Below are positions 1 to 64,000 of a stretch of DNA of 64,000 bases, in pieces (within the stretch, counting starts at the first letter, position 1; each line of letters begins with the position of its first letter). Position numbers and translations under genes: made by a program. The stretch spans positions 1 to 64,000 of the forward strand of contig CAMXAZ010000004.1 in NCBI GenBank assembly GCA_947179295.1. Direction: 5' to 3'. Source of the DNA: an uncultured Muribaculaceae bacterium (GTDB lineage Bacteria > Bacteroidota > Bacteroidia > Bacteroidales > Muribaculaceae). The notes beneath the pieces are model-generated. The model did no database searches. It was not told the DNA's origin and saw only the letters and a list, made by a program, of their open reading frames with translations.

Positions 1-78
1 AAATTCAAGAAAACCTTCGGTCTGGAAATCCCCTACTGGACCGACTCACTGAAAATCTGTATCAACAACCTCAAATAA
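1..78 (+). CDS. rfbD: dTDP-4-dehydrorhamnose reductase, C-terminal end only
   Basis: The frame is open from base 1 and ends at TAA 76-78. The 25 visible residues include FGLEIPYWTDSLKICI, which resembles the C-terminus of RfbD, the enzyme that reduces dTDP-4-keto-rhamnose to dTDP-L-rhamnose in the cytoplasm. The downstream rfbB supports this reading because the two usually sit in one rhamnose operon. The last base of the stop is the first base of the next ATG (TAATG), so translation is probably coupled. The N-terminal portion lies outside the window, so no catalytic residue can be checked. Confidence 0.7.
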   Translation, partial: KFKKTFGLEIPYWTDSLKICINNLK

Positions 79-794
79 TGGGCGCATTAGGTAAGCTGTG
101 GCATAACAGATGGATAATACGGGCTATCATACCGTCAGTTATTTTCAATTTCCGTCATCTCCCTTTTAGCCAGGCTGCCAGGATTCCTATTCTATTACGC
201 AAGGCCAGATTGGGAAATTGCAGCGGAAAGTTCATTTTCAACTGTCCTGTCAGATTCGGTCTGGTCAAATTCGGAGTGAACAATGTTTCCTTATATCCTG
301 ACTCAGGAATAAGTCTTGAGAACAGAGGAAAGATTGTTTTCAACGGATATCTGACTGTCGGAAATGCTTCAGCCATTTCCGTAGGTGAGACCGGTGTGCT
401 TGAATTCGGCAAGAAAGTTATTGTGACCTCAAGTCTGAAGATAGCATGCTATCATTCAATCAAATTGAATGACGATGTTCTTGTAGGCTGGGACTGCATG
501 ATGACCGACACCGATTTTCATAAGTTAAAATATACAGATCAGAAGAGATATTCGAAAGGCTACGGGAGCATCTCCGTCGGGAGCAATACATGGGTGGCGA
601 ACAACTGCAAATTATATAAAAACGCAACTATACCGGAAAACTGTGTAATAGGTGCTGATACTATAATTCATGGGCCGGTGGACTGTAAGCCATACTCCCT
701 TATCACAAACGAAATCAGCACAACAGTCAAAACCGAAGGAATTTATCATGACAAAGATGATGATAAAATTAATTATAATCAGAAATTGAAATGA
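78..794 (+). CDS. Left-handed beta-helix (hexapeptide) acyltransferase
   Basis: This 238-residue protein has the irregular hexapeptide periodicity of the WcaF/maltose-acetyltransferase type (NRGKIVFNGYLTVGNAS, then VLVGWDCMMTDTDFHKL and SVGSNTWVANNCKLYKNATI). Such proteins are trimeric left-handed beta-helix O-acyltransferases that usually acetylate a sugar in surface polysaccharide synthesis. The TDTDFH segment matches the family position of the catalytic histidine. It starts inside the rfbD stop and overlaps rfbB by 4 nt, so it belongs to the rhamnose operon and may modify a rhamnose-containing glycan. The N-terminal motif LPFSQAARIPI recurs as LPFRQAKKLPI in the acyltransferase at 50508-51335. 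The acceptor sugar cannot be read from the sequence. Confidence 0.8.
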   Translation: MGALGKLWHNRWIIRAIIPSVIFNFRHLPFSQAARIPILLRKARLGNCSGKFIFNCPVRFGLVKFGVNNVSLYPDSGISLENRGKIVFNGYLTVGNASAISVGETGVLEFGKKVIVTSSLKIACYHSIKLNDDVLVGWDCMMTDTDFHKLKYTDQKRYSKGYGSISVGSNTWVANNCKLYKNATIPENCVIGADTIIHGPVDCKPYSLITNEISTTVKTEGIYHDKDDDKINYNQKLK

Positions 795-1927
795 AGCGTA
801 ACATACTCATCACCGGCGGAGCCGGATTCATCGGATCGCACGTGGTCCGGCTTTTCGTCAACAAATATCCGGACTACCACATTGTCAACCTCGACAAACT
901 TACCTATGCCGGCAACCTCGCCAACCTCAAGGATATCGAAGACCGGCCGAACTACAGTTTCGTCAAGGCCGACATAGCCGATCTTGACGAAATGCGCCGC
1001 ATAATCACTGAAAACCATATCGACGGCATCATACACCTCGCCGCCGAAAGCCACGTGGACCGCTCGATCAAAGACCCCTTCACCTTCGCCCGCACAAACG
1101 TGATGGGTACCCTCTCGCTGCTCCAGGCAGCCAAAGAATACTGGGAATCACTTCCTGAAAAATACGAAGGCAAACTCTTCTACCACATCTCCACCGATGA
1201 AGTCTACGGCGCGCTCGAACTGACCGATCCGCAAGGCATCGAATCGCCCTTCACCACCACCGCCTCGTCGACCGAACACCACCACGCCTACGGCCGGGAA
1301 TTCTTCCTTGAAACGACCAAATACAACCCCCACTCACCCTATTCGGCCTCCAAGGCATCGAGCGACCACTTTGTGCGCGCCTACCATGATACCTACGGAA
1401 TGCCGACACTCGTCACGAACTGCTCCAACAACTACGGCCCCTACCAGTTCCCCGAAAAGCTAATACCGCTCTTCATCAACAACATCCGCCACCGCAAGCC
1501 CCTGCCGGTCTACGGCAAGGGAGAAAACGTCCGCGACTGGCTCTTTGTCGAAGACCACGCCCGCGCCATCGACCTGATCTTCCACAAAGGCAAAATCGCC
1601 GACACCTACAACATCGGGGGCTTCAACGAGTGGAAAAACATCGACCTGATCAGAGTCATCATCCGCACCGTAGACCGTCTGCTCGGCAACCCCGAAGGAC
1701 ACTCCGACAGCCTCATCACCTACGTCACCGACCGTCTCGGCCACGACATGCGCTATGCCATCGACTCCCGCAAGCTCCAGCGCGAGCTCGGCTGGGAACC
1801 CTCGCTCCAGTTCGAGGAAGGCATCGAGAAAACCGTCCGCTGGTATCTTGACAACCAGGCCTGGATGGACCACATAACCTCCGGTGACTACCAGCGCTAC
1901 TACGAGGACATGTACTCAAACCGATAA
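791..1927 (+). CDS. rfbB: dTDP-glucose 4,6-dehydratase
   Basis: This 378-residue extended short-chain dehydrogenase converts dTDP-glucose to dTDP-4-keto-6-deoxyglucose, the second step of dTDP-rhamnose synthesis in the cytoplasm. The N-terminal Rossmann motif GGAGFIGSHVV binds NAD. The catalytic triplet STDEVYG has Asp136 and Glu137, and YSASK has Tyr184 and Lys188. NNYGPYQFPEKLIPLFI and the RLGHDMRYAID region are typical substrate-binding segments of RmlB. The length is slightly above the usual 350 because of an insertion around ESPFTTTASSTEHHHAYG. The ATG overlaps the preceding stop by 4 nt (ATGA). It is the last gene of the rhamnose run before the convergent recombinase. Confidence 0.96.
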   Translation: MKRNILITGGAGFIGSHVVRLFVNKYPDYHIVNLDKLTYAGNLANLKDIEDRPNYSFVKADIADLDEMRRIITENHIDGIIHLAAESHVDRSIKDPFTFARTNVMGTLSLLQAAKEYWESLPEKYEGKLFYHISTDEVYGALELTDPQGIESPFTTTASSTEHHHAYGREFFLETTKYNPHSPYSASKASSDHFVRAYHDTYGMPTLVTNCSNNYGPYQFPEKLIPLFINNIRHRKPLPVYGKGENVRDWLFVEDHARAIDLIFHKGKIADTYNIGGFNEWKNIDLIRVIIRTVDRLLGNPEGHSDSLITYVTDRLGHDMRYAIDSRKLQRELGWEPSLQFEEGIEKTVRWYLDNQAWMDHITSGDYQRYYEDMYSNR

Positions 1928-1989
1928 AGCGCATCTGAAATAAGAAATGCTGTCCGGCAGGCGGGCCAACCGACCGCTGACTGATATCA

Positions 1990-2037
1990 GACCGGCTGAC
2001 TGAGGCAGGCTTTACCACCCGCCAAGGTCAGCCGGTC
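1990..2037. terminator. Inverted repeat between convergent rfbB and integrase
   Basis: GACCGGCTGAC (1990-2000) is exactly complementary to GTCAGCCGGTC (2027-2037), with a 26-nt loop. It is followed by CGGCTTTTA and by a smaller AGAGT/ACTCT hairpin at 2046-2061. The position between two convergent genes suggests transcription termination, but the loop is long and the T-run short. Confidence 0.45.
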
Positions 2038-2081
2038 CGGCTTTTAGAGTGTTTTTACTCTTAGGGGTTGCTTAATAACAG

Positions 2082-3191
2082 CTATTCAAGTTTTATCCGC
2101 TCAAGAGTCTGACGTTTGGTCGAGTCCAGAACACGGGTGTAGATCTGGGTTGTGGCCACGCTCGAATGATCAAGCATCTTGCTGACTGTGTAGATATCTG
2201 TTCCGGCCGCCAGTTGCAAAGTTGCAAACGTGTCGCGGAAACGGTGAAAGGTTATGCGCTTGGTGATTCCTGCCGCAATGAGCCATTTGCGCAGCGGGTG
2301 CTGGATCATGGAGCGTTTCAGCCCCTTGAACACCTGTCCGCGCCCACGCTGCCCGCACAGGTCGAGCATCTGCCGGCTGAGCGGATGGACAGACTCCCTG
2401 CGGGTCTTTTTTATGCGGATAAACATGGCCGGCTCACCGAGAGAATCAGTGCGGATATCTTCCCAGCGCAAACCTATTATGTCACTTATGCGCAGACCGG
2501 TCAGTATCGCAAAAAGTGAGGCCGACTTAAGCACCGGAATCTCACACGGAGTCGCGGCCAAAGTCTTGACTTCATCAACAGTAAGAAAATTTTTCTTCAC
2601 CTCCTCCATGACGATAGCATCAAGACAGAGGTTGATGTCATCCCTGATCAGTCTCTCACGATAGGCCATTCTCAGCAGGCCGCGGAACGACGAGAAATAT
2701 CTTGCTGCGGAATTACGTGTAAGTTTCAGATGAGAGTGCCGCAACTGGTCTGCTTTCAGCAGATAGTCACGGAATTTACGGCAGAGCACCACCGAAAGGT
2801 CGCCGAATGTGCATTGGCCGCCTACAAAACGGCTGAAATGCTTGAACACCATCTTCCACTTCTGTGGCCTGGCTCTTACCTGCGACTCGAAATACTCCAT
2901 AAAATCGGCATTCTGCTGTCCGCGGTCAAGAAAGCCGAACTCCTGATTGATGACCGCCTCCTGACGCCGGCAGCGTATGATCTCGGCCCTCATCAGCATC
3001 GCTTCGTTATAGTCTTTCTGCTGGCGGTCCTTGGGCACGGCATAGATGAAAAAGCCAAGGCCCTCACGCCGCGAGAGTTTCATGGTGCGCGGATTACGGA
3101 CGGGCGGATAATAATCCAGATAAAGTGACCTGCGGCCGTCTTTTGCAGGACGTAAACGCAGGCTGACTTTAGAACAAGTGGATGGTAACAT
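2082..3191 (-). CDS. Tyrosine recombinase / site-specific integrase
   Basis: This 369-residue protein has the Bacteroidetes integrase layout: an N-terminal arm-binding domain (about 1-95), a SAM-like core-binding domain (about 95-195) and a C-terminal catalytic domain. The catalytic residues are visible: Arg234 in TGLRISDI, Lys262, His316 and Arg319 in HRFRDTFA, His342 in LDHSS and the nucleophile Tyr351 in TQIYTRV. It should cut and rejoin DNA at paired recombination sites. No excisionase, relaxase, transposon or phage gene lies nearby, so it is either a remnant of an island or a stand-alone invertase of the kind that switches surface genes in this order. A nested inverted repeat lies just upstream of its start (3198-3280). 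Confidence 0.93.
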   Translation of the reverse strand: MLPSTCSKVSLRLRPAKDGRRSLYLDYYPPVRNPRTMKLSRREGLGFFIYAVPKDRQQKDYNEAMLMRAEIIRCRRQEAVINQEFGFLDRGQQNADFMEYFESQVRARPQKWKMVFKHFSRFVGGQCTFGDLSVVLCRKFRDYLLKADQLRHSHLKLTRNSAARYFSSFRGLLRMAYRERLIRDDINLCLDAIVMEEVKKNFLTVDEVKTLAATPCEIPVLKSASLFAILTGLRISDIIGLRWEDIRTDSLGEPAMFIRIKKTRRESVHPLSRQMLDLCGQRGRGQVFKGLKRSMIQHPLRKWLIAAGITKRITFHRFRDTFATLQLAAGTDIYTVSKMLDHSSVATTQIYTRVLDSTKRQTLERIKLE

Positions 3192-3197
3192 GTGATT

Positions 3198-3280
3198 GAT
3201 GGATTAGAAGAATGTCAGATAACAGAATTGATTTGATATCACACGAATTTAAAAAATCAATCTGTTTTATGAAATCCATC
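3198..3280. repeat. Nested imperfect inverted repeat upstream of the integrase
   Basis: Two arm pairs share nearly the same centre. GATGGATT (3198-3205) pairs with AATCCATC (3273-3280), and ACAGAATTGATTT (3222-3234) pairs with AAATCAATCTGT (3254-3265) with one extra base. The centre is AT-rich. The element lies 7-89 nt before the recombinase ATG. It could be a recombination or regulatory binding site for that protein, or a chance palindrome. No second copy was noticed in the window. Confidence 0.45.
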
Positions 3281-3313
3281 ATCCATATTCAGAGGTCGCC
3301 GGGAAAAAAGAGA

Positions 3314-3346
3314 GTCCTGAAGCCGGCAGATTTCCGGCTCCAGGAC
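3314..3346 (-). terminator. Rho-independent terminator of the SusCD/TlpA operon
   Basis: GTCCTG-A-AGCCGG and CCGGCT-C-CAGGAC form a 12-bp stem with one mismatch around a 7-nt loop. Read on the minus strand it is followed by CTCTTTTTTCCC. It lies 58 nt past the stop of the last TlpA gene. Confidence 0.85.
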
Positions 3347-3404
3347 CCCAATAGTCCATAGACGTCAAAAATATGTAAAGTATGTCAGCGGTTTAAGAAG
3401 CGGT

Positions 3405-4580
3405 TTAAAGTTCCTTTTCAAGGATTTCACTGACCTCATCGGGGTCATGGCCGGCATAGATCAGCTGGCCGGCAGGGTTTACAATCAGCATGTAGGGAAT
3501 TCCACCCAGCTGATAGGCATTCTGCACGGGTGCCACCATATCCTTGGGGAGCCAGAGCTGCGTCCATGTCATCTGTTCCTGCTCCATAGCTTTGCGCCAG
3601 GGCTTTTCAGCGCTATCGACAGACACGGCAAGGATTTCAAGGCGGTCGCCATATTTCTCATGAAGCTCGCGCACATGAGGGATAGAAAGACGGCACGGAC
3701 CGCACCACGAAGCCCAGAAGTCAATCATGACATATCGGCCGTCCGACATGAAATCAGACAGCTTGCGCTGAGTCCCGACAGTGTCAAGAGCGGCAAAGTC
3801 CGTATAGGGTGCATTGCGCTGATATTTGCGGGCATAGTCAAGTTTATTGCTGATGAAAGACATCCGCGCGGTATCGCTCAAGGCCGATAATTTGCTCTCG
3901 ATCTCGTCAAGTTCCGATGCTGTGAACGAGAAAGGGCTATTGAGTATCTCACCCCAGTAAAGACCGGAGATGCTATAGCCGGGATGCTCAGTGATGAAGC
4001 GTTTGCGTGCGGCACTCTCCTGCTTGTTTGCGGCGGCGAGCGCAGCTTTCAGGCGCTTGCTGCCTTCGGGTGACTGATCACGGTTTTCATCAATGTAGGT
4101 GTTGAAATGGGCCTCTTTCGAAGCAAATGTGTAGGGATACATATAGTCTGTGTATTCCTTGTATTCACGCTGTGCCTGTCCGCCATCCACTTTCACATTC
4201 TTTTCCTGCCGGAGGCCGGATGTACCGAAGTAGAAGCCGGGGGCCACGCTGTCGATATGGGCGGCGCTGACTGCCATGTCTGTGTTCTCTACCATCAGAC
4301 AGACAGCCTTGTCCATCTCACCTTCGCGCAGGCTCTTGATTCTGATTTCACACAGAGTCGGAGATGCCACTGATCCGGTCAGGACAAAAGCGCCATCACT
4401 GGCTTTGGTCTCGGCGAGATTTTCTTTCGAACCGCGTTCCTGACTTACAAGCAGAACTTCTGTTCCGGCTTTAAGGCCCGGAATGTCGGCTTTTATTCTG
4501 AATCCGTCCTGTGTCTGCGCTCCAAGTCCGAATGCAGAGCCTACGAGGACTGACAATATCAACGATTTTTTCATTTTCAT
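3405..4580 (-). CDS. TlpA-type thioredoxin with DUF4369-like N-terminal domain (copy 1)
   Basis: This 391-residue exported protein has a signal peptide (MKMKKSLILSVLVGSAFGLGAQ), a DUF4369-like beta domain (about 25-130), a helical linker (about 135-255) and a C-terminal thioredoxin fold. The active site is WASWCGPC with Cys293 and Cys296, and the cis-proline is in GGIPYMLIV (Pro362). The family acts in the periplasm or at the inner face of the outer membrane as disulfide reductases. It is the last gene of the SusCD operon, 18 nt after its paralogue, and a strong terminator follows. The two copies share DFWASWCGPCR, IPHVREL and PWRKAM, pointing to tandem duplication. The substrate is not evident. 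Confidence 0.9.
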   Translation of the reverse strand: MKMKKSLILSVLVGSAFGLGAQTQDGFRIKADIPGLKAGTEVLLVSQERGSKENLAETKASDGAFVLTGSVASPTLCEIRIKSLREGEMDKAVCLMVENTDMAVSAAHIDSVAPGFYFGTSGLRQEKNVKVDGGQAQREYKEYTDYMYPYTFASKEAHFNTYIDENRDQSPEGSKRLKAALAAANKQESAARKRFITEHPGYSISGLYWGEILNSPFSFTASELDEIESKLSALSDTARMSFISNKLDYARKYQRNAPYTDFAALDTVGTQRKLSDFMSDGRYVMIDFWASWCGPCRLSIPHVRELHEKYGDRLEILAVSVDSAEKPWRKAMEQEQMTWTQLWLPKDMVAPVQNAYQLGGIPYMLIVNPAGQLIYAGHDPDEVSEILEKEL

Positions 4581-4598
4581 TCTGTTTTAGATGTTTTT

Positions 4599-5789
4599 TC
4601 ACTTGCCGAGTTCAGCTTCAATGCAGGCTGTGATCTCACGGGGCATATTAGTGGAGCAGATAACCTCACCCTTGTCGTTGAGCAGCACAAGGCGCGGTAT
4701 GGTGGTGATGAAAAAGGCCTGTGCGCCTTTTGCCATCTGATCTCCGGCCTGGAGATGAAACTGGGCCCATTCCATTTTTTCCTCGTCCATAGCCTTGCGC
4801 CAGGGCTCTTCGGTCTCATCGACTGAGATGCTGAAAACGTTGAGCCTGTCGGCATACTTGCTGTTCAGTTCACGCACATGAGGGATGGCCGAGCGGCACG
4901 GTCCGCACCATGAAGCCCAGAAGTCAATGAAGGTGTATTTGCCGGGGGTGAGCAGCGAGGCAAACGGAGAGGTCTTGCCGTCGGTATGTGTCACTTCGAA
5001 TTCCGGACACTGACGTCCGAGTGCATATTTCAGAGCGAACTTCCGGCGCTTCTCCACTGTGGATGTGCGCGCAGTGTCGGAGCAAGCTTTCACAAGGTCG
5101 GCCATAGCGTTGATCTCGTCAGCCGAATAGGTAAACACCTTTTCAAGTTCACGCTGCACGAGATAAGCCGAGTAGTTATAGTCAGGATGCGCGGCTATGA
5201 ATTCGCGCTGGGCTTTCAGCAGATCGGCTTTGGCCGCTTTCTTGATCGCGTCATATTTCACGATCGTGTCTTCATTGCCGTTGGAGTCGAAATATTTTTT
5301 GGCCGACAGATATGAAGCGTCACGCTCTTTGAGCTCGACATCCATGACAGCCGCCACATAGCGGTCAAACTGCGAGTGGGCCTCGCTGCCTGTCACTCTG
5401 ACATGGCGCTCGTCATCTCTTACATTACGCAGGCTGTCAAAAGGCAGTTCGCTTGTAAGCGTCATGGCTCCCGGCTCGGCAATGACACGAGTGGAGAATG
5501 TTCTCATGAAATCCTGACGGGCAGGGACATATTTCAATACCGAAAATTCACACACAGTGGGTGATTTCAGCTCACCTGCAAGTTCAAAGGTTCCGTTGCT
5601 GACCACAGCCGATCCGATCCGGCGGATCTCACCGTTGGGGTCCTCGACATCATTCAATACAACTTTCAGGCTGTCTGACAGACCTGGAATCGAGCCTTTG
5701 AGGCTGAAATTGTCTGCGGCAAATGCCGGAACAGACAAAGTCAGGGCCATAAGCCCTGACAATGAGATTTTAGCAATGTTCGGTTTCAT
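4599..5789 (-). CDS. TlpA-type thioredoxin with DUF4369-like N-terminal domain (copy 2)
   Basis: This 396-residue paralogue of the next gene has the same architecture: a signal peptide ending at PAFAA, a beta-rich DUF4369-like domain, a helical linker and a thioredoxin domain. The active-site motif WASWCGPC places the redox cysteines at 295 and 298, and the cis-proline is in TTIPRLVLL. It keeps the TlpA entry motif RQCPEFEVTHTDGK (about 259-272), with an extra cysteine that copy 1 lacks. A thiol-disulfide oxidoreductase role in the envelope follows from the family. It is fifth in the operon behind SusC, SusD and two lipoproteins. Divergence between the copies suggests different partners. Confidence 0.9.
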   Translation of the reverse strand: MKPNIAKISLSGLMALTLSVPAFAADNFSLKGSIPGLSDSLKVVLNDVEDPNGEIRRIGSAVVSNGTFELAGELKSPTVCEFSVLKYVPARQDFMRTFSTRVIAEPGAMTLTSELPFDSLRNVRDDERHVRVTGSEAHSQFDRYVAAVMDVELKERDASYLSAKKYFDSNGNEDTIVKYDAIKKAAKADLLKAQREFIAAHPDYNYSAYLVQRELEKVFTYSADEINAMADLVKACSDTARTSTVEKRRKFALKYALGRQCPEFEVTHTDGKTSPFASLLTPGKYTFIDFWASWCGPCRSAIPHVRELNSKYADRLNVFSISVDETEEPWRKAMDEEKMEWAQFHLQAGDQMAKGAQAFFITTIPRLVLLNDKGEVICSTNMPREITACIEAELGK

Positions 5790-5825
5790 GTTTTATTCCA
5801 ATTTTTTACACTAAGAGGTCGTCAT

Positions 5826-6542
5826 TTATTCGGCATCTTTGACCCAACGGACAGACATCAGCTGCTGGGTAGAACAGGATTCACGCCATATATAGCCCTG
5901 TCCGTTAAGAAACTTGCGAAAATACGCGCTTTCCTCATCAGGGTTTGACGGATTGATGGTCGATGTCCAGTAATAGCCATAAACCTGCTCGAAATCAAGG
6001 GGAAGAGAAACCCAACCAAATTTCGGCTGAAAAATAAAAGCGCCGCCGAGCTGCATGGCCAGTTCTGTGCCACTGCCCTTTTCCTGCAGGCGGAAAGCCT
6101 GGCCATTACCGCGACGGCCAGTGCGGTCTGTACCAGTCATTCCAAGGTGGCGCTCAAGTTTCTGCCAGTCCTCATCAGAAGGCAGACGCCATCCCTCAGG
6201 AGCTGAAGCCACAGCTCCTGCATAGTTCATCAGATTGCCGTAAACCGGTCTGTAATTTTCAACATAGTCAATTGACTCCGGCTCATCATCATAGCCATCG
6301 AAAATATATTGCCATTCAAAATTGTCATAGTACTGAACTTCCCAGACATCCGGACCATTTTTGGCATTCGAGGTTGTCCACAACAGATCGCCGATACGCA
6401 CCCAGTCATAGACATTCCCTTCATTATCCGTCACAGTGCCGCGTTCCGTCGGGGTAATTTTCGGCAACTTGTCATCATCATCACTGCATGAAGAAAAAAG
6501 CAGCGGAGCTACCGTAAGAAGCAGATATATATACTTTTTCAT
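5826..6542 (-). CDS. FISUMP-domain lipoprotein
   Basis: The 238-residue protein starts with a lipoprotein signal whose lipobox is FSSCSDDDD (Cys19), followed by an acidic stretch typical of Bacteroidetes surface lipoproteins. The body matches the Fibrobacter succinogenes major paralogous (FISUMP) domain: GNVYDWVRIGDLLWTTSNA, then YGNLMNYAGA and APEGWRLPSDEDWQKLERHLG. The domain is common in secreted or surface-anchored proteins of the phylum, without a firm biochemical role. It sits 12 nt after the metallopeptidase-like lipoprotein in the SusCD operon, so it is probably an accessory ligand-binding or scaffold component at the cell surface. Confidence 0.8.
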   Translation of the reverse strand: MKKYIYLLLTVAPLLFSSCSDDDDKLPKITPTERGTVTDNEGNVYDWVRIGDLLWTTSNAKNGPDVWEVQYYDNFEWQYIFDGYDDEPESIDYVENYRPVYGNLMNYAGAVASAPEGWRLPSDEDWQKLERHLGMTGTDRTGRRGNGQAFRLQEKGSGTELAMQLGGAFIFQPKFGWVSLPLDFEQVYGYYWTSTINPSNPDEESAYFRKFLNGQGYIWRESCSTQQLMSVRWVKDAE

Positions 6543-6554
6543 TGTTGATCCATA

Positions 6555-7475
6555 TTAAAATTTATAACCGGTCTGTTCAATCAAAGACTTCATCAGATTG
6601 TATTTCTCCATAATTTTGGCATACTGTCCGAATTCAGCCTCGAAGTCTTCCTGTGTGCGGCCAAATACAGCATCATAAAACGCATTAAAATCACTGTCTT
6701 CGTATGGAAGGCTATCATAACTCGGACGGCTGGTTTTCCGGTATGACATAAATCCGAGTTCGTAAACCCGCGTTATATCTCGATCCCAATCATCAAACAG
6801 ATCTGACAGATATTCCCCGGCACCGGCATTAATTGAAATCGTAGTCCACGGTTTAGCTTCTGTGCTCCAGCAGGAAAAACGGTCTTTTACAATATTTTTA
6901 CATATAGCGGTAGTCCAGGCATCTGACTCTTCCTGAGTAGAGGAATTGACCCATCCATCGACATCGACTGCAAGACAGCGCCAACATGACATCGTATAAG
7001 TTGACCACGAATCGTATCTATATTCACGCCATTTAAGAGAAGTAGTCAGCAGAACAGAATATGGAGATATGGTAGAACCTTCGATATGAGGCAGAATTTC
7101 TTTCACAAACAGATCAGCAGCCTTACGCTTGCCGGCCAGATCATCATCTTCGAATGGAACCATTTCATATTCCAAGCCGGAATTATCACTATTATAGTCC
7201 CAGGCAAAATCAATTGTTTCATTCTTGATTATGTCATTGCCATTTGCGTCCTTTCCGATCACAGTCGATTTAAGTATTTCTGAAAACAGCAGATGGATGC
7301 CGGTCTTGTCATGGAACTCTCGCCGCAAAACCGATTCTTCGTCCGTGGCATCTGCAGGAACAGAAAACAAATCATCATTGATGCCGCTTGGAACGGGATT
7401 GTCATCATCATCTGAACAGCTGACAAACGGCAGACCGATAGCAGCGAGTAATATATAGAGAGCTATCTTTTTCAT
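6555..7475 (-). CDS. Lipoprotein resembling SusD-associated zinc metallopeptidases, HExxH absent
   Basis: I chose the ATG at 7475 because it opens a clean lipoprotein signal (MKKIALYILLAAIGLPFVSC); the ORF track begins 9 codons earlier. The 306-residue product follows SusD, where Bacteroidetes often carry the import-associated metallohydrolase lipoprotein family (Peptidase_Mx1-like). The opening REFHDKTGIHLLF and the closing DFEAEFGQYAKIMEKYNLM resemble that family in placement and pattern. The zinc motif HExxH is not present anywhere. Four cysteines occur outside the lipobox (SCWRC, AICKN, FSCWS), which is unusual and fits disulfide handling by the downstream TlpA proteins. The family link is a weak judgement by eye. 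A pseudo-enzyme or ligand-binding role is inference. Confidence 0.55.
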   Translation of the reverse strand: MKKIALYILLAAIGLPFVSCSDDDDNPVPSGINDDLFSVPADATDEESVLRREFHDKTGIHLLFSEILKSTVIGKDANGNDIIKNETIDFAWDYNSDNSGLEYEMVPFEDDDLAGKRKAADLFVKEILPHIEGSTISPYSVLLTTSLKWREYRYDSWSTYTMSCWRCLAVDVDGWVNSSTQEESDAWTTAICKNIVKDRFSCWSTEAKPWTTISINAGAGEYLSDLFDDWDRDITRVYELGFMSYRKTSRPSYDSLPYEDSDFNAFYDAVFGRTQEDFEAEFGQYAKIMEKYNLMKSLIEQTGYKF

Positions 7476-7518
7476 ATTATTTTCTTTGTTTTGAAAATTC
7501 ATAACAAATTATTTTTAG

Positions 7519-9114
7519 TTACCAGTCCCAGTCATCATAATCATCATCGTCATCTGTCTCAGGCTCCACTCTGTTCGGAGTGCGTTCCGGGCGAGGATTA
7601 TTACCTATGGAAGCCTGGAAATTACGGACTGAACGGGGTATCGGCAAGGTATATGCCGCATCGAACTTTTCAAGCACATAGCGTTCGATATATGCCAGAT
7701 CATAATCACCATAGAAAGCATAATCATGGCTTATGGTTTTTGACCAAGGATAAGGCTGACACACTGTGTAGCGGCGAAGATCGAACCAGCGGTGGCCTTC
7801 GAGCAAAAATTCACGGGCACGCTCGTCACGGATAAAGTCAATCAGATCATTACCTGAAAGAGCATCCAGGTTAACATCTGCAGTCATTCGTGTGTGGAGA
7901 AATGTCACAAGTTTCTGACGCGCAGCCGATTCATTTCCGGCATAAGCCATAGCCTCAGCATAGTTCAGATATGCTTCGGGAGTACGCATAAGGAACGAAC
8001 TTGACACTTCACAGTAAGATCCATACTTGCTACGCTGGCCGCTGACTTTGCGGAATGCATCAGGATAATTCCAGATTTCAGTCTCTCCGATGTAACGTGA
8101 TGCGCGGAGGTCATCCTGTCCATACAGATTTTTCATCTCTTTAGAAACATAATAGCTCGCTTCAATGGGATCTCCAAACCAAGAATCCTCGGCGTCAGCA
8201 AATGCAGCGGCAATGGTGTAACCGCCCATACTGAAAATCGTTTCAGGAGAGCTCTTTGAAAGACAATCCTGTCCGACGGCTATCTGACGAAGATCAAGCA
8301 ATGAGCTCTGCACCGAAAGCACCTTTTCAGCATATTCAGCAGCCTTTTCCCAATTCTGCATATAGAGATACACACGGCTCAGAAGCAAAGAAGCAGCTGT
8401 CTGATTGGCTCTGTAGATTGACTTACGTGTTTTCCCTTCCAGATAAGTTTCTGCGTTTTCAAGGTCTGAAACAATCTGCTTGTAACACGAACTGAGAGGA
8501 GTCCTGGAGTATTCAATATCCTCAATAGTGCCAGATACCTTCAATGGAACACCGAGGTCTGTGTCAGCCGTCTGAGGATTGTAGGGTTTGCCATAAAGGT
8601 TGCTCAGGAGATAATAATAAGCACCTCTCAGAAAATAAGCTTCACCTTTTACTCGCTCTTTCTCGATATCATCACCAAAATTTTTCTCTGGCTGCTCATC
8701 AATAAGTTCGATGACGATATTGCAGATATTGATGCGCTTGTAAAGATAGTTCCAATAAACATCGTCTTTACCTGTATATTTATGTTTTTCATCTATGCCG
8801 GTGTCTGCCATCCAGGTATAGAACGGAAACATATCCAGAGTGTACATGGCATACCCCACACCTCTTTTGCCTTGCTTTGTAGCGTTAGGCTCAATCTCAT
8901 CTGTCATGAAATGGAGTATATCAAGATTACCTGTGTTATCAGATCTCATGGCCGGAGGCAGATAACCATCGCCAAGCAGAAGTTCGTCAAGATCATTCCA
9001 GCTTTCAACTTTTGCAAGGTCCTGAGAATATTCCGAAAGGAAATCCGAGCAGGAAACACATCCGGCCGAAGCTGTGATCAGCAATATGCTCAAAAATTTA
9101 TTTATAGTTTTCAT
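7519..9114 (-). CDS. SusD/RagB-family nutrient-binding outer-membrane lipoprotein
   Basis: The start at 9114 (MKTINKFLSILLITASAG) gives a proper lipoprotein signal with lipobox VSCSDFL, and leaves a short gap after the SusC stop at 9128; the longer ORF would overlap SusC. The 531-residue protein has the SusD layout of TPR-like helices (GEAYFLRGAYYYLLSNLYG, a family hallmark) and a C-terminal region ending DERAREFLLEGHRWFDLRRY, typical of RagB/SusD. It forms the lid over the SusC transporter and binds the ligand at the cell surface. There is no glycoside hydrolase in this operon, so the ligand need not be a glycan. Confidence 0.95.
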   Translation of the reverse strand: MKTINKFLSILLITASAGCVSCSDFLSEYSQDLAKVESWNDLDELLLGDGYLPPAMRSDNTGNLDILHFMTDEIEPNATKQGKRGVGYAMYTLDMFPFYTWMADTGIDEKHKYTGKDDVYWNYLYKRINICNIVIELIDEQPEKNFGDDIEKERVKGEAYFLRGAYYYLLSNLYGKPYNPQTADTDLGVPLKVSGTIEDIEYSRTPLSSCYKQIVSDLENAETYLEGKTRKSIYRANQTAASLLLSRVYLYMQNWEKAAEYAEKVLSVQSSLLDLRQIAVGQDCLSKSSPETIFSMGGYTIAAAFADAEDSWFGDPIEASYYVSKEMKNLYGQDDLRASRYIGETEIWNYPDAFRKVSGQRSKYGSYCEVSSSFLMRTPEAYLNYAEAMAYAGNESAARQKLVTFLHTRMTADVNLDALSGNDLIDFIRDERAREFLLEGHRWFDLRRYTVCQPYPWSKTISHDYAFYGDYDLAYIERYVLEKFDAAYTLPIPRSVRNFQASIGNNPRPERTPNRVEPETDDDDDYDDWDW

Positions 9115-9127
9115 ATATCTGTCATAA

Positions 9128-12100
9128 TTAGAAAGAAACATTCACACCCAATGAATAGCTTGGACGATCGGAAAGTTGAATTGTGGTGAATCCGCCTTGA
9201 GTCGGAGTCTGCCCTTTGAGCTCTTTGTGGCACCAGGTGTGAAGATTGTTGCCTGACGCATGAACTTCCAGACGGCTGAGGCCAAATCCGGCAAGCCATC
9301 GTTCGGGGAGCTCATAGGAGATTGAAATATTAGAAAGCTTTATATAGTCACCACTTACTACACGGATGTCACTATAGTCATACATATCCCAATAGTCATT
9401 GGCAATCATATTGATTCCCATATCAGTAGCTGATCCGGTCACACTCCAGTGCTGGATATACTTTGAATAATATGGACTATTAGAGGCTATAATCGCCGGA
9501 ATGTTCGTATGACGCTCATCTCCCGGTTGTTTCCAGCGCTTGAGATAATCACGGCTCAGATTTTTGTCAGGCCAGATTTCTCCCGCTCTATTAATGGTTG
9601 CGCCACCCATTGATTCGCTCTCAGATCCATACATGCCGAACAGACGGGTTTTGGCTCCAAGACTATAGGCAAATGTAGCGGATGCGTGAATACGCTTCCA
9701 ACGCAAACGAGTGCTGAGACTACCGGACATGTAAGGTTCACGGGAACCGGTCGCAGTAAGTACACGGGTATATGTGTCATATTTGCTCAAGCCTGCAAGA
9801 TCTGCATAATGATCGTGCCAGTCATCAAACATCGGGCCGCCGTCAATAGGATTCAGACCGATAAAACGGTATGAATAGAACGTTCCGACTGATTTGCCTT
9901 TGACAATGGCTGAGCCGTTGAGGAAGTCAGACAGTTGGTAAGATTCTCCTGCCGGGAGAGTCTGTACGGAGTTTGTCACGCGTGAGAATGATGTCGAGAT
10001 GCTCCACTGCCAGTCGCGGGTCTGTATGGGACGGCCGGTAATGCCGATGCTGTAGCCGTTGTTCTGGATGTTACCGCCATTGACCACATAAGATGAGTAG
10101 CCGTTGACAGTTGAAATCGACTTGGTCATGAAAGCGTCTTTGGTATGCTTCCAGTAGAAATCGCCTTCAATCTGCAGGCGGTTATTGAACATTCCAAATA
10201 TGACACCGAGGTTGATACTGGTTGTCTTTTCCCATTTCAGGTCAGGATTCGGGTTTGAAACGGCCGATGAAGTAAATTCACCGAAATAGTCATTCATCGG
10301 ATTTTTCTGAATGATCATCACCGGATACTGAGTGGAAAGCATGTTGCCCTGGAAGCCATAGCTACCTTTGACAGTCAGCTGGTCAAGCCAGGTCTGCTGT
10401 CTGATAAAGTCGAGCTGGGCTGCGTCAAACGACCCGGAAACCGACCATACGGGCAGGATCTTGTCATTTGAGCGGTCGCCGAAATTGTTTGATCCGTCAA
10501 TACGCATGTTGGCATTGAGGAAGATCATACGGCGCCAGTTGTAACTTACAGTGGCGTAGGCGGAAATCACGTTTGATTTGGAATCGGTCAGCGACGGTGT
10601 GTTGCCTGTGATCCATGATTTATACATTGGGTATTTGTCAAGATCTATATCAGACACGAACATCATGCCTCGGTCGGGGAAATATCCGCGGTCCACACGG
10701 CTGTAGCCTTTATAACGGTTCTGAGATGCTTCAAAACCGATGCCCCCGCTGAAATTGTGGATCTCATCGTTGAAATATTTGTTCCAGTCGAGCTGCACAC
10801 GTGCAGTCCAGCTGCGCTGACGGGTATTATTTTTGCTCAGTTCTCCGCCCTGCGGCATTCGGGAATCATCACCGGGAAGCTGGCCATACTCACTGTCTCG
10901 AAGATCAGCCGCATACCAGGTCTTGTCGCCCCAGAAACCTTCGATATCCGTAGCAGCGCTTGTGTATGACAGAATAGCATTGGCGGTCAGCCAGTCTGTG
11001 AAACGGAATTTCAGGTTGGCGTCAAAGGTAAACGATGACTGATCCTGCTTAACACGGCTGTTTTCAAGTTCGTTCAGAATATTGAAATTATACGGATTAC
11101 TGTGGCTTTTGTATTTACCATAATAAGCATATTCTCCATTTTCTTCGTAGGCCGGAATAGCACGGCTGGTAGAGTAGGCATATTCAACAGGATTGATACT
11201 TTCCTGATAGTATTCGCGGTCAGAGATGTTGCCTTTTACGCCGAACGAGCCGGTGAGCCATTTGGCAAAATTGACATCAAGGTTCACAACAGCGCTGTAG
11301 CGCTTATTTTTTGTATTATTGACAACATCATCATTATCAACAAAACCGAGAGAGGCATAATAAGTTCCGCGTTCGCCACCGCCGCTGAGGCTGACTGTGT
11401 GCTGCTGCGAAAAACTGTCGTGAGTCAGGAGATCGAACCAATCGGTGTTCATTGCCTCAAGGGCAGCGACCCCGGCAGTCATCTGCTCTTCGGTGATCTT
11501 GCCGTTATAAAGCTGATACATCAGCCCTTCATATCCGACAATCGGCGCTCTGTCATTATACAGATAATGGTCGGCGAACAGCTCGCGCGAGAACTGGATA
11601 CGCTCTTTGGAACTCATCACGTCGACAGACGAGTCGGAGTAGCGCGGGCGGAGCTTCCAGGTGAAGTTGTTGTTATAGCGGATTGTCGGTTTGCCTTCTT
11701 TACCGCGCTTGGTGGTGATGACGATCACACCGTTGGCGGCCTTGGTGCCGTAGAGGGCTGTGGCAGAAGCGTCTTTAAGCACGTCGAGGCGCTCGATGTC
11801 CTGCGGGTTCAGACCGGCGATTGCGTTGCCGATACGGTTGACGTAGTCAGGGTCATTGAGGTCTTCAGCCGAGATTTCCACCGGGTCGTTGACCACGATA
11901 CCGTCAACCACCCAGAGGGGCTCACGGTTGCCGATGATCGATGAGGTACCTCGTATGCGGATCTTCGGGGCGACTCCCGCTTCACCGGAATTTGACATAT
12001 ACATCATGTCGGGGATCTGGCCTTCGAGCATCTGGTCGATCGAGAGCGCGTCGGCACGAAGAATGTCCTCGGCCTTGATAGAGGTGATGGCCGATGTCGA

Positions 12101-12706
12101 GGCGCGCTTGTCGATCACCTGATAGCCGGTGACCACAACACCGTCAAGTTCGTTGGAGTCATCTTCAAGAATTATATTCAGCGGTTTGCCGGTCCAGTTG
12201 ACGTTTTTCTGCTTCATACCTATATATGACACAACGATAACCGCATTTGTCTGGCCGCCGGAAGGAAGCTGGAAGTTGCCTTCATAGTCAGTGGCTGCGG
12301 CTACTTTAGGTGATTTTTTAAGCCACACCGATGCTCCGGGGAGCGGTTCGCCATGACTGTCTGTAACCCGGCCGGAAATTTTTGACGAAGACGTCTTCTG
12401 AGCCGTCAGTTTCGACAGGACAATTGATTTGTCGACAATTTCATAGCCAAGCCCCAACTGTTCGTTGACCACATGGTTAAGAATCTGGCGCAGGTCCATA
12501 TCATTGTATGTACCTGTGATGGAGCGCCCGGCGCTCCCACTGAGGATGCCCTTGTTGTAGACAAACTCATAGCCGGTGGCTTTCTTGATGGCGTCAAACG
12601 CCGCTTCAGGCGTCTCTCCATTGAAAGTCAAGTCGTAGTTGCGGGCAAACAATGCCGCTGGTAACAGACACCAGGCAACTAACAGTGTTAATAATCTGCG
12701 TTTCAT
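9128..12706 (-). CDS. SusC/RagA TonB-dependent transporter with STN signalling domain
   Basis: This 1192-residue outer-membrane protein has a signal peptide (to about 22), an STN secretin/TonB N-terminal domain (about 23-98, LTFNGETPEAAFDAIKKATG), a carboxypeptidase-regulatory-like domain (about 113-190), a plug carrying the SusC signature (IRIRGTSSIIGNREPLWVVDG, then DASATALYGTKAANGVIVITTK) and a 22-stranded barrel ending in SYSLGVNVSF. The STN domain is the part that contacts FecR-type anti-sigma factors, which matches the fecR gene 61 nt upstream and the divergent ECF sigma factor. Import is TonB-driven, and SusD (next gene) is the lid. The substrate is unknown. Confidence 0.96.
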   Translation of the reverse strand: MKRRLLTLLVAWCLLPAALFARNYDLTFNGETPEAAFDAIKKATGYEFVYNKGILSGSAGRSITGTYNDMDLRQILNHVVNEQLGLGYEIVDKSIVLSKLTAQKTSSSKISGRVTDSHGEPLPGASVWLKKSPKVAAATDYEGNFQLPSGGQTNAVIVVSYIGMKQKNVNWTGKPLNIILEDDSNELDGVVVTGYQVIDKRASTSAITSIKAEDILRADALSIDQMLEGQIPDMMYMSNSGEAGVAPKIRIRGTSSIIGNREPLWVVDGIVVNDPVEISAEDLNDPDYVNRIGNAIAGLNPQDIERLDVLKDASATALYGTKAANGVIVITTKRGKEGKPTIRYNNNFTWKLRPRYSDSSVDVMSSKERIQFSRELFADHYLYNDRAPIVGYEGLMYQLYNGKITEEQMTAGVAALEAMNTDWFDLLTHDSFSQQHTVSLSGGGERGTYYASLGFVDNDDVVNNTKNKRYSAVVNLDVNFAKWLTGSFGVKGNISDREYYQESINPVEYAYSTSRAIPAYEENGEYAYYGKYKSHSNPYNFNILNELENSRVKQDQSSFTFDANLKFRFTDWLTANAILSYTSAATDIEGFWGDKTWYAADLRDSEYGQLPGDDSRMPQGGELSKNNTRQRSWTARVQLDWNKYFNDEIHNFSGGIGFEASQNRYKGYSRVDRGYFPDRGMMFVSDIDLDKYPMYKSWITGNTPSLTDSKSNVISAYATVSYNWRRMIFLNANMRIDGSNNFGDRSNDKILPVWSVSGSFDAAQLDFIRQQTWLDQLTVKGSYGFQGNMLSTQYPVMIIQKNPMNDYFGEFTSSAVSNPNPDLKWEKTTSINLGVIFGMFNNRLQIEGDFYWKHTKDAFMTKSISTVNGYSSYVVNGGNIQNNGYSIGITGRPIQTRDWQWSISTSFSRVTNSVQTLPAGESYQLSDFLNGSAIVKGKSVGTFYSYRFIGLNPIDGGPMFDDWHDHYADLAGLSKYDTYTRVLTATGSREPYMSGSLSTRLRWKRIHASATFAYSLGAKTRLFGMYGSESESMGGATINRAGEIWPDKNLSRDYLKRWKQPGDERHTNIPAIIASNSPYYSKYIQHWSVTGSATDMGINMIANDYWDMYDYSDIRVVSGDYIKLSNISISYELPERWLAGFGLSRLEVHASGNNLHTWCHKELKGQTPTQGGFTTIQLSDRPSYSLGVNVSF

Positions 12707-12767
12707 CTATGAAAAAATAATGATTGGTTTGAAATGCTTTTTGATTTGGTTTTATGACAGGTTTTAT

Positions 12768-13931
12768 CTACTGGCCTGACCGCGAGACGATCACTTTGCC
12801 GTCACTTACTGAGAATTTTATGCCTCCGCATTTTTCAAGAATGGCTATGGCGGTGGTGAAGTCGGAATATCTCGGAATGCTGCCCATGAACTCTTCGCCT
12901 CGGAGCGAATCGTCGGTAAACTCATATTCGAAATCATACCAGCGGCTGAGATCCTGCATGATGCGCATGAGCGTCTGATGCTCGAACACAAAACGCCCCT
13001 TGCGCCAGGAGGTGACGACATCAGTGTTGACCGGCCGAACCCGCACCCTCTGATCTGCGGTTCTGAACACTGCCTGATGGCCGGGAGTCAGGAACAGTTC
13101 CGCATCAGGCTCGTCAAGACGGCTTAGCGATACTTTGCCTCTTTCAAGAGTGGTGTAGACCTCCGTCTCATCCGGATAGTAACGGACGTTGAACTCAGTG
13201 CCGTAGACGCGGATCTGCTGATTGTCGGTCTCGACATAGAACGGCCTGAGGCTGTCTGTGGCAACTGCGAGATAGGCCTCGCCCTCTATCCTGACCTTTC
13301 TGACATCGCCGCTGAAGGTCTTGGGATAGTAGAGCCGCGATGATGAATTGAGCCATACCTCCGTGCCGTCTTCAAGCTGGATCTTGAACTCGCCGCCACG
13401 CGGCACTTCAAGACAGAGATTCCGTTCAAGCGAGTCGGCATTTTCGGTTGTCAGCAACACCGTAGCCACTTTGGCGGTATCTGACTCATTAAGCACAACT
13501 TTATGTCCGGCCGCATCAGAGAGCATGGCGCGTGTGCTGCCGGGCTTTATCTCATCGACAGTCTGAACAGTCTGATATTTTTTCGGAACCTCGGCCATAT
13601 GGACCCCATCAGACCCTACACCTATATTATTATATAAGAAAACGCCTATGCCAAGCGCCACGGCAAAGAGAGCCGCAATGGATACATAATAGCCCTTTAA
13701 ACGCCGACTACGGATGCCATCGACTTCATGCTGCATCTCCCTGCAACTGCGCTCCGAATCAACCATCTGCCACAGATCGAGCTGAGCCTTGACATATGAC
13801 GGATCAGTCAGACGGTCATACAGCCTGCGGTTTTCCTCGGATTCATCGCGCCACGCCTGAAGCTCGGCCTCCTCCTCAGTGGAAAGCCGTGACGAAATCC
13901 TTTTTATGAACAGTTTACTTATTCGCTGCAT
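12768..13931 (-). CDS. FecR-family transmembrane anti-sigma factor
   Basis: This 387-residue protein has a cytoplasmic sigma-binding N-terminus (about 1-80, LSTEEEAELQAWRDESEENRRLYDRL), one transmembrane segment (GYYVSIAALFAVALGIGVFLY) and a periplasmic FecR domain (about 165-260, LEVPRGGEFKIQLEDGTEVWLNSSSRLYYP). A C-terminal STN-like segment (VFEHQTLMRIMQDLSRWYDFEYEF) is the DUF4974 region. It should hold the divergent ECF sigma factor inactive until the STN domain of the loaded SusC signals across the periplasm. It is the first gene of the minus-strand operon. Confidence 0.95.
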   Translation of the reverse strand: MQRISKLFIKRISSRLSTEEEAELQAWRDESEENRRLYDRLTDPSYVKAQLDLWQMVDSERSCREMQHEVDGIRSRRLKGYYVSIAALFAVALGIGVFLYNNIGVGSDGVHMAEVPKKYQTVQTVDEIKPGSTRAMLSDAAGHKVVLNESDTAKVATVLLTTENADSLERNLCLEVPRGGEFKIQLEDGTEVWLNSSSRLYYPKTFSGDVRKVRIEGEAYLAVATDSLRPFYVETDNQQIRVYGTEFNVRYYPDETEVYTTLERGKVSLSRLDEPDAELFLTPGHQAVFRTADQRVRVRPVNTDVVTSWRKGRFVFEHQTLMRIMQDLSRWYDFEYEFTDDSLRGEEFMGSIPRYSDFTTAIAILEKCGGIKFSVSDGKVIVSRSGQ

Positions 13932-14224
13932 CTTCTATTTTGTCTCCGGAGTGTTAAATCAGAGCACTCCTTTTAAACATGTCGTAATTCTTTTTTAGTT
14001 AAAAACGGTTATCAGCCTTTTTATCATATTCGCAAACACCCGGAAAAAGTATATCACAAATATTGACTTTTTTTATGTTTTACAGCATATAAAAATTAAT
14101 TTTTCGTTATTTTCCCACCTTTTTGCTCTATTTTATCGACATTTTTAGTACTTTTGCTATCACTGACTACAATCACTCTTTCAAGAAAGACACTTCAACC
14201 CGTAACCAAGAAGCTGTTCCGATA
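13932..14224. other. AT-rich intergenic region between fecR and the ECF sigma gene
   Basis: This stretch separates the divergent fecR and sigma-factor genes. It is strongly AT-rich around 14040-14120 (TATATCACAAATATTGAC, GCATATAAAAATTAA). Near its right end is a TAnnTTTG promoter candidate for the sigma gene. No TAnnTTTG box was found for the fecR direction, which fits an ECF-dependent promoter whose consensus I cannot recognise. No gene is seen in it. Confidence 0.5.
14122..14156 (+). promoter_or_regulatory. Candidate sigma-A-type promoter of the ECF sigma gene
   Basis: TACTTTTG (14149-14156) fits the Bacteroidetes -7 consensus TAnnTTTG. TTTG at 14122-14125 could be the -33 box, though the 23-nt spacing is longer than the usual 19-21. 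It overlaps the first codons of the longest ORF (TTG 14123), which argues for a downstream translation start. Confidence 0.4.
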
Positions 14225-14803
14225 TTGCATACGTCCGATGACATATTCCACTCTTTCGTCGCCGGGAAAATGGCTCCGTTCTATGAACGCTATTTCCCCG
14301 GAATGGTGATGTATGCCTCCCGGCTTTTAGGCCATGAGCTTGACTGGATGGCCGATGACTGTGTGCAGGACGCCGTGCTCGACTCCTTTCAGAAACGACA
14401 TTCATTCGACACAGCCGAGCAATGGCGCGCCCACATCCTCGCCTGCATCCGCAACAAGGCCGTATCGGCCCTGCGCAAACTCTCGGCCATGAGAAACTAC
14501 ACCGAATCAAAAAACGAAGACGACCATGAAGCCGATGCCACACTGGCACTGATAGAGCATGAAACACTCGACACCCTCTATGCAGCCATCAAAAAACTTC
14601 CGCCCGACTATCGCCAACTGCTCAAACTCAGTTTCGAAGACGGTCTTAAGAACGCAGAAATAGCCGCAGTCCTCGGAGTGGCCGAGATAACCGTGAAGAA
14701 ACGCAAGGTGAAACTGCTTGAAATGCTGCGCAGAAACATGCCTGATGACATTGACCTGCCGACAATCGCCCTTCTGCTCACTACTATGCTCAAAACCGTC
14801 TGA
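14225..14803 (+). CDS. ECF-type RNA polymerase sigma-70 factor
   Basis: The product has sigma region 2 (YERYFPGMVMYASRLLG, then WMADDCVQDAVLDSF) and region 4 (LPPDYRQLLKLSFEDGLKNAEIAAVLGVAEITVKKRKVKLLEML), the minimal two-domain ECF plan. The ORF track starts at TTG 14123, but that codon lies inside a promoter-like element. I use the in-frame TTG at 14225, which gives 192 residues, the usual size; the first ATG, at 14270, would remove part of region 2. The true start is uncertain. It is divergent from fecR and should drive the fecR-susCD operon when FecR releases it. Confidence 0.9.
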   Translation: MHTSDDIFHSFVAGKMAPFYERYFPGMVMYASRLLGHELDWMADDCVQDAVLDSFQKRHSFDTAEQWRAHILACIRNKAVSALRKLSAMRNYTESKNEDDHEADATLALIEHETLDTLYAAIKKLPPDYRQLLKLSFEDGLKNAEIAAVLGVAEITVKKRKVKLLEMLRRNMPDDIDLPTIALLLTTMLKTV

Positions 14804-14902
14804 CCCGCAGATTCCGCACCTTCGATGTGACCTGGAATCACCCTCCTATACTGTCTGATCACTGTCTCAGGCCACACAAAAATGCAAAAAATTGCCTCCG
14901 GA

Positions 14903-14934
14903 TTTGGGAAATAGCAAAAAAACGCCTACCTTTG
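14903..14934 (+). promoter_or_regulatory. Promoter of tRNA-Gln
   Basis: TTTG (14903-14906), a 20-nt spacer and TACCTTTG (14927-14934) match the Bacteroidetes -33/-7 consensus. The tRNA starts 57 nt downstream of the -7 box. Confidence 0.8.
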
Positions 14935-14990
14935 CATCGCTTTAGAGAATCGGTATCACTGATATCACATGATTCTTTGGGCAAAAGGAT

Positions 14991-15061
14991 TGTCTTATGG
15001 TGTAATGGTAGCACTGCAGTTTTTGGTTCTGCCTGTCTTGGTTCGAATCCAGGTAAGACAA
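14991..15061 (+). tRNA. tRNA-Gln (anticodon TTG)
   Basis: The 71-nt gene folds as a cloverleaf. The acceptor arm TGTCTTA pairs with TAAGACA, the T-arm carries GGTTCGAATCC, and the anticodon loop TTTTGGT gives anticodon TTG, reading CAA. The discriminator is A and the CCA is not encoded. It has its own promoter and terminator and stands between two SusCD loci. Confidence 0.95.
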
Positions 15062-15068
15062 CGTTTTA

Positions 15069-15114
15069 AATCGCCGGATCACTGAAAAAAATCAGAGATC
15101 CGGCGATTTTCTTT
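15069..15114 (+). terminator. Rho-independent terminator of tRNA-Gln
   Basis: AATCGCCGGATC (15069-15080) pairs perfectly with GATCCGGCGATT (15097-15108), followed by TTCTTTTG. It begins 8 nt after the tRNA. Confidence 0.9.
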
Positions 15115-15131
15115 TGCCAATACCCCCTACA

Positions 15132-15182
15132 CTCACGCGCTTTGCGCTGCGGTGTCAGTGGCAACAAGTAATGTTTCGCCAC
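15132..15182. repeat. Palindromic dispersed repeat (related to the 37889-37927 hairpin)
   Basis: The segment CGCGCTTTGCGCTGCGGTGTC (15136-15156) is the reverse complement, with one mismatch, of GACACCGAAGCGCAAAGCGCG inside the hairpin at 37889-37927. Here it is flanked by CACT/AGTG ends, with GCGC-TTT-GCGC in the middle, and is followed by a second small hairpin GTGGC/GCCAC (15159-15182). This suggests a short intergenic repeat family in this genome. Confidence 0.55.
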
Positions 15183-15259
15183 CAGTGTAAACGAGCGCCC
15201 GGATGACATGGTGACACATCATTGGAAACATCGTGAAACGTGACTTTTCCGACATTCTG

Positions 15260-15290
15260 TTTGACAGCTATGGATTATTGCATAATTTTG
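15260..15290 (+). promoter_or_regulatory. Promoter of the hybrid two-component regulator
   Basis: TTTG (15260-15263), a 19-nt spacer and TAATTTTG (15283-15290) match the consensus closely. The ORF track start at 15292 is 2 nt past the -7 box and so would be upstream of the expected transcript start. The real start is therefore probably 15304 or 15325. Confidence 0.75.
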
Positions 15291-15324
15291 TATGAAAGTG
15301 AAAATGCAAAATTTCAGCCTCCGA

Positions 15325-18300
15325 ATGAAAAGAATTCTGCTATGCATCCTGCTGTCGTTGACCGTCTGGCGTGTCAATGCCGAGAGTCATTATGTATTCC
15401 GGAAGTTAGACATTACCGACGGTCTGTCAAACAGCAATGTCAAAACCATTCTAAAAGACAACTACGGTTATCTCTGGATCGGGACAGCCGCCGGGCTAAA
15501 CAGATATGACGGTTATGGCTTCAGACAATATTCACTCGCGGCATCCGGACGGGAAATGGGCGAGTTCATTGATGACATCCGGTCGCTGCAACAGGATGCC
15601 GACGGGAATATATGGGTGAAAAGCGCTGAGAACTATGCTGTCTACAACTCTCTGAAAGATGATTTCTCGACTGACATCGGCAAGCTGCTGGAATCATATG
15701 GAGTCACCGTACCGCAGCAATACAGGATATACGTCGACCGCGAAGCCAACCTATGGGTGGTCACTGACAAGAAAATCTCTGTCTATGACATGAAAACGCG
15801 CACATTGCGCAGCATCGAAACCGGCATCAGTCTTCTCGGCAACGAAATCAACATAGCTGACAATCAGGCGGGTATTTATTTGCTCTTACAGTCCGGCAAA
15901 ATTCTGAGAATCGACAAAGAGACTCTTTCCATCGAGTCTCTTTCAGCTCCTGAAGGAATAAAATCATTCAACCATATATATGCCGATTACCAGCAGGGCC
16001 TCTGGCTTTTTTCCGACTATGACAATGACATATATTATCGCCAGAAATCAGCCCCATGGAACAAAATCTCTCTGACTCCCGCCACCGGGGCCCAAAGTAA
16101 AGGTATCAGAAGTATTCTTGACGACCGCAACGGCCATGTGTGGATCGGAACAGACCACAACGGAGCCTACATATTCGACCAATCCGACGGTTCATTCCAG
16201 ACTTTACGTAGTAACCTTCTGTCAAGCAGCTCGCTGCCATCTGACAATGTCTCCTGCATTTATCAGGATGAATCAGGAACAATATGGCTCGGACATAACA
16301 AATCAGGTATATCATATTATAACAACGACCTGCTTCAGTTTGAAAATTTCAGCCTATGCAGAGGCCTTGACGTAGCATCGCTGCTCACTGACAGCAGAAA
16401 CAATCTGTGGATAGGCACCGATGGCAACGGTCTGCTGATCCTGCGCCCCGGAAGCGAGACAATAGAACGGATGCCGGCTGTGTTCAACGGCTCGATAATC
16501 AGTCTGGAAGAAGATTCCGACGGCCGCATATGGGTCGGCAGCTACGGCAACGGTCTTTACTGCATCGACGGCAACAACGTCAGACATTTCACAACCGCCA
16601 ACAGCTCACTCATATCAGACATTATATGGGCCCTTCAGAACGACGGAGCGGGCAATATCTGGATAGCAACACTTAATGGAACACAATATGTCAGCGGCAA
16701 AACAGACAATTTCATATCCGTCCTTACAGCCAAAGGTGAACAGATCAACTCCATGTGTCTCCACTCAGACAATAGCGACACAGTCTATATCGGATCATTC
16801 GACGGCTTATATAAAGTTGACACAGCCACAAAAAAAGCAAGCGTACACTTCACAAACCGCCGCAATACCCAAAGCCTGAAACAAGGATTTGTTTCCCAGA
16901 TCTATAAAGACCGCGAAGGGCGCCTGTGGGTGGGTCATAACCAAGGCCTCACGATCTGGGACACAGCACGTGACTCAATGTATTACCTTGATAAAAAGAG
17001 CGGACTGTGCGACAACATGATCCGAGCCATCCTCGAAGACAATGACGGCCACATATATGCATCGACAAGCAACGGTCTCTCAATAATCACCGTCCTGGAG
17101 TCCGCCGACGGGGTTCTGAGCTACAGCATGAGAAACTACACTAAAAAAGACGGTCTCAAAAGCACATTTTTCAATTCAACAGCCGTCACTTGCCCCGACA
17201 GCAGCTCCATTCTGTTCGGAACCTCAGACGGCTGCATCTCGTTCTATCCTGAAAAAGTGTTCAGAGACCGGCGCATGCCTCCTGACATACTGTTCACCGA
17301 TCTTTACATCGGAGGCACACGCATAGGCATCGACTCTCTCTATGAGGACCGCCTGATTCTTAAAAATGCGCTGGAGGCAACAAAGCAGATAGAACTCAGC
17401 TATGACGACAGACTTATCACAATCGAATTTACAGCCTGTGACCTTACCGGCCAATCCGGAGTCCGCTATGCCTATATGCTTGAAGGCATTGACTCCAAAT
17501 GGATCTTTTCTGATGAAAACAAAGTGACTTTCACTTCACTGCCATATGGCAATTACAGACTTCTGGTAAAATCCGGACTTCCGAACGGCAACTGGAAAGA
17601 AGATCCGGCCATACTTGAAATCCGCGTCAGACCTCCGTTCTACATGTCCATCTGGGCATGTATCATATACCTCTTCATTATTATCGGCGGTGTAATACTG
17701 GTGACAGCTCTCATCAGAAGAAGACACCGCCAGAAACTCGCCATCCAGCGACAGACTATCGAAAGCCAGCAGATTGTACGCGTCAATGAACTCAAGCTCA
17801 AATTCTTCACTAACATCAGCCACGATCTGCGCACACCGCTCACTCTTATCATGGCACCTCTACAGGTCTTGCTTGACGAAGTGAAAGATGAACCGACGAG
17901 AAAGAAACTGCTGACAATCTTCTCAAACGCCCGACGGCTTCTCGACCTCATCAACACCCTGCTCGATTTCCGCAAACTCGATGTAGGAGCTGAAGGACTC
18001 CACTGTCGTAGAGATGACATCATGCGCTTCATCAGCGAACAGTGTGCCCTTTTCACAGACTACGCGGCAAACCGCGGCATGAATTTTACCGCCGAATGCG
18101 ATCCGTCAGGCTATATGATGGACTTTGACTCCACGAAAGTAGGCAAAATCCTTAACAACCTGCTGTCAAATGCTTTTAAATATACTCCTGACGGAGGAAA
18201 TGTAAGCGTGAAAGCCACTCTGAAAAATGGAGAACTGATAATCCGCATCGCCGACAGCGGACAAGGCATAACCCCGGAAGCAAAAAAGCATATCTTCGAA

Positions 18301-19320
18301 CGCTTCTATCAGGGCGAGCAAGGCAACCATAAGACCGGAAGCGGAATCGGACTGCATATAGCTAATGAATACGCCCGCATGCACGGAGGCGGTATCACAG
18401 TCAGCGACAACCATCCCAAAGGATCTGTATTCACGCTGACTCTACCGGTTGACGGATGCTCCGCTCAATCCAATCCTGAAAAAAACTCCGGCGACTCCGG
18501 CGGGACTCCGGCCGAACCATCGGCTCCTGAAAACATCTCTGAAGAATCATCTGCCGCAAACTCTCCAGCCACCATTCTTATTGTAGATGACAACGAGGAG
18601 TATCGTGATTTCATAGCCGACACCCTATCCAAAGACTATACGATATTCAAAGCCGGAAACGGACGTGAGGCGCTTGACATCATGGCCAAAGAAAACATCA
18701 GCCTGATTGTTAGCGATGTGATGATGCCGGTTATGGACGGAATGGAACTATGCCGGCAGGTCAAGACCAATATCCGGTGGTCTCACATCCCGGTCATACT
18801 GCTGACCGCCAAAACCGCTGAGGAATACCGTCTCGAAGGGCTTGAACTCGGAGCCGACGACTATCTGACCAAACCGTTCAATCTCAAGCTGCTGCAACTG
18901 CGCATAAAGAAATTCATCGACCTGTTCGAGCGCAACCACCGGATGTTCAGCAATAAGCTCGATGTCTCCCCAAGCGAGATCACCATAACCTCTCTTGATG
19001 AGAAACTCGTTGAAAAAGCCATTCGCATTGTCGAGGAGCATATGAGCGACTCTGACTTCTCCGTCGAGTTACTGAGTTCCGAACTTGCCCTTAGCCGCGG
19101 ATATCTCTATAAAAAGCTTATGGCTATCACAGGCAAAGGCCCGGCCGAATTCATACGCACTATCCGACTGAAACGCGCCCGTCAGCTGCTTGAGCAAAGC
19201 CAAATGCAGGTTGCCGAAATCGCCTACATGTGCGGTTTCAACTCTCCGCGACGCTTTGCCCAGAATTTCAAAAACGAGTTCGGAATGTTACCTTCTGAGT
19301 TTTTGAAGGGTCGTACTTGA
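15325..19320 (+). CDS. Hybrid two-component system regulator (HTCS)
   Basis: The 1331-residue protein fuses sensor and regulator in one chain. It has a signal peptide (MKRILLCILLSLTVWRVNA), two seven-bladed propellers built of Reg_prop repeats (for example GYLWIGTAAGLNRYDG and NIWIATLNGTQYV), a Y_Y_Y domain (about 690-770), one transmembrane helix (SIWACIIYLFIIIGGVILVTAL), a HisKA domain with His833 in NISHDLRTPLTL, an ATPase domain (NLLSNAFKYTPDGG, GSGIGLHIANEYA), a receiver with Asp1131 in SDVMMPVMDG and an AraC-type HTH at the C-terminus. Family members sense an oligosaccharide in the periplasm and activate the adjacent polysaccharide utilisation locus. The start at 15325 is preferred because the promoter overlaps the longer ORF. 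Confidence 0.96.
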   Translation: MKRILLCILLSLTVWRVNAESHYVFRKLDITDGLSNSNVKTILKDNYGYLWIGTAAGLNRYDGYGFRQYSLAASGREMGEFIDDIRSLQQDADGNIWVKSAENYAVYNSLKDDFSTDIGKLLESYGVTVPQQYRIYVDREANLWVVTDKKISVYDMKTRTLRSIETGISLLGNEINIADNQAGIYLLLQSGKILRIDKETLSIESLSAPEGIKSFNHIYADYQQGLWLFSDYDNDIYYRQKSAPWNKISLTPATGAQSKGIRSILDDRNGHVWIGTDHNGAYIFDQSDGSFQTLRSNLLSSSSLPSDNVSCIYQDESGTIWLGHNKSGISYYNNDLLQFENFSLCRGLDVASLLTDSRNNLWIGTDGNGLLILRPGSETIERMPAVFNGSIISLEEDSDGRIWVGSYGNGLYCIDGNNVRHFTTANSSLISDIIWALQNDGAGNIWIATLNGTQYVSGKTDNFISVLTAKGEQINSMCLHSDNSDTVYIGSFDGLYKVDTATKKASVHFTNRRNTQSLKQGFVSQIYKDREGRLWVGHNQGLTIWDTARDSMYYLDKKSGLCDNMIRAILEDNDGHIYASTSNGLSIITVLESADGVLSYSMRNYTKKDGLKSTFFNSTAVTCPDSSSILFGTSDGCISFYPEKVFRDRRMPPDILFTDLYIGGTRIGIDSLYEDRLILKNALEATKQIELSYDDRLITIEFTACDLTGQSGVRYAYMLEGIDSKWIFSDENKVTFTSLPYGNYRLLVKSGLPNGNWKEDPAILEIRVRPPFYMSIWACIIYLFIIIGGVILVTALIRRRHRQKLAIQRQTIESQQIVRVNELKLKFFTNISHDLRTPLTLIMAPLQVLLDEVKDEPTRKKLLTIFSNARRLLDLINTLLDFRKLDVGAEGLHCRRDDIMRFISEQCALFTDYAANRGMNFTAECDPSGYMMDFDSTKVGKILNNLLSNAFKYTPDGGNVSVKATLKNGELIIRIADSGQGITPEAKKHIFERFYQGEQGNHKTGSGIGLHIANEYARMHGGGITVSDNHPKGSVFTLTLPVDGCSAQSNPEKNSGDSGGTPAEPSAPENISEESSAANSPATILIVDDNEEYRDFIADTLSKDYTIFKAGNGREALDIMAKENISLIVSDVMMPVMDGMELCRQVKTNIRWSHIPVILLTAKTAEEYRLEGLELGADDYLTKPFNLKLLQLRIKKFIDLFERNHRMFSNKLDVSPSEITITSLDEKLVEKAIRIVEEHMSDSDFSVELLSSELALSRGYLYKKLMAITGKGPAEFIRTIRLKRARQLLEQSQMQVAEIAYMCGFNSPRRFAQNFKNEFGMLPSEFLKGRT

Positions 19321-19384
19321 TTCATGATACATCGCGGCGCATTCCAGAACACATAATGACATAAGACTATCCGGATGCTGTAAC

Positions 19385-19392
19385 TACATTTG
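19385..19392 (+). promoter_or_regulatory. Candidate -7 box before the PUL genes, no -33 box
   Basis: TACATTTG matches TAnnTTTG 42 nt before the GH43 start, but nothing like TTTG lies 19-21 nt upstream. A promoter with only the -7 element fits activation by the neighbouring HTCS, though that is inference. Confidence 0.35.
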
Positions 19393-19433
19393 TTTCAGCT
19401 AATCATTATCAGCCTCTAACACAAATCAGCCTT

Positions 19434-20933
19434 ATGTTATCAAAAAAGCAACTTGCCAGTATTTTTGCTGTCACCTTACTTATAAACGGTACTTCCGCAG
19501 CCGAAGCCGTGACAAACCATCAGTTTGAAAAGACACCGAAACTCGGCACCGGAAACTGCAATCCGCTGCTTGACTTTCTGCATGTAGCCGATCCGACAGC
19601 CGTGGTGCATGACGGGCGCGTGTATGTCTACGGAACAAACGACCAGCAGGAGCTTGACTCCGTGGGGCGCGATGGGAAAAACAGCTACGCACATATCCAT
19701 TCACTCGTAATGATGTCGTCAGACGATATGGTCAACTGGACATACCACGGCATCATCGATGTGGGACAGGCTGCCCCCTGGACTGGCGAAAAAGGCGTAT
19801 CATGGGCTCCGTCCATAATATCACGCACCGAAAGTGACGGCCAGACTCATTTCTATATGTACTACTCCCACGGCGGAGGCGGTGTCGGTGTCATCACCGC
19901 CACTTCTCCTGTAGGCCCTTGGACCGACCCGCTCGGTCATGACCTTATAGATGTGAACACCCCCGGACTTACAGACTGCCCGGCCCCCTTCGATCCGGGT
20001 GCGGTCATTGACGAAAACGGCGTAGGCTGGCTCTCATTCGGAGGAGGACGCAGCTCAAAAGCCACTACATTTCTGCCCGGAAGCGCCCGCATAGTCCGCC
20101 TCGGAAGCGACCTTCTGAGTCTCGACAGCGAAATCAGCGAAATTCCCGCTCCATACTTCTTTGAAGCCAGTGAGCTGAACTATATAAACGGCACATGGGT
20201 CTACTCCTACAGCACCGACTGGGTCGACCGTACCGAATGGAATGATCCTGAAGTCTCGCACCCCTCAATCTGTTCGATCGGTTATATGACATCGACCGAC
20301 CCGCTCAACCGCGACAGTTGGGAATTCCGCGGCGACATTCTCAAAAATCCTCATGACTATGGGATGGAATACACCAACAATCACACCCACTTCCTGCGTT
20401 TCAACAACGAATATTACATCTTCTATCACACCAATCACCTTGCTGACTTCAGAGGCATCACTACCGGCTACCGGAATATCTGCGTAGACCGACTTGATGT
20501 TGACGAAAACAGCGTCGCAATACCGACCGGACAGATGACCCAGACCGGAGTCGCACAGATCAAACCGCTCGATCCGTTCGCGTGGCAGCAGGCCGAGACC
20601 GTAGCCGCCACCTCAGGCATAAAATTCGAACACACTGACGTGGTCGGCAACATGGTTGCCTGCGGATTAGGCTCAGGTCAGCAGTCTGAAGTCCGTGGCG
20701 CAGATTTCGGGAAAGGAGCTTCTCGATTCGAAGCCAAAGTCAGAGGCAAAGGTGTTATCGACATCCACATCGGAAGTTCCAAAGGCAAGCGCGTAGCAAG
20801 TCTCGTCATTGATCACCCCCAATGGCAGACCGTCAGCGTCCGGCTCGGCAAAAAGCTCAAAGGGAGCCAGGATCTCTGCTTCGTTTACCGGGACGGCGAT
20901 TTCAAATTCGACGAATGGCGTTTCATCCGCTGA
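19434..20933 (+). CDS. GH43 glycosidase with C-terminal CBM6-like module
   Basis: This 499-residue secreted enzyme has a signal peptide (MLSKKQLASIFAVTLLINGTSAAEA) and a five-bladed beta-propeller GH43 domain. The three acidic positions are visible: the base Asp53 in VADPTAVV, the pKa modulator Asp187 in PFDPGAVID and the general acid Glu244 in YFFEASELNY. The C-terminal part (from about 380, WQQAETVA) resembles a CBM6 module, ending KFDEWRF. GH43-CBM6 proteins are usually beta-xylosidases, alpha-L-arabinofuranosidases or endo-acting arabinan/xylan enzymes. It is the first structural gene after the HTCS. The substrate specificity cannot be fixed by eye. Confidence 0.92.
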   Translation: MLSKKQLASIFAVTLLINGTSAAEAVTNHQFEKTPKLGTGNCNPLLDFLHVADPTAVVHDGRVYVYGTNDQQELDSVGRDGKNSYAHIHSLVMMSSDDMVNWTYHGIIDVGQAAPWTGEKGVSWAPSIISRTESDGQTHFYMYYSHGGGGVGVITATSPVGPWTDPLGHDLIDVNTPGLTDCPAPFDPGAVIDENGVGWLSFGGGRSSKATTFLPGSARIVRLGSDLLSLDSEISEIPAPYFFEASELNYINGTWVYSYSTDWVDRTEWNDPEVSHPSICSIGYMTSTDPLNRDSWEFRGDILKNPHDYGMEYTNNHTHFLRFNNEYYIFYHTNHLADFRGITTGYRNICVDRLDVDENSVAIPTGQMTQTGVAQIKPLDPFAWQQAETVAATSGIKFEHTDVVGNMVACGLGSGQQSEVRGADFGKGASRFEAKVRGKGVIDIHIGSSKGKRVASLVIDHPQWQTVSVRLGKKLKGSQDLCFVYRDGDFKFDEWRFIR

Positions 20934-21015
20934 TCACACATTGCCATAGACACAGACGCTCTATACATCTTAAACTTGAAAACATTTATCATCTTACCAT
21001 TAATATCATGAAGTT

Positions 21016-24000
21016 ATGCAAATCGCATTGAAAAAACAACGGCACCTGTTACGATTGATAGTTGCCGTGTTGCTGGGATGTGTTGTCTTCCCAAGTTTTG
21101 CACAGGACTTTAAACTTACCGGCGTGGTCAGAGGCGCTGATGACAACATGCCTCTGATCGGAGCCACAGTAAGAGTCCAGTCCGGAGCAGTCACTGTCAC
21201 TGATGCCGATGGCGCTTTCAGCGTCAACGTCAGAAAAGGACAGACAGTGACATTCTCCTACATCGGCTACACAACCCAAAGCATCAAAGTCAGTGACAGA
21301 TCCAAAGTCGAGATCTATCTCAAGGAAGACTCCAGGACGCTGGATGAAGTAGTGGTTGTCGGTTACGGAACCATGAAGCGCAGCGACCTGACAGGATCTG
21401 TGGTATCAGTCTCTGCGGAAGACATCAAAAAAACCGTGGCCACATCGCTTGACCAGGCTCTTCAGGGCCGTGCAGCCGGTGTGCAGGTGACGCAGAACTC
21501 CGGCGCCCCCGGCGGCGGTATCTCGGTCAGCATCCGAGGTACAAACTCGCTCAACGGCAACGAGCCTCTCTACGTAGTCGACGGTGTGCCCCTCTCAGGC
21601 CAGGCCGACGGCAATTCAAATGCTCTTTCAGCCATCAACCCCTCTGACATCGTGTCAATGGAAGTGCTGAAAGACGCATCGGCCACAGCCATTTACGGTT
21701 CACGCGCGAGCAACGGCGTGATCATGATCACTACCCGACGCGGTGAAGCAGGAAAAACCAAACTCAGCTATGAAGGTTATTACGGAATCCAGAACATCCC
21801 CGACCGCCTCGACGTAATGGACCTGCGCCAGTTCGCCACCTACCGTAACCTCCGTGCCGAGGTGATGGGATTCGGCGCCACCAAGGAATTCGCCGATGTC
21901 TCTATTCTCGGCAAAGGCACCGACTGGCAGGACGAAATCTTCAGAACAGCCCACATGCACAACCACCAGCTGACAGTCTCAGGCGGCAACGACTGGGGTA
22001 AATATGCCATCGGCTTAGGCTATCTCGGTCAGGACGGTATTGCTATCGGATCAGATTTCGAGCGTCTGTCAGGCCGAATCAACATCGACACCAACATCAC
22101 CAAATGGCTTTCATTCGGTGTCAGCGCCTCTTTGAGCCGCACAAAGCAGACCAACACGATTGACAACGGCAATATCATCCGCACCGCACTTGACCAGCAC
22201 CCCAACGTACCTGTCAGAAACCCTGACGGATCATACGGCTATCAGACCGAAGACAACAACTTCGGCACATTCTATGCAAACCCCGTGGCCGACGCTCTGC
22301 TCCGCGAAGATTATAACCGCGGAACCGACTTCTACGGCAACCTGTTTGCCGACTTCAAGATCATCGACGGTCTGAATCTGCGTGTGGAATACGGCGGAGG
22401 CTTCAACTACAGCAACCACTACTATTACCGCCCGACTTACGACTACGGATTTTTCATTCAGGACTCTGAAAGCTCACGAAGCGCAAGCAACGGCAAGAAC
22501 TACTTCTTCAAGACATTCCTGACCTACGACAAGCACATCCGCAATCACTCGTTCAACGTGATGATCGGTCATGAGTCAAGTGAAAACGAATATGAATATC
22601 TCTCCGGAAGCCGAAAAAACTACTTCCTCAACTCAGTCCACGAACTTGTAGCCGGCGATGCGCTGACAGCCAAAAACAACAGTTCGAGAGGATCAGGCTC
22701 GATGGAGTCATACTTCGGACGCGCCAACTACAATTTTGCCGACCGCTACCTGCTGACCTTCACACTGCGTGCCGACGGATCTTCGAACTTCGGCAAAGCC
22801 AACCGCTGGGGCTGGTTCCCGTCAGCAGCCTTCGGATGGCGCATCTCTCAGGAAAAATTCATGAAAAACGTAGAGCCTGTCAATAACCTCAAACTGCGTT
22901 TAGGCTGGGGTATAGTCGGAAATCAGAACGCCGGAGCATACGCCTACGGCACCACTATGGCTTCAAGCGCCACTATCTGGGGCGCAGGATTCTACGCCGG
23001 AAACTACTCCAACGACAAACTCAAATGGGAAGAGACAAAATCGTACAACGTAGGTCTTGATCTGGCCATGTTCAACAACAGACTCGAATTCATAATCGAT
23101 GCCTATCTTAAAAAGACAGACAATCTGCTTATGCAGGCCTCACTGCCTGACTACGTGACCTCCATCATCTCCTCACCTTGGGTCAATGCCGGAGCCATAG
23201 AAAACAAAGGTTTCGAATGGACTCTCAACACCGTCAACATCAGCACCCGCGACTTCTCATGGCGTACAGGATTCACCTTCTCGCTTAACCGCAACAAGGT
23301 GACCAAACTCTACACCAAGACATCAAGCATCACCGGAAAGATCGGAGCTGACACCTATACCAACACCGTTGTCGGACAGCCCGTTGGCCAGTTCTACGGC
23401 TACAACGTAATCGGCATGTTCAAGGAAGCTGACGATTTCTATGTCAAAGACAAGAACGGCGACTTCATGCTTGACGACAACTTCAACAGAATTCTCGTGG
23501 CAATTCCTGAAGACAAAACAATCAAGGAGAACGAGATCTGGTATGGCGACTACATATTCGAAGACGTGAACAAAGACGGAGTAATCAATGAAAGCGACCG
23601 TAAGTTCATAGGCAATCCTGAGCCAAAATTCACTTACGGATTCAACACCACCCTTACTTACAAAGACTTTGACTTCAACCTCTCACTTGTAGGAGTACAT
23701 GGCAACAAGGTGTTCAACTACCTGCGCCAGGTCTACACAGACCCTATGAGAAACTCCAATCTTCTTCTGGAAACCACAAGGCTCGCCAACGTAGGGCTCA
23801 TTGATCCTGACGGAGGCCATACGTTTGAAAACATGCATGTCATCAACTCCGACGCCCGTATCTGCCGCATCGCTCTTGACAATTCGAACAACAACAACCG
23901 CATGAGCAGCTATTTTGTTGAAGACGGTTCATATCTGCGCGTCAAGAACATATCATTGGGCTATACTTTCCCGAAACAGCTGATCAAGCGTGCAAGCATC

Positions 24001-24171
24001 GAGAACCTCCGCCTCTATTTCAACGTGCAGAATCCTTTCACATTCACCCGCTACAAAGGATTCGACCCCGAAATCGGAGCCTACAACTACAATGTGCTCA
24101 CACGCGGCATCGACTATGCCCGCTATCCGTCACAGGTGATCTACACCTTCGGACTCAATGTCTCACTTTAA
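21016..24171 (+). CDS. SusC/RagA TonB-dependent transporter (PUL)
   Basis: This 1051-residue outer-membrane transporter has a signal peptide (to FPSFAQ), a carboxypeptidase-regulatory-like domain (about 33-115), the TonB box/plug junction LDEVVVVGYGTMKRSDLTGS, the SusC plug signature (VSIRGTNSLNGNEPLYVVDG) and a barrel ending QVIYTFGLNVSL. Unlike the SusC at 9128-12706 it has no STN domain, as expected for a system controlled by an HTCS rather than by FecR/ECF. It is followed 11 nt later by its SusD partner. Import of oligosaccharides from the enzymes around it is the expected role. Confidence 0.96.
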   Translation: MQIALKKQRHLLRLIVAVLLGCVVFPSFAQDFKLTGVVRGADDNMPLIGATVRVQSGAVTVTDADGAFSVNVRKGQTVTFSYIGYTTQSIKVSDRSKVEIYLKEDSRTLDEVVVVGYGTMKRSDLTGSVVSVSAEDIKKTVATSLDQALQGRAAGVQVTQNSGAPGGGISVSIRGTNSLNGNEPLYVVDGVPLSGQADGNSNALSAINPSDIVSMEVLKDASATAIYGSRASNGVIMITTRRGEAGKTKLSYEGYYGIQNIPDRLDVMDLRQFATYRNLRAEVMGFGATKEFADVSILGKGTDWQDEIFRTAHMHNHQLTVSGGNDWGKYAIGLGYLGQDGIAIGSDFERLSGRINIDTNITKWLSFGVSASLSRTKQTNTIDNGNIIRTALDQHPNVPVRNPDGSYGYQTEDNNFGTFYANPVADALLREDYNRGTDFYGNLFADFKIIDGLNLRVEYGGGFNYSNHYYYRPTYDYGFFIQDSESSRSASNGKNYFFKTFLTYDKHIRNHSFNVMIGHESSENEYEYLSGSRKNYFLNSVHELVAGDALTAKNNSSRGSGSMESYFGRANYNFADRYLLTFTLRADGSSNFGKANRWGWFPSAAFGWRISQEKFMKNVEPVNNLKLRLGWGIVGNQNAGAYAYGTTMASSATIWGAGFYAGNYSNDKLKWEETKSYNVGLDLAMFNNRLEFIIDAYLKKTDNLLMQASLPDYVTSIISSPWVNAGAIENKGFEWTLNTVNISTRDFSWRTGFTFSLNRNKVTKLYTKTSSITGKIGADTYTNTVVGQPVGQFYGYNVIGMFKEADDFYVKDKNGDFMLDDNFNRILVAIPEDKTIKENEIWYGDYIFEDVNKDGVINESDRKFIGNPEPKFTYGFNTTLTYKDFDFNLSLVGVHGNKVFNYLRQVYTDPMRNSNLLLETTRLANVGLIDPDGGHTFENMHVINSDARICRIALDNSNNNNRMSSYFVEDGSYLRVKNISLGYTFPKQLIKRASIENLRLYFNVQNPFTFTRYKGFDPEIGAYNYNVLTRGIDYARYPSQVIYTFGLNVSL

Positions 24172-24182
24172 CCTGAACACCA

Positions 24183-25766
24183 ATGAAAAAACTATATATT
24201 CCATTGATCGCAATCGCTGCCGCTTCATGCGTTGCATCATGCAGCGATGACTTTCTTGAGAAACTCCCGCAGGGAAACTATGTGGACGGAACTTTCTATG
24301 TCTCTGACAAAGCACTCGAATCAGCGACGTCCGTACTCTATAACAGACCCTGGTTTGAATATAACGGAGAAGGCGCGCTCTGCATCAGCAGTCTCGCCAA
24401 TGAATGTTTCGACGCCTGGAACTTCCCGCAGTTCAACACCATGCAGGTCACCGCACTTGACAGCCACCTGTCAAACATCTGGAGATCATTCTATGCCGTG
24501 GTGACGATGTCAAACTCTGTCATTGAAGCCTGCGAGACCAAAGCGACAGCCGATTGTACAGAAGAGGGAATCCATCGCGCCATCGGTGAGGCGCGCCTGA
24601 TGCGTGCTGCCGCATATTTCTATGCCCTACGTCTATGGGGCCCGGTTATCCTCTTCGAACACAATCAGGAGATCGTCGACAACCCTGTGCGTCCTCTCAA
24701 CAAGGAAGAAGACGTGTTCAGATTCATCATCCGTGACCTTGAATATGCCGCTGAATATCTACCTGAATCATGGACCAAAGGTCGCGCCACATGCTGGGCC
24801 GCGAAAGCTCTTCTTGCCAAAGTCTACCTCTGCCGCTCCGGATGGAACGGAGGAAACCGCGACGAGGCCGACCTTGAAAAATGCAAGGAACTCTGCGAGG
24901 ACGTCTGCACCAAAAGCGGGCTGAAACTGCTCCCCACATATGCAGATCTCTTCAAATACAAATTCAACAACAATGAGGAATCTCTGCTGGCCATGCAGTG
25001 GGTGCCGCTCGGAGAATGGGGAACACAGAACACACTCTACTCTATCCTCTCATTCTCTGACATCTCCGGAGGCGTAGCCGCATGGGGCTCTCCATTCGCA
25101 CCGCTCGAAATGCTCGACCAGTACGAACATTCCGACACAATCCGCCGCAACGCCACATATTTCACCCAGCACTCGTTCTATCCCGAACTCTGCATAGAAA
25201 AAGGCGGCTATCACTACGACAAGGAAAACGCCCAGATCAAGAAAGGCGCCATCGGTGGGCCTGACGATGACAATGACGGCAATGTGGGTCCCATGAGCTC
25301 TCCGCTCAACACCTATATAATACGTCTCGCCGACACTTATCTAACCTATGCGGAAGCTTGCCTCGGCAATCAGGAAAAACTCACCGGCGGTCCCGGCCTC
25401 GAATACTTCAACAAAGTCAGAGAAAGAGCCATGATCGACCCCAAGACATCCGTTACATTCGATGACATTATCCATGAGCGCCGCATTGAATTCAGCATGG
25501 AATACACCAACTGGTATGAATACATCACCTGGTTCAAATGGAAACCTGAAAAGATTCTCAATATGATCAACAATCAGGAACGCGGCACCCGCGCCGACAA
25601 AATCAAAAAAGATTCTGACGGCGAACTGATAATCGAAGGCATCATCCAGCCTACCTCACCTGTAGTCGTGATAGCAAGCAAGATGTTCATGCCTTATCCC
25701 GAAAACGATGTGATCCAGAACCCGCTGCTCAAAGCAGAACCTGTCAGCTATAATTTCAAAGACTAA
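24183..25766 (+). CDS. SusD/RagB-family glycan-binding lipoprotein (PUL)
   Basis: This 527-residue lipoprotein has lipobox candidates SCVASCSDD (Cys16/Cys20). The SusD fold is shown by GEARLMRAAAYFYALRLWG, the ligand-side helices and the C-terminal ERRIEFSMEYTNWYEYITWF. It forms the extracellular lid of the SusC encoded 11 nt upstream. An internal acidic stretch GGPDDDNDGNVG may bind calcium, although this is only a visual impression. Tight spacing to both neighbours places it in one transcript with SusC and the surface glycan-binding protein. Confidence 0.95.
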   Translation: MKKLYIPLIAIAAASCVASCSDDFLEKLPQGNYVDGTFYVSDKALESATSVLYNRPWFEYNGEGALCISSLANECFDAWNFPQFNTMQVTALDSHLSNIWRSFYAVVTMSNSVIEACETKATADCTEEGIHRAIGEARLMRAAAYFYALRLWGPVILFEHNQEIVDNPVRPLNKEEDVFRFIIRDLEYAAEYLPESWTKGRATCWAAKALLAKVYLCRSGWNGGNRDEADLEKCKELCEDVCTKSGLKLLPTYADLFKYKFNNNEESLLAMQWVPLGEWGTQNTLYSILSFSDISGGVAAWGSPFAPLEMLDQYEHSDTIRRNATYFTQHSFYPELCIEKGGYHYDKENAQIKKGAIGGPDDDNDGNVGPMSSPLNTYIIRLADTYLTYAEACLGNQEKLTGGPGLEYFNKVRERAMIDPKTSVTFDDIIHERRIEFSMEYTNWYEYITWFKWKPEKILNMINNQERGTRADKIKKDSDGELIIEGIIQPTSPVVVIASKMFMPYPENDVIQNPLLKAEPVSYNFKD

Positions 25767-25801
25767 GAGAGTGGTATATCAAACGAAATAACATGATAAC
25801 A

Positions 25802-27313
25802 ATGAAAAACTATATAAGCTGTTTCTGCGTAGCCATCGTGTGCATGATGCAGATGCTGTGTTTTGTCTCCTGCAAATCAGACGGAGATGACGGAGGTCAG
25901 CCTGTGATCACCGGAGTCCGCACGATTGATCCGGAAAAGGCCGACAGCCTGTTCACCGAAGCAGACCCCTGGGATATAATCGTCCTCGTTGGCCATAATC
26001 TCGGTGGCGCGAAAGAGATCTACATCAACGATCAGAAAATTTCTTTCAACCCCACGTATGCCACCCCGACCCACATAATACTCTCGATTCCTGGCGAACT
26101 TAAACTCGTGGGTGCCAACCCTGAACTGAAATCAGAGATCAGAGTTGTCACAAGCCACGGCACCGCCACATATGCGTTCCACATCAACTCTCCGGCTCCA
26201 TATCTCATATCATATACTGCCGACTGGACCGATGACATGCCACTGTTGCCCGGACAGGAGATACGCATTAAAGGTGAAAACATCTATGAAGTGGAAAGTC
26301 TCTATCTCACAGACTTCAATCCCCTTGAAGTTGATGATGACGGAAACCCGGTCGAACCGGAAGGTCCGGTGACTAAATATGAGATCACCGACTATGAAAT
26401 CGGCCCCGATTTCGACCTCATCACCGCAAAACTTCCCGCCACGGTTCTCGAAAAAGGCTACATCGTGATCGAATGTCACTCCGGATCATCGGTAATCGGA
26501 TTCACCTCCGCCAAGCCCAATCCGCCGGTAATCGAGGAAATTTCATCTGACATGCCTATATGGGGCGAACCCTGCACTCTCTTCGGCAAGGAATTCAATG
26601 ATCCTGTGGCCATCATCATCGGCAAAAACGAAATCACTATTCCGGCCAAAGACATCACAGTCAATGATGACAACACTCAGCTCACATTCACGCTCCCGAC
26701 CCTGCCTGAAAAGGGCGGCCGTCTGATCCTCGTGACCGAACAGGGCCGCGATACAATACCCTTCTATCAGAAGAGCGCCGTACTGATCGACTTCGACAGC
26801 TTCGGACGCTATTTCTGGGGCGGAACCGACAGTAACAAAGTAGTTGACCAGACTTCAGCCAATAACAAACCGGCCAACACTTCCGGCAAATTCTGGGGAA
26901 TCGAAGGAACCACACAACTCTACAACGGATGGTGGGGACCTCTCTACCTCGGCGAGTCACAGATACCCAACATTCCTGAGAGCACCCCGATCGAAGACAT
27001 CGAATTCCGCTACGAATGCTATATGCACTATCCGGAAGTCGAAGGCATGGAATGCTGGTTCATTCTCTGTGACGGAAGTGACTTCAAGGGCCAGTACACG
27101 TTCAACGGCTACCATGATCGCATCACCGGCAAATGCGAGACCGGCAGATGGATGTCTTGCTCCATACCGCTGAGAAATCTCGTCACCGGAGGCAGCACCT
27201 ATGGTGACATCAGACTCTCACTGACATCGGTCTATCTCCATCTCTGCAACGGACTGGCCGAACAGGATGTGGCAGTCTACTTCGACAACTTCCGTCTGTA
27301 TGTCAGACAGTAA
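25802..27313 (+). CDS. Surface glycan-binding lipoprotein with IPT/TIG-like repeats (SGBP-B type)
   Basis: The ATG at 25802 opens a lipoprotein signal with lipobox FVSCKSD; the ORF track starts three codons earlier. The 503-residue protein has two or three IPT/TIG-like beta-sandwich repeats (for example DIIVLVGHNLGGAKEIYIND, then PGQEIRIKGENIYEVESLYL and PCTLFGKEFNDPVAIIIGK). A C-terminal domain (from about 325) rich in Trp and Gly (SGKFWGIEGTTQLYNGWWGP) resembles the glycan-binding domain of SGBP-B proteins. Its place right after SusD is the usual position for this class. It should hold polysaccharide at the cell surface and has no enzymatic motif. Confidence 0.88.
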   Translation: MKNYISCFCVAIVCMMQMLCFVSCKSDGDDGGQPVITGVRTIDPEKADSLFTEADPWDIIVLVGHNLGGAKEIYINDQKISFNPTYATPTHIILSIPGELKLVGANPELKSEIRVVTSHGTATYAFHINSPAPYLISYTADWTDDMPLLPGQEIRIKGENIYEVESLYLTDFNPLEVDDDGNPVEPEGPVTKYEITDYEIGPDFDLITAKLPATVLEKGYIVIECHSGSSVIGFTSAKPNPPVIEEISSDMPIWGEPCTLFGKEFNDPVAIIIGKNEITIPAKDITVNDDNTQLTFTLPTLPEKGGRLILVTEQGRDTIPFYQKSAVLIDFDSFGRYFWGGTDSNKVVDQTSANNKPANTSGKFWGIEGTTQLYNGWWGPLYLGESQIPNIPESTPIEDIEFRYECYMHYPEVEGMECWFILCDGSDFKGQYTFNGYHDRITGKCETGRWMSCSIPLRNLVTGGSTYGDIRLSLTSVYLHLCNGLAEQDVAVYFDNFRLYVRQ

Positions 27314-27352
27314 ACCTCAAAACAGCCACTAACACAGATATTACAAAACGAT

Positions 27353-28885
27353 ATGAGACATCTGAATATAATTCCAATCGCACTATCTCTGTTGCTTTCA
27401 TTCGGCAGCCTCTCATGTTCCGACAACAAAGACGTCTATGACACAGAAGACATCCACTTCGTGCTCGAAAACGATGTGCTGTCATTTCAGAGAGAAAGCA
27501 ACTCTAACAACTTCCGCATCAAGTCAGCTGTCACTCCGCAGATCTCATGCAGCGAAAACTGGGTCAGCCTCAAGCTCGAACGCCTGACCGCTTCAATCTA
27601 TCGCCTCTATGTCACCGTTGATGAAAACAACGGTGACAGCAGATCGGCAGAGGTGACAATCAAATCCGATAACGAGACCAAGACTCTGACCGTCAATCAG
27701 TCGGCCCTTGCCCAGGCTTCAGTACATGAAATAGCTGACTGGCTGGGTCTGGGATGGAATCCCGGCAACCAGATGGATGCCTACAAAAACGGTGTCGCCG
27801 ACGAACTCTGTGACGGCAACTATCCGCTGACTCAGGAACTCTTCAACAAGATCAAGGCAGCCGGCATCAAGACTGTGCGTCTGCCGGTAACATGGTTCGG
27901 ACATATCGGAGCCGCACCTGACTACAAGATCGACGACCGCCTCGAACGAGTGGCCGAGATTGTGGGCTATGCCGAAAATGCAGGTCTCAACATAATTGTC
28001 AACATCCATCATGACGGTTCTGGCGGCTACGGCTTCTGGCTCGATTTCAAAGGCGCGGCCGCAAACATCGCCAAAAACCTTGAGGTTGAAGACGAAATCC
28101 GCAAAGTATGGACACAAATTGCAGAACGGTTTGTCGACACCGGTGATTTTCTGATTTTCGAAGGCTTCAACGAAATCCATGACGGAGACTGGGGCTGGGG
28201 CGCGAACACCACAGACAACGGACACCAGTACCGACTCCTCAACGAATGGAACCAGCTGTTTGTGAACACCGTGCGTGCCACCGGAGGCAAAAACGCCACA
28301 CGCTATCTCGGAATCCCCGGCTATGCCGGAGGCTGGGAACTTGTTGAGCATCTCGAACTGCCCAAAGACCCCGCTATAGGACGTCTGCTCGTCTCGGTCC
28401 ACTGCTACTCTCCCGGCAAATTCTGCATGGAATTCTATGACGAAGGCGGCAACTGGACATATCTCCCCGAATGGGGCCACACTGCATCCGAAGGCAAATA
28501 TCCCGCCGATGATGTAGATGAAGAAGGCCTTGCCGACATTTTCAAGGGCTTGAAAGAAAGATTCACTGACAAAAACATCCCTGTCTATATCGGTGAATTC
28601 ACTTGCACCAACCGCCCGGCCGGCCGCGAAAGTGCATTCCGCGACTACTACCTTGAATATTTCTGCAAGGCAGCTCATGACTGCTGTCTGTCACCTGTGT
28701 TCTGGGATAACGGAGGCAAAGGCCTCGGAGCAGGCCAAGGCGCCATCTTCGACCGTCAGACCGGAGATTTCGTACATTCCAATGCAGCCTCTGTCGCCGC
28801 GATGGTACGCGCCGTTTCCGACCACAGTCCCGAATATACTCTTGAAAGTATCTATGAAAGAGCTCCCGCTCCTGAGGCAATGTAA
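27353..28885 (+). CDS. BACON-GH5 endo-glycanase lipoprotein
   Basis: This 510-residue lipoprotein (lipobox SLSCSDN, Cys22) has an N-terminal BACON domain (about 35-118, ISCSENWVSLKLE) followed by a GH5 TIM barrel (about 120-495). GH5 landmarks are LGLGWNPGNQMDA, RLPVTWFGH, NIIVNIHHDGSGGYG, the acid/base Glu274 in GFNEIHDGDW and the nucleophile Glu415 in YIGEFTCT. BACON-GH5 proteins of gut Bacteroidales, such as the known xyloglucanase BoGH5A, cut beta-1,4-glucan backbones at the cell surface. The exact GH5 subfamily, and so xyloglucan versus mixed-linkage glucan or mannan, needs an alignment. It ends the SusCD transcript, and a strong terminator follows. Confidence 0.93.
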   Translation: MRHLNIIPIALSLLLSFGSLSCSDNKDVYDTEDIHFVLENDVLSFQRESNSNNFRIKSAVTPQISCSENWVSLKLERLTASIYRLYVTVDENNGDSRSAEVTIKSDNETKTLTVNQSALAQASVHEIADWLGLGWNPGNQMDAYKNGVADELCDGNYPLTQELFNKIKAAGIKTVRLPVTWFGHIGAAPDYKIDDRLERVAEIVGYAENAGLNIIVNIHHDGSGGYGFWLDFKGAAANIAKNLEVEDEIRKVWTQIAERFVDTGDFLIFEGFNEIHDGDWGWGANTTDNGHQYRLLNEWNQLFVNTVRATGGKNATRYLGIPGYAGGWELVEHLELPKDPAIGRLLVSVHCYSPGKFCMEFYDEGGNWTYLPEWGHTASEGKYPADDVDEEGLADIFKGLKERFTDKNIPVYIGEFTCTNRPAGRESAFRDYYLEYFCKAAHDCCLSPVFWDNGGKGLGAGQGAIFDRQTGDFVHSNAASVAAMVRAVSDHSPEYTLESIYERAPAPEAM

Positions 28886-28939
28886 CTACACTATATAATA
28901 GGTGCAATTAATAAATATCTAAGGTCGTTTTTTAATCGT

Positions 28940-28994
28940 ATCCTCTGTCCGTGTCAGCGACAGAACCGGAGGCTGACACGGTCAGAGGATTTTT
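28940..28994 (+). terminator. Strong terminator inside the PUL, after GH5
   Basis: ATCCTCTG-T-CCGTGTCAGC (28940-28958) and GCTGACACGG-T-CAGAGGAT (28972-28990) form a 19-bp stem with one T-T mismatch, followed by TTTTC. It ends the susCD-GH5 transcript and lies over the first codons of the ORF-track version of the next gene. Confidence 0.88.
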
Positions 28995-29007
28995 CATACT
29001 ATTCGCC

Positions 29008-30438
29008 ATGAATAAAGCAGTTCACCGCCACATAACGGCAACAGCCATCAGTCTGACAATCGCTGCCACAGCCTGGGCACAGCGCCCGATAGTGCAGACC
29101 AATTTCACTCCCGATCCGGCCCCTATGGTCTACAATGATACCTTCTATATCTATACCGGCCATGATGAGGACGGCCGCCACGATGAATTCGTAATGAATG
29201 AGTGGAGAGTATATTCATCAAAAGACATGGTCAACTGGACCGACCACGGCTCTCCGATGTCGCTCGACACCTTCAGCTGGGCCGAATGGGGCGCCTGGGC
29301 CTCACAATGTATCGAGCGCAACGGTAAATTCTACTGGTATGTATGCTGCGTGGACAGCAGCACTCATGACATGGCTATAGGCGTGGCCGTAGCCGACAGT
29401 CCAACAGGACCATTCACCGACGCTATAGGAGCGCCCCTTGTCAGTGATCCGGGCGGCTATATTGACCCTACAGTCTTCATCGAACCTGACGGAAACGCCT
29501 GGCTCTACTGGGGAAACCCCGGCCTGTGGTGCTGCAAACTGAACCCCGATATGATATCCTATGATAAAAATTTTACCATCAGCGGAAATCATGTTGAAAA
29601 AGTAAAGGATGGCGTCTACAAATTCATTCAGACCGAAGATTCCTTCGGCGGACCGGAGAAACTTGCCGAAGGCACTGCCTTCACTGATTACAAAGACCTC
29701 TACGAAGAAGGGCCCTGGTTCTACAAGCGCAACGGCAGCTACATTCTCGCCTATGCCGCAGGCGGAGTCCCGGAACACATATCATATTCGGTAAGCGACT
29801 CCCCCTGGGGACCGTGGAAATACGCCGGACAGATCATGCCCCTTCAGGAAATGGGCTCATTCACCAACCATTGCGGAATAGCCGACTTCAAAGGACGGCA
29901 CTATTTCGCCTATCACTGCGGCACTCTTCCCGGCGGCAGCGGTTTCAACCGGTCTACGGCGATCGAACAGTTTGAATACAATCCTGACGGCTCTCTCCCG
30001 ATAATCCTTCCCACGACCAAAGGTCCGGACCCGGTCGGCACACTCAACCCCTACTCCCGCGTCGAAGCCGAGACTATAGCCTGGTCAGAAGGTCTGAAGA
30101 CTGAGCCGAACGCAAAGACAGGCATCTATGTTTCCGACATACACAATGGTGACTATCTTCAGGTGCGCGAAGTTGATTTCGGCAAAAAATCGCCCTCGCG
30201 GCTGACTGTCTCAGTGGCAAGTGCACTCCGGGGAGGAACAATCAACGTTTACTCCGGCGGCACGGACGGGCAACTCATTGCCTCGGTCAAAGTCCCACCG
30301 ACCGGCGGCTGGGAAGAATGGAAATCCGTGACTGTGCCAGTAACCGCTCCTGTCACCGGCATCCATGACCTAACCTTCGCCTTCAGCGGCCGGAAAGGCT
30401 GCAAGCTTTTCAATTTCGATTTCTGGAAATTCGACTGA
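29008..30438 (+). CDS. GH43 glycosidase with C-terminal CBM6-like module (second)
   Basis: The ATG at 29008 (MNKAVHRHITATAISL) gives a normal signal peptide ending TAWAQ; the ORF-track start at 28951 is inside the terminator hairpin and is rejected. The 476-residue product has a GH43 propeller with Asp36 in FTPDPAPM, Asp153 in GYIDPTVFI and the general acid Glu234 in YEEGPWFYK. A CBM6-like C-terminus starts at about 350 (YSRVEAETIAWSEG). The likely substrates are arabinoxylan or xylo-oligosaccharides. It is separated from the SusCD transcript by a terminator but is followed 23 nt later by the next GH43, so the three downstream enzymes may form their own transcript or depend on read-through. 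Confidence 0.92.
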   Translation: MNKAVHRHITATAISLTIAATAWAQRPIVQTNFTPDPAPMVYNDTFYIYTGHDEDGRHDEFVMNEWRVYSSKDMVNWTDHGSPMSLDTFSWAEWGAWASQCIERNGKFYWYVCCVDSSTHDMAIGVAVADSPTGPFTDAIGAPLVSDPGGYIDPTVFIEPDGNAWLYWGNPGLWCCKLNPDMISYDKNFTISGNHVEKVKDGVYKFIQTEDSFGGPEKLAEGTAFTDYKDLYEEGPWFYKRNGSYILAYAAGGVPEHISYSVSDSPWGPWKYAGQIMPLQEMGSFTNHCGIADFKGRHYFAYHCGTLPGGSGFNRSTAIEQFEYNPDGSLPIILPTTKGPDPVGTLNPYSRVEAETIAWSEGLKTEPNAKTGIYVSDIHNGDYLQVREVDFGKKSPSRLTVSVASALRGGTINVYSGGTDGQLIASVKVPPTGGWEEWKSVTVPVTAPVTGIHDLTFAFSGRKGCKLFNFDFWKFD

Positions 30439-30461
30439 TCCATAACACCCGCACAGAAACA

Positions 30462-32558
30462 ATGAAAAAAATCCAACTTCTCATAGCATCGGCATTACTG
30501 TCCGTCACCACCTCATTCGGCCAACAGAAATCATGGACTGCCGACAACGGCAACGGCACTTTCACAAACCCGCTGTTCTACGATGAATTTTCCGACCCTG
30601 ACATCATCCGTGTCAATGACACATTCTATCTTGTCGGGACCACCATGCACTGCAATCCAGGACTCGTGGTCCTCGAATCAAAAGATCTTGTCAACTGGGA
30701 CTTCTGCAGTTACGCCTTCGACCGAATAGACATCGACGATCCCCGCTTCCGGCTCGAAGACGGCAAAGAAGCATACGGACAGGGCATATGGGCCCCGTGC
30801 ATACGTTATCATGAAGGAACTTTCTACATCTTTTCCAACATAAACGGAATAGGCATGCAGGTCTACACAGCCTCTGACCCGAAAGGGCCCTGGAAACATT
30901 ACAGCCTCGGAGGCTGGATACATGACCTGTCTGTACTCTTTGACAACGGCCGCATATACGCCATCCACGGCTACGACGAAGTGCACTGCATCGAGATCAA
31001 GCCTGATTTCAGCGGCTATGTAGATGGCAGCGACCGCTGCATCATACCCGCCGGAAACGCTATGGGTGAAGGCCACCACGCCTACAAGATCGACGGGAAA
31101 TACTATATCATCAGCGCCGACTACTCCCCTATGGGACGCATGATGTGTGCGCGCGCCGACCGCCTCGAAGGACCCTACGAAACCCGCGTCATCAGCTGCC
31201 GTGAAACCCTGGGCACTGAACATTCCACATGGGCCACAGACATCCCTATGGACGGCGCCATGCCGGAACCGGGCAAATGGCGCCTGAAAACCGGCAAACC
31301 GAATGCCGACAACATGGGCTGCGCCACACTCCACCAGGGCGGAATAGTACAGCTCGAAAATGGCGACTGGTGGGGCTTTTCGATGCTTGACTTCCTTGCC
31401 GTTGGCCGCACCACCAGCCTGTCGCCTGTGACATGGGTGGACGGATGGCCTTATTTCGGCCTCCCCGGCAACCTTGGCCGCACTCCGCGCACTTGGCTGA
31501 AACCGCAAGTCAGTGCAACGGTGACACCACACGCCCCATACACCCGCAGCGACAATTTCGACAGCGGCCGGCTCCAGCCCGTCTGGCAGTGGAACCATCT
31601 GCCCGATGACAGCCAGTGGTCTCTGCGCAAAGGCCGTCTACGGCTGAACTCACTTCCAGCCAAAGATCTCTATTGGGCAAAAAACACCCTCACCCAGCGT
31701 GGCATAGGTCCGGTATCCGTAGCCACAGTGACCCTCGACGCATCCAAAATGAAGAAAGGCGATGTGGCAGGCCTCGGACTGCTCAACATTCCCTATGAAT
31801 GGATAGGCATCGAGGTAAAAGACAACGGGCCGGTCATAAGCTTCTATGACCTTGGAACCGACACAACCATCGAGCAGCCTCTTGAAAAGCCGGAACTGCA
31901 CCTGCGAATAACAGGCGACTTCGAGCACGAATGGGCGCAGTTCAGCTACAGCACCGACGGCCAAAGTTTCAATGACATTGGCGGCAGAATGGTGATCCCC
32001 TATCAGACTAAAACCTTCCAGGGCGCACGCTATGCCCTCTTCGCGTTCAACCGTCTTCTCTCCAAAGGCGGCTATGCCGAATTTGACAATTTCACCGTTG
32101 ACGAACCGCTCGCCGACCGCAGCGGCAACATTCCGCTCGGCAAGACCATCACCATAAGTAATCTGGCCAACGGCCACAGACTGGTGGCCCACCAGCGCAA
32201 AATGGTGCTCTCGGCATGGCAGGGTGACAAAGACTTTGATTCTGTCAACACCCGGTTCAGAGTCCATGACCGAGGCAACGGCAAGGTTGTGCTCGAAGCC
32301 GTCAACGGCAATGGCTTCATGACCGTGGCCGGACTCGGCTTGTCCGGTGACCTCCGCCTGTCAGCCACTGAGACCGATGACTGCCTTTTCATGTGGCAGG
32401 ACATGCTCCACGGCCAGTGTATGCTTCTGTCTCTGAAAACAAACCGCTATGTTGGAACCGATCCGGCATCCGGCGAGACCTATGGAGCCGACTGGCCCGG
32501 CACCTCCGCAAGCCGGCTCGGCGGCACAGTATTCCAGTGGGAAGACTCAGAATTATAA
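30462..32558 (+). CDS. GH43 (subfamily 12-like) glycosidase with beta-sandwich and extra C-terminal domain
   Basis: This 698-residue secreted protein has a signal peptide (to TSFGQQ), a GH43 propeller (about 30-340) opening with FSDPDIIRVNDTFYLVGTT (base Asp45), and a concanavalin-like domain of the beta-xylosidase C-terminal type (about 350-555, GLGLLNIPYEWIGIEVKDNG). A further domain of about 130 residues (ISNLANGHRLVAHQRKMVLS to the end) reads like a beta-trefoil or other carbohydrate-binding fold. Subfamily 12 members in xyloglucan loci are alpha-L-arabinofuranosidases. The extra C-terminal domain makes it longer than the usual 520-560 residues. Its function there is inferred only from position and pattern. 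Confidence 0.88.
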   Translation: MKKIQLLIASALLSVTTSFGQQKSWTADNGNGTFTNPLFYDEFSDPDIIRVNDTFYLVGTTMHCNPGLVVLESKDLVNWDFCSYAFDRIDIDDPRFRLEDGKEAYGQGIWAPCIRYHEGTFYIFSNINGIGMQVYTASDPKGPWKHYSLGGWIHDLSVLFDNGRIYAIHGYDEVHCIEIKPDFSGYVDGSDRCIIPAGNAMGEGHHAYKIDGKYYIISADYSPMGRMMCARADRLEGPYETRVISCRETLGTEHSTWATDIPMDGAMPEPGKWRLKTGKPNADNMGCATLHQGGIVQLENGDWWGFSMLDFLAVGRTTSLSPVTWVDGWPYFGLPGNLGRTPRTWLKPQVSATVTPHAPYTRSDNFDSGRLQPVWQWNHLPDDSQWSLRKGRLRLNSLPAKDLYWAKNTLTQRGIGPVSVATVTLDASKMKKGDVAGLGLLNIPYEWIGIEVKDNGPVISFYDLGTDTTIEQPLEKPELHLRITGDFEHEWAQFSYSTDGQSFNDIGGRMVIPYQTKTFQGARYALFAFNRLLSKGGYAEFDNFTVDEPLADRSGNIPLGKTITISNLANGHRLVAHQRKMVLSAWQGDKDFDSVNTRFRVHDRGNGKVVLEAVNGNGFMTVAGLGLSGDLRLSATETDDCLFMWQDMLHGQCMLLSLKTNRYVGTDPASGETYGADWPGTSASRLGGTVFQWEDSEL

Positions 32559-32575
32559 TCCAAACCGTAACAATT

Positions 32576-34108
32576 ATGAACAGAATAATCAGCACGACTA
32601 TCTCCATCATCTGCATTCTGTCAGGGGCTACGGCAACCGGAGTTTCCGCAGCCCCGGCAGTAGAGCAGTGGAAAATATTCGAACTCTCATTCCGGCAGAA
32701 AGCCGGTCAGCATCCGTTTGACAACATCGACTCCGGATGCACCTTCATCAACGGCTGCGACACCGTAAAAGTCAGCGCATTCTATGACGGCAACGACACA
32801 TACAAAATCCGCTTCATGCCCCACAAGCCCGGCCGGTGGACCTACCGCACTTCCGGAAACAGTCCGAAATCGAATCTGCGGGGCAGTTTCGATTGCCTCC
32901 CGGCATCACCCGGAAACCACGGTCCTGTCAGAGTCGATTCGCTCGGATTCGCCTACTCCGACGGAACCGCCTACATCCCCGTGGGTACTACCTGCTACGC
33001 ATGGACACATCAGCCCGACAGCCTCATCCAGCTGACACTCGAAACCCTCCGCAACAGCTGTTTCAACAAAATCCGAATGTGCATATTCCCCAAAAGCTAC
33101 GACTGGAACCGCAACGAACCGATTCTATACCCTTTCGAAGGTGAGACCGGCAGCTGGGATTTCAACCGTCTCAACCCCGCCTATTTCAGAAACATCGAAC
33201 AGTGCATCGCCTCGCTTGACAGCCTCGGCATCGAAGCCGACCTGATCGTCTATCATCCCTATGACCGCTGGGGCTTCAGCAAACTCGACAGGGAAACCAG
33301 AGACCGCTACATGCAATATGTCATCTCCCGCTTCAGCGCATTCAAAAACGTCTGGTGGAGCATGGCCAACGAATATGACTTCATGGAAGCCTATGACACC
33401 GCCGACTGGCAGCACCATCTCCGTTTCTTTGCCGAGAACGACCCCTACGGGCATCTGAGAGGCATCCACAACGGCGTGAAACTCTATGATCAGAACGACC
33501 CCTGCGTCACCCACGTCAGCATCCAGTCATCCGACATGGCCAACGCCGGGAATCTGCGCTCTCAATATCACAAGCCTGTCATCTACGACGAATGTCGCTA
33601 CGAAGGCAACATCCCCTGGGTATGGGGCACTCTCTCAGCCGAAGAAATGGTACAGAAATTCTGGGAAGGCTTCACAAGAGGTGCCTTTGTGGGCCACGGA
33701 GAAGTGATACTCACACAGCCCGAAGTCGGGCCTGACAGATCAGACGAAATCCTGTGGTGGTCAAAAGGAGGTGTGCTCCGCGGCAAAAGCCACGACCGCA
33801 TCAGATATCTGAAACAGATTCTTTCTGACGCCCCTTCAGCTCGTCTCAACCCGGTAGAAGGCATCACCGGATGGCAGAACTATCCGACTCTCGGCGCCGG
33901 CGATGACTGGTATCTCATATACTTCGGCCGCGACATCCACTGCCAGCTCCTGCTTGAACTGCCGGAAGACAAAGCCTACAGCATAGAACTTATTGACACC
34001 TGGGCCATGACCTCCACCATGCTTGACGGAACCTTCAGCGGCCACTCGCTGATAACCCTGCCCCAGCTACCCTACATGGCGGCAAAGCTTACAGCCGTGC
34101 CTCGATGA
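32576..34108 (+). CDS. DUF5060/DUF4038 putative glycoside hydrolase
   Basis: I place the start at 32576 (MNRIISTTISIICILSGATATG), a signal peptide 17 nt after the GH43 stop; the longer ORF-track start lies inside the previous gene. The 510-residue product has an N-terminal beta domain of DUF5060 type (about 28-115, FRQKAGQHPFDNI, FMPHKPGRWTYRTSG) and a TIM-barrel DUF4038 domain (about 120-430). Candidate catalytic residues are Glu266 in SMANEYDFM and Glu339 in IYDECRYEGN, at the ends of beta-4 and beta-7 as in clan GH-A. Characterised DUF4038 relatives include the GH140 apiosidase, but most are untested. It is the last gene of this PUL and convergent with the next one. Confidence 0.85.
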   Translation: MNRIISTTISIICILSGATATGVSAAPAVEQWKIFELSFRQKAGQHPFDNIDSGCTFINGCDTVKVSAFYDGNDTYKIRFMPHKPGRWTYRTSGNSPKSNLRGSFDCLPASPGNHGPVRVDSLGFAYSDGTAYIPVGTTCYAWTHQPDSLIQLTLETLRNSCFNKIRMCIFPKSYDWNRNEPILYPFEGETGSWDFNRLNPAYFRNIEQCIASLDSLGIEADLIVYHPYDRWGFSKLDRETRDRYMQYVISRFSAFKNVWWSMANEYDFMEAYDTADWQHHLRFFAENDPYGHLRGIHNGVKLYDQNDPCVTHVSIQSSDMANAGNLRSQYHKPVIYDECRYEGNIPWVWGTLSAEEMVQKFWEGFTRGAFVGHGEVILTQPEVGPDRSDEILWWSKGGVLRGKSHDRIRYLKQILSDAPSARLNPVEGITGWQNYPTLGAGDDWYLIYFGRDIHCQLLLELPEDKAYSIELIDTWAMTSTMLDGTFSGHSLITLPQLPYMAAKLTAVPR

Positions 34109-34138
34109 TCCCGCCTCCGGTCTCACCGCCCGGTTTGT

Positions 34139-34705
34139 CTAAAGCCTGGTGGTGATGACCGGATAGCCCAAAAGACCTGTCTCAAGATCGAGTGTCATTT
34201 TGCCTCCTGTCCGGGTGCGGTTGTAGCGCTTAAGCGGCACTTCGATTTCTTTCTGCCGCCCGTTGTCGAAGCGCACCCGCAATATATACTTATAATATGG
34301 ATTGCCTCGGCGATAGCGGTTGCGCCCCACGCGCTGGGTGTGGTAGTGCTTTTCCTGCAATCGTTTCTCCACCGTCACCTCCTCGGAGTGCAGGGTTGTG
34401 TCATCGGCAAACCAGAAATTCAGTCCGAGAATCAGAAACAGAACCGCACCGGTCATCACAACCATATGCCCCAAAAGAGCCACATAGGGGTTGACGCCGT
34501 TCCATACCTTACCCCAGAATCCGCGCAGCAGAAACCAGATGACCAGGACCACCGTCAGGGCAATGCCGAGCGGTTCCCACCACTCAACCAGCGTGTGGCC
34601 GTAGATAGCCATCGAGAATCCGTAGAGAAGCATCACCGACAGGATGGCACCCATCCATTTCAGTGCATTTTTTATATCTTTGAATGTAGTCTTGCTTTTA
34701 GCCAT
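34139..34705 (-). CDS. Hypothetical inner-membrane protein
   Basis: The 188-residue product is not recognised. It has three hydrophobic segments (about 17-33 WMGAILSVMLLYGFSMA, 45-62 PLGIALTVVLVIWFLLRG, 73-98 YVALLGHMVVMTGAVLFLILGL). A C-terminal hydrophilic beta-like domain follows (about 105-188), rich in Tyr and Arg (HYHTQRVGRNRYRRGNPYYKYI) and ending RTGGKMTLDLETGLLGYPVI. The tail reads like a small extracytoplasmic beta-domain, as in DUF3592-type proteins. It is convergent with the DUF4038 gene and divergent from the M48 peptidase, and has a good promoter. Confidence 0.75.
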   Translation of the reverse strand: MAKSKTTFKDIKNALKWMGAILSVMLLYGFSMAIYGHTLVEWWEPLGIALTVVLVIWFLLRGFWGKVWNGVNPYVALLGHMVVMTGAVLFLILGLNFWFADDTTLHSEEVTVEKRLQEKHYHTQRVGRNRYRRGNPYYKYILRVRFDNGRQKEIEVPLKRYNRTRTGGKMTLDLETGLLGYPVITTRL

Positions 34706-34752
34706 AGCGCTATCTGAAACAATGATTGGTCATATTCGGATATTTTCACAGG

Positions 34753-34785
34753 CAAAGTTACATCCAATCTCGGAAATTTGCCAAA
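34753..34785 (-). promoter_or_regulatory. Promoter of the hypothetical membrane protein
   Basis: On the minus strand TTTG (34785-34782), a 21-nt spacer and TAACTTTG (34760-34753) match the -33/-7 consensus. The start codon is 48 nt past the -7 box. Confidence 0.65.
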
Positions 34786-34792
34786 AAATATA

Positions 34793-34851
34793 TAATTTTG
34801 CCCCGTGAAAAGCACCTGCGTCACATCCGGCTCTCGTCAAAGCCTGATGTG
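34793..34851 (+). promoter_or_regulatory. Candidate -7 box and leader hairpin before the M48 gene
   Basis: TAATTTTG (34793-34800) fits the -7 element, but no -33 box sits at the right distance. The leader contains a hairpin, CACATC-C-GGCT (34822-34832) with AGCC-T-GATGTG (34841-34851). A second possible pairing AGCC/GGCT overlaps it. No known riboswitch is recognised. Confidence 0.4.
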
Positions 34852-34901
34852 GCTTTTGGCACGAACTTTATAAACTAATCATAAATTACAGACTTTATTT
34901 T

Positions 34902-35702
34902 ATGAAAAAGAATCTCATCAGAACAATGGCCATCGCCCTCGGTCTGGCCATCGCAGCTCCTGCGTCTGCCCAGTTCAACCTCGGCAAAGCTATCAGCGCA
35001 GGCAAAAAGGCAGTGCAGGCCGCTACTCTCACCGATGCCCAGATGGCTGCCTACGTCAAAGAATCTGTAGACTGGATGGATGCCAACAATCCCGTCACCC
35101 CTGATGACGACCCCTACACCATCCGCCTCAAGAAACTCACCGACGGCCTCAACGATGTTGAAGGAATTCCCTTGAATTTCAAAGTCTACCGCGTGATCGA
35201 CGTCAACGCATTCGCCTGCGCCGACGGCAGTGTGCGCGTGTTCTCCTCTCTGATGGACATCATGAGCGACGACGAGCTTCTCGGCATCATCGGCCATGAG
35301 ATCGGCCACGTGGCAAAACACCACTCCAAAAACGCCTTCCGCACCGAACTCATGACCGGTGCCCTCAAAGACGGCATCGCCTCAACCGGCGGCGTGGCTG
35401 CTGCTCTCACCGAATCTCAGCTCGGCCAGCTCAGCGAATCGCTCATCAACGCCAAATATTCGCAGAAGCAGGAGAAAGAAGCTGATGACTACGGCTATGA
35501 ATTCCTGAAATCTCACGGCAAAAACCCCTGGGGCATGGTTCAGGCTTTCGAAAAATTCCAGAAAATGGAAGCTGAATCCGGAGCATCTTCTTCATACATC
35601 AACAAGATGTTCTCCTCTCACCCCGAAACCAAAGAGCGCATCAAACGCATGAGCGAACGCTGCACAAAAGACGGCATTGCCCGCCCCGCAGAATCGAAAT
35701 AA
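34902..35702 (+). CDS. M48-family zinc metalloprotease, exported
   Basis: This 266-residue protein has a signal peptide (MKKNLIRTMAIALGLAIAAPASAQF) and a peptidase M48 domain. The zinc motif is HEIGH with His132, Glu133 and His136, and the third ligand is Glu193 in KEADDYGYEF. Small exported M48 proteins (BepA/LoiP type) take part in envelope protein quality control in the periplasm. It is monocistronic, with its own leader and a perfect bidirectional terminator shared with mscL. The C-terminal FSSHPETKERIKRMSE is a family-typical closing helix. Confidence 0.92.
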   Translation: MKKNLIRTMAIALGLAIAAPASAQFNLGKAISAGKKAVQAATLTDAQMAAYVKESVDWMDANNPVTPDDDPYTIRLKKLTDGLNDVEGIPLNFKVYRVIDVNAFACADGSVRVFSSLMDIMSDDELLGIIGHEIGHVAKHHSKNAFRTELMTGALKDGIASTGGVAAALTESQLGQLSESLINAKYSQKQEKEADDYGYEFLKSHGKNPWGMVQAFEKFQKMEAESGASSSYINKMFSSHPETKERIKRMSERCTKDGIARPAESK

Positions 35703-35715
35703 GATACCATACTCT

Positions 35716-35757
35716 AAAAAATCAGGGACATCCTCAAACCGGATGTCCCTGATTTTT
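35716..35757. terminator. Bidirectional terminator between M48 peptidase and mscL
   Basis: AAAAATCAGGGACATCC and GGATGTCCCTGATTTTT form a perfect stem with a 7-nt loop and T-runs on both strands. It serves two convergent genes. Confidence 0.95.
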
Positions 35758-35808
35758 TTACATAATTCCGGAAACCGCCCCCTCGCCGGGAGCAGACATC
35801 CGGCGCGA

Positions 35809-36234
35809 TCAGTTCTTCTCCTTAAGAAGATCGCGGATCTCGGTGAGAAGCACCTCTTCCTTGGTCGGTTCGGGATCGGCAGCCGGAGCCTCCTCCTTCT
35901 TGCGCTTCAGTTGGTTGATGCCCTTGATGGCAATGAAGATACACAGAGCCACAATGATAAAATCGACTATCGTCTGAATCCACGTGCCCCAGTTGAGAGT
36001 CACTTCAGGCTTAAGCACCTCCTGGGTAGTCCCGTCGATGACAGCCTGCTGGATCACAAACTTATAGTCGGTAAAATTCATGCCTCCGGTGGCTACCCCG
36101 ACGAGAGGCATGATGATATCATCGACCAGCGAGGAGATGATTTTGCCGAAAGCGGCACCGATTACCACACCGACTGCCATGTCGATGACATTGCCACGCA
36201 TGGCAAATTCCTTGAATTCCTTTACAAATGACAT
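35809..36234 (-). CDS. mscL: Large-conductance mechanosensitive channel MscL
   Basis: The 141-residue protein starts with the MscL signature [40 protein letters not shown], which is helix 1 lining the pore. A periplasmic loop containing MNFTDYKFV and [14 protein letters not shown] follows, then helix 2 ([22 protein letters not shown]) and a charged C-terminal helix ([13 protein letters not shown]). The channel is a homopentamer in the inner membrane that opens on sudden osmotic downshift. The size is normal. The gene stands alone on the minus strand. Confidence 0.97.
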
Positions 36235-37590
<1,356 letters not shown>

Positions 37591-37630
37591 TAATCAGCCA
37601 ACCGCTTCATTCAAGCATAAAAATTCAACG

Positions 37631-37670
37631 GAAGCAGCCCCGATTTTTCGAGGCTGCTTCTTCTTGTTTA
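37631..37670 (+). terminator. Rho-independent terminator of gapA
   Basis: GAAGCAGCC (37631-37639) pairs with GGCTGCTTC (37652-37660), with an inner CGA/TCG pair and a T-rich loop, followed by TTCTTGTTT. Confidence 0.9.
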
Positions 37671-37761
37671 AGAGTGCGTTTACTTTTATAGACCGGAAGT
37701 TGGTCCAATAGACCGCCCATGCAGGATTCAGACAGTGATGCCTCGATCTCATTCGGAGCCC

Positions 37762-37985
37762 GGTTTACCGCTCCGGATGGTGATGCCGGGCAGGACACCG
37801 GTTTACCACTCCGGATGGTGATGTCCGGCAGGACACCGATTTACCACTCCGGATGGTGATGTCCGGCAGGACATCGGTTTACTCATAGCCCGTGACACCG
37901 AAGCGCAAAGCGCGAAGGTGTCACGGGTTTGCCATTCCCCCGCATGTGGTGTCCGGCAGGACACCGATTTACCACTCCGGATGGT
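37762..37985. repeat. 38-bp tandem repeat array interrupted by a hairpin
   Basis: Three full 38-bp units are adjacent (37762-37799, 37800-37837, 37838-37875), each reading about GGTTTACCACTCCGGATGG followed by TGATGTCCGGCAGGACACC. A fourth begins at 37876 and is interrupted by a hairpin. A diverged unit (37926-37965) and a partial one (37966-37985) follow. Each unit contains the palindrome GTCC-GGCA-GGAC. There are no spacers, so it is not a CRISPR array. The array lies in the 747-nt gap between gapA and the next large gene. Confidence 0.85.
37889..37927. repeat. Long hairpin inserted in the tandem array
   Basis: CCCGTGACACC (37889-37899) pairs perfectly with GGTGTCACGGG (37917-37927), enclosing GAA-GCGC-AAA-GCGC-GAA, itself partly palindromic. 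It is followed by TTTG. The core GACACCGAAGCGCAAAGCGCG recurs with one mismatch, inverted, at 15136-15156. Confidence 0.75.
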
Positions 37986-38026
37986 ATATCGCCGCATTAT
38001 CGCACTATTTCGAAGGCCGAATGTCG

Positions 38027-38034
38027 TATCTTTG
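38027..38034 (+). promoter_or_regulatory. Isolated -7 box after the repeat array
   Basis: TATCTTTG fits TAnnTTTG. No -33 box lies at the usual distance (TTTC at 15 nt). A 24-codon ORF begins 19 nt downstream. Confidence 0.3.
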
Positions 38035-38052
38035 CAGTACATTTTCCCCGAT

Positions 38053-38127
38053 ATGGATTTTAACAACCGCCTTTTTACATTAATATCCACCCTTCCCTTC
38101 ACCGACTCCCTTCTTGATCTCTTTTAA
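38053..38127 (+). CDS. Possible 24-residue small ORF
   Basis: An ATG 19 nt after the TATCTTTG box opens a 24-codon frame (MDFNNRLFTLISTLPFTDSL and four more residues) ending in TAA. The peptide is hydrophobic and short. Nothing else supports it being translated, and a chance ORF or an untranslated RNA is as likely. Confidence 0.15.
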   Translation: MDFNNRLFTLISTLPFTDSLLDLF

Positions 38128-38190
38128 CCACAATTCATTACGTTTTACAAAAAAAATTAGCCTTAATATGTATAATTAAAAATAATTCAC

Positions 38191-38198
38191 TATCTTTG
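38191..38198 (+). promoter_or_regulatory. Candidate -7 box of the Por-like-tail protein gene
   Basis: TATCTTTG fits the -7 element, with an AT-rich region upstream but no clear TTTG. It would give a leader of about 130 nt before ATG 38338. Confidence 0.45.
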
Positions 38199-38337
38199 TC
38201 AGGATTTTTCGAAAAAATCAGTGGAGAATTCATCCGGAACATTCGGATCTGCAATCTCGAAACCAGATAAATATATTTTCACCTTACTAATAACCAATCG
38301 GCCTTGTACCGGGCCAAATTAAAACTTTTTTTTGCGT

Positions 38338-39630
38338 ATGAAAAAAACTTTACTCTCACTGGCAGCAGTTGCAATCACCTTAAGCGCAAATGCTGAAAAG
38401 ACCCTTTGGACCATGTCCGACTTCAAAGAGGCTAATCCTGCTATCAATACGGCAACCACTTACACCTACAATGGACTTACATTTTATGGTGATTCAAAGA
38501 GCGATTATGCCGCCGGAGCGACTGTTGATGTTGAAAACTATTCTTTCAAATTCGACGGACGTATTAAACTGGGTGGAGCTTCAGTATTCCAAAGCAACAA
38601 AACTATGTCGCGTGTGTTCGAATTCGAAGCAGATGCCAATGAACCCATCCTCGTTTTCTTCACTCATGGATCTTCTTCCGGTGACCCCCGTGGAACATAT
38701 CTGAGCAATGCCGCTTCTACTACCAAAAATGACACAAGCACAGCATTCGCAAATCTCGCAGCTGAGGCCGGCAGCAAAGCGTGTCTTAGCGGTGTAAATC
38801 CCACCACTGGTAAAGTTTATGTATGGTGCGACAACAATAACGCCATCTATGCAATTGCCAAAGGTTACACTCTTGAAGAACTCAATGATTTCATGAACGG
38901 CAGCAGCGAAGATCCCGCTGAAGGCGAAGAGATCACATTTAATCTTGAGGATTTCTCTAAATGGGGAAAACCGGAACAGAACGTAACTGCAAAAGGCACC
39001 GTTATTTATAATGAAGCAGACAAAACTTACACCTTCCCCAACTTCCTTGGCAGCAAAACCGATGTGACATTCGCTGTTGAAGCTGTAGAAGGCTCAACAC
39101 TTTTCAAAGTTGTTCCTCAGAACAATGTAACTGTTGGAACTGGAGACTACTACGGAGCACCTGTTGACACATATACATTCCCCGGACTTGAATCAAACAA
39201 CTCTATCTGGTTTGGTCTTGATGGCGTTAACTCCGTATGCTTCAGCAATCCTACTTTCTACGGCTACAAGGCATCTTCAGCAAGCAAAGAAGCAGAAAAA
39301 TTAGTTGACACTCCTACTTCAGCTAATGATTATCGCTACTATTATGCCGTAAGCTTCTATATTGCATCCAAATATTGCAATTGGAACCCCGCAACCGGTG
39401 CAGCTGATGCAGTAAGTGCAACTCCCGGCTCGTTCAACCTGAAGTTCAATCTTGAAATTCCTGCTTCAGACGACCAGTCAGGCATCGACAGCATCGTTAC
39501 TGACTCTGCTGACGAAAATGCACCTGTTGAATACTACAACCTCCAGGGCATCCGCCTCAGCGAACCCGCAGCCGGCCAGATCGTGATCCGCCGCCAGGGT
39601 TCTAAGGTTAGCAAAATCGTTGTACGCTAA
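38338..39630 (+). CDS. Secreted protein with Por-like C-terminal sorting tail, function unknown
   Basis: The ATG at 38338 opens a signal peptide (MKKTLLSLAAVAITLSANAEK); the ORF track uses an upstream TTG. The 430-residue product is not recognised. The N-terminal half (about 20-185) reads as a beta-rich domain (TTYTYNGLTFYGDSKSDY, FKFDGRIKLGG). A linker SSEDPAEGEE precedes a second beta domain (about 200-320). The C-terminus EYYNLQGIRLSEPAAGQIVI has the YYNLQGxR...G pattern of Por/type IX secretion-like tails seen on many Muribaculaceae and Prevotella proteins. Export to the surface is likely. The role is unknown. Confidence 0.8.
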   Translation: MKKTLLSLAAVAITLSANAEKTLWTMSDFKEANPAINTATTYTYNGLTFYGDSKSDYAAGATVDVENYSFKFDGRIKLGGASVFQSNKTMSRVFEFEADANEPILVFFTHGSSSGDPRGTYLSNAASTTKNDTSTAFANLAAEAGSKACLSGVNPTTGKVYVWCDNNNAIYAIAKGYTLEELNDFMNGSSEDPAEGEEITFNLEDFSKWGKPEQNVTAKGTVIYNEADKTYTFPNFLGSKTDVTFAVEAVEGSTLFKVVPQNNVTVGTGDYYGAPVDTYTFPGLESNNSIWFGLDGVNSVCFSNPTFYGYKASSASKEAEKLVDTPTSANDYRYYYAVSFYIASKYCNWNPATGAADAVSATPGSFNLKFNLEIPASDDQSGIDSIVTDSADENAPVEYYNLQGIRLSEPAAGQIVIRRQGSKVSKIVVR

Positions 39631-39670
39631 TCCTTATCACCACGATTTAAATCAACTCAATAAATAGCAG

Positions 39671-39709
39671 ATCGGCGACCTCACTCCGAGGCCGCCGATT
39701 TGTTTTTTT
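39671..39709 (+). terminator. Rho-independent terminator
   Basis: ATCGGCG-A-CCTC and GAGG-C-CGCCGAT form an 11-bp stem with one mismatch, followed by TTGTTTTTTT. Its T-run overlaps the -33 box of the next promoter. Confidence 0.92.
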
Positions 39710-39730
39710 ATCGCAATTTTGGTAATTTTG
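39699..39730 (+). promoter_or_regulatory. Promoter of the DEAD-box helicase gene
   Basis: TTTG (39699-39702), a 20-nt spacer and TAATTTTG (39723-39730) match the consensus. It overlaps the preceding terminator. Confidence 0.75.
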
Positions 39731-39783
39731 TATTCACGAAGAAATCATTACCACATTATAATATATAATATCACTCCCCTTAT

Positions 39784-41172
39784 ATGAAATTTGACGAGCT
39801 TGATCTGAGCTACGATATACTTGACGCACTCGATGCAATGCGTTTCGACGAGTGCACCCCAATCCAGGAACAGGCCATCCCCGTGATCCTTGAAGGCCGC
39901 GACCTAATAGCCGTAGCCCAGACCGGCACCGGCAAAACCGCCGCATATCTGCTCCCGGTAATCGACAGACTGGCCGACATGCCCGAAGCCAAAGACTATG
40001 TGAACTGCATCGTGATGTCGCCCACCCGCGAACTCGCCCAGCAGATCGACCGCCAGATGGAAGGCTTCGCCTACTACGTCCCGGTCAACAGCGTGGCCAT
40101 CTACGGCGGAACCGACGGAGCCGGATTCGCCCAGCAACAACGCGGCCTCAAAATGGGAGCCGATGTGGTGATAGCAACCCCTGGACGCCTCCTCGCCCAC
40201 CTGCAGATGGGCTATGTGGATCTCTCGCGCGTCTCCTACTTCATCCTCGACGAAGCCGACCGTATGCTCGACATGGGTTTCTATGATGACATCATGCAGA
40301 TTGTCAAGCATCTGCCCAAAGACCGCCAGACCCTGATGTTTTCAGCAACAATGCCTCCGAAAATCCAGCAGCTGGCCAAAGCCATCCTCAACGATCCGGC
40401 CGAAGTCAAGATAGCAGTCTCCCGACCGACCGAAAAAATAGACCAATCGGCATTCGTATGCCATGAAGGCCAGAAGACAGGCATACTAAAGCACCTATTC
40501 CGTACAGCCCACTCTCAGCGGGTCATCATATTCTCATCCTCGAAAATCAAAGTCAAGGAACTCGCCCGCGAACTGCGCCGCTGCAAGGTAAAAACCGGAG
40601 AGATGCACTCAGATCTCGACCAGAACGTCCGCGAAGAAGTGCTGCTCGATTTCAGAGCCGGAAAAATCGACGTGCTCGTAGCCACTGACATCGTAGCGCG
40701 AGGCATCGACATCGACGACATCGCAATGGTGGTCAACTACGACGTGCCCCGCGAAGCCGAAGACTACGTACACCGCATCGGCCGCACCGCCCGCGCCAAC
40801 GCCGACGGAAAAGCCGTCACCCTCGTATCTGCCAAAGAGCAGTCGAAATTCGGCCAGATCGAAAGTTTCCTCGGCTATGAAGTGCGCAAGGAAACAGTGC
40901 CCGCCGAACTCGGCGAAGCTCCGGAATACAACCCCTCACGCCGTCAGAGCAGCCGCGGAGATCGCCGCAACCGCAAGCCGTCACGCTCAGGAGGCAAAGG
41001 GCGCACAGGCAAAAGCAGCAGCCGCAACAACAATAGCAACAGCGAAAATAGCAGCAACGGCAACAAACGCCATTCCCGCAAGAACCATCATAATCACAGC
41101 CGGAAGAAAACTTCGGGAGGCGCAAACGGCTCAGACAATTCAAAAAACAACTCCACGCCGCCCCAAAGCTGA
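39784..41172 (+). CDS. DEAD-box ATP-dependent RNA helicase (RhlE type)
   Basis: This 462-residue protein has the two RecA-like helicase domains. Motifs in order are the Q-motif region CTPIQEQAIP, motif I AQTGTGKT, Ia PTRELAQQ, II DEAD, III SAT, V VATDIVARGIDI and VI HRIGRTARA. The C-terminal 75 residues are basic and low-complexity (RGDRRNRKPSRSGGKGRTGK, then Ser/Asn-rich), a typical RNA-binding tail. It unwinds short RNA duplexes, for example in ribosome assembly or cold adaptation. It has its own promoter and is convergent with the GT-C gene, with no clear terminator between them. Confidence 0.95.
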   Translation: MKFDELDLSYDILDALDAMRFDECTPIQEQAIPVILEGRDLIAVAQTGTGKTAAYLLPVIDRLADMPEAKDYVNCIVMSPTRELAQQIDRQMEGFAYYVPVNSVAIYGGTDGAGFAQQQRGLKMGADVVIATPGRLLAHLQMGYVDLSRVSYFILDEADRMLDMGFYDDIMQIVKHLPKDRQTLMFSATMPPKIQQLAKAILNDPAEVKIAVSRPTEKIDQSAFVCHEGQKTGILKHLFRTAHSQRVIIFSSSKIKVKELARELRRCKVKTGEMHSDLDQNVREEVLLDFRAGKIDVLVATDIVARGIDIDDIAMVVNYDVPREAEDYVHRIGRTARANADGKAVTLVSAKEQSKFGQIESFLGYEVRKETVPAELGEAPEYNPSRRQSSRGDRRNRKPSRSGGKGRTGKSSSRNNNSNSENSSNGNKRHSRKNHHNHSRKKTSGGANGSDNSKNNSTPPQS

Positions 41173-41220
41173 ATCTGCACGGCAACTCGGAGGCCATTCA
41201 CGCAACGATGAACGCGCCGC

Positions 41221-42816
41221 TTACTTCCTATGATACAATTTAAATCCGCATCCTTCACACTCCACCTCGAAACCGCAGGCCCTGAGAAGAGATGCCGAAC
41301 TTTCGTTTCGGCCTGAGAGGAGGAATATGTAATCGTTTGTCCCGCATAGCTCACGGAGCATTCCAAGCTCATCTTCTCCGTCAAGATAATGGAAATGATG
41401 CAGATTGTAGGAAGTTGTGTCCTTATAGATATAGTCATAGATATAACGCTCCGTACCCACCACGGCATATCGGCCTCCCTCGGCGGCTATCGCCTCGATC
41501 CGCGGAGCGACCTCAGTCAGTGTCTCTATGTCGGTAAGCTCCGGATCGGCTCTCAGCCCGGCAAGATGATCGAATCTGCCAAGATCCGCAGTCGAAGCCT
41601 TAAGATTTTCCCGCTGCACATATAAAGTCACGGTCAGCACTGACACTACAGCAATCCCCGTATAGGTAATCAACAGACTGTAAAGCCGCTTGTCTATAAG
41701 CGCACACAGCAGCGGAATGCCCGTGAGGACCATAGGTCTCTCAACAAAACCGTCAGACCCGACGGTTGCAAGCATCACACAGCCTGTAACCACTGTCATA
41801 CGCGCCACATCCGGCCGAAGTCTGCTGTCATGAGTGGCATTATAGAGCCACGGCAACACTAAAACCAGTATGTAAAAACTCTGTAGCAACCCGAACGGAT
41901 GGATGTCATCTCTGAGATACATCCTCATGAAGTTGAACGACAGAAACGCGCAGACTGCCGAGACCATCCAGAAACCGGCAAGCCGTCTACGCTTCATCAA
42001 GCCCACCAGACACGTTCCGGCAAAGCACAGTGCCATAGGATAATAGGCCACAAAGACGTTTCGGCTGCATTCCTGCAACCGCCATATCAGATAGCCCGTC
42101 TCAAAATGGCGGTTGATGATATTTTCAGGCGACCACGCTCTGACGTAGACGCTGAAATCGCCTCCGCTCATCAGAAGAATGACACCGCAGCCCACAACCG
42201 CAAAGGCAATAAGCCCAACAGCCGACTGCTTAACGACAGTCACTAAGCGCCTCCTCTCATCTCGGCTGACCCATATGATCAGCGCCAGAATCGCAGGCAA
42301 TGCAGCAAGAGTAGACGCCCGGCTCAATGCCATCAGCGCCGAGAGCGCCCCTACCGCCGCAATACGTCCCGGACCCGGACGGTCCATATACCACAGCAGA
42401 CCTATGGCAAATGCCGTCATGAACGGATAGGCGCCCGCATCCCAGCCATAGAGAGGCAATGACACAAAACGCGCCGCCGCACACAGCATCAGAAACAGCA
42501 GCGAAGATAAAAGCGGCTGTCCTGTCTTCCTATACAGGAAAAGACAAGACGCCGCTATTGATAACTGATAACAGATGACCATCAGCACCCGCAGCTGATA
42601 AAGGCCGTCGCCGGCCAGACGCGTCCACAGATTGCCGATGTAGAACGCAAGCATCCCGATCGGCGCATCCGAATAATTCCTGACCGACAGGGCCTGATAA
42701 GCCTCATCGGTCCAGTAGACATAATCTCCAAGCGCCACATAGGGCAACACAAGCCCGCAAATGACTGACAATAGAGAAATCAGCAATACCTGCTGACGGG
42801 TCATCTTGATCTGCAT
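41221..42816 (-). CDS. Multi-pass membrane protein resembling GT-C glycosyltransferases
   Basis: This 531-residue protein has about ten hydrophobic segments. The first loop carries YWTDEAYQAL, matching the acidic D-E motif that GT-C enzymes (ArnT/PMT type) place after helix 1. The C-terminal 110 residues are soluble (RIEAIAAEGGRYAVVGTERY, then NDYIFLLSGRNE). GT-C enzymes transfer sugars from polyprenyl phosphates outside the inner membrane. The fold assignment rests on topology and the short motif only; a permease-like or other membrane protein cannot be excluded. It lies 52 nt after the YhcH-family gene and could share its transcript. Confidence 0.6.
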   Translation of the reverse strand: MQIKMTRQQVLLISLLSVICGLVLPYVALGDYVYWTDEAYQALSVRNYSDAPIGMLAFYIGNLWTRLAGDGLYQLRVLMVICYQLSIAASCLFLYRKTGQPLLSSLLFLMLCAAARFVSLPLYGWDAGAYPFMTAFAIGLLWYMDRPGPGRIAAVGALSALMALSRASTLAALPAILALIIWVSRDERRRLVTVVKQSAVGLIAFAVVGCGVILLMSGGDFSVYVRAWSPENIINRHFETGYLIWRLQECSRNVFVAYYPMALCFAGTCLVGLMKRRRLAGFWMVSAVCAFLSFNFMRMYLRDDIHPFGLLQSFYILVLVLPWLYNATHDSRLRPDVARMTVVTGCVMLATVGSDGFVERPMVLTGIPLLCALIDKRLYSLLITYTGIAVVSVLTVTLYVQRENLKASTADLGRFDHLAGLRADPELTDIETLTEVAPRIEAIAAEGGRYAVVGTERYIYDYIYKDTTSYNLHHFHYLDGEDELGMLRELCGTNDYIFLLSGRNESSASLLRACGFEVECEGCGFKLYHRK

Positions 42817-42868
42817 TATTTTTGAAGTCAGAATGACTGAATTTCAGAAACCGTAAACAGACGGCCTC

Positions 42869-43420
42869 TTATTTGGCATATTCGATCTTGCCCACGAGCT
42901 TGCGCGAGATGCCTGGATTTTCCATCGAACGCACCGACGGCTGATGCATGTCTTTCGGGAAATAGAGGAAAAAGCGGTCGGCAGGAGCAGGAGAATAGAC
43001 AATCTCCTCATCGGTCGAATAGTTAGTGCGGTCCTTCACAGGGTCATACTCATTGATCGGAGTCACATTTCCGGCCACGCCCATCAGCTCATTACCCTCG
43101 TAAGTGTACTGCAGGTCAATAAAATTGCGGTGAGACTCGATTTTGGTTTCCTCAGCAGACTTCGGAGTATATTCGAGCACATTGATCCACAGACGGCCCT
43201 CCTCAAGCACAATCTTCTTTCCGGCTTCGAGAGTCATCGGATCGGTCTCGGCAAGAAATTTGAAGAGCTTGTCCCAGAGAGCCTTGTTGCGCTGATACTG
43301 ATTGGCGAATTCGAGAGCGTCGATGCTCTTGTCAGCATTTACGGACCATCCGTTGGCCCACTCGCGGCTCTCGACCCACTGCTGCGCCTCGGCAGCAGTC
43401 ATAAGATTTTCATTTGTCAT
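42869..43420 (-). CDS. YhcH/YjgK/YiaL family protein
   Basis: The 183-residue protein matches the YhcH/YjgK/YiaL (DUF386) family, with LEEGRLWINVLEYTPKS, ESHRNFIDLQYTYEGNELMGV and FFLYFPKDMHQPSV. The fold is a cupin-like beta-sandwich that binds a metal; the conserved His and Glu of these motifs are the likely ligands. Members often accompany sugar-acid or sialic acid catabolism and are thought to act on sugar anomers, but the reaction is not settled. The N-terminus (NLMTAAEAQQWVESREWANG) is longer than in enterobacterial members. A near-perfect promoter precedes it. Confidence 0.9.
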   Translation of the reverse strand: MTNENLMTAAEAQQWVESREWANGWSVNADKSIDALEFANQYQRNKALWDKLFKFLAETDPMTLEAGKKIVLEEGRLWINVLEYTPKSAEETKIESHRNFIDLQYTYEGNELMGVAGNVTPINEYDPVKDRTNYSTDEEIVYSPAPADRFFLYFPKDMHQPSVRSMENPGISRKLVGKIEYAK

Positions 43421-43493
43421 GGTTCTTTCGGTATGATTTTGATTATCTGTATGTGAGTTCTTAGTTACTTATAAACCCTGATTTTTCCTTATG

Positions 43494-43525
43494 CAAAAGT
43501 AGTTATTGCAGCCGACAATTGCAAA
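43494..43525 (-). promoter_or_regulatory. Promoter of the YhcH-family gene
   Basis: On the minus strand TTTG (43525-43522), a 20-nt spacer and TACTTTTG (43501-43494) match the consensus exactly. The leader would be about 65 nt. Confidence 0.8.
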
Positions 43526-43551
43526 TAACTCCACTATCCGCAAGCCGGCTG

Positions 43552-43583
43552 CTTGGTGAAGCGACTATTTTTTCGTAATTTTG
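43552..43583 (+). promoter_or_regulatory. Promoter of the GH28 gene
   Basis: CTTG (43552-43555), a 20-nt spacer and TAATTTTG (43576-43583). It lies over the first codons of the longest ORF (43553) and supports the start at 43661. Confidence 0.65.
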
Positions 43584-43660
43584 CCGGAGTCTCCGGATGG
43601 AGGCGCTTTTATCATTTTTCAGAACAACTATCTTTTGACCAACCACCTTCTCTGATTTCC

Positions 43661-45232
43661 ATGAAACTTACTTCTGTTTTGCTTGGGCTCTGTATGACTG
43701 CGTCTGTTGCCGTCAGTGCCTCTACCCCATCAAGTTATGCTCATCTCTATGACGGTCTGCCGTTTGACATGCCTGTCATCGACAAACCCGTGTTTCCGGC
43801 AAACACCGTAAGCCTCACCGACTTCGGAGCTGTGGCCGACGGCAAAACCCTCAACACCGAGGCCTTTGCCAAAGCGATCGACGCTCTTGTGGCCAAAGGT
43901 GGCGGTACTCTGAATGTGCCCGCCGGGATATGGATGACCGGCCCGATAGCCATGAAGTCAAACATCAACCTGCACCTCGACGGAGGCGCGCTGATTCTTT
44001 TTTCACCTGACCCCGACCTGTATCCGGCAATCTATACCGTCTACGAAGGCTATGAGGCCTATCGGGCCATATCTCCGATCTATGGCGAAGGGCTCGAAAA
44101 CGTTGCCATCACCGGCGACGGCGTGATCGACGGCAATGGCGCGGCATGGCGTCAGGTGAAACGTGACCAGATGACCCCTCCGCAGTGGAGACGCAAAATC
44201 AAGTCAGGAGGAATCCTCGTCAACGACAACGTCTGGTATCCCTCGCAGGACTATATCGACGGCGAGAAAATACGCGAAAGCGAAGACGGCATAGCCAAAC
44301 TCAAAGCCATGACCAAAGAAGAGGCCGAGGCCATCAAGCGCTTCATCCGCCCGGTGATGGTGAAGCTCGTCAACTGCAAGAACGTCTATCTTCAGGGAGT
44401 ACTGTTTCAGAATTCTCCTGCCTGGAACCTCCACCCGCTGATGTGCGAGAACCTTATAATCGACGGTGTCTACATCAAGAACCCCGAATATGCCCAGAAC
44501 GGCGACGGTCTTGACGTGGAATCATGCAAAAACGTGATCATCTACCGTTCGACTCTCGATGTGGGCGACGATGCCATCTGCATCAAGTCCGGCAAAGATG
44601 AAGACGGCCGCCGCCGCGGCATACCGACTGAAAATGTCATTGTCAAGGACTGCCGGGTGTTCCAGGGCCACGGCGGATTCGTGGTCGGCAGCGAAATGTC
44701 TGGCGGAGTCAACAATGTGGCCGTGTCTGACTGCCAGTTCATAGGCACCGATGTCGGTCTGCGATTCAAGAGCACACGCGGACGCGGCGGTGTGGTCAAA
44801 AACATCTTCATTGACAACATCAACATGCTCGACATCGTGGGCGAAGCTCTGCTCTTCGACCTCTACTACTGGGTGAAAAACGCACCAAAGACCATCCCGC
44901 CGGTCGACGAGACCACACCCCAGTTCCGCGACATCACCATCACCCGCGTCAGCTCGTTCAACTCCGGAATCCCCGTCAAGTTCAACGGTCTTCCGGAAAT
45001 GCCTATCGAAAACATCAAGGTCAGCAACTCGATATTCACCGCACAGAAAAGCGGCCTGCTGTCTGAATCTACCGGCATCGTGTTTGACAACGTAGACATC
45101 ACCTCGGCTTCAGGCGCTGCCATGACCATCAACAACTGCAGCAACGCCACTCTGACCGACTGCAAGTTCACCTCCCCGGCAGAGGAAAAGATTCTCTACA
45201 CAGGCAAGAACAAAAACGTAAAAGTGAAGTAA
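43661..45232 (+). CDS. GH28 polygalacturonase-like pectinase
   Basis: The start at 43661 (MKLTSVLLGLCMTASVAVSA) gives a signal peptide; the ORF-track start lies inside the promoter. The 523-residue right-handed beta-helix enzyme keeps the GH28 active site: N280-G-D282 in QNGDGLDVES, the Asp pair 303/304 in VGDDAICIKSGK, His337 in FQGHGGFVVGS and the RxK Arg368/Lys370 in GLRFKSTRG. The N-terminal DFGAVADGKTLNTEAFAKAI is the usual pectin-lyase-like entry motif. It should hydrolyse galacturonic acid linkages in pectin or its side chains. It is monocistronic, and no SusCD pair is near it. Confidence 0.95.
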   Translation: MKLTSVLLGLCMTASVAVSASTPSSYAHLYDGLPFDMPVIDKPVFPANTVSLTDFGAVADGKTLNTEAFAKAIDALVAKGGGTLNVPAGIWMTGPIAMKSNINLHLDGGALILFSPDPDLYPAIYTVYEGYEAYRAISPIYGEGLENVAITGDGVIDGNGAAWRQVKRDQMTPPQWRRKIKSGGILVNDNVWYPSQDYIDGEKIRESEDGIAKLKAMTKEEAEAIKRFIRPVMVKLVNCKNVYLQGVLFQNSPAWNLHPLMCENLIIDGVYIKNPEYAQNGDGLDVESCKNVIIYRSTLDVGDDAICIKSGKDEDGRRRGIPTENVIVKDCRVFQGHGGFVVGSEMSGGVNNVAVSDCQFIGTDVGLRFKSTRGRGGVVKNIFIDNINMLDIVGEALLFDLYYWVKNAPKTIPPVDETTPQFRDITITRVSSFNSGIPVKFNGLPEMPIENIKVSNSIFTAQKSGLLSESTGIVFDNVDITSASGAAMTINNCSNATLTDCKFTSPAEEKILYTGKNKNVKVK

Positions 45233-45280
45233 GACCCCGTTCCGGGAACTCGTCTGAACAATTCACGTTCCAATACATCA

Positions 45281-45322
45281 GGCGGCGCTGATCCATTAAA
45301 TGTCATATGGATCAGCGCCGCC
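45281..45322. terminator. Perfect hairpin between convergent GH28 and glgB
   Basis: GGCGGCGCTGATCCA (45281-45295) is exactly complementary to TGGATCAGCGCCGCC (45308-45322), with a 12-nt loop. CGGCTTATCTTTTCCC follows on the plus strand. Confidence 0.8.
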
Positions 45323-45366
45323 CGGCTTATCTTTTCCCGCAACTGCCTGTGCAGTCGGGGCTGTGG

Positions 45367-47415
45367 TTACTTCTTCGGGGTTCTTTTGGGCTTCTCCGGT
45401 TCGGGACGGAGAAGACGGAGCACCTGAGCCGAGCGTGGCGGCAGGTAAAGGCGCAGCCATTCACGTCCAGAGGGTGCGAACAGCGGATCGGTCTGAGTCA
45501 GGTGGTGAACGCTCTCGTCAATATTGCCGTAGCCGCCGAAATCGGCATTGTCAGTCGACAGCACTACTTCATACTCTCCGGCAGGCGCAAGAACACCGTA
45601 GCCGGTGAATGCTTTGACCGGATTGAAGTTGAAGACAAACACCAGATCGCCGCGCATGTAGGCCAGCACCTGATCATCGTCCTTCTCCCAGAGTTTGACC
45701 ACCGGAAGCGACTGGAAATTATAGACTCCGGAGATCAGATGGATCATAGCGTTGTCGAAATTGTTCAGCTGATCATATTTCAGCTCCTTGCGGTCTACGA
45801 GATCCCACTGGCGACGGGCATACTTGTAGCTCCAGCCGTTGCCCTCGCGCGGGAAGTCGATCCATTCGGGATGGCCGAACTCATTGCCCATGAAATTCAG
45901 ATAGCCGCCGTTGATGGTCGAGGCGGTCACAAGGCGGATCATCTTGTGGAGAGCCATGCCGCGAGCCACTACCATATTGTCGTCATCCTTCATCATATGC
46001 CAGTACATCTCCTTGTCGATCAGGCGGAAAATCACGGTCTTGTCACCGACAAGCGCCTGGTCGTGGCTCTCGACATAAGAAATTGTCTTTTCATCGGCAC
46101 GGCGGTTAGTCAGTTCCCAGAATATCGAAGTCGGATGCCAGTCCTCGTCCTTCTTCTCCTTGAGAGTCTTGATCCAGTAATCGGGAATACCCATAGCCAT
46201 ACGGTAGTCAAACCCTATGCCGCCGTCCTTGACCGGCACGGCCAGACCGGGCATACCGCTCATTTCCTCGGCAATTGTTATGGCGTGGGGATTTATCTCA
46301 TGAATCAGTTTGTTGGCAAGAGTAAGATATGTGATGGCATTGGTGTCCTCGCCGCCGTCATAATAGTCGTCATAGCTGCCGAAAGCCTGGCCGAGACCGT
46401 GGCTGTAATAGAGCATCGATGTGACTCCGTCGAAGCGGAAACCGTCGAAGCGGAACTCCTGGAGCCAGTATTTGCAGTTAGACAGCAGGAAGTTGATCAC
46501 ATCGTTTTTGCCATAGTCGAAGCAAAGCGAGTCCCATGCCGGATGCTCACGGCGGCCATCGCCGTAGAAATACTGGTCATAGCTGCCGTCAAGGCGTCCG
46601 AGACCTTCCACTTCGTTTTTGACAGCGTGAGAGTGGACAATGTCCATTATCACGGCGATGCCGAGTTCATGAGCGCGGTCAATCAGGCTCTTCAGCTCTT
46701 CCGGAGTGCCGAAACGGCTTGAGGGAGCGTAGAAGCTCGACACATGATAGCCGAAAGATCCATAGTAGGGATGCTCCTGGATAGCCATGATCTGGATGGC
46801 GTTATAGCCGTCGGCCGCAATGCGCGGCAATATCTTGTCGCGGAATTCCACATATGTGCCTATCCCCTCTTTCTCCTGAGCCATGCCGATATGGCATTCA
46901 TAGATGAGAAGCGGACGGGTGTCAGGGCGGAAGCGCTTCACCTTCCACTTATAGGCCTCCGGGGCCCAGACCTGTGCCGAGAACAGATGAGTTGTCTCGT
47001 CCTGCACCACCCTTGTGGCATATGCAGGGATGCGTTCGCCGCTTCCGCCTTCCCAGCTGACGATCATCTTGTAATAATCGCCGTGGTTCATTGCGTCAGG
47101 CTTCAGCTTGAGCTCCCATACACCGTTGGCTTTCGGTTTCAGGGCATATTTCTTCAGTTGTTTCCACTTGGAAAAGTCACCGACAAGAGTGATCCCGGTC
47201 GCATTCGGAGCCCATTCGCGGAACACCCAGCTGCCGTCGGCCTGACGATGTAATCCGAAATAATTGTGTGCGTTGGCAAATGAGTCGAGTTTGCCGTCAG
47301 GGCCACAGAGTTCCTGCTCCTTGCGCAGAGCGTCTTCATGACGGCCTATGATCGCGGCGCTGTAGGGCTCAAGCCAGGGATCGTTCTTGATGATGTTGAG
47401 AGTCTTTTTTTTCAT
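45367..47415 (-). CDS. glgB: 1,4-alpha-glucan branching enzyme
   Basis: The ATG at 47415 (MKKKTLNIIKNDPWLEPY) is preferred over the ORF-track start 14 codons earlier. The 682-residue protein has an N-terminal CBM48 domain (HNYFGLHRQADGSWVFREWAPNATG) and a GH13 barrel. Catalytic regions are FRFDGVTSMLYYSHG (nucleophile Asp), IAEEMSGMPGL (acid/base Glu) and SYVESHDQALVGDKT (transition-state Asp). A C-terminal beta domain follows. The sequence is closer to the eukaryotic-like GH13_8 branching enzymes common in Bacteroidetes than to E. coli GlgB. It makes alpha-1,6 branches in glycogen. Confidence 0.95.
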   Translation of the reverse strand: MKKKTLNIIKNDPWLEPYSAAIIGRHEDALRKEQELCGPDGKLDSFANAHNYFGLHRQADGSWVFREWAPNATGITLVGDFSKWKQLKKYALKPKANGVWELKLKPDAMNHGDYYKMIVSWEGGSGERIPAYATRVVQDETTHLFSAQVWAPEAYKWKVKRFRPDTRPLLIYECHIGMAQEKEGIGTYVEFRDKILPRIAADGYNAIQIMAIQEHPYYGSFGYHVSSFYAPSSRFGTPEELKSLIDRAHELGIAVIMDIVHSHAVKNEVEGLGRLDGSYDQYFYGDGRREHPAWDSLCFDYGKNDVINFLLSNCKYWLQEFRFDGFRFDGVTSMLYYSHGLGQAFGSYDDYYDGGEDTNAITYLTLANKLIHEINPHAITIAEEMSGMPGLAVPVKDGGIGFDYRMAMGIPDYWIKTLKEKKDEDWHPTSIFWELTNRRADEKTISYVESHDQALVGDKTVIFRLIDKEMYWHMMKDDDNMVVARGMALHKMIRLVTASTINGGYLNFMGNEFGHPEWIDFPREGNGWSYKYARRQWDLVDRKELKYDQLNNFDNAMIHLISGVYNFQSLPVVKLWEKDDDQVLAYMRGDLVFVFNFNPVKAFTGYGVLAPAGEYEVVLSTDNADFGGYGNIDESVHHLTQTDPLFAPSGREWLRLYLPPRSAQVLRLLRPEPEKPKRTPKK

Positions 47416-47516
47416 TGGTAACTGATGATTAGAGGGGAGGCATTTGTGTGTGCCCATAGGGTTAGAGGTTATTTAAAAACAATCTCTTAAACCTGAATCC
47501 CTGAGTTTTGTTTCCA

Positions 47517-47524
47517 CAAACTTA
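47517..47524 (-). promoter_or_regulatory. Candidate -7 box of glgB
   Basis: TAAGTTTG on the minus strand fits TAnnTTTG about 100 nt before the chosen start. No TTTG lies at the usual upstream distance. Confidence 0.35.
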
Positions 47525-47610
47525 AGAATAATTTTTCAATCCGCAGGCATATGTATGGCAAAAAGAACGCCCTGGCATCCAAAGAATGCTGAGGGCGAAA
47601 GCCTGATGTC

Positions 47611-48966
47611 TCAGAGACTGACTATACCGAGTCCGAAAACAAACACTGTGGCTATGCAGACGGGTGCGATGTAGCGCAGGCAGAAAACCACAATCCGCGC
47701 TCCGAGCAGTCCGCGGCGTGTGCCGTCAGGGCTGAGCTCACGGCGCACCACCGCGCGGTCGAGCACCCACCCTACAAACAGAGAGATCAGCAGACCGCCG
47801 AGCGGCAGGAGTATGTTGGACGATACATAGTCAAAGAGATTGAACAGTGTCATGCCGAATATCTTCCATCCCGCAAGCGATCCGAATGACAGCGCGCAGA
47901 GCGAACCGAGCACCATTGCGACCGCTATATTAATAAAGGTGGCCTTGCGGCGCGACATGCCCAGCTCATCCGTCATATAGGCTATGCAGATTTCGCTCAT
48001 TGATATTGTCGATGACAGGGATGCCACAAACAGCAGCACAAAGAAAAGCGTGGACCAGAGCATGGTTCCAGGCATACGGCAGAACACCGACGGCAGTATC
48101 TCGAACACCAGACGCGGACCGGCCTCAGGCTGAAGCCCGAAAGTGAAGACCGCCGGGAAGATTATCACACCGGCAAGAATGGCCACCAGAGTGTCAAGAG
48201 CAGCCATCGTGCCCGCCGTGCGCAGCAGAGGTGTCTCCTTCCTGAAATAGCTTGAATAAGTGATCAGACAGCCGAGGCCGAGACTCAGCGAGAAAAACGC
48301 CTGCCCCATAGCCCCGATCATCACTGACGGTGTCACCTGCGAGAAGTCAGGGCTGAAAAGAAATTTCAGACCGTCGGCCGCTCCGGGCATCATGAGCGAG
48401 TTGACACAGAACACGGCAAGGATCACAAACAGCAGCGGCATCATGATGTTCGACATCCGCTCGATTCCTTTCTGCACTCCGCGGGCAAGAATAAGATAAT
48501 TGGCCAGCAGAAACAGCAGCGTGCACACAAGCGGACTCCAGTCAGACGATGCGAACCGGTCAAACTGCCCGTGCAGCCCCTCGACAGTGTTTACACCGTC
48601 AAAATCAGACAGAGACAGAGCTATGTATTTCATAGTCCATCCGGCCACTACCGAATAGAAACTCAGAATCAGAATCGAGGAAAGCAGCCCCATGTAGCCG
48701 ACCACACCCCAGGCCTTTTTCGGAGCAAGTGCCTTGAATGCGCCACGCACATTCAGCCCCGTGTGGCGTCCGATGATAAACTCGGCACAGACCACCGGAA
48801 TCCCGACTACAAAAACAAAAAACAGGTCAATGAGAAGGAATGCTCCCCCGCCATGAACTCCGGCTTCATAAGGGAAACGCCATATATTACCAAGCCCCAC
48901 GGCCGAGCCGACGGTGGTTGCGATCACACCGAGACGCGTGGCGAACTGCGCTCTTTTTTCTGTCAT
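47611..48966 (-). CDS. Sodium-dependent transporter of the SNF (NSS) family
   Basis: The ATG at 48966 (MTEKRAQFATRLGVIATTVG) is chosen because the ORF-track start 27 codons earlier runs back through the promoter. The 451-residue protein has about eleven to twelve transmembrane helices in the LeuT fold. Helix 1 carries the sodium/substrate motif GSAVGLGNIWRFPYEAGVHGGGAFLL. SLGLGCLITYSSYF is the unwound helix 6 region. Family members import amino acids or related compounds with sodium. The substrate is not predictable here. It is monocistronic on the minus strand. Confidence 0.93.
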   Translation of the reverse strand: MTEKRAQFATRLGVIATTVGSAVGLGNIWRFPYEAGVHGGGAFLLIDLFFVFVVGIPVVCAEFIIGRHTGLNVRGAFKALAPKKAWGVVGYMGLLSSILILSFYSVVAGWTMKYIALSLSDFDGVNTVEGLHGQFDRFASSDWSPLVCTLLFLLANYLILARGVQKGIERMSNIMMPLLFVILAVFCVNSLMMPGAADGLKFLFSPDFSQVTPSVMIGAMGQAFFSLSLGLGCLITYSSYFRKETPLLRTAGTMAALDTLVAILAGVIIFPAVFTFGLQPEAGPRLVFEILPSVFCRMPGTMLWSTLFFVLLFVASLSSTISMSEICIAYMTDELGMSRRKATFINIAVAMVLGSLCALSFGSLAGWKIFGMTLFNLFDYVSSNILLPLGGLLISLFVGWVLDRAVVRRELSPDGTRRGLLGARIVVFCLRYIAPVCIATVFVFGLGIVSL

Positions 48967-49005
48967 ATGTATATTCTGATTGTGTATTTGCAATATTAGG
49001 ACGTG

Positions 49006-49032
49006 CAAAGATAAGCAATTTTCGTAAATTTG
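49006..49032. promoter_or_regulatory. Back-to-back -7 boxes for the transporter and YjbR genes
   Basis: TATCTTTG on the minus strand (49013-49006) and TAAATTTG on the plus strand (49025-49032) are 11 nt apart and face away from each other. Leaders would be about 33 and 26 nt. Neither has a clear -33 TTTG. Confidence 0.5.
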
Positions 49033-49064
49033 CGTCTCATTATACATTCATTGACATTACAGCC

Positions 49065-49460
49065 ATGACCGACATAGAATCAATCAGACTTTTCTGCCTC
49101 TCTCTGCCCCGCACAAGCGAAGACATGGCTTTCGGCGAAGACTACCTGCTGTTTCGCGTCTGCAACAAAATCTTTGCCTGCTACGGTTTTACCCGCGACA
49201 ACTATTTCACCCTCAAATGCAATCCTGACTATGCGATCGAACTCCGCGAACGCTATCCTGAAATCCAGCCTGCATGGCATTGGAACAAAAAATACTGGAA
49301 TCAGCTCGACCTCTCCGGCTCGCTAAGCGAGGAAATGGTGAAATCACTGATCCGCCACAGCTATTCCGAAGTAATCCGTAAATTCTCTCGCCGTTTCCTC
49401 AACGCCAATCCAGACATCGCAGCCTTTCTCAATGACCACAATGCCCGCAAAGACCTCTGA
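49065..49460 (+). CDS. MmcQ/YjbR family protein
   Basis: The start at 49065 (MTDIESIRLFCLSLPRTSED) follows a promoter element; the longer ORF-track frame overlaps the divergent transporter. The 131-residue product matches the MmcQ/YjbR family: an opening CLSLPRTSEDMAFGEDYLLFRV, the central KIFACYGFTRDNYFTLKC and NPDYAIELRERYPEIQPAWHWNKKYWNQLDL. The fold is CyaY-like and DNA binding has been proposed, but the cellular role is not established. It is convergent with the exopolysaccharide cluster. Confidence 0.92.
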   Translation: MTDIESIRLFCLSLPRTSEDMAFGEDYLLFRVCNKIFACYGFTRDNYFTLKCNPDYAIELRERYPEIQPAWHWNKKYWNQLDLSGSLSEEMVKSLIRHSYSEVIRKFSRRFLNANPDIAAFLNDHNARKDL

Positions 49461-49486
49461 ATCAGCGTTTCAGCCAGCCTACGGCT

Positions 49487-50503
49487 CTACTTTCCCTCCG
49501 CCATCAGCCTGTTGAACGAGCGGTTGATAAAACTGAGATAGAAGGGGCGGACAAACATGCTGTCACCAATCATGACCGGAAGCGTCAGATAGCGGATCAT
49601 GAATCTGAACAGTCCCGGAAGCCTTGACTTGCGGGCCATCCGGTCAAGCCGTCTCAGTTCCGCTCCCGCAAGAGTCTTGTCACCTATACTCTCCCACACT
49701 TGTGCCTTGCCTGCAAACTGCAAGGCATCAAAAAGATACCGACATTCGCCCCTATAGTCCGACTGCCCGAATCCGTCCACCATATTACCTATGATTTTCA
49801 GTCGGCTGACGAAACTAAGGGTCTTGTCTTTCCGATGGATGATTGAATCCGCATTGTCATTACGGTAGAAATAGACAGGGGTGAAACAGAATGCCACAGA
49901 CCTGACCTGACGCGCCGCACATACGCGCCACATATCGTCCTCATGCAGAAGTCCTTCATCGAAATAAAGGCCATTCTCTACTATAAACTCCCGGCGTATC
50001 AGTTTGCCACATGCAGTCATCGGGATTTCAGTCAGCAGACTCCGCGAGCACCATGCCCGGTCATCGCTATATTCCGGAAACAGCACAGGTGACACACACA
50101 AAAAATCCATGAAACGGGTAGGATTCTTAAGCCACATGTCACCCTGCACAATATCGACACCTGAAAATCTTTCAGCCACAGCAGCCATCGCGGCAATCGC
50201 ACCGGGGAGCAGACGGTCGTCACTGTCAAGAAACGAGACATAATCACCTGAGGCTGCACGAATGCCACTGTTTCGCGCGGCAGAAAGCCCGCGGTTATTA
50301 TCGTGACGCACAATGCGGAATTCTATCGGCCCGGCATATGCGCTTGTCATGCGCTCCACCACCGCCATCGAGCTGTCACTTCCGCAATCATCCACGACAA
50401 TGCACTCCAGTTTCCCTCCGAAATCCTGCTCCACCACCGATCTCAGACACTCCTCAACGTATCTCTCAACATTGTAAACCGGAACAATTATAGATATTTT
50501 CAT
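49487..50503 (-). CDS. Family 2 glycosyltransferase
   Basis: The ATG at 50503 (MKISIIVPVYNVERYVEECL) begins at the canonical GT2 start, 4 nt after the acyltransferase stop. The ORF track adds 7 codons that overlap it. The 338-residue protein has a GT-A fold with the nucleotide-binding segment VVDDCGSDSSM and the DxD-type motif SFLDSDDRLLPGA. The acceptor-side region is LIRREFIVENGLYFDEGLLHEDDMW, with the typical ED catalytic pair. It should add one sugar to a lipid-linked repeat unit at the cytoplasmic face of the membrane. It is the last gene of the exopolysaccharide cluster. Confidence 0.93.
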   Translation of the reverse strand: MKISIIVPVYNVERYVEECLRSVVEQDFGGKLECIVVDDCGSDSSMAVVERMTSAYAGPIEFRIVRHDNNRGLSAARNSGIRAASGDYVSFLDSDDRLLPGAIAAMAAVAERFSGVDIVQGDMWLKNPTRFMDFLCVSPVLFPEYSDDRAWCSRSLLTEIPMTACGKLIRREFIVENGLYFDEGLLHEDDMWRVCAARQVRSVAFCFTPVYFYRNDNADSIIHRKDKTLSFVSRLKIIGNMVDGFGQSDYRGECRYLFDALQFAGKAQVWESIGDKTLAGAELRRLDRMARKSRLPGLFRFMIRYLTLPVMIGDSMFVRPFYLSFINRSFNRLMAEGK

Positions 50504-50507
50504 CTGA

Positions 50508-51335
50508 TCAGTCATATTGTTCAAGAGATTCTGTCAGAATATACTCTTCGGCAGATGGATTCTTTGAAAAGAACTCTGCGATCTTACATTCCTGTTCGAA
50601 ATTGAACACTCGTGAAAAACTATCTTTGAGCAATTTCGCAGGCATACCTCCGATGAGAGTCCGTTCTTTGTTTGTGATATTGCTATTCACCAATGAATTT
50701 GATGCGACAGTGGTATATGCCGGCAACTCTACACCTTTCATTATTGATGACCGTGAGCCAATCCAACAATGATGCCCTAATACAACTGACGAATTATTTC
50801 TTCTGACCGTCCGTTTATTCGTATTATAGGTATAATGGAAGTTTGTATCCATTATCTGGCTTTGATGTCCTAATCTTAAGTTGTAGCCTAAACATATAGA
50901 TTTAGAACATGAGATCATCACACCATTACTTATGAACGCATTATTACCAATCCGCAGCTCTCCTCCACCCCACAACAGGAATTTTGAGCCACATCCAATA
51001 AATGCATGACCCTCAAAAATAATTTTACCATGACCCAAAACTATTTCAGTATTCCCATTTCCAAGTCCTGGAGCTTCCGAAGGCGCATTTAACCTGATCA
51101 TACCTCGACTCATTTCTGCAGACTGACATACAATCTCCATGCATCCGATAAATTTTGTGATTTTCAAACCTCCATAAACATATATCGGCAACTTTTTTGC
51201 CTGCCGGAAAGGTAAAAAATAAAAATTAACAAACAATGTCCGCCATAGGCAAAGTGATGGGGTTGAGCGCCATTTCATATACCTTGCAGCATACATTTTA
51301 AGTCTTCCACCTATTTTTAACCATACAGAACTCAT
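50508..51335 (-). CDS. Left-handed beta-helix (hexapeptide) acyltransferase, exopolysaccharide cluster
   Basis: The 275-residue protein has clear hexapeptide repeats (GHGKIIFEGHAFIGCGSKFL, LRIGNNAFISNGVMISC, VVLGHHCWIGSRSSIMKGV). The motif MDTNFHYT corresponds to TDTDFHKL in the acyltransferase at 78-794, and the N-terminal LPFRQAKKLPI is also shared. It is longer at both ends than that paralogue. It likely O-acetylates the polysaccharide made by this cluster. It overlaps the flippase stop by 4 nt (ATGA) and is visibly richer in A and T than flanking genes. Confidence 0.88.
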   Translation of the reverse strand: MSSVWLKIGGRLKMYAARYMKWRSTPSLCLWRTLFVNFYFLPFRQAKKLPIYVYGGLKITKFIGCMEIVCQSAEMSRGMIRLNAPSEAPGLGNGNTEIVLGHGKIIFEGHAFIGCGSKFLLWGGGELRIGNNAFISNGVMISCSKSICLGYNLRLGHQSQIMDTNFHYTYNTNKRTVRRNNSSVVLGHHCWIGSRSSIMKGVELPAYTTVASNSLVNSNITNKERTLIGGMPAKLLKDSFSRVFNFEQECKIAEFFSKNPSAEEYILTESLEQYD

Positions 51336-52888
51336 CCGATTTTATCTTTTATTCGAGTTACTAAATATTTTCTATCGCTGTGCGTCAATAATACAACCGT
51401 TGACACACCAATCCCGATAGCAGCTGTAAAAACACATCCCGCCAAAATGCCGATCCATGAAACATCAAGGAAAAATATTTTGAACAAAAATGAAGCTACT
51501 GTCACTACACCTATATTAATAACGTTTTTTATAATCACAGGGTAAAAGGACCATTTGTTTAGCCCCAGGCACGCAGCTCCGTATATCGGCAAAAACGTTG
51601 TAACCCTAATGCTGCCGTAAAAAGTTCTTACCGAAGCCAAGACAAACAATTTAGTAATATTGTCAGTGCAAAGCAACATAAGCAGCAACACTGTGGCAAA
51701 AATAGCTATCGAATTAAGAAACAGATTGATTGAAGATTTTTTGACTTTATTTGTAATGGTAAATATCGCCCATAACGGCTCCTGAGGTATCGCAAATATC
51801 ATGCCCAAAGAGCCTAAACATGACAATCTGTATAATAATACCGCATCCTCGGTCGGTAACCACAGTTTATAAAATATATCTCCGTAGGCAAAAAGCAGAC
51901 TTAACGGTATGCAACTGAAAAAGCCGGTCAATCTAACTGCCCGGAAAAGTTCAGCTTTCAGGCCGTCAAAATCTTTAACAGCATAAAGGCGTGTGAACTC
52001 CGGAGCGAAATTACCTGACAGCATACTGAAAAAGCCAAGAATCATCATAGGGATAATCTGGGTGATCGACAATATGCTCATCGCATTCACACTGATGAAC
52101 AGATTTGCCAAAAGAAGATCAAATCCTCTTGACAGCATTTCGCTCAAACGGGAAATAAGGTTCCATGCCCCTGCCGCAGTAACCTCCTTTACATACTTGA
52201 AATCGAAATATTTCCACTTGACATGCAACTCAGGTGTCAGCAAACGGTAAAAATAATAATTCGAGCCTATGATATAGACATCCATCACGATCACAGTCAG
52301 TCCGATATACCAAAGGTGAGGCACAAAAAATCCGAATAACAAGAGCATCAATATAACCCTGATGAAACTGCCTACAACATTTCTGATATTCGTGATATCA
52401 AGTCGGTTTCTGATAAATGCGCCGACTGAGATAACCCCGGTCATCAGTCCAAGCACAGACGAAACTCCAAGCATCGCAAAAAGAGCCTGAACGTCACCGA
52501 CAAGCGCTTCCGGAATATTGATCAGCTCCGGCAAAAACGCAGTCACCACAGCCAAGACCAGAAGTATTATCGCCGAAAGCAGCAGATTGATATAGAAAAT
52601 CGACGACATGTACTTATTGGCATCCTCCGACTCTCCTTCATGAACCTTAACCGTGATGAAACGTCCGGCCATCGAATTGACAGCTATTGTAAGCAGACTG
52701 CTGTAACCTATTATATTATTCGAAAGTCCGATGTAGCCATAGGCATCTGTACCAAGTTTTTCAACTATAAACGGTGTCAAAAAAAATGACACACAGAGAT
52801 TGAGTGTAAACACACAGACCCCTGACAGCATATTTACCGCCATCTGCCTGCGGGCCGACCGTTCATTTCCTAAACTCTTTACTGCCAT
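51332..52888 (-). CDS. Wzx-type polysaccharide flippase
   Basis: This 518-residue membrane protein has about 12-14 hydrophobic helices in the MATE-like MOP superfamily pattern. The N-terminal MLSGVCVFTLNLCVSFFLTPFIVEKLGTDAYGYIGLSN is typical of O-antigen and capsule flippases, which move lipid-linked repeat units across the inner membrane. It overlaps the acyltransferase start by 4 nt and follows the GT4 gene after 14 nt, so all four genes form an operon. No Wzy-like polymerase is seen in the cluster. Base composition is AT-rich compared with the window. Confidence 0.9.
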   Translation of the reverse strand: MAVKSLGNERSARRQMAVNMLSGVCVFTLNLCVSFFLTPFIVEKLGTDAYGYIGLSNNIIGYSSLLTIAVNSMAGRFITVKVHEGESEDANKYMSSIFYINLLLSAIILLVLAVVTAFLPELINIPEALVGDVQALFAMLGVSSVLGLMTGVISVGAFIRNRLDITNIRNVVGSFIRVILMLLLFGFFVPHLWYIGLTVIVMDVYIIGSNYYFYRLLTPELHVKWKYFDFKYVKEVTAAGAWNLISRLSEMLSRGFDLLLANLFISVNAMSILSITQIIPMMILGFFSMLSGNFAPEFTRLYAVKDFDGLKAELFRAVRLTGFFSCIPLSLLFAYGDIFYKLWLPTEDAVLLYRLSCLGSLGMIFAIPQEPLWAIFTITNKVKKSSINLFLNSIAIFATVLLLMLLCTDNITKLFVLASVRTFYGSIRVTTFLPIYGAACLGLNKWSFYPVIIKNVINIGVVTVASFLFKIFFLDVSWIGILAGCVFTAAIGIGVSTVVLLTHSDRKYLVTRIKDKIG

Positions 52889-52902
52889 TTTGCAACTTCC
52901 GG

Positions 52903-54051
52903 CTATGAATTTTCACCACTTATGACAGCATAGATCTGCTCTATCGACTTGTCAGGGCAGAAAATTTCTGAACGCCGACGGGCCATTGCCTCATAATGAC
53001 TGCGAAGAGCGCAGTCATCCAACAGAGCCTTTATCTTGAGAGCAATCTCCTTTTCATCCATTGAGGTCAGCAAACCGGCATCTTCTGCAAGCAGTTCTGT
53101 CGGTCCGGTTATCCTCGTGGCCACAATAGGTTTTCCAAGACAGAGAGCCTCGGATACTACTACCGGAAGCCCCTCGGCATCCGATGTGAGCACAAAGATA
53201 TCGGCATTCTTTATAAGAGGATATGGATTGGTCTGAAAACCGCAGAAGATAACCCGATCATCGACTTTCAGGTCCTTTGCCAGTCTGCGCAGATCAGCCT
53301 CAAGTTCTCCTTCGCCCACAATCCAGACCTCCACATCCAATCCATAATCATGCCACAGCCGGGCAACAACCCTGATCAGCCTGTCCTGACGCTTCTGCGG
53401 AGCAAGCCGCCCCACGTTGCACAGAGTGTACTTCCTGGATTTTTCAACCGGACATGGCCCAGAACTTTTCTGTATTATATTATCCTTCTCAATCAGGTTA
53501 TATATGACTCTTGACGGATATTCCCCGGCAAAAAGTTTAAAGAAAGCCTCACGGGCCTGCTCCGAGACGAAAACAATTTCATCCATCCGGTCATAGGCCT
53601 CCGTTTCAGCTGCATCATTCTTAAAAAATCCGGAGGAATAATGATTGGCAAGCATATCTATATGCACCCATGTGACATTCCGGCGCGCCCTTGAACGCAG
53701 TTTCGAATGGACAGCCACACTCCAGCCCTCCATAAACGATACTATACAGTCATATTTCCCGCATAGTCCCAAGGCTTTATACAGTTTAAGCCGTGTCCAT
53801 AGTCCTGAAGGAACCAGCTTTGCCGTCCATCGGTTGAACAGCAGTTTCCATCCGAAAGCCATCTGCGCCGGATCAAACACCTTTATCCTTACGCTCTCCG
53901 GCACTGCAGAAAGATAAACTCCATATTTCTGAAACAGCAGCAGTGTAACGTCAAACCGGTCATAATCTATGCGGTTCAAAATGTCACACAACACCTTTTC
54001 GGCACCTCCGCCGGCAAGAGAATACTGGATTATGAGAAGTTTATTTTTCAT
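52903..54051 (-). CDS. Family 4 glycosyltransferase
   Basis: The 382-residue GT-B protein begins with MKNKLLIIQYSLAGGGAEKVLCD, the glycine-rich acceptor-side loop of GT4. Its C-terminal donor domain has NVGRLAPQKRQDRLIRVVAR and the EX7E motif in DAEGLPVVVSEALCLGKPIV. It transfers a sugar from a nucleotide donor with retention, building the lipid-linked repeat unit. It is the first gene of the exopolysaccharide operon, beginning 137 nt from the tRNA-Gly gene, and no TAnnTTTG promoter was found in that gap. Confidence 0.93.
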   Translation of the reverse strand: MKNKLLIIQYSLAGGGAEKVLCDILNRIDYDRFDVTLLLFQKYGVYLSAVPESVRIKVFDPAQMAFGWKLLFNRWTAKLVPSGLWTRLKLYKALGLCGKYDCIVSFMEGWSVAVHSKLRSRARRNVTWVHIDMLANHYSSGFFKNDAAETEAYDRMDEIVFVSEQAREAFFKLFAGEYPSRVIYNLIEKDNIIQKSSGPCPVEKSRKYTLCNVGRLAPQKRQDRLIRVVARLWHDYGLDVEVWIVGEGELEADLRRLAKDLKVDDRVIFCGFQTNPYPLIKNADIFVLTSDAEGLPVVVSEALCLGKPIVATRITGPTELLAEDAGLLTSMDEKEIALKIKALLDDCALRSHYEAMARRRSEIFCPDKSIEQIYAVISGENS

Positions 54052-54144
54052 GCACGGTCTTTCAGTCTCGGATAAATGATCTTTTCACTGACTCTGGTGA
54101 AACTTCCGGACATTCATTCATTAGTCATACTAAAATAATAGAGA

Positions 54145-54181
54145 AAACAGACAGTCTGGCTATAAGCCGACTGCCTGTTTT
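54145..54181 (-). terminator. Terminator of tRNA-Gly
   Basis: Read on the minus strand, AAAACAGGCAGTCGGC and GCCAGACTGTCTGTTTT pair around a 5-nt loop with a few mismatches and end in TTTTCTC. It begins 7 nt after the tRNA. Confidence 0.8.
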
Positions 54182-54187
54182 CATCGG

Positions 54188-54260
54188 AGCGGCAAACGAG
54201 GCTCGAACTCGCGACCCTCAGCTTGGGAAGCTGATGCTCTACCAACTGAGCTACTGCCGC
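54188..54260 (-). tRNA. tRNA-Gly (anticodon CCC)
   Basis: The 73-nt minus-strand gene folds as a cloverleaf. The acceptor arm GCGGCAG pairs with TTGCCGC, the D-arm contains AGCTCAGTTGGTAGAGC, and the anticodon stem TCAGC/GCTGA holds the loop TTCCCAA (anticodon CCC). The T-arm is GAGTTCGAGCCTC. The discriminator is U, as usual for glycine. It stands at the head of the exopolysaccharide cluster. Confidence 0.94.
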
Positions 54261-54285
54261 ATTGCATATCGCGTTTTTACGGATG

Positions 54286-54293
54286 CAAAAATA
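54286..54293 (-). promoter_or_regulatory. Candidate -7 box of tRNA-Gly
   Basis: TATTTTTG on the minus strand fits TAnnTTTG 25 nt before the tRNA. A TTG-containing stretch lies 16 nt further upstream, shorter than usual. Confidence 0.4.
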
Positions 54294-54390
54294 AGTGTTT
54301 TTTCCGAATCAATAAAATATTCCACCCCTTTTATTGTGCCTTTTCTTTTATTTTCACAATTGTTTGCTCCCTACTCTCGCGGAAATGATT

Positions 54391-54398
54391 TAACTTTG
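54391..54398 (+). promoter_or_regulatory. -7 box immediately before the TIGR04076 gene
   Basis: TAACTTTG fits the consensus and ends 8 nt before the ATG at 54407, so the transcript would be almost leaderless. TTTG at 54363-54366 is 24 nt upstream, longer than usual. Confidence 0.45.
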
Positions 54399-54406
54399 CA
54401 GATAGA

Positions 54407-54838
54407 ATGGATCGCCGTCATTTCTGTAAAATAGCATCACTTGCCGCCGGTGCGCTCGGTTTCGGAGCTGTACCGGCAGTCGCGTCTGTAGCCTCACGCA
54501 TCACTCATCCGGGCTCCGGATCTCTTCCGGCAGCCATGCCTTCGCCCGGATGCCGGATCTCGGTGATCCGCCGGGAATGCCATCAGGATCTGCAGGCCAT
54601 CTTCCTTGACGATCCTGACGCGGGGCCGTGCCGCTCGTTCAGCAGCGGCGATGAATTCAGCTTCCGCGCCGGCGACCATTGTCCCGCCGACTTCTGTCCG
54701 CGCCTGTGGTCTGCCGTCTGCACCACCATAAGCCAGACTGCATGTGAGCCATCGCTGAAAGAGGAAACAATGGTCATATCCTGCCCTGACGGCACACGTC
54801 CGGTGATAGTCCGGATCGACATAAGCAACTCTTTTTAA
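54407..54838 (+). CDS. TIGR04076-family protein with Tat-type signal
   Basis: The 143-residue protein opens with MDRRHFCKIASLAAGALGFG, a twin-arginine signal (RRxF followed by a hydrophobic stretch), so it may be exported folded. The body resembles the small TIGR04076 family: CRISVIRRECHQDLQAIF, GPCRSFSSGDEF, HCPADFCPRLWSAV and SCPDGTRPVIVRIDI. The conserved cysteines of these segments may bind metal or form disulfides. Most relatives are cytoplasmic, so the Tat signal is unusual. No function is known for the family. It is followed 41 nt later by the nitroreductase-like gene. Confidence 0.7.
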   Translation: MDRRHFCKIASLAAGALGFGAVPAVASVASRITHPGSGSLPAAMPSPGCRISVIRRECHQDLQAIFLDDPDAGPCRSFSSGDEFSFRAGDHCPADFCPRLWSAVCTTISQTACEPSLKEETMVISCPDGTRPVIVRIDISNSF

Positions 54839-54879
54839 CCTTATTTAACAAGTTCGTCTCATCACGCTTTTTCCATGAC

Positions 54880-55494
54880 ATGAAAAAACTTTCAATTCTT
54901 GCGCCCCTGGCCGCCCTTATCCTTTCAGCCTGCGGCAATTCAAGCGACTGCGGATCTTCCGTATGCCGGACTTCATCAGCTGAAGCAGCTATTGAGAACA
55001 TAATGACCCGCACCAGCGTACGCGACTACACTGACACACCGATTTCAGAAGCTACGATCGACACTCTTCTCCGCGCCGGCATGGCCGCTCCTACAGCGCG
55101 CAACCGCCAGCCCTGGAAATTCCTTGTCGTCACCGAACGTGCCTCGCTCGACTCTCTCGCCCAAGGCAACTGGAAACCCGCAGCCAAGGCCCAGGCAGCG
55201 ATCATCATATGCGGCGACCTCACCAATCCGCTTGAAGGTGAAGGCAGAGACTATTGGGTGCAGGACTGCTCGGCCGCTACCGAAAACATCCTTCTTGCCG
55301 CCCATGCCGTAGGCCTCGGCGCAGTCTGGTGTGGCTGCTACCCTGTCAGCGAACGTGTCAGCCTCGTCAAAAACCTCTTCGGAATGCCTGACGAAATCAT
55401 ACCTCTCAGCCTCGTAATGCTCGGCTATCCCAACGGAGAGCAGACTCCGAAAGACAAATACAAAGCCGACAACATTCACTATAACAAATGGTAA
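54880..55494 (+). CDS. Nitroreductase-family lipoprotein
   Basis: The 204-residue protein has a lipoprotein-type signal (MKKLSILAPLAALILSACGN, Cys18) followed by a nitroreductase domain. FMN-binding features include the opening RTSVRDYTDTPIS, MAAPTARNRQPWKFLVV and the C-terminal GLGAVWCGCYP. Family members are FMN-dependent NAD(P)H oxidoreductases that act as dimers. A membrane-anchored exported copy is unusual, because the cofactor and electron donor are cytoplasmic, but such lipoproteins recur in Bacteroidales. It may be transcribed with the Tat-type gene upstream. Confidence 0.88.
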   Translation: MKKLSILAPLAALILSACGNSSDCGSSVCRTSSAEAAIENIMTRTSVRDYTDTPISEATIDTLLRAGMAAPTARNRQPWKFLVVTERASLDSLAQGNWKPAAKAQAAIIICGDLTNPLEGEGRDYWVQDCSAATENILLAAHAVGLGAVWCGCYPVSERVSLVKNLFGMPDEIIPLSLVMLGYPNGEQTPKDKYKADNIHYNKW

Positions 55495-55503
55495 AACCAT
55501 CCC

Positions 55504-55536
55504 TTTAGGTTATTCGGGAAATAATTTGTACTTTTG
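55504..55536 (+). promoter_or_regulatory. Promoter of the ileS operon
   Basis: TTTA (55504-55507), a 21-nt spacer and TACTTTTG (55529-55536), with one mismatch in the -33 box. The leader to ATG 55604 would be about 60 nt. Confidence 0.7.
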
Positions 55537-55603
55537 CAAAAATTTTCTGACAACACCTAAAATATCTAACAACAGATAGCTTTTTTAGCAAAAACATAAC
55601 CCC

Positions 55604-58600
55604 ATGTCAAAAAGATTCCCTGAATACAGCGGCTTGAACCTGCCGGAAATCAATGACTCGGTGCTCGAAACCTGGAGCGCTGAAGACGTCTTCGCCCGCA
55701 CAATGTCGGAGCGTGAAGGTTGTCCTTCGTTCGTATTTTTTGAAGGTCCTCCTTCCGCCAACGGAAAGCCGGGCATACACCATGTGCTTGCCCGCACTAT
55801 AAAAGACATTTTCTGCCGCTACAAGACCATGCAGGGCTTCCAGGTGAAGCGCAAAGCCGGATGGGACACCCACGGCCTCCCTGTGGAACTCGGTGTGGAA
55901 AAAAATCTCGGAATCACCAAGGAAGACATCGGCAAGAAGATCTCTGTCGATGAATACAATGCCGCCTGCCGCCGCGAAGTCATGAAATATACCGGCGAAT
56001 GGGAAGACCTCACCCGCCGCATGGGCTACTGGGTCGACATGCCGAACGCCTATATCACCTATGACAACCGCTACATCGAAAGCGTGTGGTGGCTCCTTGG
56101 CGAACTTTACAAAAAAGGCTATCTCTATAAGGGCTACACCATCCAGCCCTACTCTCCCGCCGCCGGCACCGGCCTCAGCTCTCATGAGCTCAACCAGCCC
56201 GGATGCTACCGCGACGTGAAAGACACCACTTGCGTGGCCCAGTTCCGCGTAGTCGATGACAACGCCCCCGCGCTCGCGCCCTACCGCGACATCCTCTTCA
56301 AGTGGGGAACCCCCTACTTCCTCGCCTGGACAACCACCCCTTGGACCCTCCCCTCAAACACCGCCCTCGCTGTCGGTCCGGACATCACCTATAATATAAT
56401 ACGCACCTACAACCCCTATTCAGGCAAACCGGTGACCGTAGTAGCGGCTGATGCCCTCATGGGATCGCTCTTCAACGCAAAAGCCAAGGATCTGCCTCTC
56501 GACAGCTACTCGAAGGGCGACAAACTGATACCCTATGAAGTCGCAGCCCAGGTAAAAGGCCTCGACCTCGTCGGCATCAACTACGAACAGCTCCTCCCCT
56601 GGGTCAACCCCGGCGAAGGCGCATTCCGCGTGATACCCGGTGACTATGTGACCACCGAAGACGGTACCGGCATTGTCCACATCGCCGGCACTTTCGGCGC
56701 CGATGACCTCCGTGTGTCAAAGCAAAACGCCATCCCCCCGCTCCATCTCATCGACCGCGACGGCAACATCCGCCCGATGGTCGACCTGACAGGCCGTTTC
56801 TACCTCCTTTCAGACCTCGACCCGAAATTTGTTGAAGAGATGGTTGACGTCGAAGCCTACACCCCCTGGCAGGGACAGTACGTAAAGAACGCCTACGATC
56901 CCGAAGCCAACGAAGAGACAGAGACTCTCGACGTGAAGATCTGCATGGAGCTCAAAGCCACTGACAAGGTCTTCAAGATCGAAAAGCATACCCACAACTA
57001 TCCCCACTGCTGGCGAACCGACAAGCCGGTGCTCTACTACCCGCTCGACTCATGGTTCATCAAGACAACCGCCGTGCGCGAACGCCTCATGGAACTCAAC
57101 GACGGCATCAAATGGAAACCCGCCTCCACAGGCAGCGGCCGTTTCGGAAAATGGCTCGAAAACCTTCAGGACTGGAACCTCTCGCGCAGCCGCTACTGGG
57201 GTACTCCGCTCCCCATCTGGCGCACCGAAGACGGCGCCGAAGAGCTCTGCATCAGCTCTGTAGAGCAGCTCTATGCCGAAATCGAACGTGCTGTCGAAGC
57301 CGGACTCATGGCCGAGAATCCCTATAAGAAAGCAGGCTTTGTTCCCGGCGACTACGCCAAAGACAACTACGAGAAGATCGACCTCCACCGTCCCTACGTC
57401 GACGACATCATCCTTCTCTCCCCCTCCGGCAAAGCCATGCGCCGCGAAAAAGACCTCATCGACGTCTGGTTCGACTCAGGCTCCATGCCCTACGCCCAGA
57501 TCCACTATCCGTTCGAAAACAAAGAAGCCTTTGACAACCGCGAAGTCTATCCCGCCGACTTCATTGCCGAAGGTGTCGACCAGACACGCGGATGGTTCTT
57601 CACACTCCACGCCATCGCAGGCATGGTATTCGACTCCATCTCCTACAAGACCGTGATCTCCAACGGCCTCGTGCTCGACAAATACGGCAACAAGATGTCG
57701 AAGCGCCTCGGCAACGCCGTCGACCCCTTCGGCCAGATAGGCCAGTATGGCGCCGACCCCGTCCGCTGGTACATGATCTCCAACTCATCGCCGTGGGACA
57801 ACCTCAAATATGACGAAAAAGGCGTTCTGGAGACTTCACGCAAGCTCTTCTCGACCCTCTACAACACATACAGCTTCTTCGCTCTCTACGCCAACGTCGA
57901 CAGCTTCGACCCCTCGGCTCCGCAGGTGCCCGTTGAAAAGCGTCCTGAGATCGACCGCTGGATACTCTCCCTGCTCAACACCCTCATCCGCGAAGTGACC
58001 GAAGCCCTTGACGACTACGAGCCCACCCGCGCGGCCCGCGCCATCGGCGAATTCGTCGGCGACAACCTCTCCAACTGGTACGTGCGCCTCAACCGCAAAC
58101 GCTTCTGGGGCGGCGACATGACTGATGACAAACTCGCAGCCTACCAGACCCTCTACACCTGTCTGCGCACCGTCACCCTCCTCATGGCTCCCTTCGCCCC
58201 CTTCTTCGCCGACCGCCTCTACCGCGACCTCACCGGCTCTGAAAACTCGATCCACCTCGACCGCTACCCCGTGGCCGATCCATCGCTCATCGACCCAGAC
58301 CTCGAAGAGCGCCAGAAACTCGCCCAGGACATCACCTCAATGGCCCTCGCCCTGCGCCGCAAAGTCAACCTCAAAGTGCGCCAGCCGCTCCACACCATCA
58401 TGGTGCCCGTGGCCGATGAAAAGCGCCGCGCCGCCGTCGAAGCCATCATGGACCTTGTCAAAAGCGAGATCAACGTCAAAGACCTCAAGATCGTGGGCAA
58501 TGACGAAGGCATCCTTGTCAAGAGCGTGAAGCCCGACTTCAAGAAACTCGGCCCGAAATTCGGCAAGAACATGAAAGCCGCAGCCGAGATCATCAAGAAC

Positions 58601-59050
58601 CTCGACGCCAAGTCGATCGCCGCTCTCGAACGCGACGGCCGCCTATCGTTCGACCTCAACGGCACCCCCGCCGAAGTAGAGCTTTCCGACGTGGAGATCA
58701 TCTCCGAAGACATCCCCGGATGGCTCGTGGCCAACGAAGGCAACCTCACCATAGCCCTTGACGTAACCGTCACACCCGAACTCCGACGCGAAGGCATAGC
58801 CCGTGACATCGTCAACCGCATCCAGAACATCCGCAAGGCCCGCAACTACGACATCACCGACCGCATCCGCCTCGTCTTCGCTCCCGGAGCCGAGACCGAC
58901 GACGCCATCCGTGACTTCGCCGACTACATTTCGCGCCAGGTGCTTGCCACCTCTCTCGAAATCGCTCCGCTCGCCGACTCTGCCGAAGGCATCGAGGAAC
59001 TCTCGATGGACGATGTAACCGCACGTGTGCTCATCTCGCTTGACAAATAA
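55604..59050 (+). CDS. ileS: Isoleucyl-tRNA synthetase
   Basis: This 1148-residue class I synthetase charges tRNA-Ile. The HIGH-type motif is in PSANGKPGIHHVLARTIKD, and KMSKRLGN is the KMSKS motif. The editing (CP1) domain lies between about 190 and 420 (WTTTPWTLPSNTALAVG, DGTGIVHIAGTFGADD). The C-terminal anticodon-binding and extension region is long, as in the eukaryotic-like IleS of Bacteroidetes, and shows no C-terminal zinc-finger cysteines. It heads a run with the DksA-like gene, lspA and the DUF4296 gene that I recall as conserved in Bacteroidales. Confidence 0.97.
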   Translation: MSKRFPEYSGLNLPEINDSVLETWSAEDVFARTMSEREGCPSFVFFEGPPSANGKPGIHHVLARTIKDIFCRYKTMQGFQVKRKAGWDTHGLPVELGVEKNLGITKEDIGKKISVDEYNAACRREVMKYTGEWEDLTRRMGYWVDMPNAYITYDNRYIESVWWLLGELYKKGYLYKGYTIQPYSPAAGTGLSSHELNQPGCYRDVKDTTCVAQFRVVDDNAPALAPYRDILFKWGTPYFLAWTTTPWTLPSNTALAVGPDITYNIIRTYNPYSGKPVTVVAADALMGSLFNAKAKDLPLDSYSKGDKLIPYEVAAQVKGLDLVGINYEQLLPWVNPGEGAFRVIPGDYVTTEDGTGIVHIAGTFGADDLRVSKQNAIPPLHLIDRDGNIRPMVDLTGRFYLLSDLDPKFVEEMVDVEAYTPWQGQYVKNAYDPEANEETETLDVKICMELKATDKVFKIEKHTHNYPHCWRTDKPVLYYPLDSWFIKTTAVRERLMELNDGIKWKPASTGSGRFGKWLENLQDWNLSRSRYWGTPLPIWRTEDGAEELCISSVEQLYAEIERAVEAGLMAENPYKKAGFVPGDYAKDNYEKIDLHRPYVDDIILLSPSGKAMRREKDLIDVWFDSGSMPYAQIHYPFENKEAFDNREVYPADFIAEGVDQTRGWFFTLHAIAGMVFDSISYKTVISNGLVLDKYGNKMSKRLGNAVDPFGQIGQYGADPVRWYMISNSSPWDNLKYDEKGVLETSRKLFSTLYNTYSFFALYANVDSFDPSAPQVPVEKRPEIDRWILSLLNTLIREVTEALDDYEPTRAARAIGEFVGDNLSNWYVRLNRKRFWGGDMTDDKLAAYQTLYTCLRTVTLLMAPFAPFFADRLYRDLTGSENSIHLDRYPVADPSLIDPDLEERQKLAQDITSMALALRRKVNLKVRQPLHTIMVPVADEKRRAAVEAIMDLVKSEINVKDLKIVGNDEGILVKSVKPDFKKLGPKFGKNMKAAAEIIKNLDAKSIAALERDGRLSFDLNGTPAEVELSDVEIISEDIPGWLVANEGNLTIALDVTVTPELRREGIARDIVNRIQNIRKARNYDITDRIRLVFAPGAETDDAIRDFADYISRQVLATSLEIAPLADSAEGIEELSMDDVTARVLISLDK

Positions 59051-59105
59051 GATTCTTACTTCGTAAATCTATATCCTAAAACTATTTTACGCAACACTTG
59101 ATCCA

Positions 59106-59489
59106 ATGAGTGAAAAGACCCGTTACACAGACGAGGAGCTCCTCGAATTCAAGGAGCTGATCCTCCAGAAGCTTGAAAAGGCTCAGAAAGAATATGACTC
59201 TCTGCGTGGCCTGATCAACAACACGGACGGAAACGATACTGCCGACACATCGCCGACATTCAAAATCCTCGAAGAAGGCGCCAGCACCCTCTCCAAGGAG
59301 GAAGCCGGCCAGCTTGCCCAGCGCCAGCGCAAATTCATACAGCACCTCCAGAACGCCTTGATCCGCATCGAGAACAAGACCTACGGCGTATGCTGTGAAA
59401 CCGGCGAGCTCATTCCCAAGGAACGTCTCCGCGCCGTCCCCCACGCCACCCGCAGCGTTGAAGCAAAAAACTCGCAGAAGAAAAAGTAA
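59106..59489 (+). CDS. TraR/DksA-like regulator lacking the four-cysteine zinc site
   Basis: The 127-residue protein has an N-terminal coiled-coil region (ELLEFKELILQKLEKAQKEYDSLRG) and the DksA C-terminal motif YGVCCETGELIPKERLRAVPHATRSVEAK. In E. coli DksA this segment has four zinc cysteines. Here only adjacent Cys residues remain in the first half and none in the second, as in many Bacteroidetes homologues. The aspartate pair expected at the coiled-coil tip appears as DGNDTAD. It is likely to bind the RNA polymerase secondary channel. It sits between ileS and lspA in one operon. Confidence 0.9.
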   Translation: MSEKTRYTDEELLEFKELILQKLEKAQKEYDSLRGLINNTDGNDTADTSPTFKILEEGASTLSKEEAGQLAQRQRKFIQHLQNALIRIENKTYGVCCETGELIPKERLRAVPHATRSVEAKNSQKKK

Positions 59490-59533
59490 TCTGCTCAACT
59501 GATTTTATTACCGCCCCCATTCCGTAAAGCCCG

Positions 59534-60169
59534 ATGCTCAAAAGCCGTACCGCAATAGCCTCCATGATCATCATCCTTGTAGTGCTGATCGACCAGGCTG
59601 TCAAAATATGGATCAAGACACATTTCTATCTGGGAGAAGATCTGCAGATCTTCTCCTGGTTCCACTTGTATTTCATTGAAAACAACGGCATGGCTTTTGG
59701 CATGGAGCTGGGGAGCAAACTCGCCCTGACGCTCTTCCGCATCGTAGCCGTAGGCTTCCTGATCTGGTACATAATACGCATCCGGGCGCTGCGCTCCGTC
59801 CCTGCAGGCTATATCATATGCCTCGCCTTTGTGACAGCCGGAGCCGCAGGCAACATCTTCGACTGCGTGTTCTACGGACTGATCTTCAACAACCCCATGC
59901 CGCCCCAGGTAGCCACCCTCTTCCCCGCCGCCGGAGGCTACGCGCCTCTCTTCCTCGGCAAGGTCGTCGATATGCTCTACTTCCCGCTCTTCAGCTTCGT
60001 CTGGCCCGACTGGGTCCCCTTTGTAGGCGGTCAGGAATTTCTCTTCTTCCAGCCGATATTCAACATCGCCGACGCCGCCATCTCATGCGGAATCATAGTG
60101 CTCATACTCTTCTACCACCGCTACATCCTCGGCCCGAAAGCCCTGGCGGAACTCCCTGACAGATTCTGA
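59534..60169 (+). CDS. lspA: Lipoprotein signal peptidase (signal peptidase II)
   Basis: The 211-residue inner-membrane aspartic protease has four hydrophobic segments. Its two catalytic aspartates are visible in AGNIFDCVFYG (Asp110) and FNIADAAIS (Asp180). The conserved N-terminal VVLIDQAVKIWIK and the ENNGMAFG motif are also present. It removes the signal peptide from prolipoproteins, which are abundant in this window. A periplasmic insertion (NNPMPPQVATLFPAAGGYAP) makes it longer than proteobacterial LspA, as usual in this phylum. It lies 44 nt after the DksA-like gene. Confidence 0.96.
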   Translation: MLKSRTAIASMIIILVVLIDQAVKIWIKTHFYLGEDLQIFSWFHLYFIENNGMAFGMELGSKLALTLFRIVAVGFLIWYIIRIRALRSVPAGYIICLAFVTAGAAGNIFDCVFYGLIFNNPMPPQVATLFPAAGGYAPLFLGKVVDMLYFPLFSFVWPDWVPFVGGQEFLFFQPIFNIADAAISCGIIVLILFYHRYILGPKALAELPDRF

Positions 60170-60217
60170 CATTGTAACTCCCTGCCAACCCACCATTCAC
60201 CCCCTCTGAACACCGAC

Positions 60218-61009
60218 GTGCGCCATCTTCCACTGATCATCGTCTCCACGCTGCTTCTGCTCCTCGTTGCCTGCGGAAAAACTCCCGGCTATGTCATCTC
60301 ACCCGACAAAATGGCCGAGATCATGGCCGACCTCCACACAGGCGAAGCCGTAGTCGACGCCAATGGCGCGGCCTATCGCAACGACTCGGTCAAAAGAGCG
60401 CTCATGCAATCAATCTGCGAGATCCACGGAGTCACAACCGCCGATCTCGACACCTCCCTCTACTGGTATGGAAACAACCTGCCCGAATATGTCAAGGTCT
60501 ACGACAAGACCATCGAGATTCTCAACGGCCGCATAGCCGAAGTGGAGAAATCCGGAGCTAAGACAGCCGGACGAATCCAGCGCGACACTCCTGACGGAGA
60601 CTCTGTCAACATCTGGCGCGGACCCCTCATGCGCCGCAATACCGCCGGCAACCCCTCTGACTTCATCTCATTCACCTACAACTCCGAGCGCAACTGGGAA
60701 CGCGGCGACCGCTACACCCTCTATGCCCGTCCGCTCAACCCCCACTCGCCACTGTTCATGACCCTTGCCGTGACCTACAACGACGGCACCGCCGAATACG
60801 TCACCCTCAACCAAGGCTCCGAAGGGCGCAAACAGCTCACCCTCGTCCTCGACTCGGCCAAGACTGCCACTAACCTCTACGGCACCATCCACTACTCCGC
60901 AGACCGGGGTGAAATCTCCTACATCGACTCAATAGCCCTCGTCCGCACCCGTGGCCGCAACGACAACGTCAAAGCCCGCCGGGCCCAGCACACAGTCAAA
61001 ATCCGCTAA
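60218..61009 (+). CDS. DUF4296 lipoprotein
   Basis: This 263-residue protein starts with GTG and has a lipoprotein signal with lipobox LVACGK (Cys19). The following part matches DUF4296 (ISPDKMAEIMADLHTGEAVV, then MQSICEIHGVTTADLDTSLYWY and NNLPEYVKVYDKTIEILN). The C-terminal half (about 115-250) is a beta-rich region that most short family members lack. The family is found after lspA in Bacteroidales and has no assigned function. It may be an outer-membrane or periplasmic accessory of lipoprotein handling, which is guesswork from position. Confidence 0.85.
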   Translation: MRHLPLIIVSTLLLLLVACGKTPGYVISPDKMAEIMADLHTGEAVVDANGAAYRNDSVKRALMQSICEIHGVTTADLDTSLYWYGNNLPEYVKVYDKTIEILNGRIAEVEKSGAKTAGRIQRDTPDGDSVNIWRGPLMRRNTAGNPSDFISFTYNSERNWERGDRYTLYARPLNPHSPLFMTLAVTYNDGTAEYVTLNQGSEGRKQLTLVLDSAKTATNLYGTIHYSADRGEISYIDSIALVRTRGRNDNVKARRAQHTVKIR

Positions 61010-61028
61010 GAGGTTGTTTAAAAACATC

Positions 61029-61355
61029 ATGTCACAGACCATGATCTCAGTCAGAGTCCACGCTGCCGTGGCCCACGGCAGAATCACCCGCAACGCCATA
61101 GTCCGCTACCCGTCCGACCCACAGACCGGCATTCCACCGCTTGTCAAACCATTCGAAGGCGAAATCCACTCCACCGTCGACCTCAACGGCATCGCCCTCA
61201 TAGTCCCCTCCGGCTACCGGCTGCCTGAGTCACTGACTCCGCCCGCCCCCATCTCCGCTCCGGGAGCATTCGAAGCCTATCTAACCCTGCTTGCATCAGA
61301 AATCCCCCCGGTCATCGAACCTGACACAGCCGGAGTCATCGCCATAGAGTTCTGA
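61029..61355 (+). CDS. Small hypothetical protein
   Basis: The 108-residue product (start MSQTMISVRVHAAVAHGRIT) is not recognised. It is proline-rich in the middle (PPLVKPFEGEIHSTVDLNG) and ends PVIEPDTAGVIAIEF, with no signal peptide or membrane segment. The ATG at 61029 follows the DUF4296 stop by 19 nt, and the motif AGAGGTTGTTTAAAAACA lies between them. An ATG at 61041 is an alternative start. A longer upstream frame overlaps DUF4296 and is rejected. It probably belongs to the lspA transcript. Confidence 0.55.
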   Translation: MSQTMISVRVHAAVAHGRITRNAIVRYPSDPQTGIPPLVKPFEGEIHSTVDLNGIALIVPSGYRLPESLTPPAPISAPGAFEAYLTLLASEIPPVIEPDTAGVIAIEF

Positions 61356-61428
61356 CACACACAATTTTTCACGCGCCGCCGCGTTTTGTAATAAGACAAC
61401 CACTCATTACTCATCCATAACACGCATA

Positions 61429-63840
61429 ATGCACGGCCACGGACTCCGTTTTAAAATACTTCTGCTCCTGCTCGCCCCCCTGCTTGCCCTCATCTCCGAA
61501 GGGCAGATCAAAATCCACGGCAAAATCACCGACAGCGAAGGCAAACCGGTTGAATTCGCCACCGTCCGCATAGGCGGCACCATCATCGGCACCACCTCCG
61601 GCCTCGAAGGCGACTACTCCCTGTCATGCCCGGCCGCTGACACCATCCACGTACACTTTTCCTGCATAGGCTACCGTGAGGCCACCCGCACACTCATCGA
61701 CGCCAAAGGCGATGTCACCCTCAACATGCGCCTGCAGCTGAGCACCGAAATGCTCCGGCAGGTCGAAGTCACAGAACTCAAGAAACAGACCGGATCTGTC
61801 GGCAAAATCGATGCCTCCGAACTCCGCAAAAGCCCCGACGTGCAGGGAGGCAGCGTCGAAAGCCTCATCACCACAATGGCCGGCGTCACCGGATCAAACG
61901 AAATGTCGGCCCAGTACTCCGTCCGCGGCGGCTCCTATGACGAAAACTCCGTCTACATCAACGGCATCGAAGTCTACCGCCCGCAGCTCATCACCTCAGG
62001 CCAGCAGGAAGGCCTCAGCATCATCAACCCCGACCTTGTAGGCTCCATCGGCTTCTCCACCGGAGGCTTCCCCGCCGAATACGGCGACAAAATGTCATCT
62101 GTCCTCGACATCACCTACCGCCAGCCCCAGTCATTCGAAGGCTCTCTCAGCGCAAGCCTCATGGGCGCTTCTCTCTCCATCGGCCAGGCATCCGGAAAAT
62201 TCTCCCAGCTCCACGGCATCCGCTACAAACGCAACTCCTCGCTGCTCGGATCAATGGACACAAAAGGCGAATACGACCCCACATTCTTCGACTACCAGAC
62301 ATCGCTGACCTGGCAGTTCTCCAAAAAACTCAAAGCCTCCTTCCTCGGCAACATCGGCCTCAACCAGTATAAATTCACCCCTCAGAACCGCACCACAACC
62401 TTCGGAACCACTGCCGACGCCAAAAAATTCACCGTCTACTTCGACGGCCATGAAAAAGACCGCTTCGACACCTACTTCGGCGCCCTCTCGCTCGACTACC
62501 GCGTGAACCGGGGCACCAACCTACAGCTACTCGCATCAGGCTATCTGACCGATGAACTCGTGGCCTACGACATTTCCGGCGAATACTGGCTTGACCAGGC
62601 CGGCACCTCCGACGTCGGCGGCGAACTCGGCGTAGGGCGCTATCACGAACACGCCCGCAACCGCCTCAAAGCCTCCGTGCTCTCCCTCGCCCTGAAAGGA
62701 CAGTCGGCCCTCAACCCGCGCCACACCCTCACCTACGGCATCGGCCTCCAGAGCGAAAAAATCATGGACCGCAGCCGCGAATGGGAGCTGCGCGACTCTG
62801 CCGGCTTCTCCCTCCCCGCCACAGGCTCGGAACTCCGCATGGTCTACAACCTCGACTCCCGCCACGACCTCAGCTCCACACGCCTCTCGGCCTTCGCCCA
62901 GGACGCCTGGAAATTCCCCACCTCAGCCGGCTTCCTCACCGTCAACGCCGGACTGCGCCTCAGCTACTGGAGCTTCAACAAGGAACTGCTCCTGAGCCCG
63001 CGCCTCAACATCGGCTTCATCCCCGACAAAGCCCCCTCCTGGGCCATCCGCTTCGCCACCGGACTCTACTACCAGTCGCCGTTCTACAAAGAATACCGCG
63101 TGCCGGTCATCGACGACAAAGGCAACCGCACCATCCTGCTCAACTCCGACATCAGATCGCAGCGGAGCTTCCACCTCATAGCCGGAACCGACTACACCTT
63201 CCGCGCCCTCAGCCGCCCCTTCAAACTCTCAGGCGAAATCTACTACAAAGCCCTCTCCAACCTCGTCCCCTACGAAATCGACAACCTGAAGATCGTCTAC
63301 TCCGGCCTTAACGAAAGCTCAGGCTACGCCGCCGGCATCGACATGAAACTCTTCGGACAGTTCGTGCCCGGAAGCGACTCCTGGATCAGCTTCTCGCTCA
63401 TGAAGACAAGCGAGAACCTCCACGGCGTAAAAGTGCCCCGCCCTACTGACCGCCGCTACAGCTTCGGCATGTTCTTCACTGACTATTTCCCGAAATTCCC
63501 ACGCCTCAAATTCGCCCTGCGCGGAATCTTCATGGACGGACTGCCATCCACCGCACCCCGCTCCTCACGCGACAAGGGCTACTTCCGTATGCCGGCCTAC
63601 AAACGTGTCGACATCGGCCTCTCCTACGCCCTGCTGCCCGAACTCAAAGAGGGTGAATCGCGCTCAGGCTTCGGACGCCACATCAAAAGCGTCTGGCTCG
63701 GACTCGACCTCTTCAACCTCTTCGACATATCCAACGTAGCCTCCTACTATTGGGTCACCGATGTCAACAACATCCAGTATGCCGTCCCCAACTACCTAAC
63801 CCGCCGTCAAGTAAACCTCCGGCTCACAATCGACTTCTGA
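61429..63840 (+). CDS. TonB-dependent outer-membrane receptor
   Basis: This 803-residue protein has a signal peptide (MHGHGLRFKILLLLLAPLLALISEG), a carboxypeptidase-regulatory-like domain (about 25-110, ITDSEGKPVEFATVRIGGT), a plug (about 115-230, YSVRGGSYDENSVYINGIEVY) and a beta-barrel ending YLTRRQVNLRLTIDF. It is shorter than SusC proteins, lacks their signature, and has no SusD partner, so it belongs to the general TonB-receptor group (metal, siderophore or other small ligand). Nothing identifies the ligand. It is followed 2 nt later by the start of the next gene. Confidence 0.93.
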   Translation: MHGHGLRFKILLLLLAPLLALISEGQIKIHGKITDSEGKPVEFATVRIGGTIIGTTSGLEGDYSLSCPAADTIHVHFSCIGYREATRTLIDAKGDVTLNMRLQLSTEMLRQVEVTELKKQTGSVGKIDASELRKSPDVQGGSVESLITTMAGVTGSNEMSAQYSVRGGSYDENSVYINGIEVYRPQLITSGQQEGLSIINPDLVGSIGFSTGGFPAEYGDKMSSVLDITYRQPQSFEGSLSASLMGASLSIGQASGKFSQLHGIRYKRNSSLLGSMDTKGEYDPTFFDYQTSLTWQFSKKLKASFLGNIGLNQYKFTPQNRTTTFGTTADAKKFTVYFDGHEKDRFDTYFGALSLDYRVNRGTNLQLLASGYLTDELVAYDISGEYWLDQAGTSDVGGELGVGRYHEHARNRLKASVLSLALKGQSALNPRHTLTYGIGLQSEKIMDRSREWELRDSAGFSLPATGSELRMVYNLDSRHDLSSTRLSAFAQDAWKFPTSAGFLTVNAGLRLSYWSFNKELLLSPRLNIGFIPDKAPSWAIRFATGLYYQSPFYKEYRVPVIDDKGNRTILLNSDIRSQRSFHLIAGTDYTFRALSRPFKLSGEIYYKALSNLVPYEIDNLKIVYSGLNESSGYAAGIDMKLFGQFVPGSDSWISFSLMKTSENLHGVKVPRPTDRRYSFGMFFTDYFPKFPRLKFALRGIFMDGLPSTAPRSSRDKGYFRMPAYKRVDIGLSYALLPELKEGESRSGFGRHIKSVWLGLDLFNLFDISNVASYYWVTDVNNIQYAVPNYLTRRQVNLRLTIDF

Positions 63841-63842
63841 AT

Positions 63843-64000
63843 ATGAACCGCACCAAGACCTTTCTGCTTTTTCTGACACTTCTGTCAACTGTCGCAACCC
63901 TGCCCGTAGCAGCACAGATCGACGAGGAGACCATTCAACACATCGACTCTTACGTCAACGTCAACCCAGACAGCGCCATCATCCTCTGCAACGATGCGCT
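63843..64000 (+). CDS. Exported protein, N-terminal part only
   Basis: The frame opens 2 nt after the receptor stop with MNRTKTFLLFLTLLSTVATL, a signal peptide ending near AAAQ, and is still open at the window edge. The remaining visible residues (IDEETIQHIDSYVNVNPDSA) look like the first helix of a TPR-type repeat protein, as in exported TPR sensors of this phylum. That is only a guess from 52 residues. Confidence 0.6.
   Translation, partial: MNRTKTFLLFLTLLSTVATLPVAAQIDEETIQHIDSYVNVNPDSAIILCNDA

Follow-up and report, generated by a model that had tools for sequence, protein, structure and literature searches.

A conserved SusCD cassette with downstream thioredoxins and a FecR/ECF pair, a candidate importer of disulfide-bearing peptides in Muribaculaceae

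Transport systems built on a SusC/SusD pair are usually read as glycan importers, and in the levan and dextran utilisomes of Bacteroides thetaiotaomicron, SusC and SusD are combined with two lipoproteins, a glycan-binding protein and a glycosidase (PMC7618045). RagAB of Porphyromonas gingivalis is a SusCD-type importer of peptides (PMC11817032). In a 64,000-nucleotide stretch of Muribaculaceae DNA (the window), we found a SusCD cassette that resembles both systems in part. As in the utilisomes, SusC and SusD are encoded together with two more surface lipoproteins; these, however, are a FISUMP protein and a protein of a new family, here called Mx, and they are followed by thioredoxins. By analogy, Mx and FISUMP may stand where a glycan utilisome has its glycan-binding protein and its glycosidase. 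The likeness to RagAB lies in the SusC/SusD pair, in the peptide cargo proposed here and in RagA being the best match among SusC proteins of known ligand, with the difference that the cargo of the present cassette is putative. The RagAB locus is not known to include a FecR/ECF pair, a thioredoxin or a lipoprotein of the Mx or FISUMP kind. A third comparison is offered by SusCD-Peptidase_Mx1 loci (PF15890; one copy in the same genome, G000:C25), in which SusD is immediately followed by a lipoprotein of comparable size; that protein has the HHExxH motif, whereas Mx does not, and neither a thioredoxin nor FISUMP was present in the nine such loci examined.

We favour, at slightly better than even confidence, a TonB-driven outer-membrane importer of disulfide-bearing peptides or small protein fragments, with reduction of the cargo in the periplasm and a FecR/ECF switch. 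The parts, their order and conservation, the intact WCxxC motifs, the linkage between SusC extension and FecR, the peptidase neighbours and the terminator were all read from sequence, whereas the nature of the ligand, the redox direction, the surface location of the lipoproteins and the sigma target sites are inferred.

The operon consists of seven genes on the minus strand, running from position 13931 down to 3405 in the order FecR, SusC, SusD, Mx, FISUMP, TlpA, TlpA, with an ECF sigma gene on the plus strand (Table 1). Domain matches in Pfam and NCBIfam bore out the gene content and coordinates of a preliminary description of this DNA. Both members of the FecR/ECF pair that it named are present, but the sigma gene is divergent from the operon, and its likely start is at 14225 rather than 14123: alignment with three related loci (L022-L024), in which the sigma factor is 76-78% and FecR 64-66% identical, shows conservation beginning at the TTG codon. 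The SusC and SusD genes overlap and the remaining gaps within the operon measure 12-61 nucleotides, none of them containing a terminator comparable to the one at 3349-3311. Given these short gaps and the terminator after the last TlpA gene, the TlpA genes are likely co-transcribed with susCD. A mobile island extending from an integrase gene (2082-3191) to tRNA-Gln (14991-15062) was also considered and rejected, convincing flanking direct repeats being absent.

Table 1. Positions of the cassette genes and associated elements in the window.
Feature	Position	Strand	Evidence
ECF sigma factor	14225..14803	+	PF08281, PF04542; likely start TTG 14225, 192 aa
Divergent intergenic region, candidate ECF-dependent promoters	13932..14224		Conserved blocks GATATACTTTTT...TTTGCGAATA and TTTTAACTAAAA in alignment with L022-L024
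FecR anti-sigma regulator	12768..13931	-	PF04773, PF16344
SusC TonB-dependent transporter with N-terminal STN-like extension	9128..12706	-	TIGR04056, 656 bits
SusD surface lipoprotein	7519..9141	-	PF14322, PF07980
Mx lipoprotein	6555..7502	-	No Pfam/NCBIfam match; lipobox; adjoins SusD in 23 loci
FISUMP (Fib_succ_major) lipoprotein	5826..6542	-	PF09603, 84 bits
DUF4369-TlpA thiol-disulfide oxidoreductase 1	4599..5789	-	PF14289, PF13905 (Thioredoxin_8); WCGPC, cleavable Sec-type signal
DUF4369-TlpA thiol-disulfide oxidoreductase 2	3405..4580	-	PF14289, PF13905 (Thioredoxin_8); WCGPC, cleavable Sec-type signal
Intrinsic terminator closing the operon	3311..3349	-	16-pair stem (10 G-C), then T run

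A search for the gene order, which the preliminary description had suggested, found it in 22 other loci, indicating that the arrangement is not due to chance. The 23 loci with the order SusC-SusD-Mx-FISUMP lie in eight of the 27 genomes of the genus, in other Muribaculaceae, and in Odoribacter, Butyricimonas and Prevotellaceae. Within the genus, the SusC orthologue (67-74% identity, the next SusC reaching at most 37%) and full-length Mx are confined to the same eight genomes, and the longer order SusC-SusD-Mx-FISUMP-TlpA-TlpA is common to seven other loci, with one stopping after FISUMP at a contig end. Scanning named genomes with the Mx alignment identified as carriers a Butyricimonas MAG (L060), Odoribacter sp. 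Z80 (L061) and a Prevotellaceae MAG (L062). It also matched five of the genus loci again, listed there under names like Muribaculaceae bacterium Isolate-110. A further 18 regions came from searching 397 family-level and 393 order-level genomes, one of them being the Odoribacter locus again (L079). In a tree, the cassette SusC genes formed one group (support 0.70). A node with support of 0.97 united this group with SusC genes from L063-L066, paralogous loci of the genus with the layout SusC-SusD-Mx-like-thioredoxin; the sister of this combined clade was the SusC of Peptidase_Mx1 loci (0.995). No description of the cassette was found in open-licence papers, and the conserved gene set is apparently undescribed. 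The named isolates Odoribacter sp. Z80 and Muribaculaceae bacterium Isolate-110 carry the cassette, which makes the question of its function testable.

The operon encodes a TonB-dependent transporter with an N-terminal extension together with FecR and an ECF sigma factor. The preliminary description had called the transporter an STN-SusC; Pfam did not call an STN domain, but residues ~30-104 form an extension of STN size whose presence tracks that of FecR. FecR is encoded upstream in 16 of 17 loci whose SusC has the extension and in none of the ten whose SusC lacks it (Fisher p 1.3e-6, in a test that ignores the relatedness of the loci), a co-occurrence that supports signalling from transporter to FecR. 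In the predicted scheme, SusC, once loaded with ligand, would use its STN-like extension to signal to FecR; FecR would then release the ECF sigma factor, and the operon would be transcribed more strongly. In four genomes, the divergent intergenic region keeps two or three blocks of sequence, making them candidate ECF-dependent promoters. Some relatives have lost FecR signalling or never had it.

FecR/ECF pairs are classically linked to iron, which raises the question of whether the cassette takes up iron, haem or a metal complex, with the thioredoxins serving a redox release step. Consistent with such a role, a DUF4369 protein of B. thetaiotaomicron rises 1.6-fold without iron (PMC10434189), and iron has been suggested for a Muribaculaceae DUF4369 thioredoxin, MGYG000391083_00436 (PMC13404670). 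That protein resembles the present ones in combining DUF4369 with thioredoxin, in having TonB transporters nearby and in coming from the same bacterial family; it differs in being described as an outer-membrane lipoprotein tied to a high-fat diet and possibly to iron. However, Pfam and NCBIfam searches of the operon proteins revealed no siderophore domain and no HmuY or other haem-binding protein, lipoproteins included, SusC matched a siderophore receptor model only weakly and locally (30.6 bits, where the cut-off is 1100), and uptake of iron would leave the association with peptidases unexplained. We regard an iron or metal function as quite unlikely.

All 21 of the 23 cassettes that can be read past FISUMP encode one to three downstream thioredoxins of the TlpA or Thioredoxin_7 type, each with an intact WCxxC motif. 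In the window, both proteins have the thioredoxin-fold domain, CxxC and export signal of TlpA/ResA-like proteins; the first is 41-60% identical to the gene at the same position in relatives, and the two genes share a 184-nucleotide repeat of 71% identity. DUF4369 matches at E 0.001 or better occur in five places in the genome, two of them within the operon. The WCGPC motif and the presence of one DsbD-type supplier of reductant in the genome suggest that the TlpA proteins act reductively in the periplasm. As a control, we inspected 20 SusC loci elsewhere in this genome. Four of them have a thioredoxin downstream, so that the cassette is not alone in pairing SusCD with thioredoxins, although the pairing is far from general.

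The same enzymes might have nothing to do with cargo, and instead see to it that the cysteines of SusD, Mx, FISUMP or SusC stay reduced or pair correctly as these proteins are exported, or shield the transporter from oxidation. Protection of surface proteins has indeed been proposed for a Muribaculaceae thioredoxin (PMC13404670), the genome encodes a disulfide-forming enzyme of the VKOR type as well as DsbD, and across orthologues SusD has 3-14 cysteines and Mx 1-8, the lipid-anchor cysteine being counted in both. These counts, however, vary widely between orthologues, FISUMP having anywhere from 1 to 12, while 16 of the 20 other SusCD loci manage without a thioredoxin and the peptidases would again be unaccounted for; in our assessment, such a role is rather unlikely. 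On the favoured reading of a peptide importer, the two periplasmic TlpA proteins would open the ligand's disulfide bonds by reduction after import, and peptidases would then finish it.

At the cell surface, SusC would form the barrel and SusD its lid, with Mx and the C-type-lectin-like FISUMP capturing or presenting the ligand. SusD, Mx and FISUMP all have lipoboxes, and in Mx (FVSC-SDDDD) and FISUMP the lipobox leads into a run of S/D/E residues; such runs are typical of surface export in Bacteroidota, pointing to a surface location of the lipoproteins. In PDB searches, the closest solved SusCD overall was 8ypt/8ypu; among SusC proteins of known ligand, RagA (6sli) ranked first with 213 bits, ahead of the levan, dextran and BT_2264 proteins, although such a ranking is weak evidence of cargo. 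The AlphaFold2 model of FISUMP (pLDDT 82.5) gave weak matches in a fold search, the best of which were nearly all C-type lectin-like domains (best E 0.04), making FISUMP a probable C-type-lectin-like binding protein. Fib_succ_major domains have been reported as targets of diversity-generating retroelements (PMC4159848), and with this cassette the idea that FISUMP domains serve as nutrient receptors can be put to the test.

Glycans are also among the ligands of FISUMP and C-type-lectin folds, and ECF/FecR control is common in the host-glycan loci of Bacteroides. Together with the SusCD architecture itself and a LacZ-type GH2 gene that lies divergently upstream in four congeners (L018-L021), these features would suit uptake of a glycan or glycopeptide, for example mucin, whose hydrolases are encoded elsewhere. 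Of the components of a PUL, however, only the SusC/SusD pair is present: no carbohydrate-active enzyme was detected among the eight genes with Pfam and NCBIfam, nor was one seen in the 22 other cassettes. A close orthologue of the GH2 gene is limited to 4-5 of the 27 genus genomes, the genome analysed here having a 40% paralogue on another contig, and on this ground the GH2 was rejected as a part of the system. A glycan or glycopeptide cargo appears quite unlikely. The contrast drawn in the preliminary description, between most SusCD loci with their glycan enzymes and this one with redox proteins, is softened by the thioredoxins at four of 20 other SusC loci in the genome and by the divergent GH2 in four congeners.

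Peptidases, in contrast to glycosidases, are found in operons of the SusC clade. In seven loci, a peptidase is packed tightly into the operon, and four unrelated families are represented: M16 (L061, L062, L076 and L080), a TldD/PmbA-like protein (L089), an aspartyl protease (L086) and a Met-zincin (L088), the last of these in the one clade locus that is readable and yet lacks a thioredoxin. M16 was found in none of the 20 other SusC loci of the genome. Most cassettes, including that of the window, have no peptidase within the operon, and the relatives that do would encode the finishing enzyme in place. The presence of four unrelated peptidase families in operons of one clade argues for a peptide or protein cargo. 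Among the cargoes raised in the preliminary description, a peptide or disulfide-bearing ligand has thus been strengthened, by thioredoxins in 21 of 21 cassettes, the four peptidase families in seven loci and the missing operon glycosidase, whereas nothing was found in support of a metal complex. If this reading holds, gut Bacteroidales would be able to draw on protein nitrogen through a SusCD clade that is defined by its thioredoxins and, in part of its members, by peptidases. Chemical reduction of the cargo in the periplasm, once imported, would also be suggested.

SusD ends in an acidic and aromatic tail (DDDDDYDDWDW) that is present in most Muribaculaceae orthologues. A more specific, and in our view very improbable, version of the peptide reading is that the cassette is a dedicated reductive importer of peptides that are cationic and rich in disulfides and come from the host or from microbes, defensins being an example. 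Binding would fall to the SusD tail together with Mx and FISUMP, and the thioredoxins in the periplasm would unlock the bound peptide. An antimicrobial would then be turned into food or cleared.

Mx is a new family of surface lipoproteins, which the cassette defines. It had no match in Pfam, even at E=10, or in NCBIfam, and its AlphaFold2 model (pLDDT 82) matched no PDB fold (best E 0.39). Profile comparison by hhalign related it to the lipoprotein of the paralogous L063-L066 loci (97.5%) and weakly, over its C-terminal part, to Peptidase_Mx1 (86%, E 5e-6), for which it does not reach the Pfam cut-off; this weak similarity fits the sister position of SusC from Mx1 loci. The HExxH zinc motif is absent from Mx in the eight aligned members of the genus and in the profile alignment, and an active zinc peptidase was rejected on this basis. 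The term 'metallopeptidase-like' in the preliminary description has the weak profile match and the SusC sister position as its only support; lacking HHExxH, Mx is not expected to have peptidase activity and would at best be a non-catalytic remote relative of Peptidase_Mx1. We also considered the Bacteroidota BAM subunits BamG, BamH and BamM, prompted by the location of a 'metal' lipoprotein next to a protein of the outer membrane, and ruled them out; the BAM complex of Bacteroidota is essential, bound to BamA and free of thioredoxins (PMC12611786). The sole PDB sequence match of Mx is a BamM, aligned over the signal peptide and lipobox region alone (residues 2-46, E 0.03).

Between the divergently oriented ECF and FecR genes, three sequence blocks are kept across four genomes and are candidate sigma-dependent promoters. 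The acidic/aromatic tail that ends the SusD protein is found in most Muribaculaceae orthologues, with longer versions too (e.g. DDDDDWDDDWDDWDDDWDDDDW in the genus locus L022), and is missing from L018, a second genus locus with the same cassette, as well as from many distant orthologues.

Within the same genome, the SusC proteins of L121 and L125 are placed just outside the clade that holds the cassette and its thioredoxin paralogues together with the SusC of Peptidase_Mx1 loci, and L046 is a separate locus, conserved across Bacteroidales. In L089, which belongs to the cassette SusC clade, the PmbA/TldD-type protein closes a SusCD-thioredoxin operon.

An integrase lies immediately downstream of the operon, past its terminator; island-marking direct repeats flanking the integrase/operon region were looked for, and no convincing ones were found. 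On the other side, a stretch adjoining tRNA-Gln has the large hybrid regulator, followed by the second SusCD and apparently several glycoside hydrolases, and looks like an ordinary glycan locus.

Positions of the features described, with strand and matches
Feature	Position	Strand	Matches or remarks
Tyrosine recombinase/integrase	window 2082-3191	-	PF00589, PF13102
SusD acidic/aromatic tail ETDDDDDYDDWDW	window 7519-7570	-	C-terminal end
Conserved blocks GATATACTTTTT, TTTGCGAATA, TTTTAACTAAAA	window 13932-14224		between ECF and FecR
Large hybrid two-component regulator, then second SusCD	window 15292-34108	+	Reg_prop, HisKA, HTH AraC
1086-aa protein	L089:13507-16767		two PmbA/TldD C-terminal-type matches
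L046	G000:C25:5000-23000		SusC-SusD-Peptidase_Mx1 locus, then two further lipoproteins
L121, L125	G000:C87, G000:C31		minimal SusC-SusD-Thioredoxin_7 loci, own genome (G000)
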